From Flavobacterium panacagri (GTDB taxonomy: Bacteria; Bacteroidota; Bacteroidia; Flavobacteriales; Flavobacteriaceae), in assembly GCF_030378165.1 (NCBI RefSeq), contig NZ_CP119766.1, positions 2,914,001-2,978,000 on the forward strand: a stretch of DNA of 64,000 nucleotides. Reading direction: 5' to 3'. Positions 1-64,000 of the stretch are shown piece by piece. Position 1 is the first letter of the stretch; every line of letters starts with the position of its first letter. The notes under the pieces were generated by a model. That model made no database searches, was not told the origin of the DNA, and worked only from the letters and a program-made list of their open reading frames with translations. Made by a program: the position numbers and the translations under genes.

Positions 1-1674
1 GATAATTCCCGGCGGAATTCCAGTTGCGATTCCGTTGCTGTATTTAGAGTTGTATTCGTTCCATTCATAACCTGCAACAGCATTAAAACTATGTTTGTCG
101 AAAGTTTTATTAAATCTTAAAAGTTGGTTGCTATAAACTCTGTTATAATTACTGAAATAATCCTCAATTCGTCCTTTAACTGCTAATCCAGATGAAGATC
201 TAGGATCAGAATAATACGTTGAAGTGTAATTTCCAAAAATGTAATTATTAACAGAAGCAAAGGTCAGCCAGTTTGTGAATTTAATATCAAAATCCATATT
301 GGCACGAACTGTATAACTTTCAGATTCGCCATAATTCCATTGTAAATCATACAAATAATTAGAGCCCGTTGTATTTACCCAAGTTGGATTTGGAGCATTT
401 CCAACCAAAGTACCATCCTCTAAATACGGGCTATCCCAAGGCATATTTCCGTACAATGCACCTACAGAATGCTGTTGGTCAAATGTAGTTTCTTTGGTTA
501 AGTTTATTTGAGGGCGTAAAGTAAACCAGGTGTTAGGTTTGTACTCAAACTTCATTAAACCATTGTATTTTTTGTATTCATACCCTTTTACAGCGCCTGT
601 TTCATCATAATATCCTAAAGAAACATAACTTTTAAAATTATCGCCACCTCCGCTGATAGACAAATTGTAGTCGTTCGCTATCCCTGTTTTGGAGCCATTG
701 TTCCACCAATCGTAGTTTTTGTTTCTTAGTTCTGGAGTCCACCACCAAACATTTTTAAAATCTTCTTTGTTGGCGAAAGAATCATATAAATCATATAATT
801 CAGCGCCATTCATAATACTGAAATTTCCGTTGTTGATTGTAGTCATTGCCGTTCTTGCAGAAAAACTAATAGAAGGTTTTCCTTTTTTACCGCTTTTGGT
901 AGTGACAACAATAACTCCGTTTGCACCTTGAGAACCGTAAACGGCTGTAGAAGCGGCGTCTTTAAGAACAGTAAGGGTTTCAATATCTGCTGGATTCATA
1001 TTTCCAGAACTGTTTCCAACAATTACGCCATCAATAACCCATAACGGATCTGTACTTCCGTTTACAGTCGTTCTACCGCGGATAATGATTTTCCCGACAG
1101 AGCCCGGCTGGCCTCCGCCTGTGTTTACAAAAACACCAGTAGCTTTTCCAGCCAGCATATTTTCTACAGCTGGAGTAGTAATATCAACGATTTTTTTGTT
1201 GTCTAAAGTTTGAAGAGATCCTGTTAAACTTTCTTTTTTTACTTTGCTGTATCCCACAACGACTACTTCATCCATTTGCTGTCCAGCTTCTTTCATTGTG
1301 ATTTTTAATGAAGAATTACCTGCTGGAACTTCTTGTTCCTGCATTCCAAGGAAAGAAAACACTAAAATTGTGGAAGCATTTGGGACTTCGATAGCAAAAC
1401 TACCATCCATATCGGTTTGAACACCGGTTTTACTTCCTTTAATCACAACATTAACTCCAGGGATTGGAGTTCCTTTTTCGTCTACAACTTTCCCTTTTAC
1501 AATTTTTTGAAATGCCAATAAACTGGTTTTGTTTGAATCGATTTCACTAATTGGTGCTGCAGTCGCTGCTTGAATACTTAAAGACAACAATGAAAATAAC
1601 GCCGTTTTTAAGCTTTTTTCAAGTACTGAATGCATTCTAAAAGTTCGAGACTTTTTAGCGAATACTTTTTTCAT
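1..1674 (-). CDS. SusC/RagA-family TonB-linked outer membrane receptor (3' part beyond the window)
   Basis: This is the first 558 codons of an outer-membrane receptor that imports oligosaccharides with TonB energy. The ATG is at 1672-1674. A long signal peptide is followed by a carboxypeptidase-like regulatory domain (GKVVDEKGTPIPGVNV, about residues 55-130), the TonB-box/plug start DEVVVVGYS (about 138), a plug ending in VLKDAASTAVYGSQGANGV and ITTKSG, and the first barrel strands. The stop codon and most of the barrel lie left of base 1, where a SusD partner would be expected. A conserved promoter and an operator pair lie upstream at 1839-1922, placing it in the regulon of the LacI protein at 2984-4024. 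The family is certain; the substrate is unknown, though the cluster suggests an amino-sugar-containing glycan. Confidence 0.95.
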   Translation of the reverse strand, partial: MKKVFAKKSRTFRMHSVLEKSLKTALFSLLSLSIQAATAAPISEIDSNKTSLLAFQKIVKGKVVDEKGTPIPGVNVVIKGSKTGVQTDMDGSFAIEVPNASTILVFSFLGMQEQEVPAGNSSLKITMKEAGQQMDEVVVVGYSKVKKESLTGSLQTLDNKKIVDITTPAVENMLAGKATGVFVNTGGGQPGSVGKIIIRGRTTVNGSTDPLWVIDGVIVGNSSGNMNPADIETLTVLKDAASTAVYGSQGANGVIVVTTKSGKKGKPSISFSARTAMTTINNGNFSIMNGAELYDLYDSFANKEDFKNVWWWTPELRNKNYDWWNNGSKTGIANDYNLSISGGGDNFKSYVSLGYYDETGAVKGYEYKKYNGLMKFEYKPNTWFTLRPQINLTKETTFDQQHSVGALYGNMPWDSPYLEDGTLVGNAPNPTWVNTTGSNYLYDLQWNYGESESYTVRANMDFDIKFTNWLTFASVNNYIFGNYTSTYYSDPRSSSGLAVKGRIEDYFSNYNRVYSNQLLRFNKTFDKHSFNAVAGYEWNEYNSKYSNGIATGIPPGII

Positions 1675-1838
1675 ACTCTGGTTAGGTTTTGGTTAATAAT
1701 TGAGTTTTTTGTTTAGTTGATTTTTTTCTTTTCTACAGATTAAAATTTTGGTTTTGTTGACGTTTTTGAATCACTTTTTTTAACTGAAAATGATCAAAAA
1801 TTGATGCAAAAAACATCGTTTAAATTCTAATTGTTTGA

Positions 1839-1869
1839 CGAAACTATAGATTAAAAAATTATAAAACAA
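1839..1869 (-). promoter_or_regulatory. susC promoter
   Basis: On the minus strand, TTG (1869-1867) is followed by 18 bp and then TATAGTTTCG (1848-1839). The same element with the same 18-bp spacer lies before the kinase gene at 4138-4168. It is a variant of the Bacteroidetes TTG / TAnnTTTG promoter. The leader to the susC ATG would be about 160 nt. Confidence 0.65.
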
Positions 1870-1885
1870 GAAAAAACACAAAAAA

Positions 1886-1922
1886 TGTGCTCGAACACAT
1901 AAAATTTATGTTCTCGAGCACA
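1886..1922. promoter_or_regulatory. Operator pair A+B of the LacI-family regulator (susC side)
   Basis: Two 14-bp near-palindromes with a central TCGA are seen: TGTGCTCGAACACA (1886-1899) and TGTTCTCGAGCACA (1909-1922), centres 23 bp apart. CG-centred palindromes are typical LacI-family sites. The reverse complement of this whole arrangement recurs at 4086-4121. The near edge is 16 bp upstream of the -33 TTG of the susC promoter. Confidence 0.8.
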
Positions 1923-2317
1923 TTTTTTATGTTACTGATTTTTTTTGACGCAAAAAGTTGCTGATATTCTAAAATAAAATGTAAAATTGACAGTTGTCTG
2001 ATTTAATCGGATTGTTAGCGGGAAGTTTTCTTTTTTAAGGAATATAAAGTGCTTTTTGTTTTTACTAATAATTCCGCAATTGTTTATTTCTAAATCTAAG
2101 AATTAATTAAGTATTTTCAAGATTAAAATGTATAAGTTTTTTCTTTCTCTAGTTTTTTAATTAGAGAATCAGGGGAAAACAAAATTAGATTTTATGAAAA
2201 AGTTTGTCTTATTTAGCGTTTTTAAAAAGAGTTACAAGTAAGAATTTTTTAAAAGGTAAAATAGAAACTTTAGAAACACGCTTTTTGCTTAAAAAAAATA
2301 AAATAAAAACCTAGAAA

Positions 2318-2968
2318 ATGAGTTCAGATTTAAAAGCCTACAAAGTCAATTTCGTTAAACAAAATGAAAAAATAAACATTGAAAAACTAGATGCTGATTT
2401 TTGGGAAAAAGCAAATTGCCTGACCGATTTTTGTTCGCCTTGGAAAACAGAATCATTTTCGAAAATTGAATTTAGAGCCAGATGGAATGCTGCTTATTTG
2501 TATTTCAATTTTCAGGTTTTTGATTCTGAAATTTATATTGATCGAAAAGACAATTCTACAGACAGTATTTGCAATTCAGATCGTGTGGAGCTTTTTTTTA
2601 GAAAAGATGAAAAACTAAGTCCCTATTACTGTTTGGAAATGGATGTAGATACTCGTATTTTAGATTTTGAGGCTTATCCAAAATGGAATTTTGATTACGA
2701 TTGGAAATGGCCAAAAGGGCATTTAGAAATTTATTCGTTTAAAAATCCTAATTCATTTACTGTTCAGGGAAAAATAAGCATGACTTCGCTTAAGGAATTA
2801 GATTTGATTCAAAACAATGTTATTGAAGCAGGAGTGTACCGAGCTAAATTCTCAAAAAATGAAAATTTAGAATACGAACCAACATGGATTTCCTGGGTTA
2901 ATCCTAAAACGGAAGAACCAAATTTTCATATTCCTTCCTCTTTCGGAAAATTTATTCTAGAAGATTAA
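2318..2968 (+). CDS. CBM9-like carbohydrate-binding protein
   Basis: This 216-residue protein resembles the carbohydrate-binding family 9-like (DOMON-type) beta-sandwich. Supporting stretches are ARWNAAYLYFNFQVFDSEIY (about residues 62-81), SDRVELFFRKD (about 95) and YYCLEMDVDTRILDFEAYP (about 108-126). It has no signal peptide or lipobox, so it is probably cytosolic, which is unusual for a carbohydrate-binding module on its own. It ends 15 bp from the convergent end of the LacI-family gene and lies inside the sugar island, so a role in sensing or handling the imported sugar is inferred. The ligand is unknown. Confidence 0.75.
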   Translation: MSSDLKAYKVNFVKQNEKINIEKLDADFWEKANCLTDFCSPWKTESFSKIEFRARWNAAYLYFNFQVFDSEIYIDRKDNSTDSICNSDRVELFFRKDEKLSPYYCLEMDVDTRILDFEAYPKWNFDYDWKWPKGHLEIYSFKNPNSFTVQGKISMTSLKELDLIQNNVIEAGVYRAKFSKNENLEYEPTWISWVNPKTEEPNFHIPSSFGKFILED

Positions 2969-2983
2969 GTGCTAAAAAGAGAG

Positions 2984-4024
2984 TTAGTAAATATAGAAAT
3001 CGGCATTTTCAACATTGATAATATCAATTGGCAGTAAAATGGTTTCGGGAATTTCTTTGCTGTATAAGAAATGTTCTGCCAATGTGCTTACGCCTAAATA
3101 AGCCTGTCTTTTTTGATTTTGATGAATCAAGAAATGCAGTAAGCCTTCGTTTAAGTAATTGACATTTTTTTCGATTAAGTCGTAACCAATCAAAGCTATT
3201 TTTTTGTCTTTTAAACTGGAAAGAGTTGTGGCAATTTGATACGCTTTTGAAGTTGTAATGAAAATGCCTTTTAAATCCGGATTTTCGTCCAAGAAGTTTA
3301 AAAATTTGCTTTCAACATTTGGGTGTTTCAGTTTTAGAGTGGTCAATGAAAAAGCATCTAGTTTTTTTTCTTCAAAATAACTTTTAAAACCTTTTTCTTT
3401 TTCCTGCATGTGGACGGCATTCTTCAAGCTTTCGTCAATATGGACAATTGCGATCTGGCCTTCAGATAAAATTAAGTTCATCAAACTGGCAGCAACTCGG
3501 CCGCTTTTATGAAGATCCTGACCGACAAAACATTTTACAGTATTGGATTCAATTTGATTATTGAAAGTATTGACAATTACATTGGACTCCTCGTAAACTT
3601 TAACCGCTTCAATGGTTTCTTTATGAAATACTGGCGCAATTAACACGGCATCAGGTTCAAGATTTAATACTGCGTCGTTAGCATTTACAAAAGATTTTTT
3701 GCTTTCTGGATTAAAATATTGAATGGTAATATTGACACTGTAAGGTTTAAATTCTTTTACAGCATCCTGAATCCCGTTGACACAAGGAAGCCAGTATGAA
3801 TCTATTTCAGGATCAGGAAGGAGAACGCAGATTTTATAAATTTTGGTGTTTTTTAAATTTCGTGCTATTAAATTCGGTTCATAATCAATAACATTTAAGA
3901 CCTCATTAATTTTTTCCAGCGCAGCAGGAGAAACCTTTCCTCTATTATGCAAAACCCTGTCGACAGTTCCTTTAGAAACGCCGGCCATTTGCGCAATGTC
4001 TTTAATAGTATATTTTTTATCCAT
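2984..4024 (-). CDS. LacI-family transcriptional regulator
   Basis: The 346-residue protein has an N-terminal LacI helix-turn-helix (YTIKDIAQMAGVSKGTVDRV, residues 5-24) and a hinge near PNLIARNLK. A periplasmic-binding-protein-like effector domain follows (KICVLLPDPEIDSYWLPCVN onward), of the type that binds a sugar or sugar phosphate. The gene lies between susC and the divergent kinase operon, and an operator pair sits in its own upstream region (4086-4121). The mirrored second pair lies before susC, so it very likely controls both. Both pairs sit upstream of the -33 element, which fits activation at least as well as repression. The ATG follows a TATATTTG element by only 5 bp. Confidence 0.93.
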   Translation of the reverse strand: MDKKYTIKDIAQMAGVSKGTVDRVLHNRGKVSPAALEKINEVLNVIDYEPNLIARNLKNTKIYKICVLLPDPEIDSYWLPCVNGIQDAVKEFKPYSVNITIQYFNPESKKSFVNANDAVLNLEPDAVLIAPVFHKETIEAVKVYEESNVIVNTFNNQIESNTVKCFVGQDLHKSGRVAASLMNLILSEGQIAIVHIDESLKNAVHMQEKEKGFKSYFEEKKLDAFSLTTLKLKHPNVESKFLNFLDENPDLKGIFITTSKAYQIATTLSSLKDKKIALIGYDLIEKNVNYLNEGLLHFLIHQNQKRQAYLGVSTLAEHFLYSKEIPETILLPIDIINVENADFYIY

Positions 4025-4029
4025 ATAAG

Positions 4030-4037
4030 CAAATATA
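4030..4037 (-). promoter_or_regulatory. -7 element of the lacI-type gene
   Basis: TATATTTG on the minus strand matches TAnnTTTG exactly and ends 5 bp before the ATG at 4024-4022. No clear -33 TTG is seen; TTC occurs near the right place. If the element is real, the mRNA is leaderless or nearly so. Confidence 0.45.
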
Positions 4038-4085
4038 TAAATTACATTTAATTTTTCGGAATATACTTTGGATGAATTTTAAAAA

Positions 4086-4121
4086 TGTGCTCGAGAACAT
4101 TTTTTAGTGTGTTCGAGCACA
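4086..4121. promoter_or_regulatory. Operator pair B'+A' of the LacI-family regulator (kinase/lacI side)
   Basis: TGTGCTCGAGAACA (4086-4099) and TGTGTTCGAGCACA (4108-4121) are exact reverse complements of sites B and A at 1909-1922 and 1886-1899, in mirrored order. Centres are 22 bp apart. The right edge is 16 bp upstream of the TTG of the kinase promoter, the same distance as at susC. Confidence 0.82.
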
Positions 4122-4137
4122 TTTTTTATTGATTTAT

Positions 4138-4168
4138 TTGTTTTATCAAAATATAATCTATAGTTTCG
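4138..4168 (+). promoter_or_regulatory. Promoter of the kinase operon
   Basis: TTG (4138-4140), an 18-bp spacer and TATAGTTTCG (4159-4168). The spacer starts TTTTAT and ends AATC, as in the susC promoter. The leader to the ATG at 4258 is about 85 nt. Confidence 0.65.
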
Positions 4169-4257
4169 TACAATCAAAACCCAAAATCAAAGTAAATTTA
4201 CTAATCAAAACATACTTTAAAACACTGGTTTTTAGTATTATAATAGCTTGTTTTTAA

Positions 4258-5349
4258 ATGAGAAAAATTACAGCTTCAGCGCCGGGGAGAACATGCCTTT
4301 TTGGAGATCATCAAGATTATTTAGGACTGCCTGTTATAGCCTGCGCTATAGATCGAAATATAAAATTAATTGCAAAGGAAAATCAGACCGATACATTTGT
4401 TCTCAATATGATTGATATTGACGAAATTCGGATTATTGATATTCATGCTGCATTCGAAAAATTAGAACCACGAGATTATTTTGCTTCAGCATTGCGTGTT
4501 TTGCGTAGATATGGCTGTAAACCCACTACAGGTTATACTATAACGATTACGGGAGATATTCCAATAAATTCAGGCACATCAAGTTCTTCTGCTTTATTAA
4601 TGGCTTGGATTCGCTTTCTGATAGAGGCTTTTGGGATTGATCATGAAGTGACGCCAGATTTCCTTTCCAAATTAGGGTACGAATCGGAAGTTTTAGAGCA
4701 TGGAGAACCTGGTGGTATGATGGATCATTTCAGCATTGGCGTTGGAAATATCGTGTATATTAATACTAAAAAACCTTTTTCATTTGATGTAATCGGAACC
4801 GAATTAAAAGGTTTGATAACGGGAGTTTCAGGAGTTCCAAAAGAGACAATTGGTTTAATCGGCGAGTTAAAAGGAAATGCTTTAATGGCCATTGATATCG
4901 TCAAACAAAATTATCCTGACTTTGATTTAAATACGTCTGAAGTTAAAGATTTGAATCAATATCGCAATTGCCTTCCAGACAGATTAATTCCTTATTTTGA
5001 AGCGGCAATTAAAAATTACCATTATACGAAAGAAGCATTAATTGAATTTGAAAAACCAGTTTTAGATCTTAAAAAAATTGGTGCTTTAATGAACGGTCAT
5101 CATGAAGTATTACGTGATCTTCTCAAAATAACAGTTCCAAGAATTGATGCCATGATCAATGCCGCTTTGAAAGCCGGAGCATACGGCGCAAAGATCGTGG
5201 GTTCTGGCGGAGGTGGAAGTATTGTGGTTATTGCTGATCCTAAAAGTGAAGACGAGGTAATTGAAGCAATCTTAAAAGCTGGTGCTGAAGAGGCTTATGC
5301 TGTAAATGTAGATCCAGGAGTACGAATTATAGATAATATTGAAATTTAA
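4258..5349 (+). CDS. GHMP-family sugar kinase (galactokinase/fucokinase-like)
   Basis: The 363-residue protein has the three GHMP motifs. The N-terminal substrate motif is APGRTCLFGDHQDYLG (residues 8-23), like the GEHTDYN box of galactokinase. The ATP loop is PINSGTSSSSAL (from residue 102) and the C-terminal glycine-rich motif is KIVGSGGGGSIVV (from residue 312). GHMP sugar kinases phosphorylate the anomeric carbon, giving a sugar 1-phosphate. The next gene, 6 bp away, is a nucleotidyltransferase, so the pair would convert a free sugar to an NDP-sugar, as in fucose or glucuronate salvage. The sugar cannot be read from sequence. It is the first gene of an operon under the promoter at 4138-4168. 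Confidence 0.88.
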   Translation: MRKITASAPGRTCLFGDHQDYLGLPVIACAIDRNIKLIAKENQTDTFVLNMIDIDEIRIIDIHAAFEKLEPRDYFASALRVLRRYGCKPTTGYTITITGDIPINSGTSSSSALLMAWIRFLIEAFGIDHEVTPDFLSKLGYESEVLEHGEPGGMMDHFSIGVGNIVYINTKKPFSFDVIGTELKGLITGVSGVPKETIGLIGELKGNALMAIDIVKQNYPDFDLNTSEVKDLNQYRNCLPDRLIPYFEAAIKNYHYTKEALIEFEKPVLDLKKIGALMNGHHEVLRDLLKITVPRIDAMINAALKAGAYGAKIVGSGGGGSIVVIADPKSEDEVIEAILKAGAEEAYAVNVDPGVRIIDNIEI

Positions 5350-5355
5350 AATACA

Positions 5356-6237
5356 ATGCACGACAATTTAGTAATTCTAGCCGGCGGAGCTTCTTCTCGA
5401 ATGAAAAAAGAAGCGGTTTTAGATAATTTATCTCCAGAAGAAATAGCGCAGGCTAATGAAAGAAGCAAAGGTTTAATTGGTGTCGGCGCAAGCGGAAGAC
5501 CTCTGTTGGATTATCTTTTATGGAATGCCCAAAAAGCGGACTACAAAAACATTTATATTATTATAGGAGAACAAGGCGATTTGTTTAAAGAGTTTTACGG
5601 AAGCCAGATGAAAAATAATGATTTTCATGGTCTTAACGTTTCGTTTGCTGTTCAATATATTCCAGAAGGGAGAGTAAAACCATTTGGAACTGCCGATGCT
5701 TTGTTTCAAGCTGTAGAACAATATCCGGAGCTTAATTCTCAGTTTTACTCGGTTTGTAACAGTGATAATTTGTATTCGGCAGAAGCCTTGCGTGCTTTGA
5801 GAGAAACAGAAAGTCCGAATGCTTTTATAGGTTATGACCGCGATGCAATGGATTTTCCCTTAGAACGTATTTCCCGTTTTGCCATTGCAAAATTAGATCA
5901 GAATAATCAGTTGCTCGATATTTTAGAAAAACCTTCTAAAGATGTTTTAGAACAATACAAAGACTCAGAAGGTAAAATAAGAGTAAGTATGAACGCTTTT
6001 AAGTTTAATGGCAAAACATTGTATATTCATTTAAAGAATTGTCCTGTTCATCCAGAACGCGATGAAAAAGAATTGCCGACAGTACTTTTAAACTCCGTTA
6101 AGGAAAATCCGAATACTACGATCGGAATTCCGTTTTCAGAGCATGTTCCAGATTTAACGGCTAAAGAAGATATTGCCGATGTAAAAGCATATTTAGCAAA
6201 ATATTACCCTGATTTAAACTGGAATAGCAAAAATTAA
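5356..6237 (+). CDS. NDP-sugar pyrophosphorylase-like nucleotidyltransferase
   Basis: The 293-residue protein starts with the nucleotide-binding signature LVILAGGASSRMKKEA (residues 5-20). It carries a metal-binding Asp in SVCNSDNLYSAEAL (about 132-145) and a product-side stretch FPLERISRFAIAKLD. Such enzymes join a sugar 1-phosphate to an NTP and release pyrophosphate. It follows the GHMP kinase by 6 bp, so it probably uses that enzyme's product. The residues seen do not identify the base or the sugar. No left-handed beta-helix acetyltransferase tail is present. Confidence 0.83.
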   Translation: MHDNLVILAGGASSRMKKEAVLDNLSPEEIAQANERSKGLIGVGASGRPLLDYLLWNAQKADYKNIYIIIGEQGDLFKEFYGSQMKNNDFHGLNVSFAVQYIPEGRVKPFGTADALFQAVEQYPELNSQFYSVCNSDNLYSAEALRALRETESPNAFIGYDRDAMDFPLERISRFAIAKLDQNNQLLDILEKPSKDVLEQYKDSEGKIRVSMNAFKFNGKTLYIHLKNCPVHPERDEKELPTVLLNSVKENPNTTIGIPFSEHVPDLTAKEDIADVKAYLAKYYPDLNWNSKN

Positions 6238-6282
6238 CAAAACTTTCATATCTAAATTAGAAATTAAGGAAATTTAATGTAC

Positions 6283-6339
6283 TACTTTTGTTTTGCAAAA
6301 AAAATGCAGATATTTGCATAAATTACGCATAAGGTAATT
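6283..6339 (+). promoter_or_regulatory. Possible promoter and dyads before the sugar transporter gene
   Basis: TACTTTTG (6283-6290) fits TAnnTTTG. Downstream are TTTTGCAAAA (6291-6300, a perfect palindrome), ATGCA-6 bp-TGCAT (6304-6319) and AATTAC-7 bp-GTAATT (6321-6339). They resemble operator or leader structures and differ from the LacI-type sites, so a second regulator is possible. Confidence 0.4.
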
Positions 6340-6402
6340 AAAGCGTTGATTCTAATTTAGATTTTGAAAGAACTAAATCTATAACTAATCAACCCGAAAA
6401 TT

Positions 6403-7782
6403 ATGACAAACATTCAAAGTACATTACAATTAGAAAGAAAAAACACCCTTGTTCCAATGGTGATTTTGACTTTATTGTTTTTTATCCTAGGATTTGTAAC
6501 CTGGCTGAACGGGCCGCTAATTCCGTTTTTTGAATTGGCTTGCGAATTAACTTCTTCTCAAGCCTATTTCGTGACTTTCGCATTTTATATTGCCTATTTT
6601 GTAATGGCTATTCCATCTTCTTATATTATTGAAAAAGTGGGTTATAAGAATGGAATTTCCTTAGGATTATTGATAATTGCCGCTGGAGCATTTATGTTTT
6701 ATCCTGCGGCTGCAAGTCGAACATTTCTCTTGTTTTTATTAGCCTTATTTGTAATGGGAACTGGTCTAGCGGTTTTGCAAACGGCTTCAAATCCTTATGT
6801 TGTGGTAATCGGCCCAAGAGAAAGCGCGGCAGCAAGAATCAGCGTTTTGGGTATTGCTAATAAATTGGCAGGATTTGTGGCGCCGATTGTGTTGACTGTT
6901 TTGGTCTTGTCTAATATGCAGGACTTCACGGCTGATAAAATCGCTTTGATGGATGAGGTTTCGAAAACAAATGCTCTAAATTCTCTTGCATTGCAATTAC
7001 AAAGACCGTATCTTTATATGGGTTTGATTATTACGGTTTTAGCTTTATTGGTAAAATTTTCTCCTTTGCCGGAAATTGATTTAGATGAAGAAGGTAATGT
7101 ATCAAATCTGAATATTTTTAAACAAATAAAAAACGCATTTAGACATCCGCAGCTAGTTTTAGGAGTAATCACTTTAATGTTGTATTTGTCTGCCGAAGTG
7201 TTGGCTGGAGATTCGATCGGAGGTTTTGGAAAACAGCTTGGCGTTTATGGAGACGAAGGGAATTTTTATTTGAAGCTAACTTCGTTTACCATGTCGGCAA
7301 TGGTTGTTGGGTATATATTAGGGATTGTTTTAATACCCAGATATGTTTCGCAGGTTACGGCTTTAAAAGTGTCGGGCATACTTGGAATAATACTGGTTTT
7401 GACAATTGTTTTAATATCGCCTAAAATAATAATTGCATTTGCAGGAATTCAAAATATGCCAGTAGTTATTCTTTTAGTAGCATTGCTGGGATTAGCAAAT
7501 GCTTTGTGCTGGCCGGCGATTTGGCCAATGGCTTTGCAGGATTTAGGAGGATATACCAAGATTGGAAGTGCGATTTTGATTATGGGAATCATTGGTGGTG
7601 CCGTTTTTCCATTATTCTATGGAATGATTACAGAAAGCATCAATTCGTCAATCGTTGCAAAAAATATGCAAAACGTTTCAAGGAGTGGCAATCAGATAGC
7701 TTATTTAATGTTATTGCCTTCATATATAATGATATTGTTTTATGCTGTAAAAGGACATAAATACAGGAAATGGAAAAGTTGA
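6403..7782 (+). CDS. Sugar MFS transporter, FucP family
   Basis: This 459-residue inner-membrane protein has about 12 hydrophobic segments. It carries the FucP-family pattern near the start (FFILGFVTWLNGPLIPFFEL, residues 26-45) and conserved TASNPYVVVIGP near residue 130. The family carries sugars such as fucose, glucose/galactose or GlcNAc with protons. It lies 165 bp after the nucleotidyltransferase and 24 bp before nagB, so it probably brings in the sugar fed to these enzymes. An amino sugar is the likeliest cargo because NagB follows. Confidence 0.9.
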   Translation: MTNIQSTLQLERKNTLVPMVILTLLFFILGFVTWLNGPLIPFFELACELTSSQAYFVTFAFYIAYFVMAIPSSYIIEKVGYKNGISLGLLIIAAGAFMFYPAAASRTFLLFLLALFVMGTGLAVLQTASNPYVVVIGPRESAAARISVLGIANKLAGFVAPIVLTVLVLSNMQDFTADKIALMDEVSKTNALNSLALQLQRPYLYMGLIITVLALLVKFSPLPEIDLDEEGNVSNLNIFKQIKNAFRHPQLVLGVITLMLYLSAEVLAGDSIGGFGKQLGVYGDEGNFYLKLTSFTMSAMVVGYILGIVLIPRYVSQVTALKVSGILGIILVLTIVLISPKIIIAFAGIQNMPVVILLVALLGLANALCWPAIWPMALQDLGGYTKIGSAILIMGIIGGAVFPLFYGMITESINSSIVAKNMQNVSRSGNQIAYLMLLPSYIMILFYAVKGHKYRKWKS

Positions 7783-7806
7783 ACAAAAAATAAAAATTAA
7801 TATATC

Positions 7807-9735
7807 ATGTTAAAAAGTAAAATCGACAAAGCAACAGGTTTCGAAAAACGATTCGAAAACATCAACACAGTTGTTTTTGAAAACTCCACAGAAGCTTCAA
7901 AAGAAGTAGCGCAGGAAATTGCAGCTTTAATCAGAGAAAAACAAAAAGAAGGCAAGCCTTGTATTTTAGGTTTGGCAACAGGTTCTTCTCCAAAAGGATT
8001 GTATGCTGAATTAGTACGTCTGCATAAAGAAGAAGGTTTGAGTTTCAAAAATGTAATCAGTTTTAACTTGGATGAATATTATCCAATGGAACCAAATTCA
8101 ATCAACAGTTATGTTCGTTTTATGAAAGAACTTTTGTTTGATCATGTCGATATTTTACCTGAAAACGCTCATGTTCCAGACGGACTTTTGACAAAAGAAC
8201 AAATCGCTGATTACTGTCACGAATATGAAGCTAAAATCGAAGCTTTAGGCGGAATTGATCTTCAGGTTCTTGGAATTGGAGGTAACGGACATATTGGTTT
8301 TAACGAATCTGGTTCGCTTCAAAACTCTAAAACTCGTTTGGTGGCACTAGATCATATTACAAGAGTTGCAGCAAGTAAAGATTTTTATGGTTTAAATAAT
8401 ACACCAAGAACTGCAATTACACTTGGAGTTAAAAAAATCATGGAAGCAAAAAGAGTGATCTTATTGGCTTGGGGAGAAGGAAAAGCAAATATTGTAAAAA
8501 AATCGGTTGAGGATGAAGTTACCAATAGAGTTCCTGCGTCATTTTTGCAAGAACATAACAATGCTGTTTTTATTTTAGATAAAGAAGCTTCTTCAAAATT
8601 AACTAGAATCAATAAACCTTGGTTGGTTGAAAAAATTGTTTGGACAGACAAGTTAACTCGTAAAGCAGTTTTAGGATTAGCATTAGATCTTAAAAAACCA
8701 ATTTTAATGCTTACAGATGCAGATTATATCGAAAACGGTATGAGCGATTTGTTGGCAGATTCTGGCCCAGCTTACGATACTAATATTAAGATTTTTAATA
8801 AATTACAAAATACAATTACAGGTTGGCCAGGTGGAAAACCAAATTCTGATGATTCTAATCGTCCAGAAAGAGCAGAGCCAGCTAAAAAACGCGTATTGCT
8901 TTTCAGTCCGCATCCTGATGATGATATTATTAGTATGGGAGGAACTTTCATGCGTTTGCAAGAGCAAGGACATGAAGTGCACGTTGCTTACCAGACTTCT
9001 GGAAATATTGCGGTTGCTGATGATGAAGCACTTCGTTTTGCAAGATTCGTAATTGATTACAACGAGAAATTCGGAATCAAAAGCGAAGAAGCAGATAATA
9101 TCTACAAAAAAGCAGAAGCATTTTTGCAAAACAAAAAGAACAGCGAAATTGATATCCCAGAAGTTCGTTACATCAAAGGTTTAATCAGAAAAGGAGAGGC
9201 GAGAGCGACAAGTTATTTTGTGGGTCTTCCAGATTCTCAAATTCACTTTATGGAATTGCCTTTCTATGAAACTGGTACAATTGAGAAAAAACCAATTGGG
9301 CAAGAAGATATTCAGTTGACAGTCGATTTAATTGAAAAAATTAAACCACACCAAATTTATGCTGCTGGAGATTTAGCAGATCCGCATGGAACGCATAAAG
9401 TTTGTTTGGATGCTATTTTTGAAGCGGTAAAAGTTTTAAAACCAAAAGAATTCATGAACGACTGCTGGTTATGGTTGTACCGTGGAGCTTGGCAGGAATG
9501 GGGAATTGACGAAGTTGAAATGGCGGTTCCAATGAGTCCTGATCAGGTTTTAGCAAAACGTCATGGAATCTTCAAACACCAGTCTCAAAAAGATGGAGTG
9601 GTTTTCCAAGGAACAGATGCAAGAGAGTTCTGGCAGAGAGCAGAAGACAGAAACCGCGAAACAGCTCAATTGTACCATCAGTTAGGTTTGGCAACTTATG
9701 CGGCAATGGAAGCTTTCGTGAGATGGCATTATTAA
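7807..9735 (+). CDS. nagB: Glucosamine-6-phosphate deaminase fused to a PIG-L/LmbE deacetylase-like domain
   Basis: The 642-residue protein has two parts. Residues 30-270 are NagB: LDEYYPM with D89/E90, and GIGGNGHIGFNESGS with H162 in the catalytic place. NagB turns glucosamine 6-phosphate into fructose 6-phosphate and ammonia. Residues 360-640 are a PIG-L/LmbE domain with SPHPDDD (H369, D371, D372) and GDLADPHGTH (H527, H530), the zinc and catalytic residues of GlcNAc deacetylases. The usual NagB is about 260 residues. Both sets of active-site residues are intact, so one chain could remove acetate and ammonia from GlcNAc 6-phosphate. No nagA is seen in the window. The deacetylase role is inferred. 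Confidence 0.93.
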   Translation: MLKSKIDKATGFEKRFENINTVVFENSTEASKEVAQEIAALIREKQKEGKPCILGLATGSSPKGLYAELVRLHKEEGLSFKNVISFNLDEYYPMEPNSINSYVRFMKELLFDHVDILPENAHVPDGLLTKEQIADYCHEYEAKIEALGGIDLQVLGIGGNGHIGFNESGSLQNSKTRLVALDHITRVAASKDFYGLNNTPRTAITLGVKKIMEAKRVILLAWGEGKANIVKKSVEDEVTNRVPASFLQEHNNAVFILDKEASSKLTRINKPWLVEKIVWTDKLTRKAVLGLALDLKKPILMLTDADYIENGMSDLLADSGPAYDTNIKIFNKLQNTITGWPGGKPNSDDSNRPERAEPAKKRVLLFSPHPDDDIISMGGTFMRLQEQGHEVHVAYQTSGNIAVADDEALRFARFVIDYNEKFGIKSEEADNIYKKAEAFLQNKKNSEIDIPEVRYIKGLIRKGEARATSYFVGLPDSQIHFMELPFYETGTIEKKPIGQEDIQLTVDLIEKIKPHQIYAAGDLADPHGTHKVCLDAIFEAVKVLKPKEFMNDCWLWLYRGAWQEWGIDEVEMAVPMSPDQVLAKRHGIFKHQSQKDGVVFQGTDAREFWQRAEDRNRETAQLYHQLGLATYAAMEAFVRWHY

Positions 9736-10072
9736 AAAGATGCTAAGATGCTAAGGTTTTGAGATTCTAAGTTTTTTTTCTTAGTATTTTAGAAGTAAGT
9801 AATTAGTTGAATAATATTTTTGAAGCAGGAAAGGAGAACGAACTATGTTCTTTTTTCTTGCTTCTTTTTTTAAGATACTAAGGTTCTAAGATTCTGAGGT
9901 TCTAAGTTTTTCAGTCTATGTCTGCATTTTTGTTGTAAACTGTAAACTGTGACCGAGACTGAAAACTATTTTTTAATCTGTGGCAAAAGAAAAATAAGTA
10001 ATAGCTTTGCATAACGAAGCAAATGCAGAAGTCTATTTTCTATATTCTAGCTTCTTTCCTCTCTGAAAAAAA
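9736..10072. repeat. Gap with degenerate 8-bp tandem repeats
   Basis: This 337-bp gap has no gene. It holds AAGATGCT-type units at about 9741-9775 and again at 9873-9912 (AAGATACT, AAGGTTCT, AAGATTCT, GAGGTTCT, AAGTTTTT). A GTAAACTGTAAACTGTGACC stretch lies at 9935-9954. The same 8-bp family recurs near 22981, 23080 and 25380. Confidence 0.75.
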
Positions 10073-10303
10073 ATGGATCAAGACAAAAAACAACTCATAA
10101 AATTAGCCCACACCAAAATGCCATTCGGTAAATACGAAGGAAAATATTTAATTGATTTACCTGAATATTACGTGGTTTGGTATCATAATAAAGGTTTTCC
10201 AAAAGGAGAGCTTGGTCAGCAGTTGCAATTGATTTATGAATTGAAATTGAATGGCTTGGAAGAGTTGATTCGAAATATCAAAAAACAATATCCAAAGCCT
10301 TAA
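10073..10303 (+). CDS. DUF3820 family protein
   Basis: This small 76-residue soluble protein matches the DUF3820 pattern: KMPFGKYEGKYLIDLPEYYV (residues 13-32), then WYHNKGFPKGELGQQLQLIY. The family is widespread and its function is not established. It stands alone, 222 bp before pyrG, with no clear promoter. The ATG is the only reasonable start. Confidence 0.85.
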   Translation: MDQDKKQLIKLAHTKMPFGKYEGKYLIDLPEYYVVWYHNKGFPKGELGQQLQLIYELKLNGLEELIRNIKKQYPKP

Positions 10304-10454
10304 AAAAGTATTTTTAAATTGTTAAGGTTATGGATTATTAATTGCGAATTTTTAGCTAAAATCATAAAATTCTTTCGTTTTATAAAGTCAAAACTTAAAA
10401 CCTTCATTTAAATTAAAAGAACTCTAAAATTTTAAAAATTATCTCATTCTGGAA

Positions 10455-12139
<1,685 letters not shown>

Positions 12140-12217
12140 TAATTCATTCTAAGAGGTGTAACTTTTAAATCAAACTAATTACTAATAACCTCAAACGAAT
12201 AACTTTTTTAAAAAATA

Positions 12218-14140
12218 ATGGAAGAAAAAAAATTAGACCTCAATTCGATCATTGGTTTTGTATTGATATTTGGAATCTTGATTTGGATTTTTTATCAAAA
12301 TCAACCTTCTGAAAAAGAAATTGCTGCTGAAAAAGCCAAGAAAGAATTAGTAGCTAAACAAGAAGCACAAGCAAAAGCTGATAAAACTAAAACAGCATCA
12401 CTACCAGTTGTTGCCGTAACTCCTGGAGATACAGTACAATTGGCTCAGTTGCAAAAAACTTTAGGAGGATTTGCTTATTCTGCAACGCTTCCTTCTGCAA
12501 AAGAAACTTTTACTACAATTGAAAACGAAAAGCTTAAGCTTAAAATCGCTAACAAAGGTGGTTACATTGTTGAAGCTACTTTAAAAGAATTTGAAAAGTT
12601 TAAAAAAGGTTCAGGTCAGTTAGTTGAATTAATTAAAAACAACAACTCCAACTTAAATTTACAGCTTCTTACTACAGATAATAGAACATTAAATTCTAAA
12701 GATTTGTATTTCGAACCAACATTAGAAAAAATTGGTGCAGACCAAGTTTTATCTATGCGTTTAAAAGCTGGAGCAAATGAGTTTTTGGAGTATAAATATA
12801 TCTTGAAGCCAAATGATTACTTAGTTGGTTTTGATATTCGTTCTCAAGGTTTAAATAAAGTTTTAAATTCTGCTAAACCATTAAATTTAGAATGGGATTT
12901 AAAAACATACAGAAACGAGAAAAGTGTTTCTTACGAAAATCGTTTTGCTGAAATTAACTATAAATATGGAGATGCAAAATACAGTTATGTAAATAGTCAT
13001 GGACAAGGAAAAGAAGAAACTCCTGAAAAACTAAGTTACGTAGCATTCAAACAGCATTTCTTTGCCACTATTTTATCTACAGAAAAACCATTTGAGACTT
13101 CAAAATTGCAGTCTGATGATTTAGTTAAAGATGAAAAGATAGATACTGTTTTTACTAAACAGTTTAGAGCCAATTTGCCTTTAGCGTTTTCAAACGGAGA
13201 GATCGATTACAAAATGAATTTGTATATGGGTCCTGTAGATTATAAAACATTAAAAGCTTACGATAAAAATTTCGATAAGATCATTCCTTTAGGATGGGGA
13301 ATTTTTGGATGGATTAACAAATTAATCTTCATTCCATTATTCGGTTTCTTAAGTTCAACTATTGGATTATCATTAGGAATTGCGATTATCATTTTTACGA
13401 TAATTATCAAATTGGCTATGTCGCCAATTACGTATAAATCATTCTTGTCTCAGGCTAAAATGAAAGTTTTAAGACCTGATATTGCAGAGTTGGGAGAAAA
13501 ATTCAAAAAAGACCCAATGAAGAAACAACAGGAAACAATGAAACTGTACAACAAAGCAGGAGTAAACCCAATGGCAGGATGTATCCCGGCATTGATTCAG
13601 CTTCCGTTTATGTATGCTTCGTTCCAGTTTTTCCCTGCAGCGTTTGAATTAAGACAAAAAAGTTTCCTTTGGGCAGACGATTTATCCTCTTTTGACTCTG
13701 TCGTAAAATTACCTTTTAATATTCCATTGTACGGAGATCATATCAGTTTGTTCCCAATTCTGGCAGCAATTGCAATTTTCTTCTACATGAAGATGACTTC
13801 AGGAGATCAGCAAATGGCAGCGCCTCAGCAAGAAGGTATGCCGGATATGGCAAAAATGATGAAAATCATGATTTATGTTTCGCCATTAATGATGTTAATT
13901 TTCTTCAACAGTTACGGTGCTGGTTTGAGTTTGTATAACTTTATTTCAAACTTAATTACAATCGGAATTATGTTTGTTATTAAGAATTATATTGTAGACA
14001 GTGAAAAAATTCACGCTCAGATTCAAGAAAACAAACAAAGAGAGCCAAAGAAACCAAGTAAGTTCCAACAGCGTCTTCAAGAAGTAATGGAACAGCAGGA
14101 AGCTGCAAAAGCTCAAGCTCAGAACAAGAAAAAGAAATAA
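12218..14140 (+). CDS. yidC: Membrane protein insertase YidC
   Basis: YidC inserts and folds inner-membrane proteins, with or without SecYEG. The 640-residue protein has an N-terminal anchor (IIGFVLIFGILIWIFYQ, about residues 10-26), a charged linker and a large periplasmic beta domain (about 95-370). The conserved C-terminal membrane core has TYKSFLSQAKMKVLRPDI, NPMAGCIPALIQLPFMYASF and late helices. The tail is Gln/Lys-rich and ends in KKKK, as in many YidC proteins. A clear terminator follows at 14151-14180. Confidence 0.97.
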   Translation: MEEKKLDLNSIIGFVLIFGILIWIFYQNQPSEKEIAAEKAKKELVAKQEAQAKADKTKTASLPVVAVTPGDTVQLAQLQKTLGGFAYSATLPSAKETFTTIENEKLKLKIANKGGYIVEATLKEFEKFKKGSGQLVELIKNNNSNLNLQLLTTDNRTLNSKDLYFEPTLEKIGADQVLSMRLKAGANEFLEYKYILKPNDYLVGFDIRSQGLNKVLNSAKPLNLEWDLKTYRNEKSVSYENRFAEINYKYGDAKYSYVNSHGQGKEETPEKLSYVAFKQHFFATILSTEKPFETSKLQSDDLVKDEKIDTVFTKQFRANLPLAFSNGEIDYKMNLYMGPVDYKTLKAYDKNFDKIIPLGWGIFGWINKLIFIPLFGFLSSTIGLSLGIAIIIFTIIIKLAMSPITYKSFLSQAKMKVLRPDIAELGEKFKKDPMKKQQETMKLYNKAGVNPMAGCIPALIQLPFMYASFQFFPAAFELRQKSFLWADDLSSFDSVVKLPFNIPLYGDHISLFPILAAIAIFFYMKMTSGDQQMAAPQQEGMPDMAKMMKIMIYVSPLMMLIFFNSYGAGLSLYNFISNLITIGIMFVIKNYIVDSEKIHAQIQENKQREPKKPSKFQQRLQEVMEQQEAAKAQAQNKKKK

Positions 14141-14150
14141 TTCTAAATAA

Positions 14151-14180
14151 AAAAAATCTCGATTTATCGGGATTTTTTTT
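14151..14180 (+). terminator. Terminator after yidC
   Basis: AAATCTCGA pairs with TCGGGATTT (one G-T pair) around a short TTTA loop, followed by a run of nine T. Confidence 0.8.
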
Positions 14181-14230
14181 TGCCAATATAATTTATAATT
14201 CAGATTTTCGTTAAGCTTAAAAAATATACT

Positions 14231-14956
14231 ATGATCTCTAAAAAAATCATTCTCGGATTACTGTTTCTAAATGCATTGGTTTTAAATGCACAAACAGATA
14301 TTAATAAAGTTGATGCTGCCGGAAAAAAAGACGGACTTTGGAAAGGTACTTATGCCGAATCTAAGCGTCCGCGTTATGAAGGAACTTTTAATCACGGAAA
14401 AGAAACAGGTCTTTTTAAATTTTTTGATGATACTAAAAAAGGAGATGTAATCGCAACAAGAGATTTTAGTACCAATGACGGGAGCTCGTATACTATTTTT
14501 TATGACCAAAATAAAAACATAGTGAGCGAAGGAAAAGAAATTGGAAAATCTCGTGACGGAGAATGGAAATATTATCATAAAGCTTCAAAGGTTTTAATGA
14601 CTTCTGAAAATTACAAAAACGGAAAGCTGGAAGGTTTGAAAACTATTTATTATCCCAATTCAAAAGTGGCAGAAGAGATGATGTATAAAAATGGTTTGAA
14701 AGAAGGAGCTTATAAAAAATTAGGGCAAGACGGAACACTTTTAGAAGAATCTACTTTTAAAAATAATGAATACAATGGTGATGCTGTTTTTTATGAATCA
14801 GATGCTTCAGTGGCATCTAAGGGGAAGTTTGTAAACGGTAAAAAAGCAGGAATCTGGCAGTTTTATCAAAAAGGGAAATTGATAAAAGAAGTAAATATGA
14901 GTGATCCTAAAAATACTAATAAAGCTTCTGAGAAAGGGCCAGCTCCTAAAAAATAA
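14231..14956 (+). CDS. YwqK/MORN-like repeat protein, exported
   Basis: The 241-residue protein starts with a signal peptide (MISKKIILGLLFLNALVLNA, cleaved before Q21). It then has repeated MORN-like units such as GLWKGTYAES, GKETGLFKFFDD, GLKEGAYKKLGQDG and NGKKAGIWQFYQKG. Databases often call such proteins YwqK-family antitoxins, but there is no toxin gene here and the protein is exported, so that name should not be taken as function. The role is unknown. A strong terminator follows. Confidence 0.8.
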   Translation: MISKKIILGLLFLNALVLNAQTDINKVDAAGKKDGLWKGTYAESKRPRYEGTFNHGKETGLFKFFDDTKKGDVIATRDFSTNDGSSYTIFYDQNKNIVSEGKEIGKSRDGEWKYYHKASKVLMTSENYKNGKLEGLKTIYYPNSKVAEEMMYKNGLKEGAYKKLGQDGTLLEESTFKNNEYNGDAVFYESDASVASKGKFVNGKKAGIWQFYQKGKLIKEVNMSDPKNTNKASEKGPAPKK

Positions 14957-14976
14957 TAGATGCAATAATTCTACCG

Positions 14977-15011
14977 AAAGGACTTAAATAATTTTTTTAA
15001 GTCCTTTTTTT
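14977..15011 (+). terminator. Terminator after the YwqK-like gene
   Basis: AAAGGACTTAA pairs with TTAAGTCCTTT and ends in seven T. Confidence 0.85.
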
Positions 15012-15087
15012 GTGCTATCGTTTTTTTTTTTGATTTTGTTTTTATGTAAGTAAAATATAGTAAGTTTATAATCTAAATCAAACCTAT

Positions 15088-16140
15088 ATGAAAGTTAAAA
15101 GTCTACTATTTTTGTTCTTAATGTTTACAGGTATTTATGCACAAAATAAAGATGAAGCAGATAAACTTGTAGAATCTGGTATAGTTCTTCATGATAAAGG
15201 TGATTATGAAGGAGCAATTAAAAATTATAATAAAGCTTTAGAACTAGATAAAGACAATTTGTTTGCTTTAATTGAAAAATCTTTAACATTGAATTCTTTA
15301 AATAAATTTGATGAAGTTATAGCTATTTCAAAACATGCTATTGTAACTCATCCCGAAAGCGGACTTCAGAATGTTTACGTTAATTATGCTAATGCGTTAG
15401 ATCATTTAAAGAAAAATGAAGAAGCATTAAAAATATACGAAGAAGGAATTCAGAGATTTCCAAATTATTATCAATTGTATTTTAATAAGGGGATTTGTTA
15501 TGCGAATTCTAATAATAGTTCAGAAGCTCTTTCCTGCTTTCAAAAATCTTTGAGTATAAATCCAAAACATGCTGGTTCATTAAATGCTATCGGGATATTA
15601 GAGACAAATTCTAATAGAATTCCTGCTGTTATGGCCTTTTCAAGATTCTTAATTGTCGAACCGCAAACAAGCAGATCAAAGAAGAACTTTGAGAATTTAA
15701 AAAGCTTAATGATGAAAGGCGTGACTCAAACAGGTGAGAAAGCAGTAACAATTAATATCGATGCATCAACACTTCCAGATTCTACAGGAGTTAAAAAAGA
15801 AAATGATTTTTCTGCTGCAGATTTGATACTTTCTATGAGCGCAGGTTTAGACTTTGATAAAAAGAATGTAAAAAAAACAGATGCAGAGAATTTTATACGA
15901 AAGTTTGAGGTTATTTGTGCCTCATTAGAAGAGACAAAGAATGATAATACAGGCTTTTATTGGAACTTTTTAGCGCCATATTTCATCGAAATGAAAAATA
16001 AAAAGCTCATTGAGCCTTTTGCGTATATCGCGTATGTGGATTCAGGCGAGGAGGATGTTGCTAAATGGCATAAAAAGAATCAAGATAAATTGGATAAATT
16101 TTACGAGTGGTCCAAAAACTATAAATGGACTACTAATTAG
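15088..16140 (+). CDS. TPR-repeat protein, exported
   Basis: The 350-residue protein has a signal peptide (MKVKSLLFLFLMFTGIYA-Q). About five tetratricopeptide repeats span residues 27-200, for example GDYEGAIKNYNKALELDKDN, NEEALKIYEEGIQRFPNYYQ and SSEALSCFQKSLSINPKHAG. The C-terminal 130 residues are not recognised. TPR proteins act as protein-binding scaffolds, here in the periplasm. The next gene (DUF4956) follows after 39 bp on the same strand. The function is unknown. Confidence 0.85.
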   Translation: MKVKSLLFLFLMFTGIYAQNKDEADKLVESGIVLHDKGDYEGAIKNYNKALELDKDNLFALIEKSLTLNSLNKFDEVIAISKHAIVTHPESGLQNVYVNYANALDHLKKNEEALKIYEEGIQRFPNYYQLYFNKGICYANSNNSSEALSCFQKSLSINPKHAGSLNAIGILETNSNRIPAVMAFSRFLIVEPQTSRSKKNFENLKSLMMKGVTQTGEKAVTINIDASTLPDSTGVKKENDFSAADLILSMSAGLDFDKKNVKKTDAENFIRKFEVICASLEETKNDNTGFYWNFLAPYFIEMKNKKLIEPFAYIAYVDSGEEDVAKWHKKNQDKLDKFYEWSKNYKWTTN

Positions 16141-16179
16141 TAAATTGTTTACATTTGAGTCATCAATTTATTCTAACCT

Positions 16180-16737
16180 ATGGATTTAAACGAACTTTTA
16201 GGACGATTTCTTCTTTTGTTTTTTTCGATTTTGGTTTTGTATTTTTTCTCCAATAGAAAGGATAACGCCACTATAAATCCATTAATGGTTATTGTTGGTC
16301 TTTGTACTTTTTCGCTTTGTTATTTATTTACCAAAATTGAAATCGGAGTTGGAATAGGATTTGGATTATTCGCTATTTTTTCAATACTTCGTTTTAGAAC
16401 ACAGTCTTTTACCGTAAATGCGATAATTTTTCTTTTTGCGACGATTACATTGTCCATTTTAGATATAATGTATCCGTTTGAAAAGATTGAATTATTGCTT
16501 TTCTTTCAAATAATTATAATTGGGTTCTATATTGTCGCTTCAATTATTGTCAATAAAAAAGCTTCAAAATATCTGAATTCAGTCGATTTGAAAATGCCTC
16601 TTGACGATAATTTTTCTTTAAATTCAGAATACATCCGAAAATCAATTCAGCAGAAAATTAAAATTGAAGAATTTGATTTTAGAATTGTCTTAATTAACAC
16701 TGCAACAAACGAAATAGATGTATTGGTTTTCTATTAA
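16180..16737 (+). CDS. DUF4956 membrane protein
   Basis: The 185-residue protein has about four transmembrane helices in its first 125 residues. It contains the family hallmark GFGLFAIFSILRFRTQSFTV (about residues 66-85), then a soluble tail ending in INTATNEIDVLVFY. DUF4956 proteins occur with CotH or polyphosphate VTC-type proteins in other bacteria, but neither is present here. Its last 4 bp overlap the end of the convergent gene on the minus strand. Confidence 0.85.
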   Translation: MDLNELLGRFLLLFFSILVLYFFSNRKDNATINPLMVIVGLCTFSLCYLFTKIEIGVGIGFGLFAIFSILRFRTQSFTVNAIIFLFATITLSILDIMYPFEKIELLLFFQIIIIGFYIVASIIVNKKASKYLNSVDLKMPLDDNFSLNSEYIRKSIQQKIKIEEFDFRIVLINTATNEIDVLVFY

Positions 16738-18611
16738 TCGTTAAACGGACGAACCTGTTTGATATATAAATCTCTCTTTTCGCCAACGATTTTAAATTCG
16801 ATATCAACAGGATGAAATTGGTTTTTACGCCAATAACGGTACATTTTTTCTTCAATTTTCCTGCTGACATTAAATAGGTTGCTCATTTCTTTTCGACTTA
16901 ATAAAGGTTCATTATTATTCAAATTAGAATTGGAGGTGTAATCAATGTCAAAGTCTTTGTCGTCTTTTCCATCATTAAAATGATAAGCCACAAATTGTTC
17001 GCAGATTTCGCCTTTTTCTGGTTTTACAACAGAGTTTTCTCCTTTTTGAATATTAACTGTGATTCCTGGGAAGTTTTGTCTGAAAAGGTTTTTAGTAATA
17101 ATAACACCATTGGCTAATTCGTCTGGAAAGGAACGATGCACTAAAACGCCCATTGCAATATTCTGCTGATCGATGCCAAAAAGTTCTCTTTCATTATACG
17201 AAGCTTCATTCCAAACGCTTGCCCAAACCTGTTTGATTGCCTTTTCGAAAGTTTTGATAGAATCTCCTAAAATTCCTGTTTTCGAATCATACAATCCTGC
17301 ACCATTAAAATCGTCTAAATCTTCTGCATTGGTTGACGATCTAAACCTGAAATTTTTGAATTTAGCTTCTTTAAAAGCTAGATTTAATTTTGAAATTAAT
17401 TCAGGATTAATTGGTTCTTTTTTAATGGCATCTCTAATTTTTTTCAGTTGATTGTTAATCCAAACTGTCGAGTCTTTTTTTGGAAAAGCTAAAAGTGCGG
17501 CAATTAATGGAGAAATTGAAGTTTTCTGAATGTGCTGTGTATAAAAATAAAAGGGAATGGCGTGAGCATTTTCTGGAACTTTAAACGAAATTTCTTTGGA
17601 AATTGCGATCAAATAAGCCATGTTTTGTGCTTTGGAACCAATGTAATTTACGCCTTTTTTTGGAATTTGAGATAAATCAACTAATTCGGTTATAGTGTTA
17701 TCAATTAGGAGTTTTTTCTTTTTTCCAATTGTTTTTAGACTGATTTTTTTAGTTGTTTCCTTGATGTAAAAAGTATCAATGGCTATTTTTAATTCGACTT
17801 TTTTAGAAAGAAGACTTTTGATATTGTTGTCTTTTTCAATATCTGTATAAGCCATAATCGGAATCTTTCTGTTTTTACCTAAAAGAACCAAATGACTCAA
17901 AGGCGTTTGAAGTTCGTTTACAATAATTCCTCTTACATTTGGAAGAATATCGGGTGTTCCATTCAAAATGATGATTTCGTCCGGATTTGGTTTTACAGTT
18001 TCTAATTCTTTAAGATTGTATTTTTTGAGAATTCCGACATTTGTTCCTCGAACGACTTCCTGATATTTAATTTCTCCAAAAATATAATCCGATTTCACAC
18101 ACGGAATTTTAAATTTATTTTGCTGAAACCATTCCATCATTTGTGGATTATTCAAATAAAATTTTAATTTCATGCCGATAAAAGTGGAAGTTCTGACTAA
18201 ATTGAAAAATCGTTCAATTAATGCAATCGGCATGTGGTCGGAAGCGGCAAGTTCAAAAATCCATTTATCAGTTCCTTTAATATGGTTTAGATTTCCGAGC
18301 AAAAAATCTCTGTCTTTTTGAGTATCGCTGTAGTTTTGATTATTAAAAATATCCAAATCAGAACTGTAGCCTAAATAATTGACAGCGAAATCAAAATGCA
18401 GTAAAATGAGACTGCTGTTGAAATAATACATTTTTTGCTTTCGGAGATCATACACAACTTTAACCGATTCGATATTGGAGAATTTATCAGACAAAGGTTT
18501 ACCTCGAAATGCTTTGTAAGCCTCATAATCTGGAAGAGAAGAGACAAAACGCTGCGCACTTAAATTAGTTAGTACAAACAAGAAAAATAAGCTGTAAATG
18601 TATTTTTTCAC
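16734..18611 (-). CDS. Exported PEP/pyruvate-binding (PPDK-N-like) protein with a phosphohistidine swivel domain
   Basis: The 625-residue protein resembles PEP synthase/PPDK parts in swapped order. A swivel-type domain comes first (GIIVNELQTPLSHLVLLGKN, candidate phosphohistidine H240). The ATP-grasp PPDK N-terminal domain follows from about residue 315 (GSKAQNMAYL, FRFRSSTNAEDLDDFNGAGL, KQVWASVWNEASYNERE). The C-terminal PEP-binding barrel of PEP synthase is missing. It begins with an apparent signal peptide (MKKYIYSLFFLFVLTNLSA-Q), so it should leave the cytoplasm, where ATP is found. The catalytic role is unknown. It may bind nucleotide or a glycan phosphate, or be a degenerate enzyme. Confidence 0.82.
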   Translation of the reverse strand: MKKYIYSLFFLFVLTNLSAQRFVSSLPDYEAYKAFRGKPLSDKFSNIESVKVVYDLRKQKMYYFNSSLILLHFDFAVNYLGYSSDLDIFNNQNYSDTQKDRDFLLGNLNHIKGTDKWIFELAASDHMPIALIERFFNLVRTSTFIGMKLKFYLNNPQMMEWFQQNKFKIPCVKSDYIFGEIKYQEVVRGTNVGILKKYNLKELETVKPNPDEIIILNGTPDILPNVRGIIVNELQTPLSHLVLLGKNRKIPIMAYTDIEKDNNIKSLLSKKVELKIAIDTFYIKETTKKISLKTIGKKKKLLIDNTITELVDLSQIPKKGVNYIGSKAQNMAYLIAISKEISFKVPENAHAIPFYFYTQHIQKTSISPLIAALLAFPKKDSTVWINNQLKKIRDAIKKEPINPELISKLNLAFKEAKFKNFRFRSSTNAEDLDDFNGAGLYDSKTGILGDSIKTFEKAIKQVWASVWNEASYNERELFGIDQQNIAMGVLVHRSFPDELANGVIITKNLFRQNFPGITVNIQKGENSVVKPEKGEICEQFVAYHFNDGKDDKDFDIDYTSNSNLNNNEPLLSRKEMSNLFNVSRKIEEKMYRYWRKNQFHPVDIEFKIVGEKRDLYIKQVRPFND

Positions 18612-18671
18612 GTTACATTGAATTGATGATTAAATGTAATTAAAAAAGCAATAAGTTTTATCTACTGCGGG

Positions 18672-18686
18672 ATTACTTAAAGTAAT
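18672..18686. promoter_or_regulatory. Palindrome upstream of the mnmA promoter
   Basis: ATTACTT-A-AAGTAAT is a perfect 7+1+7 palindrome, 8 bp upstream of the -33 TTG. It may be an operator or coincidence. Confidence 0.3.
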
Positions 18687-18694
18687 GCAAACCT

Positions 18695-18727
18695 TTGTGA
18701 AATTTTCTATTATTTGGCGTACCTTTG
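18695..18727 (+). promoter_or_regulatory. mnmA promoter
   Basis: TTG (18695-18697), 22 bp, TACCTTTG (18720-18727). This is a full match to the Bacteroidetes -33/-7 consensus, 27 bp before the ATG. Confidence 0.75.
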
Positions 18728-18754
18728 CAACCTTAAAAAATCAAACATTTTAAA

Positions 18755-19942
18755 ATGAAACGAGTAGTTGTTGGACTTTCAGGTGGAGTAGATTCTAGTG
18801 TTGCAGCATATTTATTGCAGCAGCAAGGGTACGAAGTTATTGGTCTTTTTATGAAGAATTGGCACGATGATTCGGTTACTATTTCAAACGAATGTCCTTG
18901 GCTGGAAGACAGTAACGATGCTCTGCTTGTTGCTGAAAAACTTGGCATACCGTTTCAAACTGTTGATTTGAGTGAAGAATACAAAGAAAAAATCGTGGAC
19001 TATATGTTCAACGAATACGAAAAAGGAAGAACTCCAAATCCTGATGTGCTTTGTAACCGCGAAATCAAATTTGATGTGTTTATGAAAATCGCTTTAAGTC
19101 TTGGTGCAGATTATGTAGCAACAGGACATTACTGCCAAAAAAGCGAAATCGAAGTGGACGGAAAAACGGTTTATCAGTTGATTGCTGGAAATGACGTTAA
19201 CAAAGATCAATCATATTTTTTATGCCAATTGTCGCAAGAACAATTATCAAAAGCGTTATTTCCTATTGGAGCTTTGACCAAACCAGAAGTACGCGAAATT
19301 GCTGCTGAAATGGAATTGGTTACAGCCGAAAAGAAAGATTCTCAAGGTTTATGTTTTATTGGAAAAGTTCGTCTTCCAGAATTTTTACAGCAAAAATTAC
19401 AGCCAAAAGAAGGTAAAATTGTGCAGGTAGATAAAAACGATCCGATTTATACTGCTGTAAAATCAGCTGCACTTTCTTTGGAAGAAGAATTAAAATTAGA
19501 ATCTCAAAAATTAGAATATCTTCCAACTATGGGAAAAGTAGTTGGGAAACATCAAGGTGCCCATTATTTTACCGTTGGACAAAGAAAAGGTCTAAACGTA
19601 GGAGGAACTACAGATCCTTTGTTTGTTATTGCTACAGATGTTGAAACGAATACTATTTATACTGGTTTATCGAGTTCACATCCTGGATTATTTAAAAAAG
19701 CCCTGTTCGTTGGAGAATCTGAAGTACATTGGATTAGAGAAGATTTAACACTGAAAGCTGGGGAGAAAATGGAAGTAATGGCGAGAATTCGTTACCGCCA
19801 GCCTTTGCAGAAAGCAGTTTTACACCAATTCGAAAATGGAATGTATGTAGAATTTGAAGAACCACAATCTGCTATTACAGAAGGACAATTTGTTGCTTGG
19901 TATTTAGGAAATGAATTAGCTGGTTCGGGAGTAATTTCTTAG
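18755..19942 (+). CDS. mnmA: tRNA-specific 2-thiouridylase MnmA
   Basis: MnmA adds sulfur to U34 of tRNA(Lys, Glu, Gln) in the cytoplasm, using ATP and a persulfide. The 395-residue protein has the PP-loop [15 protein letters not shown] (residues 8-22). The first active cysteine is C100 in [12 protein letters not shown], and the second is C200 in [11 protein letters not shown]. The C-terminal barrel has [11 protein letters not shown]. Compared with E. coli MnmA (368 residues) there is an insert around residues 225-250 ([20 protein letters not shown]). A peptidase gene follows after 41 bp and may be co-transcribed. Confidence 0.97.
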
Positions 19943-19983
19943 CTTTATACTTTATTTGGAAGTGATTCCATAAAAAGTATGCT

Positions 19984-21591
19984 ATGAGATATAACTTTAC
20001 TTTTCTTTTAATACTTCTTTCATTTACTGTTTTTGCACAGGAAGAGGCTTGGGTTTACTTTAATGCTAAACCTAATGCACAATTATTCTTCAATAATCCG
20101 CTGGCAGAACTTTCTCAGAGAGCTTTAGATCGAAGAACGAATCAAAACATCGCTCTAGATATTACTGATGCACCTTTGGAAACTTCGTACATTGACCAAA
20201 TTAAGGCAAGTACAGGAATAATGGTCATGGCACAGTCTAAATGGTTGAATGCGCTTCATATTCGCGGAACGCAAGCGAATGTCAATGCTTTAAAAACATT
20301 AGCCTTTGTTCAGAAAATCGAATTTGCAGACAGAACTTTAAACACTACGGCAAAAAAAGTTTCTGAAACTGCTATAAATCAGACGAAAAAACAATCAAAA
20401 ACTGCTATCGATTATGCTTATGGTAATTCGGGTAATCAAATTCAGATGTTGAATGGTCAGGTTTTACATCAGCAGAATTATACTGGAGAAGGGAAAATTA
20501 TTGCGGTTTTAGATGACGGCTTTCTTGGGGTGAATACGATTCAGCCTTTTGAAAATCTTAGAAATAATAATAAAATTCTAGGAGGTTATGATTATACTAC
20601 ACGAAATGCTAATTTTTACGCAGGAGGTAATCATGGAACTTCGGTACTTTCCACCATGGGAGGTTATAAAGAAAATGCTCTGATCGGAACAGCTCCAAAT
20701 GCATCGTATTATCTTTTTATTACAGAAATTGATGCTTTGGAAAATCCTCTTGAAGAATCACTTTGGGTCGAAGCAGCAGAGAAGGCAGATGCTTTAGGGG
20801 TTGATATTATTACAACTTCACTGGGATATTTTAATATACGTGATGAAGTCAGGTACGATCATACTTACAGTGATATGAACGGAATTACAAATTTTATTTC
20901 GCGTGGTGCAGAGACAGCATTTAGTAAAGGAATTTTGGTTTTGGCATCAGCTGGAAATGAAGGGATTAAAACAGAAAAACATATTGGGTCTCCTGCCGAT
21001 GCTGTTTCTGTATTGGCAGTTGGATCGGTTACGGCTTCTAAAGTAAAATCAGGATTTAGTTCAATTGGGCCAAGTTATGATGGCAGAATAAAACCTGATA
21101 TTATGGCGCAAGGAACTCTGGCAGTAGTTTCTGATGTAAATGGAAATATTGGTACAGCAAATGGAACTTCTTTTTCGTGTCCCATCATGGCAGGAATGGT
21201 GGCTTGTTTATGGCAGGCTTTTCCATCCAAAACAAACAAAGAAATCAGGCAGATGATTTTAGCTTCTTCCGACCGATATTCAAATCCAGATAATAATTAT
21301 GGTTACGGAATTCCTAATTTTGGAACTACTTTAAGTGCGGATAATTTTATAGCCGAAACTGCTTTTTCTGTGTATCCAAATCCTGTTAAAAATACCGTTA
21401 CTTTTTCTTTTCTAAATGAAAGTAATACAGCATCAGTAACAATTTATTCGGTTTTAGGACAGAAATTGATAGAAGAAAAAATAAATAATTCAAATCCAGT
21501 TCTTTCTTTGCAGACCTTACAAAGCGGTCTTTACTTTTACAGTTTTGATGCCGAAAATCTGCATAAAACAGGAAAGATAGTCAAGCAATAA
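19984..21591 (+). CDS. Subtilisin-like S8 peptidase secreted by the type IX system
   Basis: The 535-residue secreted serine protease has a signal peptide (MRYNFTFLLILLSFTVFA-Q) and an N-terminal inhibitor-like segment (about 20-115). The catalytic domain has D177 (IAVLDDGFLG), H217 (NHGTSVLSTMGG) and S396 (GTSFSCPIMAG), so the triad is complete. The last 75 residues form a type A T9SS sorting domain (FSVYPNPVKNTVTFSF to GKIVKQ), which directs export across the outer membrane and removal or anchoring of the tail. It is in a likely operon with mnmA and the following flavoprotein (8 bp gap). Confidence 0.94.
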   Translation: MRYNFTFLLILLSFTVFAQEEAWVYFNAKPNAQLFFNNPLAELSQRALDRRTNQNIALDITDAPLETSYIDQIKASTGIMVMAQSKWLNALHIRGTQANVNALKTLAFVQKIEFADRTLNTTAKKVSETAINQTKKQSKTAIDYAYGNSGNQIQMLNGQVLHQQNYTGEGKIIAVLDDGFLGVNTIQPFENLRNNNKILGGYDYTTRNANFYAGGNHGTSVLSTMGGYKENALIGTAPNASYYLFITEIDALENPLEESLWVEAAEKADALGVDIITTSLGYFNIRDEVRYDHTYSDMNGITNFISRGAETAFSKGILVLASAGNEGIKTEKHIGSPADAVSVLAVGSVTASKVKSGFSSIGPSYDGRIKPDIMAQGTLAVVSDVNGNIGTANGTSFSCPIMAGMVACLWQAFPSKTNKEIRQMILASSDRYSNPDNNYGYGIPNFGTTLSADNFIAETAFSVYPNPVKNTVTFSFLNESNTASVTIYSVLGQKLIEEKINNSNPVLSLQTLQSGLYFYSFDAENLHKTGKIVKQ

Positions 21592-21599
21592 TTTTCTTA

Positions 21600-22544
21600 A
21601 TGAATAAAATCACACAGCTTTTTAATATAAAATATCCAATCATTCAAGGAGGAATGATTTGGAACAGCGGTTATAAGTTAGCTTCAGCAGTAAGTAATGC
21701 AGGAGGTTTAGGGCTCATTGGCGCAGGTTCGATGTATCCTGAGGTTTTAAGGGGACACATTCAGAAATGTAAAAAGACAACAGATAAACCTTTTGGAGTT
21801 AATATTCCGATGTTATATCCTAACATTGAAGAAATCATGAATATTGTAGTGGAAGAAGGCGTAAAAATCGTTTTTACTTCGGCTGGAAATCCTAAAACAT
21901 GGACTTCATTTTTAAAAGAAAAAGGAATAACGGTTGTGCATGTTGTCAGCAGCAGTGTTTTTGCTTTAAAAGCGCAGGAAGCAGGCGTTGATGCTGTTGT
22001 AGCAGAAGGTTTTGAAGCTGGAGGTCATAACGGACGTGAAGAGACCACTACACTGACTTTAATTCCGATGGTGAAAGAAAAAATTAAAATTCCATTAATT
22101 GCCGCTGGAGGAATTGCAACCGGAAGAGGAATGCTGGCTGCAATGATTTTAGGTGCCGATGGAGTTCAGGTTGGAAGCCGCTTTGCCGCTTCTGTAGAAT
22201 CTTCTGCACACAATAATTTTAAAGAAACGATAGTTAATACTCAAGAGGGAGGCACTCAATTGACATTGAAAGAATTAGCTCCTGTTCGATTGGTGAAAAA
22301 TAAATTTTTTCATGATGTTCAGGCTTTGTATGAAAAATGTCCTTCTAAAGAAGATTTAGTACAGCTTTTAGGAAGAGCACGAGCCAAAAAAGGAATGTTT
22401 GAAGGAGATTTGGAAGAAGGAGAATTAGAAATTGGACAAATTTCAGGACTAATTCATGAAATCTTGCCAGTCGAACAAATTGTTAAACAAATGATCGCCG
22501 AATTTGAAGCTGCCAGCAAAGAAAAGGCTACATTTGAGTTTTAA
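21600..22544 (+). CDS. Nitronate monooxygenase / FabK-like FMN oxidoreductase
   Basis: The 314-residue TIM-barrel flavoprotein belongs to the nitronate monooxygenase/2-nitropropane dioxygenase family. FMN-site stretches seen are YPIIQGGMIWNSGYKLASAV, EGFEAGGHNGREETTTL and IAAGGIATGRGMLAAMILGA, then GVQVGSRFAAS. The family includes nitronate oxidases and FabK enoyl-ACP reductases, and sequence alone does not tell them apart. It begins 8 bp after the S8 peptidase gene. Confidence 0.85.
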   Translation: MNKITQLFNIKYPIIQGGMIWNSGYKLASAVSNAGGLGLIGAGSMYPEVLRGHIQKCKKTTDKPFGVNIPMLYPNIEEIMNIVVEEGVKIVFTSAGNPKTWTSFLKEKGITVVHVVSSSVFALKAQEAGVDAVVAEGFEAGGHNGREETTTLTLIPMVKEKIKIPLIAAGGIATGRGMLAAMILGADGVQVGSRFAASVESSAHNNFKETIVNTQEGGTQLTLKELAPVRLVKNKFFHDVQALYEKCPSKEDLVQLLGRARAKKGMFEGDLEEGELEIGQISGLIHEILPVEQIVKQMIAEFEAASKEKATFEF

Positions 22545-22563
22545 TTATCTGCAAGAAATATTT

Positions 22564-22974
22564 ATGAATTCTCTACGCACTTATATAGTATTATTGTTTT
22601 TAGCTTTCGGATTGCAACAGGTTCAAAGTCAGTCTTATCATTTTAAAACTTCAGGTTTTAGTGTATTGCAGAAAAATGAAAGAGGAAAATGGGGACAATG
22701 GTCTAACCTAGATTTAGTAAATCTTTCTGTTGTTTTAGATACGGATAAACATAGAATTGTGGTGTATTCGCAGGAAATTCAGCTTTTCAATATTTTAGAT
22801 TATATCGAAAGAGAAGAAAATGATACTGATATTGTATATTCTTTTATGTGCAAAGATAATGACGGACGAGAATGTAAGCTTTCAATCATTACCCGTAAAA
22901 AACAAGATTTTAGAAAACAGCTTTATATCAACTATGACGATCATATTATTGTTTATAATATTTTTACGGTATAA
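22564..22974 (+). CDS. Hypothetical exported protein
   Basis: I do not recognise this 136-residue protein. The ATG at 22564 is chosen because it gives a clean signal peptide (MNSLRTYIVLLFLAFGLQQVQS-Q). A longer reading from 22504 would overlap the previous gene by 41 bp. The mature part looks beta-rich, with KWGQWSNLDLVNLSVVLD and KHRIVVYSQEIQLFNILDYI. It follows the flavoprotein gene by 19 bp and may end that operon. An inverted-repeat block starts directly after it. Confidence 0.75.
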   Translation: MNSLRTYIVLLFLAFGLQQVQSQSYHFKTSGFSVLQKNERGKWGQWSNLDLVNLSVVLDTDKHRIVVYSQEIQLFNILDYIEREENDTDIVYSFMCKDNDGRECKLSIITRKKQDFRKQLYINYDDHIIVYNIFTV

Positions 22975-22980
22975 AAGTTT

Positions 22981-23108
22981 CTGAGATACTAAGATTCTAA
23001 GTCGCTAAGTCTTTTGAGCTTTTTAAAATAATAAACCCGACAGGTTTTTAAAACCTGTCGGGTTTGCTATATAAAAAAACTTAGCATCTCAGAATCTTAG
23101 TATCTCAG
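22981..23108. repeat. Nested inverted repeat built from 8-bp units
   Basis: The arm at 22981-23009 and the reverse complement of 23080-23108 match at 26 of 29 positions; the first 18 are identical (CTGAGATACTAAGATTCT). Each arm is made of degenerate 8-bp units (RAGRTNCT). A perfect hairpin lies at the centre (23033-23065). The block fills the gap between two convergent genes. Confidence 0.8.
23033..23065. terminator. Perfect 16+1+16 hairpin, probable bidirectional terminator
   Basis: AAACCCGACAGGTTTT, one T, AAAACCTGTCGGGTTT. It lies between convergent genes. Its core CAGGTTTTnAAAACCTG recurs in the hairpin at 34044-34070. Confidence 0.65.
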
Positions 23109-23126
23109 CCCCGATAGCTATCGGGG
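23109..23126. repeat. 18-bp perfect palindrome
   Basis: CCCCGATAGCTATCGGGG lies between the nested repeat and the end of the DUF4268 gene. It is far more G+C-rich than its surroundings. Confidence 0.7.
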
Positions 23127-23133
23127 TAGCATC

Positions 23134-23571
23134 TTAGACTTCAACATCCTTAATAAATTCATCGTACTCTAAATAAAACATCTCAAGAGCATGCATGTTT
23201 TCGTTGAAAAAATCAAAAATTATATCCCATGTGTTTTTATTACTAAAACCAACTCCTGTTTTTTCAACCCAAATTCGGCTGATGGTTTTACCGCTTTCCA
23301 AAGTATAATTTTTTTCGAAAACCAAATCTTTAATGAATTCTTCTTCCAGAATACTTTTTAAAGTTTCCAGTTTTTCGAAGTAAGCCGTTCGTTTTTCGTC
23401 GCTTCTATGTTCAATGTCAATTAAAACCTGCGCTTTTTTATTGTCAACGTAAAATTTAAAAGAGAAGTCTTTTATTTTGGTATCATAAAGAACCCATTTT
23501 CTTGGATACTTTTCGGCAAAAGCTACCCAAAATTCTCTTTTAATTTTTTGTGATTCTTCTCTGCTGTACAT
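23134..23571 (-). CDS. DUF4268 family protein
   Basis: The 145-residue soluble protein matches DUF4268: REFWVAFAEKYPRKWVLYDT near the start, FSFKFYVDNKKAQVLIDIEH, then a C-terminal acidic helix. The family is related to nuclease-like or restriction-associated proteins, but the function is not established and no restriction genes are near. It stands alone, convergent with the gene ending at 22974. Confidence 0.82.
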   Translation of the reverse strand: MYSREESQKIKREFWVAFAEKYPRKWVLYDTKIKDFSFKFYVDNKKAQVLIDIEHRSDEKRTAYFEKLETLKSILEEEFIKDLVFEKNYTLESGKTISRIWVEKTGVGFSNKNTWDIIFDFFNENMHALEMFYLEYDEFIKDVEV

Positions 23572-23663
23572 TTTTTAAGGCTTTAATTTTAGAAAACTTG
23601 CGGTACTGCGTTTTCTGGAGTATATTTATGTTTTATTTGAAAGTACAAAAATAAGCTTTGATT

Positions 23664-24314
23664 ATGAATTTTCAAGATTTTTTGAAATATGTTCCCAATA
23701 TAATTCCAGTTAAACTGCCAGCAGTAGAATCACATTTGAAAATGGCGCCAAAAGAACGTATTGAAGGTTTAAAGAATCTTGATGTCAACGCATTAAATCC
23801 TAGAATGGCTGGTGTAATGATGCTGTTTTATCCCAAACAGGAAAAAACACATTTGGTTTTGATTGTTCGAAATACATACGAAGGCGTTCATTCAGCACAA
23901 ATTGCTTTTCCAGGAGGAAAGTTTGAAAAAGATGATTTTAATTTTGAAAATACGGCTCTTAGAGAGACTCACGAAGAAATAGGAATTGAACGAGAGAAAA
24001 TAGAAATCGTTAAAAACTTTTCTCCCATGTATATTCCGCCAAGTAATTTTCTAGTGCATCCGTTTTTAGGAATTGCAAGAGAAGAACTCTCATTTTATCC
24101 TGATATTAGAGAGGTTGCAGGAATTATTGAGCTTCCTCTGTCTGTTTTTTTAAATGACGAAATTATTATTGAAGCCAGATTATCAACTTCTTATGGCGCT
24201 AATATTTTAGTTCCTGCGTTTAATATTCAAAATCATGTGGTTTGGGGAGCAACGGCAATGATTTTGAGTGAATTGAGAGATGTATTGAAAATGACATTTG
24301 AAAAAGATATATAG
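23664..24314 (+). CDS. Nudix hydrolase, CoA pyrophosphatase type
   Basis: The 216-residue protein probably splits CoA or related dinucleotides into 4'-phosphopantetheine and 3',5'-ADP. It shows the CoA-diphosphatase lead-in VHSAQIAFPGGK and the Nudix box from GGKFEKDD through ALRETHEEIGI (about residues 81-105), with the REXXEE metal-binding glutamates present. The ATG at 23664 is preferred over a TTG two codons upstream. Confidence 0.88.
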   Translation: MNFQDFLKYVPNIIPVKLPAVESHLKMAPKERIEGLKNLDVNALNPRMAGVMMLFYPKQEKTHLVLIVRNTYEGVHSAQIAFPGGKFEKDDFNFENTALRETHEEIGIEREKIEIVKNFSPMYIPPSNFLVHPFLGIAREELSFYPDIREVAGIIELPLSVFLNDEIIIEARLSTSYGANILVPAFNIQNHVVWGATAMILSELRDVLKMTFEKDI

Positions 24315-24380
24315 AAATGTTTATTTAACAATTTGATATTCATTAGGATAACTTTAATTCCTAGAAAATGTTTAAAACTA

Positions 24381-24409
24381 TTGCTGAAAGAATAATTTTT
24401 GTATGTTTG
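24381..24409 (+). promoter_or_regulatory. Promoter of the acyltransferase gene
   Basis: TTG (24381-24383), 18 bp, TATGTTTG (24402-24409). It covers a possible upstream TTG start at 24399, so translation must begin later, at the ATG at 24441. Confidence 0.7.
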
Positions 24410-24440
24410 CGACCTAACAAAAAATAAGATACAAGTAGTT

Positions 24441-25250
24441 ATGGGATTGTTTAAACGAAATCCTTTTGGGCATATATTATTCATCAAGAAATGGTTAATC
24501 CGTATTTTGGGTGCCATGACACACAGAAGATATAGAGGTTTTAATGATTTACAGATTGAAGGATCTGAAATTATTAAAAGTCTTCCAGATACTAATGTCT
24601 TATTTATATCCAATCATCAGACTTATTTTGCTGATGTTGTAGCAATGTTTCATGTGTTTAACGCAAGTTTAAGCGGACGTCAAGATAATATTAAGAACAT
24701 TGGTTATCTGTGGCAGCCGAAAATGAATATTTATTACGTTGCCGCCAAAGAAACCATGCAGGCTGGTCTATTACCTAGAATTCTAGCTTATGTTGGAGCC
24801 ATTACGGTAGAACGTACTTGGCGTGCAAAAGGTGTCGATGTCACTGAAAAAAGAGAAGTAAATCCGAACGATACTGAAAATATTAAAATAGCTCTTGCAG
24901 ATGGATGGGTTATTACTTTTCCGCAGGGTACTACAAAATCATTTAAACCTGTTCGTAAAGGAACTGCTCATATTATCAAACAGCATAAACCAATTGTTAT
25001 TCCAATAGTAATTGATGGTTTCCGCAGGTCTTTTGATAAAAAGGGTTTACGTCTTAAAAAGAAAAATATTCTTCAATCCTTCATTATAAAAGAACCGCTT
25101 CAGATCGATTATGAAAATGATACAATTGACGAAATTGTAGAAAAAGTAGAATACGCTATCGAACAGCACCAGTCATTTTTAAAAGTAATTCCTGCCGAAG
25201 AAATAAAAGCACAGGAGGAACTTAACAAATTGAGACAATGGGATTATTAG
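24441..25250 (+). CDS. 1-acyl-glycerol-3-phosphate acyltransferase-like (PlsC family)
   Basis: The 269-residue membrane-associated acyltransferase has the HX4D motif in SNHQTYFADV and the later FPQGTTKSFKPVRKGTAHII block, which binds the phosphate of the acceptor. It would move an acyl group to a lysophospholipid or lipid precursor. The ATG at 24441 is chosen because an upstream TTG in frame lies inside the promoter. It stands alone between the Nudix gene and the sigma-factor operon. Confidence 0.87.
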   Translation: MGLFKRNPFGHILFIKKWLIRILGAMTHRRYRGFNDLQIEGSEIIKSLPDTNVLFISNHQTYFADVVAMFHVFNASLSGRQDNIKNIGYLWQPKMNIYYVAAKETMQAGLLPRILAYVGAITVERTWRAKGVDVTEKREVNPNDTENIKIALADGWVITFPQGTTKSFKPVRKGTAHIIKQHKPIVIPIVIDGFRRSFDKKGLRLKKKNILQSFIIKEPLQIDYENDTIDEIVEKVEYAIEQHQSFLKVIPAEEIKAQEELNKLRQWDY

Positions 25251-25265
25251 AGTTTTAGATTTTAG

Positions 25266-25432
25266 TCCCAAAGCCTCGGGATAGATTTTAAATTTGTTTC
25301 TAAATTTTCAGGCTGAGCGAAGTAGAGTCTTCGTTTATAAAGAGTTATAATCAAGTTGAGAAAACGCTGTATATTTGAGACTTAGAAAAAAATAGCATCT
25401 CAGTATTTCAGAACCTTAGCATCTCAAAAAAA
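25266..25432. repeat. REP-like and 8-bp repeats in an intergenic gap
   Basis: Seen are a near-palindrome TCCCAAAGCCTCGGGA (25266-25281), the sequence AGGCTGAGCGAAGTAGAG (from 25310), which resembles REP-like elements common in Bacteroidetes, and minus-orientation copies of the 8-bp unit (TAGCATCTCAGTATTTCAG and CTTAGCATCTC, about 25393-25427). Confidence 0.6.
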
Positions 25433-26065
25433 TTAAAAATCTATTTTCTTCAGCTCTTTGTAATTTGCATACAATCTTCTCAATAATGTTCCGTAGATAA
25501 CTCTATAGAAACACCAGAACAATCCAAAGAAGCCTAAAATAACTAAGAATAAAAGACCTATCGTAACAAACATAGCTTTCCCGTTTGCGGCTAACTTTTC
25601 TCTAAAGAAATCCATATCTGGATTGTACACAAAAGCAATAAAAAAGCTAAATATGCTCGATACTATAAGCATTCCTAGATTATACCAAACGTAATACTGT
25701 ACGGTTTTACGTGTTCTTAAAATAGCACTCATCAAAGACCGTGTAGCCACTGTAGTTGAAATAGTAGTGTAGTTTTTATAGAAAATATAGACAAAGATTA
25801 ACCCCACCAAGCCATTGAAATAGTTTAAGTATTCAATTGTGATTATCATTTCAGGATGTTTTATTTTTCGTAAAAAGTCATCTGTATTGATAAAAAAGTT
25901 AGAAAGAGTCCAAAACGAAATCTCCAAAATACTGATAATTAAAATCCATTTTACAATAGAAGATGATTTTCTGTGAATCATCTTGTAGATTTCATTTTCA
26001 GAAATTTGTTGAAAAGAACTTGCGTTCTTTTGCCAGTCTTTTTTTAGTAAATCCAGTTCTTTCAT
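25433..26065 (-). CDS. Membrane protein co-transcribed with the ECF sigma factor
   Basis: The 210-residue protein has a soluble N-terminus (MKELDLLKKDWQKNASSFQQ) and four predicted membrane helices (about residues 38-55, 85-100, 125-145 and 170-195). It begins 8 bp after the sigma gene. Small membrane proteins in this position are often anti-sigma factors, and the cytosolic N-terminal segment could hold the sigma factor, but no known anti-sigma motif (zinc HXXXCXXC) is present. Its role as the sigma partner is inferred from position. Confidence 0.75.
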   Translation of the reverse strand: MKELDLLKKDWQKNASSFQQISENEIYKMIHRKSSSIVKWILIISILEISFWTLSNFFINTDDFLRKIKHPEMIITIEYLNYFNGLVGLIFVYIFYKNYTTISTTVATRSLMSAILRTRKTVQYYVWYNLGMLIVSSIFSFFIAFVYNPDMDFFREKLAANGKAMFVTIGLLFLVILGFFGLFWCFYRVIYGTLLRRLYANYKELKKIDF

Positions 26066-26073
26066 AATAATTT

Positions 26074-26568
26074 TTAAGGATTTAGTATTTTTTTAAGTTT
26101 CCCTTTAATTCTGTTCATTTTCACACGTGCATTCACTTCACTGATTCCGAGGGTTTCAGCTATTTCTTGATAATCTTTGTCTTCTAAATACATAAAAACT
26201 AATGCTTTTTCGATGTCATTGAGCTGGTAAACGGCTTTGTACATCAATTTTATCTGTTCTTCTTCTTCATAGTTGTAATCAACATCTCTAACAAAATGCT
26301 GATGACTTTCATAATCTACGGTAGATATTGTTCTTTTGGTTTTTCGGTACAATGTAATCGCAGTATTTAAGGCTACGCGATACGTCCAAGTAGAAAATTT
26401 ACTGTCTCCTCTAAATTTTGGATAAGCTTTCCAGAGCTGAATGGTTATTTCCTGAAACAAATCTTTGTGTGCGTCTTCGCTATCAGTATATAATCTACAA
26501 ATCTTGTGGATTATATTCTGATTTGCCTGCAATTGCGCAACAAATGACTGTTCTAGATTTTCGCTCAT
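26074..26568 (-). CDS. ECF-type RNA polymerase sigma factor
   Basis: The 164-residue sigma-70 protein has region 2 (DLFQEITIQLWKAYPKFRGD, then KFSTWTYRVALNTAITLYRK) and region 4 (YQEIAETLGISEVNARVKMN), joined by a short linker as in group 4 sigma factors. Region 3 is absent. It is the first gene of a two-gene minus-strand operon with the membrane protein. It is divergent, with a 155-bp gap, from the plugless barrel and A2M-like genes, which makes those its most obvious candidate targets. No promoter repeat proving this is visible. Confidence 0.93.
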   Translation of the reverse strand: MSENLEQSFVAQLQANQNIIHKICRLYTDSEDAHKDLFQEITIQLWKAYPKFRGDSKFSTWTYRVALNTAITLYRKTKRTISTVDYESHQHFVRDVDYNYEEEEQIKLMYKAVYQLNDIEKALVFMYLEDKDYQEIAETLGISEVNARVKMNRIKGKLKKILNP

Positions 26569-26723
26569 ATTTGTATTAGTAGTACTGCAACCAATTTTGT
26601 TACAGCTTTAAAAATAAAAAAAATATACGAAATAGAAATATTAGTATTATTCTTGTTTTTTTTTTTGATCGTTTCCAACCTTTTGCAAAAAATGGTTCTC
26701 TATATAAAAAACAGCCAGCCCAA

Positions 26724-29489
26724 ATGAAAAAACTATTACTCTTACTTCTTATAACCACAGCCAGTTTTTCGCAAAAAATCTATAAAGGTAATGTAAGTGA
26801 ACAAGGAACTCCCGTTCCAGGCGTATCTGTATGTGTAGTAAATACTTCGAGATGTACATTTACAGATTTTGATGGAAATTATTCTATAGAAGTGAAATAT
26901 GGTGATAAACTCCGTATTAGCTATCTTGGAATGAAAACACAAATTATAACAATTGGGGCTAATATGAAGTTGGAAAGTGATAATAATGTTGCGCCAATAA
27001 TAAGTGATGATTATTTAGAGAATTTAAAAAAGCCAAAAGATTCTATAAAAGCAACTCGATCTTCGGGCGATTATTATTTTGATCTTACTGATTACCTCTA
27101 CAATCAGACTTTAATGAAAATCAATCGTGATAATTCGGGGGTTTATAATGCTAAAACATATCATGAATATTCGAAAGCAGCATTTCAGGTCAATCAGGAG
27201 TTTGTTTATTCCATGCCAATGCGTCTTCCAAAATATCAGAATCAATTTGCACAAGGCAGAAGCTTAAATGGCGATTTGACTTACCAATCACCTCAAACCA
27301 ATGAAATTTTCAGCTGGGGTCCAGATGTCAGCACTTTACAATATTCTGCCAATCCTTCCGAGTATTATCCGCAGGGTGATATTATCAATAGAAATGCTAC
27401 AAGCGGAAATCCATTACAGCTTTTTAATTCAAATAACTTTTTTCAGAATACGCAGGACAATAAAGTATCTTTTAGCGCACAAATTGAAAGTCCAAAGAGA
27501 AATACTTTTAAGATTGATTTTGGATATAAGACTGGAAATACTGTAATTCCGACGAGTCGTAATAATGAAATTACTACTTCTTTAAAGTATTCCAGAACGC
27601 TTTCTTACAATAGTACAATGGATGCGATTTTGTCATATAATGATTTTGAAAACAATTTCTCCAATTCAAATTTTGGAATAAATAAAGTCATTTTTGGGAA
27701 TGCTGTTACTCCAATTCATTTTGATAATCATTTTGCTTCAACCTTATCAAATGGATTACAGAGAAGTTATGCTGCAAACGAGAACAATCCGTATTATTTG
27801 ATAGAGAATAATTTAGATCAAAATAAAAGTAAAACAATTTCCTTCAATTTTAATCATATTTATTCCTATGATCATTATTCGAATACACTTAACACTAGCT
27901 TTCAATCGTCAGAAATTAAAAATAGAAGCGGTCAGGGATTTTATCTTGCGGCAATTAATACACCAAATTTTGACAAGAGATCTGAGGGATTTAGAAGCTT
28001 TTCTGTTTCGGATGTTCTTAGACGCAATTTTGGATATATGAAATTTATAGAATCTAAAATCGATTTTAGATTACAGCAAAGAGATTTAGATCGTACTTTT
28101 TACTCTAGTTTTATAGTACCATCGGATATTCCTAATAATGGATCAATTCATGATAAAATCGATGTTTTGCAAAAAAGATTTGAAATTTTGTACAACATAA
28201 ATGGTGCATATTATTTTAGTAATGCTTTAGGATCGAATGAAGAGTTTATACTGAAAGCAGGTTCAAATTTAAATTATTCCTCTACTGTAAATAATAATCT
28301 TTTGTTCAACTATTCAGGTGCTGCCGAAATGAAAAGATTGTTTAATACTTCTTTGAATTTTACAGCGAGTCACACTTTCACACAGACAGAACCATCACTA
28401 CAAAACAATAATCTGAATTTTAATTCTTTACAATATCAAGTAAGCCAATTTAAGCAGCTGAGAAATAATTTGGAGCTCATAACACCAAAGAATGCAATTC
28501 CAACAAAAGAGAATATTACAAATTTAACATTTTCATATAGAGCTGCTTATTACTGGAATTTTTATGTAGAATATTATTATAAAAATGTTCAAGATTTGTA
28601 TGCGCCAGTTTCTAATCTTAATTCTTTTACTTGGTCTCCAGATGTAAATTACAAACAAAATGGACTTGAATTTGAAATTGAGAAACAGACAGAACGAAGC
28701 AGAGATTTTAATTATGGTTTCAATTTGAATTTTACGTATTACAAAAACAAAGTAACAAGCTTAAATAACAATCAAACCAGAATCCCATTTGCAGGTTTTG
28801 CAGATGTCAATAAAAACTATATTGTAGGACAGCCACTTGGAGTTCTTGTTGGAAGTGGGTATTTAAGAGATCAAAATCAAAATGTAATTGTTGATAATGA
28901 TGGTTTTCCGATGGTAGATTCGCAGCAAAAGATTTTAGGAGACCCGAATCCAGATTTTGTGGTTGGCTTTTTTAATTCGTTTCGTTACAAAGATTTTAGT
29001 CTGAATCTTTCGTTCGACTGGAGTAAAGGCGGAGAAATCTGGAACGGAACGGAACAGACTTTAAATTATTACGGAAAATCGCAATTAACAGGAAATCAAA
29101 GAGCTGTTACAAATTATGTTTTTAATGGAGTTACACCATCTGGCGATGTAAATACCAAAACAGTTTCATTTTACGACAGCAATCTTCCCGTGGAACAAAA
29201 CCGCTGGGTGCGATATGGTACTTCTGGTGTAGCCGAAGATGCTGTTCAAGATGCCAGTTATTTTAGGCTCAATTCCATCAATTTAGCGTATACAAGTGAT
29301 TATGGCATTTTTAGAAATAAACTAATGTTTACCATTTCTGTTTTTATGAATAATGTTTTTGTTGTTGCCAAAAGTAAAACGGCATTTAGTAACAATGCGA
29401 TGTTTGGTTCTATAGATACTAGCGGTTTAGAATATTTCAACTCGCCAATGATGAAAAGTTTCGGTTCTTCTTTAACTATAAAATTTTAA
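26724..29489 (+). CDS. SusC-type outer membrane barrel lacking the plug domain
   Basis: The 921-residue protein has a signal peptide (MKKLLLLLLITTASFS-Q) and a carboxypeptidase-like regulatory domain (residues 17-76: KIYKGNVSEQGTPVPGVSV, FTDFDGNYSI). Around residue 155 it passes into SusC barrel sequence (MPMRLPKYQNQFAQG at 164, then EIFSWGPD). The barrel is complete, with late SusC landmarks ILGDPNPDFVVGFFNSF and DASYFRLNSINLAYTS and a C-terminal Phe. The 120-residue TonB plug that should lie between has been replaced by about 80 unrelated residues. The next gene, one base away, carries a plug. The frame is intact, so this is not a pseudogene. Confidence 0.88.
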   Translation: MKKLLLLLLITTASFSQKIYKGNVSEQGTPVPGVSVCVVNTSRCTFTDFDGNYSIEVKYGDKLRISYLGMKTQIITIGANMKLESDNNVAPIISDDYLENLKKPKDSIKATRSSGDYYFDLTDYLYNQTLMKINRDNSGVYNAKTYHEYSKAAFQVNQEFVYSMPMRLPKYQNQFAQGRSLNGDLTYQSPQTNEIFSWGPDVSTLQYSANPSEYYPQGDIINRNATSGNPLQLFNSNNFFQNTQDNKVSFSAQIESPKRNTFKIDFGYKTGNTVIPTSRNNEITTSLKYSRTLSYNSTMDAILSYNDFENNFSNSNFGINKVIFGNAVTPIHFDNHFASTLSNGLQRSYAANENNPYYLIENNLDQNKSKTISFNFNHIYSYDHYSNTLNTSFQSSEIKNRSGQGFYLAAINTPNFDKRSEGFRSFSVSDVLRRNFGYMKFIESKIDFRLQQRDLDRTFYSSFIVPSDIPNNGSIHDKIDVLQKRFEILYNINGAYYFSNALGSNEEFILKAGSNLNYSSTVNNNLLFNYSGAAEMKRLFNTSLNFTASHTFTQTEPSLQNNNLNFNSLQYQVSQFKQLRNNLELITPKNAIPTKENITNLTFSYRAAYYWNFYVEYYYKNVQDLYAPVSNLNSFTWSPDVNYKQNGLEFEIEKQTERSRDFNYGFNLNFTYYKNKVTSLNNNQTRIPFAGFADVNKNYIVGQPLGVLVGSGYLRDQNQNVIVDNDGFPMVDSQQKILGDPNPDFVVGFFNSFRYKDFSLNLSFDWSKGGEIWNGTEQTLNYYGKSQLTGNQRAVTNYVFNGVTPSGDVNTKTVSFYDSNLPVEQNRWVRYGTSGVAEDAVQDASYFRLNSINLAYTSDYGIFRNKLMFTISVFMNNVFVVAKSKTAFSNNAMFGSIDTSGLEYFNSPMMKSFGSSLTIKF

Positions 29490-29490
29490 G

Positions 29491-32400
29491 ATGATGAAAA
29501 ATATACTCTCAATATTGTTTTTGCTGTTATTTACAACTCTTACAGCTCAAAACATAGAAGCCGACTGGAACTCTGTTTATAAAAATTCTAATACAGAAAA
29601 AGTATATGTGCAGTTAAATAATGTACTCTACAATCTTGGTGAAACTGTATTTTTTAAAGCATTTGTTACCGAAAACGACAATAGACCTAGTACATTAAGT
29701 GCCTATTTATATGTTGATATTTTTCAAGGCAATAAAAAAGTAATTAGCCAGAATTATGAAATAGAAAATGGCAGTGCCGTATGTTCCTATAAAATTCCAC
29801 ATGATGCCGCTGCTGGTTTGTACAAAATATTAGCGTATACTAAAATTCAAAACCAGTTAGCTGAAAATATTTTTGAGAAAACCTTTTTTGTTCAAAAAGT
29901 AGTCTCTCCAAGAATTTTGATGACTCTGGATTTTAAAAAGAAAGCTTACGGAAAAGGTGAAACTTGTGAGGCCGATTTTGTACTTAAAAATCTGGAAAAT
30001 GAGCCAATTCGAAATTATGAATTTCGATACGATGTTTTTATTGCAGGAAAAAAAATCGATTCATTGAAAGGAAAAACGGATGATTTAGGGAAAGCTGTGG
30101 TTCAATTTAAATTACCGGAAAATTTAGATTCTAATGATGGAATTCTAAATGTAATGCTTGATTATGATAATTTTAAAGAATCGGTAACACGTTCGATCCC
30201 AATTAATTTAAACTTTGTTGATTTACAATTTTTAGCAGAAAGTGGGAATTTGGTTTTAAATGAACCATCATCGTTATGTTTTATTGCTAAAAATGAATTT
30301 GGACTTCCAATGGATGTTGCGGGATTTATTGAAGATGAAAGCGGAAATAAAATCACAGATTTTAAAAGTATTCATGATGGAATGGGAAATGTAATCCTAA
30401 AAACAGAAGGAACTAAAAAATATTTTGCTGTTGTAACTTCTCCTTTTAAATCGAATGAAAAAATTACGCTGCCAGTCGCAGAAGAAAATGTATTTACAAT
30501 AAATGCTAAAAAGAATGCAGAAACAGTTTCGCTGCATATTTACGCTCCATTGAAAATTGAAGGTCAAGTTTTGGTTAGAAATCTTGCTCAAATTTGTAAA
30601 ACAATTAATCTGAATCTAAAAAAAGGATGGAATACTATTGAAGTCAGTACAAAAGATTTTCCTGTTGGAATTCATTCTTTTTCTTTATTGATAAAAGAGA
30701 ATGTTGTCGCCGAAAGATTGGTTTTCCTAAACTATCAAGATGGGCTAAAAATAGAAATTAAAACCGATAAAGAAACGTATTTGCCTAGAGAAAAAGTAAA
30801 TGTTTCAATTGTGACAAAAGACAAAAATAATGCGCCTATTCCGTCAAGTTTAGCTGTTTCTGTAGTCGATTCAAAATTACTCACTTATATTGATGATAAA
30901 CAGGATAATATTTTGTCTTGGCTGTTTCTTGGATTTGAATTAAAAGGCAAAATACATGAACCAAGATTTTATTTTGATGACAATAAAGCTCAGGAAATAA
31001 AAGAAGAAGCAATTGATTTGCTGTTGAATACACATGGCTGGAGAAAATACAATCAAGAGAATCTTCAAAATTTAATTTCAGAAGTAAAAAACAGCATCCT
31101 GCCAGAACAAAACAAAGGGATAGCAGGTTTTGTTACCAATCACAAAAAAAGAGGCGTTTCGAAAAAAGTACTTCTTTTTTCAGATACTGGTAAAGTCTTC
31201 GAAACAAAAAGTAATTCTGGTGGTTATTTTGTGTTTAATAAAGTTTCTTTTTCAAGCTTTGCTTATTTGGTCGTTGAAGGAAAAAGCAATAAACAATATG
31301 TGATAACAAATTCATATACAAATAGTAATGAATTTTTGGCAATGAAAGATACGCTTAAAAATAAAATACCTTTAGAAGTAAGTTTTAGGCCGGCCGAAAC
31401 AAAAGAAACCATAACAGAAAGTGGTCAAATTAGAGGAACTCCAATCGTATTGTCATCAGATTCGGCTAATTTATCAGAAGTAGTAGTTGTAGGTTATGGA
31501 AGTACTAACAAAAAAATGATTTCTGGTGCTATTGTAAAAATAAACGCTGCAGATATCACTAATTCTTTAAGCGGAAGAGCAGCAGGAATTCAAATAACAG
31601 AATCTTCTGGACAGCCGGGATCTGCAGACAAAGTTAGAATTAGGGGATTAAGTTCAGTTTATGGAAGCAGAGCGGGAGGGCAACCTTTAATTGTTGTAGA
31701 TGGAATTCCATACGTTAATAATGAAAATTCCTCTGTTTTTGGCAATTTATCGGTAAATTCAATAGAATCAGTTACAATTCTGAAAGATGCTTCGGCAACA
31801 GCGATTTATGGATCTTCTGGTAATTCAGGCGTAATTTTAATTACGACGAAAGGTAGAATGTTTCAAGGAAATATTCTTTTAGGAAAAAAACACAAATACT
31901 CTTTTCAGCAGATAAATAAAACTTCGGCTAAAGTGATAAGTGTAGCAGAAAGATTTTATGTGCCAAAATACCAATCTACAATCGTTGAAGAAAAAACAGA
32001 TTTTAGAACTTGTATTTACTGGAATTCAATTATTCAGACAGATAAAAACGGTAGGGCCAATTTTGAATTTTATACTTCAGATGATAATACTTCTTTTAAA
32101 ATTCTAGCAGAAGGAACATCTTATAAAGGTGATTTAGGCAAATCGGAAGCTGTTTTTGCTGTAAAAGAGTTAATTCAAACCGATGTAAAAGTGCCACTTT
32201 ATGCTTCGCAGGAAGATGTAATTTTAGTACCGCTTTGGCTGAAAAATAATTCAGACAAGAACTTAAACTTAACGTATAAAGTTAATTTTTATGAACAAAA
32301 GGATTTAGTTGAACAAACCTCTTCTGTGGGACTAAAACCAAATGAAACAAAAAGTATTACTATCAAATTAATTGCGTCTAAAATTGGAAGAAATATACCA

Positions 32401-34026
32401 TTGGGAATCGCCTTAACTGGAGACGATTATAAAATGACTGTTAGAAAAACAATTGATGTCTATTCAAAGGGATTCCCTGTAAATATTGATATTTCTGGGG
32501 TAAAATCTCAAACAGCAGCGTTTGAAATTCAAGATGCATTTCCAGGATCAATTACCAGTGATTTTAAATTGTTTTATAATCCATTTTCCGCCATTTTCAG
32601 TTCTCTTGAAGGAATGATGCGTGAACCTTACGGCTGTTTTGAGCAGGTTTCTTCCTCAAATTATCCTAATATTATGGCGATGCAATTGCTTAAGTTTAAA
32701 AACATGTCACCAGAATTTAAGGAACGTGCTTTGAAGTATTTAGAAGTTGGATATAAAAAGCTTAAGAATTACGAGTCCAAAGGTGGTGGTTTTGAATGGT
32801 ATGGAGGCAATCCAGGCAATGAAGCATTGACTGCCTATGGGTTATTGCAATTTCATGAAATGAAAGAGTTTGTCAATGTAGATCAGAAAATGATTGACAG
32901 AACTATAGAATGGTTGAATTCCAGAAAAGATGATAAAGGCGGATTTAGTCAAAATCCGGGTAGATATGGTTTCTCAGGAATAAAAAGTACTGTGAATAAT
33001 GCCTATATCGTTTATGTTTTATCTGAAATTGGAAAAATGGATATCGAAAAGCAGTATCAAACGGCTTTGGAAGAAGCTTTAAAAAGCAAAGATTTATACA
33101 GAATGGAACTAGCTGCTTTAGCCGCATTTAATTTGAATAAAATTCCAGAATACAAATCGCTTATGAGTTTGATAAAAGCCAAAATGGATAAACAAGTTTT
33201 TAATCATTTAGAAGCAGAACAAACCGTTATCAATAGTTACGGCAAATCGATGAATATAGAAATTGCTTCCTTGTATGCCATTGCTTTATTGAAAGAAAAA
33301 GAAATTACAGAGGAAGTCACAAAAACTTTAAATTTTATTCAATCTTCCAGAACATCTTATGGATTTGGTTCAACGCAAGCGACTGCTTTGGCATTAAAAG
33401 CAATTACAGAATTTAATAAACTTTATATTAATACAGTAGCGGTTAAACAAGCGGTAATGAGTTTTAATGATGAGACAATGGATTTATCTCAAAAGGATAA
33501 AAGTGGAAATTTAGCTTTAAATGATTTAAAAATAAAAGAAGGGAAAAATAAGTTTGATATTCAAATTCAGGAAGATAATATAATTCCTTATACTTTGCAG
33601 ATTCAGTACAATACGTACACACCAATTAATTCTAAAGAATGTAAATTGTCTTTAAAAACAAACGTTTTACAAAACAAAGTAAAAATAAGCGAAACGCTTA
33701 GAGTTCAAATTGAAGTTGAAAATAAAACCGCAAAAGAAGTTTCAAATCCAATTGCAAGAATAGGAATTCCGGGTGGACTGACTCCAGAACCTTGGCAACT
33801 TAAAGAATTAGTAGAAAAAAATGCTGTGGATTATTATGAAATCTTTGGCAACGAATTGGTGTTTTATTTTAGAAAATTGAACGCTAGAGAAACCCGTAAA
33901 ATTAATGTTGATTTTAAAGCTATTGTTCCAGGAGATTATAAAGGAATTGCTTCGTCAGCTTATTTATATTACGAAAAGGAACACAAAAATTGGAATAAAG
34001 GTTTAGAAATTGAGGTTTTACCTTAA
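29491..34026 (+). CDS. Alpha-2-macroglobulin-like thioester protein with an embedded TonB-receptor plug
   Basis: The 1511-residue exported protein (signal peptide ending FTTLTA-Q, no lipobox) has macroglobulin domains in about residues 20-540 and a carboxypeptidase-like domain from 543 (GIAGFVTNHKKRGVSKKVLL). A full SusC-type plug spans 661-789 (LSEVVVVGYGS, LKDASATAIYGSSGNSGVIL, ITTKGR). The A2M core starts at 839 (FRTCIYWNSIIQTDKNGRAN). The thioester motif C1049-F-E-Q1052 lies in the alpha-helical thioester domain, and a receptor-binding-like end follows. A2M proteins trap proteases through the Cys-Gln thioester. The plug sits between the N-terminal MG part and the A2M core, roughly where animal A2M has its bait region. 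The partner barrel is encoded immediately upstream. Confidence 0.9.
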   Translation: MMKNILSILFLLLFTTLTAQNIEADWNSVYKNSNTEKVYVQLNNVLYNLGETVFFKAFVTENDNRPSTLSAYLYVDIFQGNKKVISQNYEIENGSAVCSYKIPHDAAAGLYKILAYTKIQNQLAENIFEKTFFVQKVVSPRILMTLDFKKKAYGKGETCEADFVLKNLENEPIRNYEFRYDVFIAGKKIDSLKGKTDDLGKAVVQFKLPENLDSNDGILNVMLDYDNFKESVTRSIPINLNFVDLQFLAESGNLVLNEPSSLCFIAKNEFGLPMDVAGFIEDESGNKITDFKSIHDGMGNVILKTEGTKKYFAVVTSPFKSNEKITLPVAEENVFTINAKKNAETVSLHIYAPLKIEGQVLVRNLAQICKTINLNLKKGWNTIEVSTKDFPVGIHSFSLLIKENVVAERLVFLNYQDGLKIEIKTDKETYLPREKVNVSIVTKDKNNAPIPSSLAVSVVDSKLLTYIDDKQDNILSWLFLGFELKGKIHEPRFYFDDNKAQEIKEEAIDLLLNTHGWRKYNQENLQNLISEVKNSILPEQNKGIAGFVTNHKKRGVSKKVLLFSDTGKVFETKSNSGGYFVFNKVSFSSFAYLVVEGKSNKQYVITNSYTNSNEFLAMKDTLKNKIPLEVSFRPAETKETITESGQIRGTPIVLSSDSANLSEVVVVGYGSTNKKMISGAIVKINAADITNSLSGRAAGIQITESSGQPGSADKVRIRGLSSVYGSRAGGQPLIVVDGIPYVNNENSSVFGNLSVNSIESVTILKDASATAIYGSSGNSGVILITTKGRMFQGNILLGKKHKYSFQQINKTSAKVISVAERFYVPKYQSTIVEEKTDFRTCIYWNSIIQTDKNGRANFEFYTSDDNTSFKILAEGTSYKGDLGKSEAVFAVKELIQTDVKVPLYASQEDVILVPLWLKNNSDKNLNLTYKVNFYEQKDLVEQTSSVGLKPNETKSITIKLIASKIGRNIPLGIALTGDDYKMTVRKTIDVYSKGFPVNIDISGVKSQTAAFEIQDAFPGSITSDFKLFYNPFSAIFSSLEGMMREPYGCFEQVSSSNYPNIMAMQLLKFKNMSPEFKERALKYLEVGYKKLKNYESKGGGFEWYGGNPGNEALTAYGLLQFHEMKEFVNVDQKMIDRTIEWLNSRKDDKGGFSQNPGRYGFSGIKSTVNNAYIVYVLSEIGKMDIEKQYQTALEEALKSKDLYRMELAALAAFNLNKIPEYKSLMSLIKAKMDKQVFNHLEAEQTVINSYGKSMNIEIASLYAIALLKEKEITEEVTKTLNFIQSSRTSYGFGSTQATALALKAITEFNKLYINTVAVKQAVMSFNDETMDLSQKDKSGNLALNDLKIKEGKNKFDIQIQEDNIIPYTLQIQYNTYTPINSKECKLSLKTNVLQNKVKISETLRVQIEVENKTAKEVSNPIARIGIPGGLTPEPWQLKELVEKNAVDYYEIFGNELVFYFRKLNARETRKINVDFKAIVPGDYKGIASSAYLYYEKEHKNWNKGLEIEVLP

Positions 34027-34043
34027 TTCAATAAGTTGAATAT

Positions 34044-34070
34044 CCTAACAGGTTTTCAAAACCTGTTAGG
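34044..34070. terminator. Perfect 13+1+13 hairpin between convergent genes
   Basis: CCTAACAGGTTTT, one C, AAAACCTGTTAGG, followed by GTGTTTTT. It probably ends the A2M operon. It shares its core with the hairpin at 23033-23065. Confidence 0.65.
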
Positions 34071-34094
34071 TGTTTTTGATTTCAGATTGAAGAA

Positions 34095-35156
34095 TTAAAG
34101 TTTTTTATCTCTATAATAATTAATCATCAAATCAATAAACTTGCTGTAGCTTTCCATTCCGTCTTTCTGATTGTTTGATTTTAAGAAATTATCATAGAGA
34201 AAATGGAAACCTTCGTCAATAAAAGTGTCGTATTTTTTCCAAAAATCTTCGCTTTCTTTATAGTTTTTCAAAATTCCGGGATGAACAGTTTTCTTTAATT
34301 GATTAAAAACGTTCTCATTTTTGTATTTCCAGATTCCTAAACAATAGCGTAAAACAAAACTGTATCCAGAATATTGGTAATATAAATTATCATTTTTAAC
34401 TGAAGCCAAAACACCAATAAAGTTACACTCGTTTTCACTAGCGTATCCAATCTGATGTGCCATTTCATGCGAAGTGGTGACTGGAAAATTATACATTGGA
34501 AGTAAATAGTTTATCTGTGCTTCATTGGTAAATGGATTTAAATAACCTCCAAATCCCATATAAGTTAAAGGCAAGCTAAATAAAGATTTTTTTACGCTTA
34601 AAGTTTCATATTTGAAATATGGATATTCGTTTGCCAAATTATCATAACCGTTCAAAATCAGATCAAAAGATTCTTTTTGAGAATAAGGAAACACAATTTT
34701 TTCACTCTTATTCTTTGTAATGGCAAGTTGAATTTCATTTGTTTTTACTATTAGCCTTTTGGTAAAAGCATATAGATCAGCATCTGAATATTCTCTTTTA
34801 ATTTCCATTTTTTCAAATAGAGGTTTGCGATAATAGTTGAAAGCCCAAAGAAGATGGAAGAAAAAATAAAAAACAGAAATTTTTCCTAAGATTGTTAAAA
34901 GATTGTCTTTCCAATCTGTCCTCCAATTTTTTCTGATTCTCCAAAACCATCCAATTATAGATAAAATTAAAAGTGCATAAATACAATCGCCAAGAGAGAA
35001 AGGAATTTTCCCCAAAGCTATTCTCGAAAAATGCGAAATTCTTAGAAAGAGATTATTGCTGTAAAAGCCTTCTACATAATCTGGAAAATACCTCAGAATT
35101 CTTAAAAAGATAATTTGAACTAAAAGAAATAAGGGAAGAATATATTTTGATTTCAC
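34095..35156 (-). CDS. DUF3810 membrane protein with an HEXXH motif
   Basis: The 353-residue protein matches DUF3810. It has three N-terminal membrane helices, then a soluble part with the zinc-protease-like motif HEMAHQIGYASENECNF, where the HEXXH and downstream E could bind metal. The start is uncertain. The GTG at 35156 is chosen because it gives VKSKYILPLFLLVQIIFLRI, a normal membrane start. A further GTG at 35237 would add 27 odd residues, and a TATATTTA element (35183-35176) lies between the two. The substrate is unknown. Confidence 0.78.
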   Translation of the reverse strand: MKSKYILPLFLLVQIIFLRILRYFPDYVEGFYSNNLFLRISHFSRIALGKIPFSLGDCIYALLILSIIGWFWRIRKNWRTDWKDNLLTILGKISVFYFFFHLLWAFNYYRKPLFEKMEIKREYSDADLYAFTKRLIVKTNEIQLAITKNKSEKIVFPYSQKESFDLILNGYDNLANEYPYFKYETLSVKKSLFSLPLTYMGFGGYLNPFTNEAQINYLLPMYNFPVTTSHEMAHQIGYASENECNFIGVLASVKNDNLYYQYSGYSFVLRYCLGIWKYKNENVFNQLKKTVHPGILKNYKESEDFWKKYDTFIDEGFHFLYDNFLKSNNQKDGMESYSKFIDLMINYYRDKKL

Positions 35157-35321
35157 AGTATAAATTTTGGATTCGTAAATATAATTACAATTTTGACTGA
35201 TAAAAAAATGTTGGCGACGAATTGCACGATTTTTCACTAATTACCAGTTTAATGTAGCTTAGAGCCATTATAATTTGTGCTAATTCATATAATTCGCGGC
35301 TAAAAAAGCAATTAAACTTTG

Positions 35322-35329
35322 TAACTTTG
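35322..35329 (+). promoter_or_regulatory. -7 element of the dipeptidase gene
   Basis: TAACTTTG matches TAnnTTTG, 34 bp before the ATG at 35364. The -33 TTG is not clear. Confidence 0.5.
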
Positions 35330-35363
35330 AAGCGCTTAATTGTTAAACATCAAACAAAATATA

Positions 35364-36830
35364 ATGAGTCAAGAAATAAGAAATCTGGAACCAAAAGCAC
35401 TTTGGAATAAATTCGCAGATTTAAATGCTGTTCCGCGTCCATCAAAGAAAGAAGAGCGCGTAATTGAGTTTATGAAAAACTTTGGAAGCAGCTTAGGTCT
35501 GGAAACTTTTGAAGATGAAATTCGAAATGTAATTATCAGAAAGCCTGCAACTCCTGGTATGGAAAATCGTAAACCTATCGTAATGCAAGGACATTTGGAT
35601 ATGGTACACCAAAAAAATGCAGATACAGTTTTTGACTTCGATACTCAGGGAATCGATATGTATGTAGATGGAGACTGGGTTCGTGCTCGTGGCACAACAC
35701 TTGGAGCCGATAATGGGTTAGGAGTAGCGACTATTATGGCAATTTTAGAAAGCAAAGATATTCCGCATCCTGCGATTGAAGCTTTGTTTACAATCGATGA
35801 AGAAACTGGAATGACAGGAGCTTTAAATCTTAAAGGAGGTATTTTACAAGGACAGATTTTATTAAACCTAGATACGGAAGAAGATGATGAAATTGATATC
35901 GGATGTGCAGGAGGAATCGATGTAACAGCTACAAGAACGTATCATGAAGAAGAAGTTCCAGAAGCTTCTGTTGGATATACGATTACGGTAAAAGGGCTAA
36001 ACGGAGGACATTCAGGAATGGATATCCATAAAGGTTTAGGAAATGCCAATAAAATTATGAATCGTTTATTGTTTGATGCATTTGAAAACTTCGGTTTACA
36101 AATTGTTGAAATTAATGGAGGAAGTCTTCGAAATGCAATTCCGAGAGAAAGTGTTGCCAAAGTAATCATTTCTCAAATGTTTGATGAAGCATATGTTTAT
36201 GATATGCAGGAAATTATTGCTGATATAAAAGCAGAATATAAAACAACTGAGCCCAATTTAACGATTGAAATTGTAAAAGGAGATTTACCTGAAAAAGTAA
36301 TGGATCTTGGTGTTCAGGAAGGAATTATCAGAGCAATTTATGCGGCGCAGAATGGAGTATACAAAATGAGCGCTGATATGGCTGATTTGGTTGAAACTTC
36401 TAATAATATTGCTCGTGTAGTTATAAAAGATGGAGAAATTTTGGTTGGATGTTTAACACGTTCTTCTGTTGAATCTTCAAAATTTGATTTGGCTAATTCT
36501 TTACGTTCTGCTTTTGAATTAGTAGGATGCGAAGTAGAACTTTCTGGTTCTTATCCAGGATGGACTCCAAATGTAAATTCTGAGATTTTGGAAGTTTTAA
36601 AAGAGATTTACGAAAAGCAAAACGGAGAACAGCCTAAAGTTGTAGCTTGTCATGCAGGTTTAGAATGTGGAATTTTAGGCACTAATTATCCGGATATGGA
36701 TATGATTTCTTTTGGGCCAACAATTCATGGAGCACATTCTCCAGATGAAAGAGCAAGTATTTCTTCTGCTCAGAAATATTGGAAATTTGTTTTAGAAATT
36801 CTTGAGAATATACCAGTTAAGAATTATTGA
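35364..36830 (+). CDS. pepD: Aminoacyl-histidine dipeptidase (PepD/M20 family)
   Basis: The 488-residue cytosolic zinc peptidase splits dipeptides, classically Xaa-His. M20 motifs are present: GHLDMVHQKNAD (metal His/Asp), TTLGADNGLGVATIMAI (bridging Asp), DEETGMTGAL (catalytic Glu), NLDTEEDDEIDIGCAGG, and the final metal His in TIHGAHSPDERAS. The ATG at 35364 is chosen over a TTG eight codons upstream because it lies at a usual distance from the -7 element. The TGA stop is part of an inverted repeat that runs into the gap. Confidence 0.92.
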   Translation: MSQEIRNLEPKALWNKFADLNAVPRPSKKEERVIEFMKNFGSSLGLETFEDEIRNVIIRKPATPGMENRKPIVMQGHLDMVHQKNADTVFDFDTQGIDMYVDGDWVRARGTTLGADNGLGVATIMAILESKDIPHPAIEALFTIDEETGMTGALNLKGGILQGQILLNLDTEEDDEIDIGCAGGIDVTATRTYHEEEVPEASVGYTITVKGLNGGHSGMDIHKGLGNANKIMNRLLFDAFENFGLQIVEINGGSLRNAIPRESVAKVIISQMFDEAYVYDMQEIIADIKAEYKTTEPNLTIEIVKGDLPEKVMDLGVQEGIIRAIYAAQNGVYKMSADMADLVETSNNIARVVIKDGEILVGCLTRSSVESSKFDLANSLRSAFELVGCEVELSGSYPGWTPNVNSEILEVLKEIYEKQNGEQPKVVACHAGLECGILGTNYPDMDMISFGPTIHGAHSPDERASISSAQKYWKFVLEILENIPVKNY

Positions 36831-36946
36831 TCAGTGGTCAGTTTTTTTAGTGATCAGTAATCTGGAAAACTTATAGTAAAAAAAGGAGTGATTTATCACT
36901 CCTTTTTTTTTGTATATACTGACCACTAAAATCTGACCACTGATCA
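36828..36946. repeat. Inverted repeat flanking a terminator at a convergent junction
   Basis: TGATCAGTGGTCAG (36828-36841) is matched exactly by CTGACCACTGATCA (36933-36946) on the other strand. Inner parts AGTGATCAGT (36850-36859) and ACTGACCACT (36919-36928) also pair with one mismatch. The units look like degenerate heptamers (TGRTCAG). Confidence 0.7.
36878..36911. terminator. Bidirectional terminator
   Basis: AAAAAAAGGAGTGAT and ATCACTCCTTTTTTT form a 15-bp stem with a 2-base loop, between convergent genes. Confidence 0.88.
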
Positions 36947-36953
36947 CTTAACT

Positions 36954-37727
36954 TTAGTTTCTTTTCAAAACTTTATACTGTTCATAACAAGCACTAATGG
37001 CATCCATAATCTGCAAATCATTTGCTGTTTGAATGAATGAGTCAGAATAGTTGCATCGATGCATGATTTCGGGGATTTCGTCTTTGCTGATCCCTAATAA
37101 TACTGCAACGGTTTCACGATCGTATTTTGATTCTAAAAGTGTTCGTACAGTATCATCCTTTTTCATTTCCTTCAATTTCTTGAGCTCTTTACCATTTTTT
37201 CCGAAGAAATTATAAAGCATATCGGCGGGATTGAAGATGGATCCTAAGACTTTACCAAAAGCATTTGGAGCATATTCTCCTGCTTCATAACCTTGAGTAA
37301 GACCAGAAATACTGTAACGATAATTTTCTTTTGTTGGAATTAATTTAGAGTCAATTTCAAGATAACCTGTTAAGGTAAACGGAGCAATAATAACTTCTTC
37401 TAGAGCAATTGCTTTTTCGGTAAGCTGAATTCGTGTTACTTTGTTTTTGATCCAGTCATTTGTAACTCTAATTCTAAGAGATTGGAAACCAAGAATAGAA
37501 AAATGCAGTGTATCATTGACTTGCACATCAATTTCAAAATACCCTTTTTCGTCAGATTTTGCACCACGAACTTTGTTGGTATTAATAATGTTTACACCTG
37601 CTAAGGGCTGTTTGCTGTTGTCGTTAATAATGTAACCTGAAACTCTTTGGGGAACCGTTGGCTGCGTATCTTGCGCAAAACCAATGTTAGCCATAAGAAT
37701 AAAAAAGAAAACTGCGAAATATTTCAT
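36954..37727 (-). CDS. Exported protein with a carboxypeptidase-like regulatory domain
   Basis: The 257-residue protein has a signal peptide (MKYFAVFFFILMANIGFA-Q) and a CarboxypepD_reg-like beta-sandwich (residues 27-110: RVSGYIINDNSKQPLAGVNI, KSDEKGYFEIDV, LHFSILGFQSLRI). It ends at LEEVIIAPFTLTG with no plug or barrel, so it is not a receptor. The C-terminal half is helical and charged. This type is common in Bacteroidetes and its function is unknown. Confidence 0.82.
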   Translation of the reverse strand: MKYFAVFFFILMANIGFAQDTQPTVPQRVSGYIINDNSKQPLAGVNIINTNKVRGAKSDEKGYFEIDVQVNDTLHFSILGFQSLRIRVTNDWIKNKVTRIQLTEKAIALEEVIIAPFTLTGYLEIDSKLIPTKENYRYSISGLTQGYEAGEYAPNAFGKVLGSIFNPADMLYNFFGKNGKELKKLKEMKKDDTVRTLLESKYDRETVAVLLGISKDEIPEIMHRCNYSDSFIQTANDLQIMDAISACYEQYKVLKRN

Positions 37728-37913
37728 ATCCTGATTTAAAGCTCTAAAAGTAGTAAATCGGGATTAAATATCTCGCAGTCTTGGAATTTAATTATAAGAA
37801 AATTAACAAAGGCTGCAGTATTGTTTTTTTGTGTTAAATAAAAAGAGATGGGGAAGATTAAGTTATATTGTTTTGGATTGAAGAGCTCATCATAGCAAAA
37901 AAAATCTATGCAT

Positions 37914-37956
37914 AAAAAAATCCCAAATTCCAATTATATCTGGAATTTGGGATTTT
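37914..37956 (-). terminator. Terminator after the helicase gene
   Basis: ATCCCAAATTCCA (37920-37932) pairs with TGGAATTTGGGAT (37941-37953). Read on the minus strand it ends in a run of T. Confidence 0.85.
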
Positions 37957-37977
37957 ATATTTTAAGAAATTGAAATA

Positions 37978-39885
37978 TTAATCTCTTCTTGGTCTTCTTG
38001 GTCTAGACGAATCACCAAAGCTTTCAGAACGTCTTGGAGCTCTGTCTGAGCCTCCGTTTTCGTTTCTTGGAGCAGAACTTCTAAAACCACCTTCTCTTCT
38101 TGGAGCTGATGAATTTCTATCACTTCTGAATCCGCCTTCGCGTGAACCTCCGTCTCTTGAAGAGTTTCTATCGCTTCTAAATCCGCCTTCACGTCTTGGA
38201 GCAAAATTTCCTTCTCTTCTGCCAGAATCACGTCTTCCACCACGGTTGTTGTGGTCACGTCTTCCACCGCCATCATTTTTAGAAATCTCAACATTAATAC
38301 GACGACCTTCTAATTGTACGTTGTTTAAAACGTCCATTACTTTGTCTGTATGCTGTGGATCAGTATTGAAGAAAGAGAATCCTTCTTTTACGTCAACTTT
38401 AAAGATATCATCACGACCTAAGTCTAATGTTTCTTTCAAGTAATCTTTTAATGACATCCAGTCGAAGTTATCTCTAGAACCGATATTCACGAAATAACGA
38501 ACTGCTCCGTTATTGTTGAATTCTCTTGGCTCAGAATCACCTCTTTCGCGTCTGTCTGAAGATTGAGTAGAAATATCTCTGTTCTTTTTGTAATAAGCAA
38601 TGAAACGGTTAAATTCTACTGAAACCATTTTCTTAATCAATTCTTCTTTAGATAAATCTTCAAGAACATTGTTAATTGCTGGTAAGTAGTTGTCAATTTC
38701 GTGATCAACCTCAGTATCTTTAATTTTGTTCGCTAAGTGCAACAACTGAATTTCGCAGATTTCGATTCCAGAAGGAATAGTTTTTTCTTCGAATTTTTGT
38801 TTGATGATTCTCTCGATAGAAGAAATTTTACGTAACTCACTTTTTGTGACAATTACAATAGAAGTACCTAATTTTCCTGCTCTACCAGTACGACCAGAAC
38901 GGTGGTTGTAAGTTTCAATCTCGTCAGGTAATTGGTAGTTCACAACGTGTGTTACGTTATCAACATCAATACCACGTGCAGCAACGTCAGTAGCAACAAG
39001 CATCTGAATTTGTCTTCCACGGAAAGATTTCATTACACCATCACGTTGCGCTTGAGATAAATCTCCGTGTAACGCAGCGGCGCTATATCCATCTTCAATT
39101 AACTTCTCAGCAATAGCTTGAGTGTCTCTTTTTGTACGACAGAAAACTACAGAGAAAATGTCTGGGTTAGCGTCAGCTAAACGTTTTAACGCTTCGTAAC
39201 GATCACGAGCATTTACTAAGTAAAATTCGTGAGAAACTGTAGATGAACCAGAGTTTTTAGTTCCTACAGTGATTTCTAATGGTTCGCTCATGAATTGTTT
39301 TGCAATTCTGGCAACCTCTTGCGGCATAGTTGCAGAGAACAACCATGTGCTTTTTTCATCTGGAGTATCTGATAAAATAGATACAATGTCATCATAGAAT
39401 CCCATGTTTAACATTTCGTCAGCCTCATCCAAAACACAGTAATCTATGTTTTTAATGTTCACTAAACCTCTGTTAATCATGTCTTGCATTCTTCCTGGAG
39501 TTGCCACAATAATTTGTGCTCCTCTTTTTATTTCTCTTGCTTGTTCTGTTATACTAGCTCCTCCGTAAACTGCTACCACATTAATACCTTTTTCGTATTT
39601 AGAGTAGTTTTTAAGTTCGTTAGTAATCTGTAAACATAACTCGCGTGTTGGCGATAAAACTAATGCTTGTGTATTTCTGTTGTCGGCATCAATTTTTTGA
39701 ATTAGCGGAAAACCGAAAGCTGCCGTTTTCCCTGTCCCTGTTTGAGCCAACGCAACCATATCCGTGTCTTTTTCCAATAATAGGGGAATCGCCTTTTCCT
39801 GTACCTCTGACGGATTTTCAAATCCTAGATCTAAAATCGCCTTCAGTAACGATTCATTTAATCCTAATTGTTCAAATTTATTCAT
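37978..39885 (-). CDS. DEAD-box RNA helicase with a DbpA-like domain and RG-rich tail
   Basis: The 635-residue ATP-dependent RNA helicase probably acts in ribosome assembly or mRNA decay. It has motifs AQTGTGKTAAF, VLDEADEMLNMG, SAT and YNHRSGRTGRAG. A DbpA/CsdA-type RNA-binding domain follows (VRYFVNIGSRDNFDWMSLKD, about residues 475-545). An Arg/Gly-rich tail of about 90 residues has repeated REGGFRS units. The ATG at 39885 is chosen because an in-frame TTG at 39909 lies inside the -7 element. It resembles DeaD/CsdA. Confidence 0.94.
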   Translation of the reverse strand: MNKFEQLGLNESLLKAILDLGFENPSEVQEKAIPLLLEKDTDMVALAQTGTGKTAAFGFPLIQKIDADNRNTQALVLSPTRELCLQITNELKNYSKYEKGINVVAVYGGASITEQAREIKRGAQIIVATPGRMQDMINRGLVNIKNIDYCVLDEADEMLNMGFYDDIVSILSDTPDEKSTWLFSATMPQEVARIAKQFMSEPLEITVGTKNSGSSTVSHEFYLVNARDRYEALKRLADANPDIFSVVFCRTKRDTQAIAEKLIEDGYSAAALHGDLSQAQRDGVMKSFRGRQIQMLVATDVAARGIDVDNVTHVVNYQLPDEIETYNHRSGRTGRAGKLGTSIVIVTKSELRKISSIERIIKQKFEEKTIPSGIEICEIQLLHLANKIKDTEVDHEIDNYLPAINNVLEDLSKEELIKKMVSVEFNRFIAYYKKNRDISTQSSDRRERGDSEPREFNNNGAVRYFVNIGSRDNFDWMSLKDYLKETLDLGRDDIFKVDVKEGFSFFNTDPQHTDKVMDVLNNVQLEGRRINVEISKNDGGGRRDHNNRGGRRDSGRREGNFAPRREGGFRSDRNSSRDGGSREGGFRSDRNSSAPRREGGFRSSAPRNENGGSDRAPRRSESFGDSSRPRRPRRD

Positions 39886-39906
39886 ATGTGTTTTTAAAAT
39901 AGGGTG

Positions 39907-39914
39907 CAAAATTA
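39907..39914 (-). promoter_or_regulatory. -7 element of the helicase gene
   Basis: TAATTTTG on the minus strand, 21 bp before the ATG at 39885. It decides the start codon by excluding the upstream TTG. Confidence 0.55.
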
Positions 39915-40089
39915 CTGTTAATTATTCAGATAAACTAATGCAATTTCAAGAATTATGTATTTGTTATGATTTGATTATCAAAAAGTTACGATTTTGGTAA
40001 AATGATTTTTTATAAGAAATCAAGAATTTGTCCCAAAAACACGTCTTAAAATGTAAAAATTAAGTATTAAAATGTTGTATTTTAAACAA

Positions 40090-40668
40090 TTATTTTGTGG
40101 TGTTCAGGAAATCAATTAGTTGCTTAACCGCTTTTCCGCGATGACCAATGGTGTTTTTTGTTTCCAAAGGCAGTTCTGCAAAGGTTTTGTCAAAATTTTC
40201 AGGTTTAAAAATTGGATCATATCCAAAACCATTTGTACCCGTTTTGCTTAATGTTATTTCGCCTTTTGCAATTCCTGTAAATAAATATTGTTTTCCGTTA
40301 AGATTTAAAGTGATAACGGTTTTAAATTGGGCGTTGCGATTTTCTTTGTCTTTTAATCCGTCCAAAAGTTTATTCATATTATCGTCAGCATTTTTCTGTT
40401 CGCCGGCATAACGTGCAGAATAAACTCCAGGTTTGCCATTTAAAGCATGAACTTCTAAACCTGTGTCATCTGCAAAACAATCATAACCATATTTCTGGGT
40501 TACATAATCTGCTTTTAAAATCGCATTTCCTTCAATGGTATCTGCAGTTTCTGGAATATCTTCCAAACAATTAATATCTTCTAAACTTAATATTTTAATG
40601 CTTTCAGGAAGCATACTTTGAATTTCGGCAATTTTATTTTTGTTGTTTGAAGCGAAAACGAGTTTCAT
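40090..40668 (-). CDS. rdgB: XTP/dITP (non-canonical purine NTP) pyrophosphatase, RdgB/HAM1
   Basis: The 192-residue protein removes ITP, dITP and XTP from the nucleotide pool, giving the monophosphate and pyrophosphate. Family motifs are [40 protein letters not shown] (with the metal-binding DD), [14 protein letters not shown] and [15 protein letters not shown]. The length is typical. Its promoter element (TAAATTTG, 40705-40698) lies back to back with that of the divergent ABC transporter. Confidence 0.96.
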
Positions 40669-40697
40669 AGCATTAAGTGTTTAAATGATTTTCAACA

Positions 40698-40720
40698 CAA
40701 ATTTAGAATTCTTATATTTG
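40698..40720. promoter_or_regulatory. Divergent -7 elements of rdgB and the ABC transporter gene
   Basis: TAAATTTG on the minus strand (40705-40698) serves rdgB and TATATTTG on the plus strand (40713-40720) serves the ABC gene. Only 7 bp separate them, so the polymerase sites overlap. Confidence 0.5.
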
Positions 40721-40744
40721 ATATGTTAGCTAAAATTCAAATAA

Positions 40745-42523
40745 ATGCAATTATCAGTACTTTATAAAAAAATCCTGCCTTTTGTAAAGCCTTACAGAAA
40801 AATGGTAATTGCGACTTTACTGCTTACGTTTTTAGGTTCCTTTGCAGCGCAGGTAAATGCTATTATTTTAAAATATACGGTTGATACAATTAATACTTTA
40901 ATGGTGGCGCATGAACCATTATCAAAAGGATTTCATCTTTTGGGAATTATTAGCATCGTCCTATTGACAAAAGAGTTGGTTAATTCTGTTGTGCAATTTG
41001 GACAGAAATTCTATGGAGAAAAACTCCGCATCTTTATTACACGTGATATTTCTCAAACCATAGTCGAAAAAATCTTAAGCTACAGAATGGAGTTTTATAC
41101 TTCTGATGAAAACGAAAGCGGTAAATTACAGACCAGAATTGATGCCGGAATCAGCAGTTTGACACGATTGGTTCAAAACTTCTTTATTGACATTCTACCT
41201 TTATTTGCCAATGCGTTTGTGGCTTTGGTTATTATGTTTTATGCTAATGTTTATGTGGGGTTGGTAAGTTTGTGTATTATTCCGATTTACTTTTATATTA
41301 GCCAGTTACAGGCAACGAAACTAAGCGGATTCAGAAGAAGAATGCGTAATTATCGCGAAACTAAGAATAACGGAATCATAAGTCTGATTGAATCTATAAC
41401 GGTGATTAAATCTTTTGTGCGAGAATCTACAGAAGCCGATCGCCATGAAAAGATTCAGTATGAAATGACCGAAAATCAGTTGGAAACCCGAAAAACCAGT
41501 TTTATTTTCGAAAGCATTAAAAGTTTTGTGGAGCAAATTGGAGTTGTAATTATAATTATTCTGACCGCTTATTTTGTGTTGAATAATCAAATGACAATTG
41601 GCGCGATCATGTTTCATATTATGTTATTCAATAATGTTTCGTCTCCAATTAGACAATTGCACCGAATTTACGATGAAGTCAATGACGCTTTAATTTATTC
41701 TGAAGGTTTCTTTGATATTTTGGAAGCCGAAAAAGAAAAAGAAACCAGCGGTACTTATATTCCAGAAAAAATCGTCGGATTAATAGAAGTAAAAAATGTT
41801 GATTTTATTTATCCAAACGGAACTCAAGCTTTGTTTGATATTAATTTTACGGTTAAACCGAATGAAACTTCTGCTTTAGTTGGATTGAGTGGTGCAGGAA
41901 AAAGTACCATTATTAATTTACTGGATAAGTTTTATCTTCCATCGTCAGGGCAGATCTTTTTAGACGGAGTGGATTTAATAGATTACGATACCGATTTCCT
42001 TCGAAAAAATATAGGTTTGGTGCTTCAGAAAAACCATATTTTTAAAGGAACCGTTGCCGAAAATATTTTATACGGAAATCCTGAAGCTTCGCATGAAGAA
42101 GTCATTGAAGCGGCTAAACAAGCTTATATTCACGAACAAGTGATTCAATTGCCAAAAGGTTATGATTCTGATGCTCATTTGCTTTCGGGCGGACAGCAGC
42201 AGCGAATTGCAATTGCGAGATTGTTTCTCAAAAATCCGCCAATTATTTTCCTTGATGAACCAACAGCAAGTTTAGATGCGATTGCCACAGAGCAAATTAA
42301 AAAGTCTTTAGATGCTATCAAAAAAGATCGAACTGTAATAATAATATCGCATAGTATTTCCCAAATAATAGATGCGTCAAATATTATTGTTTTAGAAAAA
42401 GGAAGATGTGTCGAAAAAGGAACTCATGACGAATTATACGATAATAAAGGAACCTATTATCAAATTTTTATGGCAATGGCCAACAGTTTAAATATTGATA
42501 AAATCACGCAGACTTTCGATTAA
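40745..42523 (+). CDS. ABC exporter, fused membrane and ATPase domains
   Basis: The 592-residue half-transporter works as a homodimer in the inner membrane. Six helices (type 1 exporter fold) cover residues 15-310. The ATPase has Walker A GLSGAGKST, signature LSGGQQQR, Walker B IIFLDEPTAS and a switch His in VIIISHSIS. The substrate is not clear; the family includes lipid A/lipid flippases and drug exporters. Its last 20 bp overlap the end of the convergent DUF2809 gene. Confidence 0.92.
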   Translation: MQLSVLYKKILPFVKPYRKMVIATLLLTFLGSFAAQVNAIILKYTVDTINTLMVAHEPLSKGFHLLGIISIVLLTKELVNSVVQFGQKFYGEKLRIFITRDISQTIVEKILSYRMEFYTSDENESGKLQTRIDAGISSLTRLVQNFFIDILPLFANAFVALVIMFYANVYVGLVSLCIIPIYFYISQLQATKLSGFRRRMRNYRETKNNGIISLIESITVIKSFVRESTEADRHEKIQYEMTENQLETRKTSFIFESIKSFVEQIGVVIIIILTAYFVLNNQMTIGAIMFHIMLFNNVSSPIRQLHRIYDEVNDALIYSEGFFDILEAEKEKETSGTYIPEKIVGLIEVKNVDFIYPNGTQALFDINFTVKPNETSALVGLSGAGKSTIINLLDKFYLPSSGQIFLDGVDLIDYDTDFLRKNIGLVLQKNHIFKGTVAENILYGNPEASHEEVIEAAKQAYIHEQVIQLPKGYDSDAHLLSGGQQQRIAIARLFLKNPPIIFLDEPTASLDAIATEQIKKSLDAIKKDRTVIIISHSISQIIDASNIIVLEKGRCVEKGTHDELYDNKGTYYQIFMAMANSLNIDKITQTFD

Positions 42524-42887
42524 GAAAATTCAAAGTAAATTTTTCTGCAATAAAAGCTACAAAGATTCCAAATGTATATGCAATAATATCTTCCCATAAA
42601 AATCCCTGTCCCAAAACATATCTTCCAAAAAGAGTTTTTCTGAGTTCTACCATCCATTCACCTTGATACAATTGTAAAAATTCAATTGCATAACAAATCA
42701 ACAGAGAAAGTAATGCAATTAAGAAAGCATTTTTAAACGGAAGAAATATTCGAACTAAAAAATATATCATTATAGCATAAAGAAAATCGCCTATCCATAA
42801 TGGAATGAAAGAGATTTTTCTAGAAAGAATTCCAAGGAAAATGATGGAGAAGAAAATTATGGTGTAGTAGATTCTTGGTTTTTTCAA
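42504..42887 (-). CDS. DUF2809 membrane protein (VanZ-like)
   Basis: The 127-residue protein has about four membrane helices. It matches DUF2809: RKISFIPLWIGDFLYAIMIY, AIEFLQLYQGEWMVELRKTL, FGRYVLGQGFLWEDIIAYTF. No ATG is available. The TTG at 42887 (reading MKKPRIYYTIIFF) is chosen because TAAATTTG (42919-42912) lies just upstream. A longer reading from a TTG at 42950 would start inside a repeat hairpin. Its 3' end overlaps the ABC gene by 20 bp. The function is unknown. Confidence 0.72.
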   Translation of the reverse strand: MKKPRIYYTIIFFSIIFLGILSRKISFIPLWIGDFLYAIMIYFLVRIFLPFKNAFLIALLSLLICYAIEFLQLYQGEWMVELRKTLFGRYVLGQGFLWEDIIAYTFGIFVAFIAEKFTLNFLNRKSA

Positions 42888-42911
42888 GTTTAGAAAGGGT
42901 TTATTTAAAAG

Positions 42912-42919
42912 CAAATTTA
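42912..42919 (-). promoter_or_regulatory. -7 element of the DUF2809 gene
   Basis: TAAATTTG on the minus strand, 24 bp before the chosen TTG start. The hairpin at 42940-42972 lies over the -33 region. Confidence 0.45.
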
Positions 42920-42939
42920 TATTAAAATATTGGTAACCG

Positions 42940-42972
42940 CTCTTTGTCAAAGTTTAAAACTTTGACAAAGAG
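42940..42972. repeat. Perfect 16+1+16 hairpin in a divergent gap
   Basis: CTCTTTGTCAAAGTTT, one A, AAACTTTGACAAAGAG. It has the same size and one-base loop as 23033-23065 but lies upstream of both flanking genes, so it is not a terminator. It looks like a dispersed repeat. Confidence 0.7.
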
Positions 42973-43083
42973 AAAATTCAAAAGATGTGCATCAATAATC
43001 CAATTCTAGGCATCTAAAAATACAAAACCTAAATGGATTCACTTTATTTCCTAAATTTATCGATTAAACAAACTATCAACCAC

Positions 43084-44262
43084 ATGAATACAAAATTTTT
43101 CACTTTGATTACCGCTTTGTTTCTTTTAGGAAATCAAGGTTATTCTCAAAAAGACAAAACGTTTAATATTAAAAAACAGCTGGAATATTGTGCAGAACAA
43201 GCTTCTAAAACATTAAAAGTAATTCCAAATGACGGTACTTCGCCACGAACAGTTCCGAATGGAAGCAGAGAATGGAAATTTGTTGGTTATAAAGACTGGA
43301 CAAGCGGATTCTGGCCGGGTGAATTATGGTTTTTGTATGAAGCGACGAAAGATAAAAAATGGGAAAAAGAAGCAGATAAGTTTAGTCGTTTTTTAACTCC
43401 TTTATCAGTCAGTAAAGCGGGTGATCACGATTTAGGTTTTCAGGTTTTTAATAGTTTTGGTAACGGTTACCGATTGACTAAAAATCCAGAATACAAAGAA
43501 ATTATCCTGAAAACTGCTGATACTTTGGCGACACTTTTTAATCCAAAAGTGGGAACCATTCAGTCTTGGCCTCATAATAAAATGGGCGGTCACAATACAA
43601 TTATTGATAATATGATGAATTTGGAACTTTTGTTTTGGGCATCTAAAAACGGTGGAAATAAAAAGTTGTATGATATTGCCGTAAAACATGCCGAAACTAC
43701 CATGGCGAATCATTTTAGACCTGATAATACGTCTTATCACGTTATCATTTATGATTTTGAAACCGGTAAAAAAATAAAAGGAAGAACAGCTCAAGGATAC
43801 AGCGATGATAGTATGTGGGCACGTGGTCAGGCATGGGCAATTTATGGTTTTACTATGACTTATAGAGAAACAAAAGATGATAAATTTTTAGACTTCGCTC
43901 ATAAGTTAGCAAGAGTGTATTTGGATAAATTAACCACAGAAGATTTAGTTCCGTATTGGGATTTTAATGCACCAAATATTCCGAACGAATCTCGAGATGC
44001 TTCTGCTGCTGCAATTGTTTCTTCTGCGCTTTTAGAATTAAGTGACTATACAAAAGATAAAAATTTAAAAAATGAATATTTAGCAAAAGCGAAAAAAATG
44101 ATCGTTTCACTTTCGGATCATTATCAGAGTCATGATGTCAATTCAGCATTTTTATTACATTCAACGGGACATAAACCAGCAGGAAGTGAGATAGATTGTT
44201 CTATAAATTACGCAGATTATTACTATCTAGAGGCATTATTAAGACTTCAGAAAATAAAATAG
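43084..44262 (+). CDS. Glycoside hydrolase family 88 (unsaturated glucuronyl/galacturonyl hydrolase)
   Basis: The 392-residue exported enzyme has a signal peptide (MNTKFFTLITALFLLGNQGYS-Q), which is why the ATG at 43084 is preferred over one 17 codons upstream. The GH88 alpha/alpha-barrel shows DWTSGFWPGELWFLYEATKD, HNTIIDNMMNLELLFWASKN (a catalytic Asp) and GYSDDSMWARGQAWAIYGF (the second Asp). The family removes unsaturated uronic acid from oligosaccharides made by polysaccharide lyases. No lyase, SusC or SusD is next to it. Confidence 0.92.
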   Translation: MNTKFFTLITALFLLGNQGYSQKDKTFNIKKQLEYCAEQASKTLKVIPNDGTSPRTVPNGSREWKFVGYKDWTSGFWPGELWFLYEATKDKKWEKEADKFSRFLTPLSVSKAGDHDLGFQVFNSFGNGYRLTKNPEYKEIILKTADTLATLFNPKVGTIQSWPHNKMGGHNTIIDNMMNLELLFWASKNGGNKKLYDIAVKHAETTMANHFRPDNTSYHVIIYDFETGKKIKGRTAQGYSDDSMWARGQAWAIYGFTMTYRETKDDKFLDFAHKLARVYLDKLTTEDLVPYWDFNAPNIPNESRDASAAAIVSSALLELSDYTKDKNLKNEYLAKAKKMIVSLSDHYQSHDVNSAFLLHSTGHKPAGSEIDCSINYADYYYLEALLRLQKIK

Positions 44263-44349
44263 TTTGCGGTTTGAAACATTTGCAAAAGCTTTAAAAAAGT
44301 ATATTTTTGTAGTAAAAATTTTGCAGTGTAAATGCTTAAAAAAAAGACT

Positions 44350-45129
44350 ATGATTAGAAAAATTACCCAAATTCTATTGACCTTAACTATTTTACTGTCT
44401 TTATCAAGCTGTAGAGATACTAAACAAAAGATTCAGGCATTTGTAAATTCCTATAACAATTCGGCGGCTAATTATAGTAATGACATGATTACTTCGACCA
44501 AAGCAAAAGCATTTCTTGATCAAAAAAGAATTGAGATTACGATGGAGACTATGGTAGAACAGAATGAAAACAATAAATCTGTTTATGGACAGCTATTTCC
44601 AGCTTTTTTAAAGGAAATGTTTGCAACAGATAAAGACATCAGAGAATTAACTGATGAAGGTGTCGTAATTCAAATTGATTTTCTGGCAAGTGATAATACG
44701 TCGATTGCTGAATTCAAAATTGATAAAAAAGAGCTTGATGCACTCATTAAAAAGAATGCAGGAAAACCTAAAGTGTCATTGGAATCAGTAGCGTCTAATA
44801 CTGATTCTCAGCTTCAGGAAATAATAGTTGTGATGAATAGAAGCATGCCAATAAAAAATGGCGATGGAAGTACGATTATAAAAATTTATCTGAACAAGGA
44901 AAATCAGCTTGTTTATCAGGTTGAAATGCCTCAGGATATTTTGGCATTGTTAAAAGATAAAGCAACAAATTCTTTGGTAAAAGAAAGCATCCTAAGGGAA
45001 GGTAATATTCAAAAAGTAGGTGCTATGATAAAGCCTTATAATATTAATGCTATAAAGTATGAGTATTTAGATGCTAAGGGGAAAATTGTTAACAGCTTAG
45101 TTTTAACAGAAAAAGATCTTAAGTTATAA
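44350..45129 (+). CDS. Lipoprotein, paralogue 1 of 3
   Basis: This is a 259-residue lipoprotein. The ATG at 44350 gives a clean signal peptide ending in the lipobox LSSC (C21), then RDTKQKIQAFVNSYNNSA. The segment up to about residue 120 (ELTDEGVVIQIDFLASDNTS) matches the shorter lipoproteins at 45945 and 46607. A second, unrelated half of about 130 residues is unique to this copy. I do not recognise the family. Its TAA overlaps the next ATG (TAATG), suggesting coupled translation. Confidence 0.8.
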   Translation: MIRKITQILLTLTILLSLSSCRDTKQKIQAFVNSYNNSAANYSNDMITSTKAKAFLDQKRIEITMETMVEQNENNKSVYGQLFPAFLKEMFATDKDIRELTDEGVVIQIDFLASDNTSIAEFKIDKKELDALIKKNAGKPKVSLESVASNTDSQLQEIIVVMNRSMPIKNGDGSTIIKIYLNKENQLVYQVEMPQDILALLKDKATNSLVKESILREGNIQKVGAMIKPYNINAIKYEYLDAKGKIVNSLVLTEKDLKL

Positions 45130-45857
45130 TGAGTGAAGAATCAACAAGCTGGAAAACTATTTTAAGCATTGTTTTTGTTGTAGTAAGTTTAGCAAGACTT
45201 ATTTCAACCTGTTCAGACATGAATAGGAAAAATAATTCGAGGATTAATGATATCGATGTTAGTCCTTATATTATGACGCAAGAAAAAGCTGAATCTCTAG
45301 CGGAACAAAACAGAATAAATATTCAAATTGCGCAGTTTGAAAAGAATAGGCGTTCCAATAATTTGTTTTATAAAAATTATGTAGCATTAGATAGTCTTAG
45401 CCTATTGGAACTGGAAGATTATGGAGTTTGCAAACTAAAAAAAGATACGTTGGTTTTTATTGATATAAGAACACAATTAAATATCCCAAAAGAGTATTTT
45501 CTACAAAACAATCACGACGATTCTTTGCGTATAGCTATAAAATCTCCTAGAAATTTAACGATTTTTGTCCATGATTTTGAGACTAAAGAAAGTGTAGAAA
45601 ACAGCTTTAAAAGCCTGAAGAGATATAGTAATCTTAAGAAATTTAAAATAGAAAATACTTTAGATATGGCTAAGGCTGTGTCGTATCAAATTTCTAAAGA
45701 AAACAAAAAGTATAATGGTTATGCTATAATTTTTCAAAATAAAGGAAGAGATTATATGACGTTTTTTGAATTTGAAAGTACGACACTTTCAGAGGATTTG
45801 ATAAAAAATAAAGCATTCGATTTTTTAATTCAAAATGTAAAACAGAATAAAAAGTAA
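45129..45857 (+). CDS. Hypothetical membrane-anchored protein
   Basis: The 242-residue protein has one N-terminal membrane segment (ILSIVFVVVSLARLIST, about residues 11-27). It has no lipobox that fits well, although a Cys follows at about 28. The rest is a soluble alpha/beta domain exposed outside the cytoplasm (DTLVFIDIRTQLNIPKEYFL, GYAIIFQNKGRDYMTFFEFE). It is not recognised. It shares one base with the lipoprotein gene before it, so the two products probably work together. Confidence 0.72.
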   Translation: MSEESTSWKTILSIVFVVVSLARLISTCSDMNRKNNSRINDIDVSPYIMTQEKAESLAEQNRINIQIAQFEKNRRSNNLFYKNYVALDSLSLLELEDYGVCKLKKDTLVFIDIRTQLNIPKEYFLQNNHDDSLRIAIKSPRNLTIFVHDFETKESVENSFKSLKRYSNLKKFKIENTLDMAKAVSYQISKENKKYNGYAIIFQNKGRDYMTFFEFESTTLSEDLIKNKAFDFLIQNVKQNKK

Positions 45858-45944
45858 CCGTTTTGAAGTAAAAGTTTTTTTAATTGAATTGTTAAAAAAT
45901 GTCAATTTTAATCATTAAATTGGATGGAGTTAAAAAGTAAAATT

Positions 45945-46352
45945 ATGAGAAAGAAAATAAGCCAGATTGCCTTTGCGATAATGATAGTGGTAATGCTTGT
46001 AAGCTGTAAAAATACCAAGCAGAAACTTCAAGAATATGTTGTTACCTATAATAAAAGCATTGCTCCTAGTTTTAGAGCTGATAATGTAACACTTACTACA
46101 GCAAGAGGTTATATTAATGATAGTAAAATTGAATTGCGCTTTGAAACCGATTTAGAACAAAGTGAAAAAAATAAAGTCGCTACGTCTATAGCATTTATAA
46201 GAATGATAAAATTGATGATTGAAAAAGATCAGATTCCAAGACAATTAATTGAAGAAGGTGTTCAATTTGATGTTTATTTTCTGGCAGATGATAATACTGT
46301 TTTAGCTAAGGAAGTGCTAACAGGAGAATCTCTTAAATATTTGTTGAAATAA
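45945..46352 (+). CDS. Lipoprotein, paralogue 2 of 3
   Basis: This 135-residue lipoprotein has the lipobox LVSC (C21) followed by KNTKQKLQEYVVTYNKSI. It aligns with the neighbours at 44350 and 46607 along its whole length, including LIEEGVQFDVYFLADDNTVL. The ATG at 45945 is chosen to give the standard signal peptide. The family is unknown. A strong terminator follows. Confidence 0.78.
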   Translation: MRKKISQIAFAIMIVVMLVSCKNTKQKLQEYVVTYNKSIAPSFRADNVTLTTARGYINDSKIELRFETDLEQSEKNKVATSIAFIRMIKLMIEKDQIPRQLIEEGVQFDVYFLADDNTVLAKEVLTGESLKYLLK

Positions 46353-46606
46353 TATGACGGTCTTTGCTTCATTTAATTCTTACATATTAAAAGCCGCTTT
46401 AAATTTAATTTAAAGTGGCTTTTTTGTATCTGCCGTTTATTTTTAAGTGTAAAATAAACCTTTTATTCTTACAATTTTATCTCGTTTTGCTTTATAAATG
46501 TTTTGTATTCAAGTAATTAGAGGATGTTTTTTATCGATTAGATGTTGTTTTTATGTTATAAATTAATTATGTTTGAGTTAAAAAATAACTATAAAACCAA
46601 TAATTT
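46353..46606. other. Gap between lipoprotein paralogues
   Basis: The 254-bp A+T-rich gap holds one terminator (46389-46425). I see no gene or clear promoter in the rest. Confidence 0.6.
46389..46425 (+). terminator. Terminator after lipoprotein paralogue 2
   Basis: AAAAGCCGCTTTAAA pairs with TTTAAAGTGGCTTTT (one G-T pair) around a short loop, ending in a T run. Confidence 0.85.
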
Positions 46607-47038
46607 ATGAAAAAAATTACCCAAATCGCATTCGTGCTAACCTTCGCATTATTTTTAATCAGCTGTAAAAACACCAAGCAGAAGATCCAAGAACATGTAA
46701 GCACCTACAATAATTCTTCTTCGATTAAAGGCCATGGAATTACCAGTACAGCAGCAAAAGCTTTTCTAAATGACAACAAGATTGAAATTAGAATCGAAAC
46801 GAACTTAGAAGAAACAGATGAAAACAGAGCAGCCTACAAAGATTCATTTCCAGATCTATTAAGAGAAATGATTAAGAACGATCAAATCTCTACAGAATTA
46901 ATTAATGAAGGAGTATCTTTTGATGTTTACTTTTTAGCTTACAATAATGCTATTTTAGCACAGCAGTTAGTAAACAAAGAAGAACTGGCGGTTTTAGAAG
47001 GAACAGCAGAACCAAATAAAGAAACAGCAAAATTGTAA
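46607..47038 (+). CDS. Lipoprotein, paralogue 3 of 3
   Basis: This 143-residue lipoprotein has the lipobox LISC (C20), then KNTKQKIQEHVSTYNNSSS and ELINEGVSFDVYFLAYNNAI, closely matching paralogue 2. Its tail (EGTAEPNKETAKL) is extra. The residues after the lipid Cys are basic, so it lacks the acidic surface-export signal known for Bacteroidetes lipoproteins and may face the periplasm. The function is unknown. Confidence 0.78.
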   Translation: MKKITQIAFVLTFALFLISCKNTKQKIQEHVSTYNNSSSIKGHGITSTAAKAFLNDNKIEIRIETNLEETDENRAAYKDSFPDLLREMIKNDQISTELINEGVSFDVYFLAYNNAILAQQLVNKEELAVLEGTAEPNKETAKL

Positions 47039-47053
47039 TTAGAAACAGATTTT

Positions 47054-47089
47054 AAAAAAGCCCCTTCAAGAATTTGAAGAGGCTTTTTT
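47054..47089. terminator. Bidirectional terminator
   Basis: AAAAAAGCCCCTTCAA pairs with TTGAAGAGGCTTTTTT (one C-A mismatch) between convergent genes. Confidence 0.85.
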
Positions 47090-47091
47090 AT

Positions 47092-48606
47092 TTAAGAGAA
47101 CTGAGTAACATTTTTTAAATTATCAGGAAAATACATATCCGATAGATTAGCAAATTCGTCGCCTCTCATGAAGATGTTAATGTCTACATCAGCAAAACTG
47201 TTTTTTCCAGCGGCGGCTAAAAGTTCATTAGCAGAATGAAGTGTATTTTTATGAAAATGATATACTCGCTCAGATTTATCTGTTACAACCAAACCTTTCA
47301 TCAGCATTTTGTTTTGAGTTGCAACTCCTGTCGGGCATTCGTTATTATGGCAACGAAGCGCTTGAATACAGCCTAAAGAAAACATAAAACCTCTCGCACT
47401 GTTACACATATCTGCACCAAGCGCTACGGCATGTAAAATAGAATAGCCCGAGATAATTTTTCCGCTTCCGATAATGCGCATTTTATCACGTATTCCTAAA
47501 CGAACCAAAGTTTGATTAACAAAAATTAAAGCCGGCTCAAAAGGCATTCCAACACCATCAGCAAATTCTAAAGGGGCGGCACCTGTTCCGCCTTCAGCGC
47601 CATCAACTGTGATAAAATCAGGGTAAATATCTTCATTAATCATTTCTTGGCAGATGGCTTCAAATTCTGCTGTATTTCCAATACACAATTTAAAGCCAAT
47701 TGGCTTTCCGTTTGACAAATCACGCAGTTGTTTAATGAAATGAATTAATCCTTTGGCATCAGAAAAGGCATGATGTCCAGGAGGAGAAAGAATCATGGTA
47801 TGTGGCTGAACACCTCTAATTTTTGCAATTTGTTCTGTGTTTTTAGCGGCAGGTAAAACACCTCCATGACCTGGTTTTGCACCTTGAGAAAGTTTAATTT
47901 CAATCATTTTTACATTTGGAAGATTGGCTTTCTCTGCAAAATTTTCTGGACTGAAATTTCCTTCTGCATCACGGCATCCAAAATATCCTGTTCCAATCTG
48001 CCAGATAATGTCTCCGCCTCCTGCAAGGTGAAATTCGGTTAATCCGCCTTCTCCTGTGTTTTGGTAGAAATTTCCTTTTTTAGCACCAATATTGATAGCA
48101 CGAACAGCATGTTCGCTTAACGATCCAAAACTCATGGCCGAAACATTAAATAAAGAAGCTGAGTAAGGTTGTTTACAGTCTTTTCCGCCAACTAAAACAC
48201 GAGGTAATTCTTCGTTTACTTTTGCAGGGAAAATGGAATGTTTAATTCCTTCGTAATTTTCTGTATTTAAATTCAGTTGCGTTCCAAAAGGAGTGCTGGA
48301 ATCAATATTTTTAGCTCTTTGATAAACTAGTGAACGCTGATTTCTAGAAAAAGGTTTTCCGTCTGTAGATCTTTCGATAAAATATTGCTGAATTTCTGGC
48401 GCAATCATTTCAAACAAATACCTGAAATAACCTAAAACAGGGAAGTTTCTTAAAATGGCATGTTTTTGCTGAGAGGCATTGTAAGCGCCTACAATTAGCA
48501 AAAGCGGAATAATAAATACGAGTAAATAACCTCTTCCAGTGTAATAATAAATTGCAAGAACAATTACAAACAATAAGAATCCGTAAATAAAGAATTTCTT
48601 TCTCAT
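47092..48606 (-). CDS. FMN-binding glutamate synthase-like protein, membrane-anchored
   Basis: The 504-residue protein has two N-terminal membrane helices (about residues 7-42), then the FMN domain of glutamate synthase: SVMSFGSLSEHAVRA-like NVSAMSFGSLSEHAVRAINI, TGEGGLTEFHLAGGGDIIWQ, ITVDGAEGGTGAAPLEFADG. An iron-sulfur Cys set lies in LRCHNNECPTGVATQNK. There is no glutaminase domain, so it is not a complete GOGAT. It probably catalyses a flavin redox reaction at the inner membrane; the substrate is unknown. Confidence 0.9.
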   Translation of the reverse strand: MRKKFFIYGFLLFVIVLAIYYYTGRGYLLVFIIPLLLIVGAYNASQQKHAILRNFPVLGYFRYLFEMIAPEIQQYFIERSTDGKPFSRNQRSLVYQRAKNIDSSTPFGTQLNLNTENYEGIKHSIFPAKVNEELPRVLVGGKDCKQPYSASLFNVSAMSFGSLSEHAVRAINIGAKKGNFYQNTGEGGLTEFHLAGGGDIIWQIGTGYFGCRDAEGNFSPENFAEKANLPNVKMIEIKLSQGAKPGHGGVLPAAKNTEQIAKIRGVQPHTMILSPPGHHAFSDAKGLIHFIKQLRDLSNGKPIGFKLCIGNTAEFEAICQEMINEDIYPDFITVDGAEGGTGAAPLEFADGVGMPFEPALIFVNQTLVRLGIRDKMRIIGSGKIISGYSILHAVALGADMCNSARGFMFSLGCIQALRCHNNECPTGVATQNKMLMKGLVVTDKSERVYHFHKNTLHSANELLAAAGKNSFADVDINIFMRGDEFANLSDMYFPDNLKNVTQFS

Positions 48607-48642
48607 GTTTTTAAAGAATTAAATGGTAATAAATGCGATAAT

Positions 48643-49422
48643 TTAGTTGAATCTTAAACGTACATAAACGTGTTTGATTCCTTTTTTGTCCGATTCTCTT
48701 TCATCAATTTCCAGAATATCAGTCAAAGATTTCAACATTGGAGTGAGCTTAGAAAAACCATAATTTCGGGGGTCAAATTCAGGTTTTTTCTTTACGATTA
48801 AGTTTCCAACGTCTCCAAGAAAAGCCCAGCCATCATCATCTTCTATATCTTCGATAGTGGCTTCGATAAGTTCAATGGTTTGTTTGTCAATTTTGTGTAA
48901 TGCTTTTTCAGCAGGTTTTTCGACAGGTTTTTTGGTATCCGCAGCCGCGACTTTTGGTTTTTTCTTTTGAGTGGCTCCGTCTAAAACTTCAATATAAATA
49001 AATCGGTCACAGGCTACAATAAAAGAACTTGGAGTTTTCTTTTCTCCAATTCCAATTACTTTCATTCCAGATTCTCTTAAACGAACGGCGAGACGTGTAA
49101 AATCACTGTCACTTGAAACAATGCAGAATCCGTCTAATTTTCCAGAATACAACAAATCCATTGCATCAATAATTAAAGCAGAATCTGAAGAATTTTTTCC
49201 AACTGTATAACTATATTGCTGAATAGGAGTAATGGCGTGTTCAAGTAAAACACCTTTCCAGCCATTTGCATTGGGTTTTGTCCAATCGGCATAAATACGT
49301 TTGGTTGTTGGTGTTCCAAGCTTTGCAATTTCTTCCATCATGCCTTTTACATTACTATACGGAACGTTATCGGCATCGATAAGAACAGCCAATTTTAAAT
49401 CTTTTGAGTTGCTTAAAGGCAT
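48643..49422 (-). CDS. NYN-domain ribonuclease-like protein with a LOTUS (OST-HTH) domain
   Basis: The 259-residue protein has a PIN-like NYN domain (LKLAVLIDADNVPYSN, SSDSALIIDAMDLLYSGKLD, FCIVSSDSDFTRLAVRLRES) whose acidic residues are those expected to bind metal. A Lys/Pro-rich linker follows, then a C-terminal OST-HTH/LOTUS domain (from about residue 185: GWAFLGDVGNLIVKKKPEFD, NYGFSKLTPMLKSL). In animals, NYN-LOTUS proteins such as MARF1 cut or bind RNA. An RNA-processing role here is inferred. Confidence 0.88.
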   Translation of the reverse strand: MPLSNSKDLKLAVLIDADNVPYSNVKGMMEEIAKLGTPTTKRIYADWTKPNANGWKGVLLEHAITPIQQYSYTVGKNSSDSALIIDAMDLLYSGKLDGFCIVSSDSDFTRLAVRLRESGMKVIGIGEKKTPSSFIVACDRFIYIEVLDGATQKKKPKVAAADTKKPVEKPAEKALHKIDKQTIELIEATIEDIEDDDGWAFLGDVGNLIVKKKPEFDPRNYGFSKLTPMLKSLTDILEIDERESDKKGIKHVYVRLRFN

Positions 49423-49557
49423 TTTTTAGATATTAGAAATTATATACTTTCAAAGTTAAAATTAAAAATCATTTTTATATGAATTTGCGGAGGAATAAGT
49501 AGAATTATAACTATTAATTAGTTTCATTATAAATAAGGTTTTTTGGTAAGAAAACTA

Positions 49558-49581
49558 ATTAAAGATAAATTTGTCTTTTAT
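49558..49581. promoter_or_regulatory. Rrf2-type operator before the regulator gene
   Basis: ATTAAAGATAAA followed directly by TTTGTCTTTTAT is a 12+12 near-palindrome (10 of 12 paired). It aligns at 21 of 26 positions with the palindrome at 50677-50702. It overlaps the -33 TTG (49571-49573), as expected for autorepression. Confidence 0.65.
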
Positions 49582-49601
49582 GTAAGATTTAAATACATTT
49601 G
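49571..49601 (+). promoter_or_regulatory. Promoter of the Rrf2 regulator gene
   Basis: TTG (49571-49573), 20 bp, TACATTTG (49594-49601), with a leader of about 20 nt to the ATG. Confidence 0.65.
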
Positions 49602-49624
49602 TAAAGAAATAATGTAAGGATTGT

Positions 49625-50074
49625 ATGTTTTCAAAAGCTTGTGAATACGGAATTAGGGCTTCTATTTTTATTGCAACCAAATCTTCTGAAGGAGTTAGGG
49701 TTGGAATAAAAGATGTAGCAAAAGAAATAGATTCGCCGGAACCATTTACTGCGAAAATCATGCAGATTTTAACCAAAAATGGAATCATTCATTCGGCAAA
49801 AGGAGTAGGAGGAGGTTTTGAAGTTTCAAATCAAGCCTTGCGTTCTGTAAAATTGATTCAGATTGTAGATGCAATTGATGGTGACTCCATTTATAAAGGA
49901 TGTGGAATTGGTTTAAAAGAATGTTCCGAAGTTCATCCTTGTCCTGTGCACAATCAATTTAAAAAAATACGGGAACTTCTTTTGGCAATGCTCACAACTA
50001 CAACATTAGAAGAATTGGCACTTGGTGTAAACTCAGGAGATTTTCATTTAAAAATCTTCAATCAAAACAAATAG
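49625..50074 (+). CDS. Rrf2-family regulator with a cysteine cluster (NsrR/IscR-like)
   Basis: The 149-residue regulator has a winged helix-turn-helix (residues 1-80, FSKACEYGIRASIFIATKSS, DSPEPFTAKIMQILTKNGII, SAKGVGGGFEVS). It then has C93-X6-C100-X5-C106, the place where NsrR and IscR hold an iron-sulfur cluster. Its neighbours, azurin and the RIC repair protein, point to nitric oxide or nitrosative stress as the signal. The spacing is slightly different from classical NsrR. A palindrome over its promoter is shared with the ric promoter. Confidence 0.9.
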   Translation: MFSKACEYGIRASIFIATKSSEGVRVGIKDVAKEIDSPEPFTAKIMQILTKNGIIHSAKGVGGGFEVSNQALRSVKLIQIVDAIDGDSIYKGCGIGLKECSEVHPCPVHNQFKKIRELLLAMLTTTTLEELALGVNSGDFHLKIFNQNK

Positions 50075-50099
50075 AATTTTATAATTTAAATACTTAATA

Positions 50100-50624
50100 A
50101 TGAATAAGACGATTAAAATTTCGATGGTAATGCTAATGGGATTTTTAGCAGTAACTTCTTGCGGTAAAAAAGAAACAGCGCCAGCAGAATCTACAGAAGT
50201 TAATGAAACTTCTACAGAAGGTGAAGCAGCTCCAGTAACTTCAACGGAAGAAAATGTATTAGTTATTGAAGGAAATGACCAAATGCAGTTTAATGTAAAC
50301 GAACTGAAAGCGGTTGCAGGAAAACCAATTAAATTGACTTTGAAACATGTTGGACAAATTGCGAAAGAAGTGATGGGGCATAATTTAGTTATTCTTCAAG
50401 AAGGAACAGATCAAGCGGCTTTTGCAGTAAAAGCAAATGATGCCAAAGCAACAGATTATATTCCGGAATCGGAAAAAGCTTCAATTATTGCTCATACTAA
50501 ATTACTAGGAGGCGGAGAAGAAGATACAATCGAATTTACTATTGATAAAAAAGGAAGTTATCCTTTCGTGTGTTCTTTTCCTGGTCACGTTGCCCTAATG
50601 AAAGGCGTTTTAATTGTTGAATAG
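50100..50624 (+). CDS. Azurin-like cupredoxin lipoprotein
   Basis: The 174-residue blue-copper electron carrier has the lipobox VTSC (C21), a 25-residue Glu/Thr-rich linker, and the azurin fold. The copper ligands H94 (VMGHNLVIL), C158, H163 and M167 (FVCSFPGHVALMKG) are all present. It is thus tethered to a membrane outside the cytoplasm. It lies 25 bp after the Rrf2 gene and is probably co-transcribed. Its electron partner may be a respiratory or NO-reducing enzyme elsewhere. Confidence 0.94.
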   Translation: MNKTIKISMVMLMGFLAVTSCGKKETAPAESTEVNETSTEGEAAPVTSTEENVLVIEGNDQMQFNVNELKAVAGKPIKLTLKHVGQIAKEVMGHNLVILQEGTDQAAFAVKANDAKATDYIPESEKASIIAHTKLLGGGEEDTIEFTIDKKGSYPFVCSFPGHVALMKGVLIVE

Positions 50625-50637
50625 ATAAATACTAAAA

Positions 50638-50668
50638 ACTCCAATCTAAATTGAGGTTGGAGTTTTTT
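50638..50668 (+). terminator. Terminator after the azurin gene
   Basis: AACTCCAATCT and TTGAGGTTGGAGTT form an imperfect stem followed by seven T. Confidence 0.75.
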
Positions 50669-50676
50669 TAAAACAC

Positions 50677-50702
50677 AATAAAAGACAATTTTATCTTTTA
50701 TT
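50677..50702. promoter_or_regulatory. Rrf2-type operator before ric
   Basis: AATAAAAGACAA-TT-TTATCTTTTATT is a palindrome with one mismatch in 12-bp arms, 39 bp before the ATG. It shares its layout and most bases with 49558-49581, so the Rrf2 protein probably binds both. Confidence 0.65.
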
Positions 50703-50741
50703 GAAATAAATTGATTAATATTAAAAGTAATTTTTTGAAAG

Positions 50742-51473
50742 ATGGAAAATTTAAAAGAAAAAACAATAGGATCATTTGTAGCTGAAGATTTTAGAACAGC
50801 AGCTGTTTTTTCCAAATACAGAATCGATTTTTGCTGTAAAGGAAACCGAACAGTAAATGAAGTCTGCGAAAAACAAAATATTGATGCAGCTACTTTATTA
50901 GAAAATATTCTGCAGGTTGCGCAATCTGAAAATAACGGAAGCATCGATTTTAATTCCTGGCCGTTAGATTTATTAGTCGATTATATCGAAAAAACACATC
51001 ATCGTTATGTGGAAGAAAAAACGAATGTTTTAATTCCGTTTTTAGATAAATTGTGTAAAGTTCACGGTGCTAATCATCCTGAATTATTCCGAATTAATGA
51101 ATTGTTTATTGGCTGTGCAGGAGAATTAGCGCAGCACATGAAAAAAGAAGAGTTGGTATTATTTCCTTTCGTTAAACGAATGGTAAAGACCAAAGAATCT
51201 GATGGCATTCTGCATCAGCCTTCTTTCGGAACTGTGTCAAATCCTATTGCCATGATGATGCATGAACATGATAATGAAGGCGAACGTTTTAGGGAAATTG
51301 CAGCATTGACGAATAATTATACACCGCCAGCAGATGCCTGTACTACTTACAGAGTCACTTTTTCAATGCTTAAAGAATTCGAACAAGATCTTCATAAACA
51401 TATTCATTTAGAAAATAATATCTTATTTCCAAAAGCAGAAGTTTTAGAAAAAGACTTTGTTGAGGTAGAGTAA
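50742..51473 (+). CDS. ric: Iron-sulfur cluster repair di-iron protein (RIC/ScdA/YtfE)
   Basis: The 243-residue cytosolic protein repairs iron-sulfur clusters damaged by nitric oxide or peroxide. It has the ScdA N-terminal domain with DFCCKG (about residues 27-32). A hemerythrin-like domain follows, with iron ligands in EKTHHRYVEEKT, ELAQHMKKEELVLFPF, MMMHEHDNEGERF and HKHIHLENNILFPK. Length and motifs are typical. It has its own promoter region with the operator at 50677-50702. Confidence 0.95.
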   Translation: MENLKEKTIGSFVAEDFRTAAVFSKYRIDFCCKGNRTVNEVCEKQNIDAATLLENILQVAQSENNGSIDFNSWPLDLLVDYIEKTHHRYVEEKTNVLIPFLDKLCKVHGANHPELFRINELFIGCAGELAQHMKKEELVLFPFVKRMVKTKESDGILHQPSFGTVSNPIAMMMHEHDNEGERFREIAALTNNYTPPADACTTYRVTFSMLKEFEQDLHKHIHLENNILFPKAEVLEKDFVEVE

Positions 51474-51562
51474 ATGGTTAATTTAATTAATTCGAAAAAC
51501 ACTGATGATAGTCTTTTAAAATGATAATCGTTGGTGTTTTTTATTTAAAGAAATGTTTTTAA

Positions 51563-51624
51563 ACAATATAAGTAATGTAAGAAATTATAAGTTTGCTTAA
51601 ATGAACTTACATTGCTTATATGGT
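51563..51624. promoter_or_regulatory. Inverted repeat bracketing a promoter
   Basis: ACAATATAAGTAATGTAAG (51563-51581) and CTTACATTGCTTATATGGT (51606-51624) are complementary at 17 of 19 positions. Between them is TAAGTTTG (51588-51595), a -7 element. This looks like an operator around the promoter of the gene at 51657, distinct from the Rrf2-type site. Confidence 0.5.
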
Positions 51625-51656
51625 TTAATTGTAAGACTTGCTTAAAACGTAACAAT

Positions 51657-52880
51657 ATGAATTCCCAAAAAGTTTGGATTGTCTGCTGTTTTTTTAATTT
51701 TCTAATTGCTTGTTTTTTCGGATTAGTAATGCGGTTGATGTATCTTTTTCCGATTTATTTTCTAAACTATAGTTTTTTGCTTCATGCACATTCTCATGTT
51801 GCGATGTTGGGCTGGGTTTATTTGATGGTTTATGTTTTGGTTGTTCATTTTTTTATTCCAAAAGAAAAAAGTCAGAAACCAATTTACAACCGATTATTCT
51901 GGCTGACAGAGTTTTCGGTTATCGGAATGATGATTGCTTTTCCAATCCAAGGGTATGCTTTGTTTTCAATTATTTTTTCAACGATGCATATTTTACTGAG
52001 TTACATTTTTTGCTGTTTGGTTTGGAAAGATTGTTCTAGAGGAAAAACATTGGCACAAAAACTTTTATTTACTTCAATGCTTTTTATGATTCTGTCAACC
52101 TGCAGTGTTTGGTGTTTAGGACCTGCGGTAAATGCTTTAGGAAAACAAAGTGCTTTTTATCAAATTGCGATTCAGTTTTTTCTTCATTTTCAGTTTAATG
52201 GATGGTTTATTTTAGCGGTTTTAGCTTTGTTTTTGAAGCAGTTTCAAGATAAAATAGATGCGGTAAAGTGTAAGAAGTTTTACTTCGCACTAGTCGTTTC
52301 AACGCTTTTAACGGTTTCTTTTCCAATACGTTGGTTTGTAGGATACGATTTATTGAACTTTATAAACGCTTTTGGAGTTTTGGTTCAATTTTTAGCTTTT
52401 ATTTATTTCTATAAATTGTTAAAACCTCAAATTAATCACTTTAAAAATAGTTTAGATAAAAATACAAAAGAGGTTTACAGTTTAGCTTTATACTCTTTGT
52501 TTTTGAAGGCCGGAATTCAGTTATTGACTATTTTTCCAAACCTTACCGAAGTTTCACATCAAATTCGATATTTTGTTATTGGATTTATTCATTTAACGAC
52601 TTTAGGAATCATCACAGGTTTTTTATTTGGGATTTTACTTCAAAATAAAATGCTTTCGGCTAATTCATTAATCTTAAAAACAGGAATAAAGTGTTTTATT
52701 TTGGGGTATATCGCAACCGAAGTTTTGTTGTTTTTACAAGGCTGGCTTTTCTTTTTTGGAAAAGGGACAATGGTATACTATTATCAAAGTATTTTGATTT
52801 TTAGTCTTCTCTTAGTTTTAGGGTTGATTCTAATTATAAAATCTCTTATAAATAAAAAACAAGATCAGATTTCTGCCTAA
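51657..52880 (+). CDS. Polytopic membrane protein related to haem-copper oxidase subunit I / NO-related proteins
   Basis: The 407-residue protein has about 12 membrane helices. The second shows LLHAHSHVAMLGWVYLM, like the haem-ligand His helix of cytochrome oxidase or NO reductase subunit I-related proteins. Later helices carry FLHFQFNGWFILAVL and VIGFIHLTTLGIITG with further His. I cannot confirm a full haem-copper site. The ATG at 51657 is chosen over a TTG at 51612, which lies in the inverted repeat. Its place after azurin and ric suggests a role in NO handling or respiration. Confidence 0.7.
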   Translation: MNSQKVWIVCCFFNFLIACFFGLVMRLMYLFPIYFLNYSFLLHAHSHVAMLGWVYLMVYVLVVHFFIPKEKSQKPIYNRLFWLTEFSVIGMMIAFPIQGYALFSIIFSTMHILLSYIFCCLVWKDCSRGKTLAQKLLFTSMLFMILSTCSVWCLGPAVNALGKQSAFYQIAIQFFLHFQFNGWFILAVLALFLKQFQDKIDAVKCKKFYFALVVSTLLTVSFPIRWFVGYDLLNFINAFGVLVQFLAFIYFYKLLKPQINHFKNSLDKNTKEVYSLALYSLFLKAGIQLLTIFPNLTEVSHQIRYFVIGFIHLTTLGIITGFLFGILLQNKMLSANSLILKTGIKCFILGYIATEVLLFLQGWLFFFGKGTMVYYYQSILIFSLLLVLGLILIIKSLINKKQDQISA

Positions 52881-53193
52881 AATCTTCTCTTGTTTTTATA
52901 CTAATTCAAAATATTTAAAAACCTTAAAGTGTAGAATGCTTCCCTAAAGCATCTACGGCTTAAATCTGGCACAAAGATAAATCACAAAATTTTAAATAAT
53001 TGTGATAAAAATCATAATTAAAGTATAATTGTCTATTTACATTTAGAATCTATGAAAGTATAAATCAGGGTAAATCTTGTTAAAATTTTTATGTTGAATA
53101 TTTTTTAATAAAAATAAATGACACTCTGAATTTTAGAAGAATAATGATTATTTTTGCTCGCTGATTAAGTTAAAAAAATTACTACATTATATT
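52881..53193. other. Gap before the lipid-biosynthesis enzyme gene
   Basis: The 313-bp A+T-rich gap holds an imperfect hairpin (GTAGAATGCTT at 52931 with AAAGCATCTAC at 52945-52955, one bulge). A -7 element TATTTTTG lies at 53149-53156 before the next gene. I see no gene. Confidence 0.5.
53149..53156 (+). promoter_or_regulatory. -7 element of the acyltransferase-aminotransferase gene
   Basis: TATTTTTG fits TAnnTTTG, 37 bp before the ATG at 53194. The -33 element is unclear. Confidence 0.4.
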
Positions 53194-54453
53194 ATGGTAA
53201 AAGATTTATTCGAAAGAATTCAAGAAAATAAAGGTCCTTTAGGAAAATGGGCGTCACAAGCTGAGGGATATTATGTTTTCCCAAAATTAGAAGGTGAACT
53301 AGGACCAAGAATGCAGTTTCATGGAAAAGATATCCTGAACTGGAGTTTAAATGATTATTTAGGTTTAGCCAATCACCCAGAAGTTCGTCAAGCAGATACA
53401 GATGCAGCAATTCAGTTTGGAGCAGCTTATCCAATGGGAGCTCGTATGATGTCTGGACACACTACTTATCACGAACAATTAGAAAATGAATTGGCTGAAT
53501 TCGTAATGAAAGAATCTGCTTATTTATTGAATTTTGGTTACCAAGGAATGGTTTCGATCATTGACGCTTTGGTTACTAAAAATGATATTATTGTTTATGA
53601 TGTGGATTCACATGCTTGTATCATTGATGGTGTTCGTTTACATATGGGTAAACGTTTCACATACAAACACAATGATTTGGAAAGTATGGAGAAAAACTTG
53701 CAGCGTGCTACTAAAATGGCTCAAGAAACTGGAGGAGGAATTTTATTCATTACTGAAGGAGTTTTCGGAATGCGCGGGCAGCAGGGAAAATTGAAAGAAA
53801 TTGCAGCTTTAAAACAAAAATACAATTTCAGGTTATTAGTTGATGATGCACACGGTTTTGGTACACTTGGTAAAACAGGAGCTGGAGCAGGTGAGGAGCA
53901 GGGAGTTCAAGATCAGATTGATGTTTACTTCTCTACTTTTGCAAAATCTATGGCCAATATTGGTGCTTTTGTAGCAGCTGATAAAACAGTTATTGATTAT
54001 TTGAAATACAATTTACGTTCTCAAATGTTTGCTAAAGCTTTACCAATGATTCAGACAATTGGTTCTTTGAAACGTTTAGAGTTATTGCGTAAATCTTCAG
54101 CAATTAAAGACAAACTTTGGGAAAATGTAAATGCATTACAAAATGGTCTTAAAGAAAAAGGATTTAATATTGGAGATACAAATACATGTATTACACCAGT
54201 TTACTTGGAAGGAAGTATTCCTGAAGCAATGGTAATGGTAAACGATTTAAGAGAAAATTATGGTATTTTCCTTTCTATCGTTGTGTATCCAGTTATTCCT
54301 AAAGGAATTATTTTATTAAGAATGATCCCAACGGCTTCTCATACTTTAGCAGATATCGAAGAGACTTTAACTGCTTTTGAAGCAATTCGTGAAAAATTAG
54401 TTAACGGAACTTATAAAGAAATTGCAGAGCGTACTACTGTGGACGTTTCGTAA
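53194..54453 (+). CDS. Serine palmitoyltransferase-like PLP enzyme (sphingolipid or sulfonolipid synthesis)
   Basis: The 419-residue alpha-oxoamine synthase joins an amino acid to an acyl-CoA or acyl-ACP with loss of CO2. PLP-site residues are present: VDDAHGFGTLG (D218, H220) and the Schiff-base Lys K251 in YFSTFAKSMANIGAF. MGARMMSGHTTYHEQLE and DSHACIIDGVRLHMG are typical of bacterial serine palmitoyltransferase. In Flavobacterium and its relatives the substrate may instead be cysteate, giving capnine for sulfonolipids. Sequence reading alone does not decide this. Confidence 0.87.
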   Translation: MVKDLFERIQENKGPLGKWASQAEGYYVFPKLEGELGPRMQFHGKDILNWSLNDYLGLANHPEVRQADTDAAIQFGAAYPMGARMMSGHTTYHEQLENELAEFVMKESAYLLNFGYQGMVSIIDALVTKNDIIVYDVDSHACIIDGVRLHMGKRFTYKHNDLESMEKNLQRATKMAQETGGGILFITEGVFGMRGQQGKLKEIAALKQKYNFRLLVDDAHGFGTLGKTGAGAGEEQGVQDQIDVYFSTFAKSMANIGAFVAADKTVIDYLKYNLRSQMFAKALPMIQTIGSLKRLELLRKSSAIKDKLWENVNALQNGLKEKGFNIGDTNTCITPVYLEGSIPEAMVMVNDLRENYGIFLSIVVYPVIPKGIILLRMIPTASHTLADIEETLTAFEAIREKLVNGTYKEIAERTTVDVS

Positions 54454-54491
54454 TTATTTTAAAAATAAATTTTCCCACATGGGAATTATGT

Positions 54492-54528
54492 AAAAAAATC
54501 CATTCTTATACAGAATGGATTTTTTTTT
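54492..54528 (+). terminator. Terminator after the SPT-like gene
   Basis: AAAAAAATCCATTCT pairs with AGAATGGATTTTTTT around a TATAC loop. Confidence 0.88.
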
Positions 54529-54576
54529 ATTTGAGCTAACTTTATTTTTATAATCAACAAAATAAAAAAGACAAGT

Positions 54577-55062
54577 ATGAAAAAAGTGATAACAATAACG
54601 ACTCTGATTTTGATAGTTCTTTCTTCCTGTAAAAAAGAAACTACTACGACGGAGCCGGTACAAATTACACCAAGCCCGCCAAAAGAAGCTGAAATTGTAG
54701 AACCCGCTGGAGATCAATGTTATGCTTGGAAATCGAATGGAAGTGTAATCGAAATGAGTTTTAATGTAAATTCCCATCAGGAAGTAAACGGAAAATTGAG
54801 CTATAATATAGTAGGAAAAGATAAAAACGAGGGAAGTTTAATTGGAAATATGAAAGGAGATACTTTAATCGCCGATTATACGTTTATGTCTGAAGGGGTT
54901 TCTTCTGTTAGAGAGGTTGCCTTTCTGCAAAAAGATGGTGCTTTTATTGAAGGTTACGGTGATGTAGTTGAAGCAAATAGTAAGTTTTCCTTTAAAGATA
55001 AAACCAAATTAAAATTTGATGCAAAAAATACTTTATCAAAAGTAGATTGCAAAGTAGAATAA
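54577..55062 (+). CDS. Hypothetical lipoprotein
   Basis: The 161-residue lipoprotein has the signal MKKVITITTLILIVLSSC (C18), a Thr/Pro-rich linker (KKETTTTEPVQITPSPPKE) and a small beta-rich domain (CYAWKSNGSVIEMSFNVN, GSLIGNMKGDTLIADYTFMS). It resembles the many small META/lipocalin-like lipoproteins of flavobacteria but is not assigned. It has its own terminator at 55089-55124. Confidence 0.78.
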   Translation: MKKVITITTLILIVLSSCKKETTTTEPVQITPSPPKEAEIVEPAGDQCYAWKSNGSVIEMSFNVNSHQEVNGKLSYNIVGKDKNEGSLIGNMKGDTLIADYTFMSEGVSSVREVAFLQKDGAFIEGYGDVVEANSKFSFKDKTKLKFDAKNTLSKVDCKVE

Positions 55063-55088
55063 AGATAAATGAAAGTGACTATGAAGTT

Positions 55089-55124
55089 AAAAACCATTCG
55101 TTTGGGGGCGAATGGTTTTTTTTG
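55089..55124 (+). terminator. Terminator after the lipoprotein gene
   Basis: AAAACCATTCG pairs with CGAATGGTTTT around a G-rich loop, ending in eight T. Confidence 0.85.
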
Positions 55125-55133
55125 TTTTATGAT

Positions 55134-55397
55134 TTAGAGGTTCTTTTCAGATTTAAGTTTACTTATATACTCACTTGAAACTCCATTCCAATAACACTTT
55201 ATACATCTTTGATTTTCAAATTTATGATTACAATTTTCATATTCATACAAGAGATGTGCACATTCAGGACATAGATTTTTCATTGGCGAAGAGTCTTCAT
55301 AAAATTCGCTTGTACATTCGTCACAAATAATTATTGTAAAGTTATTTTGATTCACATTAAGTATGTTTTGTGACTGATTACTAAAAAAACTGTTCAC
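55134..55397 (-). CDS. Small zinc-ribbon protein
   Basis: The 87-residue protein has repeated Cys pairs: IICDECTSEF (C25/C28 region), NLCPECAHLL, then C-N-H-K and QRCIKCYWNG. These fit one or two zinc ribbons. The end (RCIKCYWNGVSSEY) looks like a conserved short module seen in flavobacterial proteins. The function is unknown. It lies 14 bp after the GNAT-like gene on the same strand and may share its transcript. Confidence 0.6.
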   Translation of the reverse strand: MNSFFSNQSQNILNVNQNNFTIIICDECTSEFYEDSSPMKNLCPECAHLLYEYENCNHKFENQRCIKCYWNGVSSEYISKLKSEKNL

Positions 55398-55411
55398 TGA
55401 ACACTAATAAA

Positions 55412-56530
55412 TTAAAGATTCTTCAAATAAGTCTTTCTCTGACAGTGAATAATCGGGTCAAAGTTTTTCCAAAGCAAATGAATAGCATTATTTTCTAATA
55501 ACTCTGGAGTTCTAATACAGTTCTGGATTCCTTTTTCTGAAAATGTTTTAAAATACTCATCAAAAATAATAGCAGTAACTCCTTTGTTTTGGTATTCTGG
55601 GTGAACTCCAATAAGGTAAAAAACAACATCTTTACTATGTTTTCTAGCTTTTAACAATTGCAAAAAGCCAAACGGAAATAGTTTTCCTTTTATTTTTTGT
55701 AAAGCTTCGGTAAAACTAGGCATTACAATACTGAAAGCCACTAAATTATCATCTTTATCCACTACAAATTTGATGTATTCAGGATTAATGAAGCTAATGT
55801 ATTTCTTTTTGAAGTACTCTTTTTGAATATCAGAAATAGCTACAAATGAAGCTAGTTTAGCATACGTTTCATTAAACAGATCAAACATTTTGTCTACATG
55901 GGGCATAATGTCTTTTGTTTTAGTAAAAGTAAGGGATTTAAGTTCGTAACGTTTTTTTATTAATGCTTGTGCTTTTTGGAAAAACTCCGGTTTTACATTC
56001 GAAAACGGAAATATACTTTCGATATATTGTTTCTCTACCTGAAATCCTAACTGCTCTAGGTGTGTTACATAATAGGGATAATTGTACCAAGTAATCATAG
56101 TTCCAACCTGATCATATCCTTCAGTCAAAAGGCCTACTTTGTCCAGATTAGAGAATCCCATTGGGCCTTCAGCGTGTTCTAAATTGTGTTTTCTTCCTAA
56201 TTCAAAAACCTTGTTCAATAGAGCTTTTGTAACTTCAATATCATCAATCACATCAAACCATCCAAAACGTACTTTTCTTTTATGCTGATTGTTAACCTCA
56301 GACCAATTGATGATAGCAGTGATGCGACCAACAATTTTGTTGTCTCTGTATGCCAGATAAAAATAAGCTTCAGCATTATCAAAAGCAGGGTTTTTGGTCT
56401 TGTCAAAAGATTCTAATTCATCCGAAATAATTGGTGGCACCCAATATGGATTTTCTTTATACAATGAAAAAGGAAATTTGATGTATTCGGTTAATTCTTT
56501 TTTGCTTTTGGCTTCTTTAATTGTGATCAT
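55412..56530 (-). CDS. GNAT-type N-acetyltransferase-like protein
   Basis: The 372-residue protein belongs to a long GNAT-like family common in Bacteroidetes (YghO type). It opens with TEYIKFPFSLYKENPYWVPP and AYRDNKIVGRITAIIN. In the middle it has HAEGPMGFSNLDKVGLL-like EHAEGPMGFSNLDKVGLLTE, and near the C-terminus an acetyl-CoA-site stretch VFYLIGVHPEYQNKGVTAII. The acceptor is unknown. It is cytosolic. Confidence 0.85.
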   Translation of the reverse strand: MITIKEAKSKKELTEYIKFPFSLYKENPYWVPPIISDELESFDKTKNPAFDNAEAYFYLAYRDNKIVGRITAIINWSEVNNQHKRKVRFGWFDVIDDIEVTKALLNKVFELGRKHNLEHAEGPMGFSNLDKVGLLTEGYDQVGTMITWYNYPYYVTHLEQLGFQVEKQYIESIFPFSNVKPEFFQKAQALIKKRYELKSLTFTKTKDIMPHVDKMFDLFNETYAKLASFVAISDIQKEYFKKKYISFINPEYIKFVVDKDDNLVAFSIVMPSFTEALQKIKGKLFPFGFLQLLKARKHSKDVVFYLIGVHPEYQNKGVTAIIFDEYFKTFSEKGIQNCIRTPELLENNAIHLLWKNFDPIIHCQRKTYLKNL

Positions 56531-56577
56531 TAATATGGTATTGGTAGTCTCTTTAAGGAGTCTTTATTTATTACTAT

Positions 56578-57546
56578 TTATTCGTATTTTGATTTACGTC
56601 TTCTTTCTTTTTCTTGATAATCGACACTCTTTTCGTTGTCAGGGTTCTTTTTAGCTCTATCTTTATTTTTTGCTTCAATCACTTTTTCTTTGTACCAGCC
56701 ATCGTATCGCCATGATATTCCAACACCGCCATACAAAATAGAAGGCGTGTTTTTGAAGTTAGTACTTATAGAAGCATCAACCTGCATGTTGGAAGAAAGG
56801 AGATATGCAGCGCCGCCACGAATGATAGAATCACTGTAAAAGTCACTTTTGTATCCTTGGTTTTCAACGAAACCAGACCATCTGTCGTTAAATCCGTGGG
56901 TCAAAGTTAATACATATCCGTAACTTGGATAATCTGTACCAATATAATCTGCAATAATATTGGTTACAAAAACCCAAGAACCACCTCCAAACAAGTTTTG
57001 TGTTATTAAGGAAACTTTTGGAGAAATAGCACCGTCAGGCGAAAAATAATACGGATTATCTGCCCCAACAAAATTAGCTCCTGCAAAAACAGAAACAGCT
57101 GGAATCAATTCGCGCCATTGAAAATTACGATTGGCTTTATAGCTGTAAATGTTAACTTCTTTTTTATAGTTTTTGTAAGGATCATAAATTAAATATTTAG
57201 CTCCTAAAACAGTCTGTCTAAAATTATTTTTCTTGTAACTGGTGTAAGGAGTATCATAATTTGCCATTTGATACTGCACATCCAATACAAACTCTAGTTG
57301 TTCAAGAAAAGCGCCATAGCGAAGCGTAAAATCGGTGCCAAATCCGCTGGCATCATAATCTAATAAATCGTGTTTTTCTTTGATGCCGTAAACACCAAGC
57401 TCTGCTTGAATTACTGATTTTCCAACACCATAGGCAGACATTGTTTCACCTGGACGATTGGAATTGATGACATCAGTATATTGTGCAAAAAACAATTGTG
57501 GAATAAAAAAAAGTACCGGGGCGAGTAAGTTTTTAATTTTAAACAT
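56578..57546 (-). CDS. Outer membrane beta-barrel protein (phenol-degradation MetA-like transporter family)
   Basis: The 322-residue exported protein has a signal peptide (FKIKNLLAPVLFFIPQLFFA-Q) and repeated amphipathic beta strands such as DFTLRYGAFLEQLEFVLDVQ and GYVLTLTHGFNDRWSGFVEN. It starts with INSNRPGETMSAYGVGKSVI, a pattern of the transporter/MetA-pathway family. The last 40 residues are very charged and Lys-rich (KDRAKKNPDNEKS to RRRKSKYE), which is unusual after the last strand. Confidence 0.8.
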   Translation of the reverse strand: MFKIKNLLAPVLFFIPQLFFAQYTDVINSNRPGETMSAYGVGKSVIQAELGVYGIKEKHDLLDYDASGFGTDFTLRYGAFLEQLEFVLDVQYQMANYDTPYTSYKKNNFRQTVLGAKYLIYDPYKNYKKEVNIYSYKANRNFQWRELIPAVSVFAGANFVGADNPYYFSPDGAISPKVSLITQNLFGGGSWVFVTNIIADYIGTDYPSYGYVLTLTHGFNDRWSGFVENQGYKSDFYSDSIIRGGAAYLLSSNMQVDASISTNFKNTPSILYGGVGISWRYDGWYKEKVIEAKNKDRAKKNPDNEKSVDYQEKERRRKSKYE

Positions 57547-57644
57547 ATAATTTTTTTTGGGTTAAAATATAATAACGCATATCAAATGTACATATTTTAT
57601 TATTTATTTAAGATTCATATTTTATTTTTAAACAACGGATTTAT

Positions 57645-57652
57645 TAATTTTG
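57645..57652 (+). promoter_or_regulatory. -7 element of the DUF4834 gene
   Basis: TAATTTTG, 17 bp before the ATG at 57670. It supports that start over an upstream ATG at 57586. Confidence 0.5.
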
Positions 57653-57669
57653 AAAAAAATTATAGAGTT

Positions 57670-57966
57670 ATGCAAGAAGCGTCATTATCAAGTTTAAGAT
57701 ATATTATTGGGATTATTGCCTTTTATTATCTTATGAAATTTTTGGCTAGAATTTTTTTGCCTGTACTGGTAAAAAAGGCTGTTGAAAATGCAAGCGAAAA
57801 TTTTCAGAGGCAGCAACAACAATACAATCAACAGAATCAAAATAATAGCTGGCAGAATACCAGCAGAAATAATAATGATGAAATAATCATTAATACTGCT
57901 AATGCTAAAAACCCGCGCGAAACCAAAAAAGTGGGAGAGTATGTTGATTACGAAGAAATAGATTAG
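57670..57966 (+). CDS. DUF4834 small membrane protein
   Basis: This is a 98-residue protein. One membrane segment (YIIGIIAFYYLMKFLARIFL, about 9-28) is followed by a Gln/Asn-rich stretch and the conserved end KKVGEYVDYEEID, which identifies DUF4834. The start at 57670 fits the nearby -7 element. The YfhO gene begins 49 bp after it and is probably in the same operon. The function is unknown. Confidence 0.82.
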   Translation: MQEASLSSLRYIIGIIAFYYLMKFLARIFLPVLVKKAVENASENFQRQQQQYNQQNQNNSWQNTSRNNNDEIIINTANAKNPRETKKVGEYVDYEEID

Positions 57967-58015
57967 ATTTGTGTCCTGAAATATTAGGATTCATTTTAAC
58001 CCAAACCAGCCAAAA

Positions 58016-60454
58016 TTGAAAATAATAAATAAGTACTATCCGCATGCCCTTGTTATACTGGGCTTTATTCTCGTTTCATTAATTTATTTTTATCCAGTTC
58101 TGCAAGGAAAACAAATTTTCCAGTCAGATATTGCTCAATACACCGGAATGGCAAAAGAGCAGAATGACTTTAGAGCGATGGAAAATGCGGAACCTTATTG
58201 GACAAATTCTGCTTTTGGTGGTATGCCTACTTATCAGCTGGGAGCCAAGTATCCGTATGATTTTGTTGGAGAAATTGATGATGTGCTTCGTTTTCTTCCA
58301 CGTCCTGCAGATTACTTGTTTCTATATTTCTTAGGCTTTTATGGTTTATTATTGGTTTTAAAAACAGATCCGTTAAAGGCTTTTATCGGCGCTATTGCAT
58401 TTGGTTTTTCAACTTATCTAATTATCATTTTAGGAGTTGGTCATAATGCCAAAGCACATGCAATTGCATATATGCCTCTTGTGGTAGCTGGATTTATACT
58501 CGTCTTTCAGAAAAAGTACGTCTGGGGAGGTTTGCTCACTATGTTTGCCGTGGCATTAGAAGTTAATGCCAATCACTTCCAGATGACCTATTATCTATTA
58601 ATTTTCTTGTTGATACTTTCAGGTTATTTTGCTTTTGAATTTATAAAAAATAAAGAATATAAACCGCTTTTAGTTTCAATCGGTACACTTGCCATTGCTG
58701 GTATTTTTGCTATTGGAGCGAATGCTGGAAATTTACTGGCGACAAGCGAATATGCTAAATTTAGTACACGAAGCAATAGTGAATTAACTTTCAATCCTGA
58801 TGGAACAAGAAAGACAAATGAAAATGCTTTAAGCCGTGAATATATTACGGAATATAGTTATGGAATTGCAGAGAGTTTTAATCTTATTGCACCTAGGCTT
58901 TTTGGCGGGTCAAATCACGAAAATTTAGGAAAAGAAAGCAGGATGTACTGCTTTTTTACAGAGAGACGAGCTTCTGAAGCTGAAGCGAAGCAATATGCTT
59001 CAAGCATGCCTACTTATTGGGGAGATCAGCCTATTGTTGCTGCTCCGGCCTACATTGGAGCAGTAGTGTTTTTTCTTGCCGTTTTAGCACTTTTTATAGA
59101 TGATAGAAAAATTAAGTATGTTTTTCTCGGAGGGGCTTTGTTTTCTTTAGTGCTTTCTTGGGGTAAAAACTTCCCTTTATTGACTGATTTCTTCATAGAC
59201 TATATTCCTATGTATGATAAATTTAGGGCAGTATCGTCTATTCAAGTAATTTTAGAATTATGTTTCCCTGTTTTGGCAGTTATGGGAATTCAATCATTTT
59301 TTAAAGCCAAAGATGAACCTAAATTGCAACAGAAAGCATTAGTTCAAACAGGAGTTTTTGGACTTGGGGTAATTTTTATTTTAGTAATTGCCAAACAATT
59401 ATTTAATTTTTCTGGAGCAAGTGATCAATATTTAATGCAAAGTTATGGGCCGGATTTTGTTGATGCACTAAAAGAAGACCGTGTAACGATGTACTATGCA
59501 GATTTACTGAGAACAGGTTTTCTAATTGTATTGACGTTTCTAATTCTATGGTTATTCATAAAAAATAAGCTTTCTCAGACTACAACTTTAATCATTGTGG
59601 GAATTGTAATGATTTTTGATTTGTTCTTTATTGATAAAAAATATGTTTCTGCTAAGGATTTTGTAAGTCCAGTTCAGATTGCGGCTCCTTTTCAGGAAAC
59701 CGAAGCAGATTACAAAATTTTGGCTGATACAACACATTATAGGGTTTTTGAATTAAATGGTAATATGTCAAGTGCAAGAGCTTCTTATTTTCATAGTTCA
59801 ATAGGTGGTTACCATGCAGCGAAACCTCGTAGAATGCAGCAGCTTTTTGATTACCAGATCGCTAAAAATAATCTTGAAATACTTAATATGCTAAATGTTA
59901 AGTATGTAATTCAGACAGATAAAGAAGGAAAGGATATTCCAACCATTAATCCAGATGCGAATGGAAATGCTTGGTTTGTGAGTTCTGTAAAATTGGTGAA
60001 CAAAGCAGATGATGTAATGAAAGCGCTGAATACTTTAGACACGAAAAAAGTAGCTGTTTTTAATGTTCATGAACACGAATCTAAATTCCCAAATGCTCGT
60101 TTAAAGAAACCTTGGGATGCGACGGGGACAATTAATGTTGTAGAGTATAAGCCAAATTACATCAAATATAAATCAGAAAATGAAAAAGATGGTTTAGCTG
60201 TTTTTTCTGAAATATATTATAAAAATGGCTGGAGTGCTTATGTCGATGGTAAATTGACAGATCATTTCCCTGTTGATTATGTTTTAAGAGCAATGGAAAT
60301 TCCTGGTGGAAAACATACTATAGAATTCAAATTTGAGCCTCAGGTTATTAAAACTGGAGGAACAATTACTTTAATTAGTTCAATTGGGATGGTATTGCTT
60401 TTAATTGGTGGAATTTATTTCGAAAAATTCTTTCGCAAAGATGCCCAAAAGTAA
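58016..60454 (+). CDS. YfhO-family membrane protein
   Basis: The 812-residue inner-membrane protein has about 12 helices followed by an extracytoplasmic domain (from about residue 570). The YfhO pattern includes GKQIFQSDIAQYTGMAKEQN, PYWTNSAFGGMPTYQLG and, at the end, YYKNGWSAYVDGKLTDHFPV. YfhO in Firmicutes helps glycosylate lipoteichoic acid, and the fold is GT-C-like. In Bacteroidetes a role in adding sugars to envelope polymers is inferred. The start is a TTG at 58016; no ATG fits. Confidence 0.88.
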   Translation: MKIINKYYPHALVILGFILVSLIYFYPVLQGKQIFQSDIAQYTGMAKEQNDFRAMENAEPYWTNSAFGGMPTYQLGAKYPYDFVGEIDDVLRFLPRPADYLFLYFLGFYGLLLVLKTDPLKAFIGAIAFGFSTYLIIILGVGHNAKAHAIAYMPLVVAGFILVFQKKYVWGGLLTMFAVALEVNANHFQMTYYLLIFLLILSGYFAFEFIKNKEYKPLLVSIGTLAIAGIFAIGANAGNLLATSEYAKFSTRSNSELTFNPDGTRKTNENALSREYITEYSYGIAESFNLIAPRLFGGSNHENLGKESRMYCFFTERRASEAEAKQYASSMPTYWGDQPIVAAPAYIGAVVFFLAVLALFIDDRKIKYVFLGGALFSLVLSWGKNFPLLTDFFIDYIPMYDKFRAVSSIQVILELCFPVLAVMGIQSFFKAKDEPKLQQKALVQTGVFGLGVIFILVIAKQLFNFSGASDQYLMQSYGPDFVDALKEDRVTMYYADLLRTGFLIVLTFLILWLFIKNKLSQTTTLIIVGIVMIFDLFFIDKKYVSAKDFVSPVQIAAPFQETEADYKILADTTHYRVFELNGNMSSARASYFHSSIGGYHAAKPRRMQQLFDYQIAKNNLEILNMLNVKYVIQTDKEGKDIPTINPDANGNAWFVSSVKLVNKADDVMKALNTLDTKKVAVFNVHEHESKFPNARLKKPWDATGTINVVEYKPNYIKYKSENEKDGLAVFSEIYYKNGWSAYVDGKLTDHFPVDYVLRAMEIPGGKHTIEFKFEPQVIKTGGTITLISSIGMVLLLIGGIYFEKFFRKDAQK

Positions 60455-60519
60455 TTAAGTCTTTTGCGAAACTTCGCGAACACTTTGTGAATCTCTGTGA
60501 AATTGAATATAAATCCTAA

Positions 60520-61806
60520 ATGGAACAAAAAAAACTCTTAATAATTACCTATTACTTTCCACCAGCTGGTGGTCCAGGAGTACAGCGTTGGTTGAAATTT
60601 GTAAAATATCTGCCAGAATTTGATGTACAGCCAATTGTTTATGTTCCAGAAAATCCAACTTATCCTATTGTTGATGAAGGTTTGGTAAGTGAAATATCAG
60701 ATAAGGTAATTGTTCTAAAGAATAAAATTTGGGAGCCTTATCAATTGGCTTCTGTTTTTTCAAAAAACAAAACAAAAAAAATCAGTTCTGGAATTTTTCC
60801 TCAGAAGAAAAAACAGACTTTTTTAGATAAAACATTTCTGTGGGTTCGCGGTAATCTTTTTATTCCAGATGCTCGTGTTTTTTGGGTAAAACCTTCTGTT
60901 GCTTATTTAGAAAAATATATTCAAGAAAATAATATTGATACAATTGTTACTTCTGGACCACCGCATAGTCTGCATTTAATTGGTTTAGAATTACAAAAAA
61001 AATTAAACGTAAAATGGTTTGCTGACTTTCGTGATCCTTGGACAACGATTGGTTATCATAAAGCGCTTCGTTTGTCTTCTTATGCAGAAAAGAAGCATAA
61101 AAATTTAGAGCATAAAGTTTTAAATGCTGCTGACGAAATTATTGTAACTAGTAAAACAACAAAAGCTGAATTCGAAGTCATTACAAACAGACCAATTACA
61201 GTTATTACAAATGGTTATGATGTTGAAACTGTCGAAAAACAAACTTTAGACCGTAAATTTACGTTAGCTCATATAGGCTCTTTTTTATCAGACAGAAACC
61301 CGACTTTTCTATGGGAAGTTTTGGTAGAATTACTTCAGGAAGTTCCAGAATTTAAATCTCACTTAGAAATTAAATTAATTGGAGCTGTAAGTCAGGAAGT
61401 ATTAGATGCAATAAAAGAGCATCAATTAAATGATCATCTGAATTTAGTTGGATACGTTTCTCATAAAGAAGCAGTTGCCCATCAAAAAAAAACTCAGGTT
61501 TTACTTTTAATTGAAATTAATTCTGAGGATACCAAAAGCATTATTCCCGGAAAATTATTCGAGTATATGGTGTCAAACCGCCCAATAATAGCGATTGGAC
61601 CACAAGGTTCAGATTTTGCAGATATTGTGACACAAACCAATACAGGAGTATTTTTTGATTATTCTGAAAAAGCCAAGTTAAAAAGTGTAATTTTGGACTT
61701 TTTTAATCAGTTTTTGGAAGGGAATTTGCAAGCGTACGGAATTGGTTTACAGCAATATTCCAGAAAAAATCTAACCAAACAATTAGCACAACTGATTAAG
61801 AAATAA
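60520..61806 (+). CDS. Glycosyltransferase, GT-B fold (GT4-like)
   Basis: The 428-residue glycosyltransferase has an N-terminal acceptor domain (LLIITYYFPPAGGPGVQRWL, residues 5-24). The C-terminal donor domain has LAHIGSFLSDRNPTFLWEVL, HLNLVGYVSHKEAVAHQ and the E-containing end SIIPGKLFEYMVSNRPIIAI. It moves a sugar from an activated donor at the cytoplasmic face of the membrane. It is followed 39 bp later by a flippase, so it probably builds a lipid-linked glycan. Confidence 0.9.
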   Translation: MEQKKLLIITYYFPPAGGPGVQRWLKFVKYLPEFDVQPIVYVPENPTYPIVDEGLVSEISDKVIVLKNKIWEPYQLASVFSKNKTKKISSGIFPQKKKQTFLDKTFLWVRGNLFIPDARVFWVKPSVAYLEKYIQENNIDTIVTSGPPHSLHLIGLELQKKLNVKWFADFRDPWTTIGYHKALRLSSYAEKKHKNLEHKVLNAADEIIVTSKTTKAEFEVITNRPITVITNGYDVETVEKQTLDRKFTLAHIGSFLSDRNPTFLWEVLVELLQEVPEFKSHLEIKLIGAVSQEVLDAIKEHQLNDHLNLVGYVSHKEAVAHQKKTQVLLLIEINSEDTKSIIPGKLFEYMVSNRPIIAIGPQGSDFADIVTQTNTGVFFDYSEKAKLKSVILDFFNQFLEGNLQAYGIGLQQYSRKNLTKQLAQLIKK

Positions 61807-61845
61807 TCAATTGAAAATTTAAATTCTACAATCTAAACTCAAGAA

Positions 61846-63315
61846 ATGGGTATTGTCTTAAATCAGTCTTTTAAAAATACTATAATTACATACATTGGTT
61901 TTGGTATCGGAGCCATAAATACATTATATCTTTACCCAGTTTTTCTTGGTGCAACTTATTACGCTTTAACCAATTATATTACTTCTGCAGCGAATGTGAT
62001 CATGCCTTTGTTTGCAATTGGAATGCAGAATACTTTAGTAAAATTTTATTCACAGTATAAAACTGAAGAAGAAAGAGAACAGTTCCTTTCTTTTACGGCA
62101 TTATTTCCAATCTTAATGTGTATTCCTTTAGGGCTAATTGGAATCTTTTTCTATGATGATATAACAGATTTTGTTTCTAAAGAAAACCCTGTAGTCCGTG
62201 AATTTATGCTTTTGATTCCGTTTATAGGAATCTGTATGGCGTATTTTGAAATCTTTTATGCTTGGGCAAGGGTACACATGCATTCGGTTTTTGGAAATTT
62301 TATAAAAGAAGTAGGTTTAAGGTTGCTTTCAACTTTTGCATTGATAGGTTTGTATTTTAACTGGATTAGTTTGGTTGAGTTTGTGTACGTCACAGCAGCT
62401 ATATATTTTTTAGCTTTTATAGTAACAATGTTTTATGCGTTTTACATTAAGAAGCCGAATTTCCAGATTACAATTCCTGAAAATGTAAAAAGTGTAATGG
62501 AGTATACTTTCTATATTATTCTGTCTGGAAGTGTAGCCAATTTGCTTTTGGATGGCGACAAACTGATGCTGAATCAATATATGAAGATTGAGAATATTGC
62601 TTATTATTCTGTTGCAACTTACATTGCTTTGGTAATTTCAGTTCCAAGCCGTGCCATGCATCAAATTGTGTATCCAATTACGGCTAAATTGATGCATGAT
62701 AACAAACATGACGAATTGAATCAGTTGTACAAAAAAACCTCTATCAATCTGCAGATTGTCGGCGGTTTTGTGATGCTTTGTATTTTTGTCAATATTAATC
62801 AATTGTACGAATTGGTTCCAAAAGAATACAGCGGTGGAATTCCAGTGGTTTTTATGATTGGTTTGTCTAAGTATTTTGATTTGATTTTGGGAAATAACAA
62901 TGCTATCATTTTTAATACAAAATATTACCGAATGGTTTTGTATTTAGGTTTGATGCTAGTAGTTTTGACCGTCATTTTAAATATGATTTTTATCCCAATT
63001 TTTGGGATTTTTGGTTCGGCATTTGCGACACTTTTATCAATTACTTTATACAGTTTGGCTAAATTGCTTTTTGTGGTTAAAAAACTTCACTTGTATCCTT
63101 TTACGGAGCAGACAATTTATTCCATGCTTTTAACTTTTGCATTGTTTTTAGTTTTTTATTTCTGGGAATTTCCATTTTTTCAGTTAATTAGTATTGCTTT
63201 AAAATCGATTTTAGTTACCATTTTATATTTGTATTTGAATTATAAATTCAAAATTTCTCCAGACATCAATGGTGTTATTGATTCTATTTTTAAGAAGATC
63301 GGGATAAAAATTTAA
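61846..63315 (+). CDS. Polysaccharide/oligosaccharide flippase (MOP superfamily)
   Basis: The 489-residue protein has 12-14 membrane helices and Wzx-like character: start MGIVLNQSFKNTIITYIGFG, middle YIILSGSVANLLLDGDKLML, end with a polysaccharide-biosynthesis C-terminal set of helices. It would turn a lipid-linked glycan from the cytoplasmic to the periplasmic face. It forms a likely pair with the glycosyltransferase before it. The glycan is not identified. Confidence 0.9.
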   Translation: MGIVLNQSFKNTIITYIGFGIGAINTLYLYPVFLGATYYALTNYITSAANVIMPLFAIGMQNTLVKFYSQYKTEEEREQFLSFTALFPILMCIPLGLIGIFFYDDITDFVSKENPVVREFMLLIPFIGICMAYFEIFYAWARVHMHSVFGNFIKEVGLRLLSTFALIGLYFNWISLVEFVYVTAAIYFLAFIVTMFYAFYIKKPNFQITIPENVKSVMEYTFYIILSGSVANLLLDGDKLMLNQYMKIENIAYYSVATYIALVISVPSRAMHQIVYPITAKLMHDNKHDELNQLYKKTSINLQIVGGFVMLCIFVNINQLYELVPKEYSGGIPVVFMIGLSKYFDLILGNNNAIIFNTKYYRMVLYLGLMLVVLTVILNMIFIPIFGIFGSAFATLLSITLYSLAKLLFVVKKLHLYPFTEQTIYSMLLTFALFLVFYFWEFPFFQLISIALKSILVTILYLYLNYKFKISPDINGVIDSIFKKIGIKI

Positions 63316-63410
63316 AGCGTCACTGTAGGAAAAATAAAAGTAATTTAAAAAAGTAACTTTTTTGTTTTTATATTTGTTAGAAAGGATAACTAATTTATTT
63401 CTAGTAGAAT

Positions 63411-64000
63411 ATGAAAATAAAATTACTTAAGTTATTAGCTTTATTTCTTGTTTGGTTTTCTTGTTCGGTAATGTTGGGACAGAACAAAAATCTGAAGATT
63501 CCAGATTCATCGATAGTAAAACTTAAAGGTTATCCTGTAAGTCCTTTTAAAGACACGCTTTTTTATGTGTATAATAATGTGGGATCATTTCCTGCTAAAG
63601 AACGGGCGGAGTATATTTCCTCTAAAATTAAAAGACTTTATAATGAATCTTTTTTTGAAAAAGATTCTCTCAAAGTTATTCCTTCTGATGTTTCTTCAGA
63701 TATTGTTTATAAGAATGATTTAGTACTAATGTCGGTTTTGGAATCTGATGCTAAAGCCGAAAATCAAACGGTATCTTTTATTGCCAATCGTAATTTAAAG
63801 ATAATTAAAAGCGCTATAATTTATCAGAACGAGAATTACTCTCAGCTTCCTAAGCGTTTTGGATATACTGCTTTGTTGGTTTTAATTATTGGCTTGATCC
63901 TGTTTTTGGTTGGTAAAGTGTTTAATCTAATCAAAAAATATATTATTAGGAATAGAAAAAAATATTTTAAAGGCGTAAATTATAATACAATAAAAGTATT
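63411..64000 (+). CDS. Mechanosensitive ion channel (MscS family), N-terminal part
   Basis: The frame is open from the ATG at 63411 to the right edge (196 codons seen). A signal peptide (LALFLVWFSCSVMLG-Q) is followed by a periplasmic domain with DTLFYVYNNVGSFPAKERAE and YISSKIKRLYNESFF, then a first membrane helix (ALLVLIIGLILFLVGKVFNL) near residue 162. This N-terminal pattern is typical of Bacteroidetes MscS proteins with a periplasmic extension. The pore region lies beyond the window, so the call rests on the N-terminal family pattern. Confidence 0.75.
   Translation, partial: MKIKLLKLLALFLVWFSCSVMLGQNKNLKIPDSSIVKLKGYPVSPFKDTLFYVYNNVGSFPAKERAEYISSKIKRLYNESFFEKDSLKVIPSDVSSDIVYKNDLVLMSVLESDAKAENQTVSFIANRNLKIIKSAIIYQNENYSQLPKRFGYTALLVLIIGLILFLVGKVFNLIKKYIIRNRKKYFKGVNYNTIKV

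What the first reader, a model, noticed from the sequence alone, without database searches (positions are those of the whole stretch)
26724..34026. Split receptor: a plugless SusC barrel next to a thioester alpha-2-macroglobulin protein that carries the plug
The upstream gene has the SusC N-terminal domain and a complete barrel, but its plug is gone: residues 76-155 do not look like a plug, and the usual barrel start follows. One base later, the 1511-residue A2M-like protein has a full SusC-type plug (residues 661-789, 31471-31857) between its MG domains and its A2M core, plus an intact CFEQ thioester motif (C1049-Q1052). The plug has moved from the receptor to the partner. A plausible reading is that the A2M protein docks into the barrel from the periplasm, making a protease trap, a gated secretion channel or a surface display device. 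I know of no described system with this split. What is read directly is the domain content; the docking is inferred.
Basis: partly seen in the sequence, partly recalled or inferred. Interest (0 to 1): 0.9.

Follow-up and report, generated by a model that had tools for sequence, protein, structure and literature searches.

The report
Receptor plug on a complement-like protein
In this bacterium and relatives, an outer-membrane transport pore lacks its usual plug, and the plug sits instead in the trigger position of the protein made from the next gene, a relative of complement C3 and alpha-2-macroglobulin; this suggests a gate that doubles as a trap, which has not been tested at the bench.

Summary
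The 921-aa gene is a SusC-type receptor with N-terminal domain and full barrel but no plug. The next gene, one base later, is a 1511-aa thioester alpha-2-macroglobulin (A2M) with a complete SusC plug and TonB-box-like motif. The two cover complementary parts of one solved SusC chain.

The pairing is strict. Of 98 barrels fetched, 38 of 39 without a plug have the plug-bearing A2M next door (the other ends at a contig edge); 0 of 59 with a plug do. In 296 genomes of the order, 17 of 17 such A2Ms have the barrel upstream. Plugless barrels form one group; the nearest sampled relatives are natural fusions with VIT-vWA, plug and barrel in one protein. A plug working in trans is the best reading.

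New here: the plug occupies the A2M bait-region position, just before the conserved segment whose retraction arms the thioester in human A2M. In Chryseobacterium relatives a sigma-linked gene upstream encodes a second plug.

Docking (about 0.8) and a TonB-, ligand- or protease-triggered thioester trap (about 0.35) are inferred; no complex could be modelled, and a mirror-tree test gave no support. Library searches found no description.

The parts
26724..29489 (+). Plugless SusC-type outer-membrane barrel gene, 921 aa
26784..26969 (+). SusC N-terminal extension (PF13715), residues 21-82
   Evidence: coordinates
26970..27110 (+). Linker, partly disordered, where TonB box and plug would be in an ordinary SusC (residues 83-129)
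   Evidence: pLDDT 40-50 (block means) for 81-110, rising after; no plug remnant by hhalign
27111..29486 (+). Barrel, residues 130-921; 151-921 superpose on SusC BT_2264 171-984 and 150-921 on BT1763 210-1016
   Evidence: AlphaFold2; VIA-align
29491..34026 (+). Thioester alpha-2-macroglobulin-like protein with SusC plug, 1511 aa; N-terminal signal-peptide-like sequence (by eye), no lipobox by pattern
29599..29862 (+). MG2 domain (residues 37-124)
31357..31527 (+). Disordered tether before the plug (residues 623-679), includes the TonB-box-like motif
   Evidence: model residues 294-350 with pLDDT under 50
31474..31494 (+). TonB-box-like motif SEVVVVG (residues 662-668); the BT1763 Ton box is DEVVVTG
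   Evidence: PMC7782687 passages
31456..31866 (+). Complete SusC-type plug (HMM 656-792; Pfam 681-781)
31762..31851 (+). SusC/RagA signature TIGR04057 (residues 758-787)
31993..32004 (+). alpha'NT segment KTDF (residues 835-838), aligned to human A2M R732-F735, directly after the bait position
   Evidence: PMC9352918 passages
32017..32271 (+). A2M domain PF00207 (residues 843-927)
32602..33414 (+). Thioester domain TED (residues 1038-1308)
32635..32646 (+). Thioester motif CFEQ (C1049-Q1052)
33751..33987 (+). A2M receptor-binding (C-terminal MG) domain (residues 1421-1499)
26074..26568 (-). Divergent ECF sigma factor, 155 bp from the barrel start; a divergent close homologue lies within 200 bp in 7 of 8 loci of the Flavobacterium-type group. 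Functional link inferred, not shown

Best explanation
This is a TonB-dependent receptor split over two genes, with its plug working in trans. The SusC-type barrel sits in the outer membrane without a plug. The A2M protein is exported to the periplasm and pushes its plug into the barrel, closing the pore and mooring the A2M ring and thioester domain beneath it. Both ends of a docked plug face the periplasm, so the TonB-box-like motif just before the plug is where TonB would pull. The plug occupies the position of the A2M bait region and is joined by about 40 residues to the alpha'NT segment, whose retraction arms the thioester in human A2M. Pulling, ejecting or cutting the plug when something enters the barrel would therefore release alpha'NT and arm the thioester, which bonds covalently to the incoming protein, most likely a protease or other protein attacker. 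Shown here: domain content, strict gene pairing, one group in the tree, plug at the bait position, conserved thioester and alpha'NT residues. Inferred: docking (about 0.8), mechanical coupling to the thioester (about 0.35), defensive role (about 0.3).
Against: No complex model or experiment. The sliding-window mirror-tree control gave no sign that the plug co-evolves specifically with the barrel: partial correlation 0.254, and 12 of 23 non-plug windows of the A2M scored as high or higher. Plug domains occur in other Bacteroidota proteins without a plugless barrel beside them: the two giant A2Ms of this genome and 17 MG-plug proteins, so a plug in an A2M does not by itself prove docking. The plug is predicted with low confidence on its own, block pLDDT about 40-70. 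L032 has a degenerate plug beside a plugless barrel. The plugless barrels are one lineage, so the 38 pairs are not 38 independent events. Human A2M and ECAM are armed by cleavage; arming by a pull is not shown in what I read. TonB binding was not tested.
Confidence: 0.7

Rival explanations
1. Same docked complex, but for nutrition: the pair is an importer for proteins or peptides, and the A2M captures incoming polypeptide covalently so that periplasmic peptidases can use it.
For: Top relatives of the barrel are SusC-type importers, including BT2261-2264 and RagAB, whose structures held oligopeptide ligands according to PMC7782687 (passage). By homology only.
Against: No SusD-like hit among the 9 neighbouring proteins scanned, though no SusD profile was run over all loci. 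A single-use covalent trap seems costly for nutrition (inference). No consistent peptidase next door; one M14 peptidase in L029.
Confidence: 0.2
2. Cell-surface signalling: different plug-bearing proteins compete for one barrel. When the A2M plug leaves, the plug of a sigma-linked membrane protein takes its place and releases an ECF sigma factor.
For: In 15 of 15 Weeksellaceae-type loci a plug-bearing protein is encoded upstream of the barrel; in the 14 examined, a hydrophobic segment suggests one TM helix and an ECF sigma gene precedes it in 14 of 14. A divergent ECF sigma lies next to the pair in 7 of 8 Flavobacterium-type loci. Within-locus plug identity is slightly above random pairing, permutation p 0.016.
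Against: Pfam finds no anti-sigma domain in the 6 of these proteins scanned, and one (L006) carries a T9SS sorting tail, which does not fit an inner-membrane regulator. The second plug was not seen upstream in most other lineages. The p value is weak, led mainly by L036 and L041, and does not allow for kinship. Does not explain the thioester.
Confidence: 0.2
3. The barrel is a secretion or display channel for the A2M, with the plug as a stop or anchor.
For: A TonB-dependent receptor, Oar, is required for PopC secretion in Myxococcus (PMC6434023, abstract and outline). Pore and passenger are encoded side by side.
Against: Both ends of a docked plug lie on the periplasmic side, so large domains on both sides of it would stay inside (inferred from known receptor structures, recalled). 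The modelled part (residues 330-1511) resembles native A2M. Pfam found no T9SS sorting domain on it.
Confidence: 0.1
4. The plug is only a periplasmic adaptor, for example a TonB-binding module, and never enters the barrel; the barrel is closed by its own loops or by another protein.
For: Plug fragments occur in proteins without a plugless barrel beside them; one A2M relative and several VIT-vWA proteins carry a TonB C-terminal domain. Mirror-tree test uninformative.
Against: Strict pairing of missing plug and added plug, longer and better conserved plugs beside a plugless barrel than in MG-plug proteins, and covalent plug-barrel relatives.
Confidence: 0.12
5. Annotation artefact: one decayed receptor gene broken by frameshift or insertion.
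For: None found for the window. L053 (broken) and L058 (barrel ORF stops short) show what damage looks like.
Against: 35 of 39 plugless barrels are neither cut by a contig end nor broken or short, and all 35 have the A2M; deep single group; invariant CFEQ.
Confidence: 0.01

Closest known systems
SusC/RagA TonB-dependent transporters (BT_2264, BT1763, RagA)
   Same: Barrel fold, N-terminal extension, SusC plug and TonB-box-like motif are all present, divided over two genes
   Different: The plug is on another polypeptide with a thioester protein attached; no SusD partner was seen among the neighbours scanned
Bacterial alpha-2-macroglobulins (ECAM/YfhM, SaA2M) and human A2M
   Same: MG domains, PF00207, TED with CxEQ, C-terminal MG domain; native-like predicted fold of residues 330-1511
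   Different: A SusC plug with a tether takes the bait-region place; stronger profile match to human A2M (5.4e-56) than to ECAM/YfhM (7e-18)
T9SS translocon with Plug, and BamP in the Flavobacterium BAM complex (PMC12611786, abstract and passages)
   Same: A separate protein fills an outer-membrane barrel: BamP lies in the BamA pore; the porV plug double deletion opens the T9SS channel. That T9SS Plug is a separate periplasmic protein is recalled
   Different: Neither is a TonB-dependent receptor plug; no A2M or thioester in the passages read ('macroglobulin' occurs 0 times)
VIT-vWA-plug-barrel fused SusC proteins (Dysgonomonas, Bacteroides, Rhodocytophaga; found through L034)
   Same: Barrels group with the plugless ones at 100% SH-aLRT; a large domain precedes the plug
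   Different: Plug and barrel still in one chain; VIT-vWA instead of A2M
FecA-FecR-type cell-surface signalling (recalled)
   Same: Receptor genes beside an ECF sigma factor in two lineages
   Different: The putative regulator carries a plug itself in the Chryseobacterium-type loci; no anti-sigma domain was found

Membership tests
SusC/RagA TonB-dependent transporter | SusC-type beta-barrel | tested here: met
SusC/RagA TonB-dependent transporter | N-terminal extension PF13715 | tested here: met
   Window protein 21-82, E 1.2e-10; detected in 17 of 39 plugless barrels
SusC/RagA TonB-dependent transporter | Plug domain in the same polypeptide as the barrel | tested here: not met
   No PF07715 at E <= 1; hhalign probability 0.25%; the plug is in the next gene
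SusC/RagA TonB-dependent transporter | TonB box before the plug | tested here: inconclusive
   Motif SEVVVVG present, but on the A2M protein; TonB binding not tested
SusC/RagA TonB-dependent transporter | SusD lipoprotein partner | tested here: inconclusive
   Not seen among 9 neighbour proteins scanned; no systematic SusD search
Alpha-2-macroglobulin family | Thioester CxEQ in a TED domain | tested here: met
   CFEQ 1049-1052, 79 of 79 rows; TED E 1.8e-24
Alpha-2-macroglobulin family | MG domains around the thioester core | tested here: met
Alpha-2-macroglobulin family | Protease-cleavable disordered bait region before alpha'NT | tested here: inconclusive
   The position holds a plug with a disordered linker; cleavage not tested
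Alpha-2-macroglobulin family | Protease entrapment activity | not testable with these tools
   Needs purified protein
T9SS Plug / BamP-type trans plug | Separate periplasmic protein fills an outer-membrane barrel | not testable with these tools
   Multimer prediction and biochemistry not available; genetics and architecture agree
TonB-dependent cell-surface signalling | ECF sigma and anti-sigma genes linked to the receptor | tested here: inconclusive
   ECF sigma linked in Flavobacterium-type and Weeksellaceae-type loci and in L005; no anti-sigma Pfam hit in 6 proteins scanned; not seen in most other lineages

The most novel reading that the evidence does not exclude
A receptor gate that is also the trigger of a complement-like protein: the plug that closes an outer-membrane pore in trans replaces the A2M bait region, so plug removal by TonB, ligand or protease arms a thioester that covalently seizes whatever comes through. 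A2M-family proteins would then have a non-proteolytic, force-driven trigger, and in Chryseobacterium a second plug-bearing, sigma-linked protein would swap into the emptied barrel to report the event.
Probability: 0.3. Interest if true: 0.96.

Novelty: new variant of a known kind. Interest (0 to 1): 0.87.

Why it matters
In the TonB-dependent receptors known to me, plug and barrel are one chain, which makes the fate of the plug during transport hard to study. A natural split with the plug in trans would allow direct tests: tag, remove or swap the plug separately from the barrel. It would also give bacterial A2Ms, whose defence role is a proposal (PMC4498604, passages), a defined place under a pore, and a possible trigger other than proteolysis, which the human A2M work foresaw as an engineering prospect (PMC9352918, passages). 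The fused VIT-vWA relatives and the plug-bearing sigma-linked proteins suggest that plugs are a reusable docking module in Bacteroidota envelopes.

Tried and rejected
Frameshift or decayed-gene artefact: rejected by conservation.

Mirror-tree test: a first pass looked positive (34 pairs; barrel-plug given TED 0.293, plug-TED given barrel 0.155, 0 of 2000 permutations as high). The sliding-window control removed it (12 of 23 non-plug windows scored as high or higher), so I do not count it. L055 (no partner) and L032 (degenerate plug) were left out of these 34 pairs, and barrels under the length cut-off (L053, L058, L059) were not in the set.

Plug phylogeny: 62 of 124 inner branches unsupported, so the source of the A2M plug is not settled.

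Gene conversion between the A2M plug and the upstream plug: permutation p 0.016 over 15 loci, not corrected for kinship, led mainly by L036 and L041; weak.

A second split system with VIT-vWA-plug proteins lacking a barrel: 5 of the 120 listed proteins have that make-up (P0296, P0303, P0310, P0311, P0312). I had no way to fetch their contigs. Of 11 hits in 395 genomes I fetched 7 regions; none of the 7 showed a plug or barrel. Open.

Complex prediction: the tool folds one chain of at most 1200 residues, so the docking test was not possible.

Structure-search absence: no SusC plug match was listed for the A2M model; the A2M body fills that list, so this says nothing about the plug fold.

Literature: searches gave no description of a SusC plug on an A2M. 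Searches returned 0 papers. One search returned 221 papers because 'susc' also matches words such as 'susceptibility'; I saw the 20 listed, and by title they are off topic. Searches found 8 and 12 papers and listed 8 and 10, none on this by title and abstract start. Searches were for background. bioRxiv preprints are not held, and most subscription papers are missing.
Full report
WHAT IS THERE. The window lies in a single-contig 5.98 Mb genome. The nearest named relative of the barrel is Flavobacterium quisquiliarum (96% identity). Two genes, one base apart, encode a 921-aa barrel protein and a 1511-aa A2M-like protein. Pfam, NCBIfam, hhalign and AlphaFold2 agree that the first has the SusC N-terminal extension and barrel but no plug. 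The second has MG domains, a complete SusC plug with the SusC signature, and a thioester core with CFEQ. The two family profiles cover one PDB chain, BT_2264, from 7 to 173 and from 165 to 984. The barrel model aligns with SusC structures from residue 150 or so on, where in SusC the plug has just ended.

IS THE PAIRING REAL. This is a sample by similarity, not at random. Together with the window and the loci, these held 98 barrel ORFs above my cut-off. Of 59 with their own plug, 0 have an A2M downstream; 58 of the 59 have at least 300 bases of sequence there. Of 39 without, 38 have a plug- and TED-bearing A2M directly downstream on the same strand, and the exception (L055) ends at the contig edge. 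Three of the 38 are damaged or cut (L053 broken, L058 short, L059 cut by the contig start), which leaves 35 sound ones.

The reciprocal test began from the A2M side, in 296 genomes of the window's order, the two best candidates per genome being scored at E <= 1e-150: 17 had a hit. All 17 carry a plug, and the barrel match lies 6 to 166 bases upstream. Of 18 barrel hits at E <= 1e-120, the 18th (G088) carries its own plug and has no A2M hit. This set shares 4 genomes with the phylum draw, so it is not fully independent. In that draw of 395 genomes, the 4 A2Ms whose match runs across the plug are all paired; a fifth large A2M (G133, L007) has no plug and no barrel in 18 kb. In the protein database, 116 of 120 listed A2M relatives carry the Pfam plug label, and 72 of 120 listed barrel relatives lack it.

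HOW IT AROSE. Plugless barrels form one side of a branch with full SH-aLRT support (36 rows; 45 rows), spread over Flavobacteriaceae, Weeksellaceae, Chitinophagaceae, Roseivirga, Dawidia and Dysgonomonas. They group, again at full support, with 25 of 26 fusion rows (two of them identical) that read VIT-vWA-plug-barrel in one chain of 1444 to 1722 residues; 22 of the 25 database entries among them also show the N-terminal extension (family found through L034). The split receptor is therefore probably derived from, or shares an ancestor with, a receptor that already carried a large domain ahead of its plug. These are quick trees with one support measure and a midpoint root. Because it is one lineage, the pairs are not independent events.

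DO THE PLUGS LOOK FUNCTIONAL. The TonB-box-like motif is found in 37 of 38 A2Ms beside a plugless barrel, 12 of 15 sigma-linked proteins, 47 of 59 ordinary receptors, 2 of 17 MG-plug proteins and 1 of 2 giant A2Ms (pattern of my own). A stricter pattern gave 35, 7, 39, 0 and 0 of the same totals. Median plug span is 135 residues beside a plugless barrel and 93 in MG-plug proteins. No plugless barrel lies in the fetched stretches around the MG-plug proteins; one of them, L013, has an ordinary plug-bearing receptor about 2 kb away. L032 is a degenerate case beside a plugless barrel.

NEIGHBOURS. In 15 of 15 Weeksellaceae-type loci a plug-bearing protein is encoded upstream of the barrel, directly or after one gene. 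In the 14 examined a hydrophobic segment suggests one TM helix, and an ECF sigma gene precedes it in 14 of 14. Of the 6 scanned with Pfam, 3 also carry vWA-type domains, 2 of them with YfbK; none has an anti-sigma domain, and L006 carries a T9SS sorting tail. Calling it an anti-sigma factor is therefore inference, with that tail against it. In three such loci a separate vWA/YfbK protein (lipoprotein-like, by eye) is present too. In 7 of 8 Flavobacterium-type loci, the window included, an ECF sigma gene lies divergently within 200 bp.

MECHANISM. Shown: content, order, pairing, grouping, plug position, conserved chemistry. Inferred with about 0.8: the plug docks in trans. Precedents: BT1763 is seen without density for its plug in closed states (PMC7782687, passages), and separate proteins fill the BamA pore and close the T9SS channel in Flavobacterium (PMC12611786, abstract and passages). 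Inferred with about 0.35: leaving the barrel, or being cut, arms the thioester. [quoted passage not shown] Against: no co-evolution signal specific to the plug, plugs in proteins with no plugless barrel beside them, no complex model.

NOVELTY. Both halves belong to known families; the division and its placement are not described in anything the searches found. I rate it a new variant of a known kind. If the trigger reading is right it would be a new kind of device.

Noticed in passing
L003 (G000:C1:446000-462000), ORFs 2725-9276 and 9538-15882: Two tandem giant A2M-like proteins (2183 and 2114 aa) of the same genome also carry a plug before the A2M domain, the first complete with NTE-like domain and Ton-box-like motif, the second degenerate; my HMMs found no barrel ORF in this 16-kb stretch.
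   Followed up: partly
L008-L023: 17 proteins of about 810-910 aa with MG domains, a mostly eroded plug and only the first part of the A2M domain, without TED and without a plugless barrel in the fetched stretch.
   Followed up: partly
L006, L035, L036, L039-L044, L046, L048, L049, L053, L054, L066: Sigma-linked proteins with their own SusC plug, some with vWA-type domains, upstream of the plugless barrel in Weeksellaceae-type loci.
   Followed up: partly
L006 2891-5203: This plug- and vWA-bearing protein ends in a T9SS sorting domain (PF18962), unlike the other five scanned.
   Followed up: no
L034 5256-10199; P0241 and relatives: A family of SusC receptors with VIT and vWA domains between N-terminal extension and plug.
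   Followed up: partly
P0120; P0341, P0342, P0345, P0353: An A2M relative and several VIT-vWA proteins carry a TonB C-terminal domain (PF03544) in the precomputed Pfam list and no full plug.
   Followed up: no
L005 5623-6093: A 156-aa signal-peptide-like protein made of two half-plug repeats, encoded just upstream of the plugless barrel after an ECF sigma gene and a 144-aa predicted TM protein.
   Followed up: no
L050 (contig labelled Limnohabitans MAG): The pair on this contig sits inside the Flavobacterium-type group with the same sigma neighbour; probably a binning error.
   Followed up: no
L053 4434-6900: The plugless barrel gene of Chryseobacterium sp. Leaf201 is broken into three ORFs while the A2M gene remains open.
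   Followed up: no
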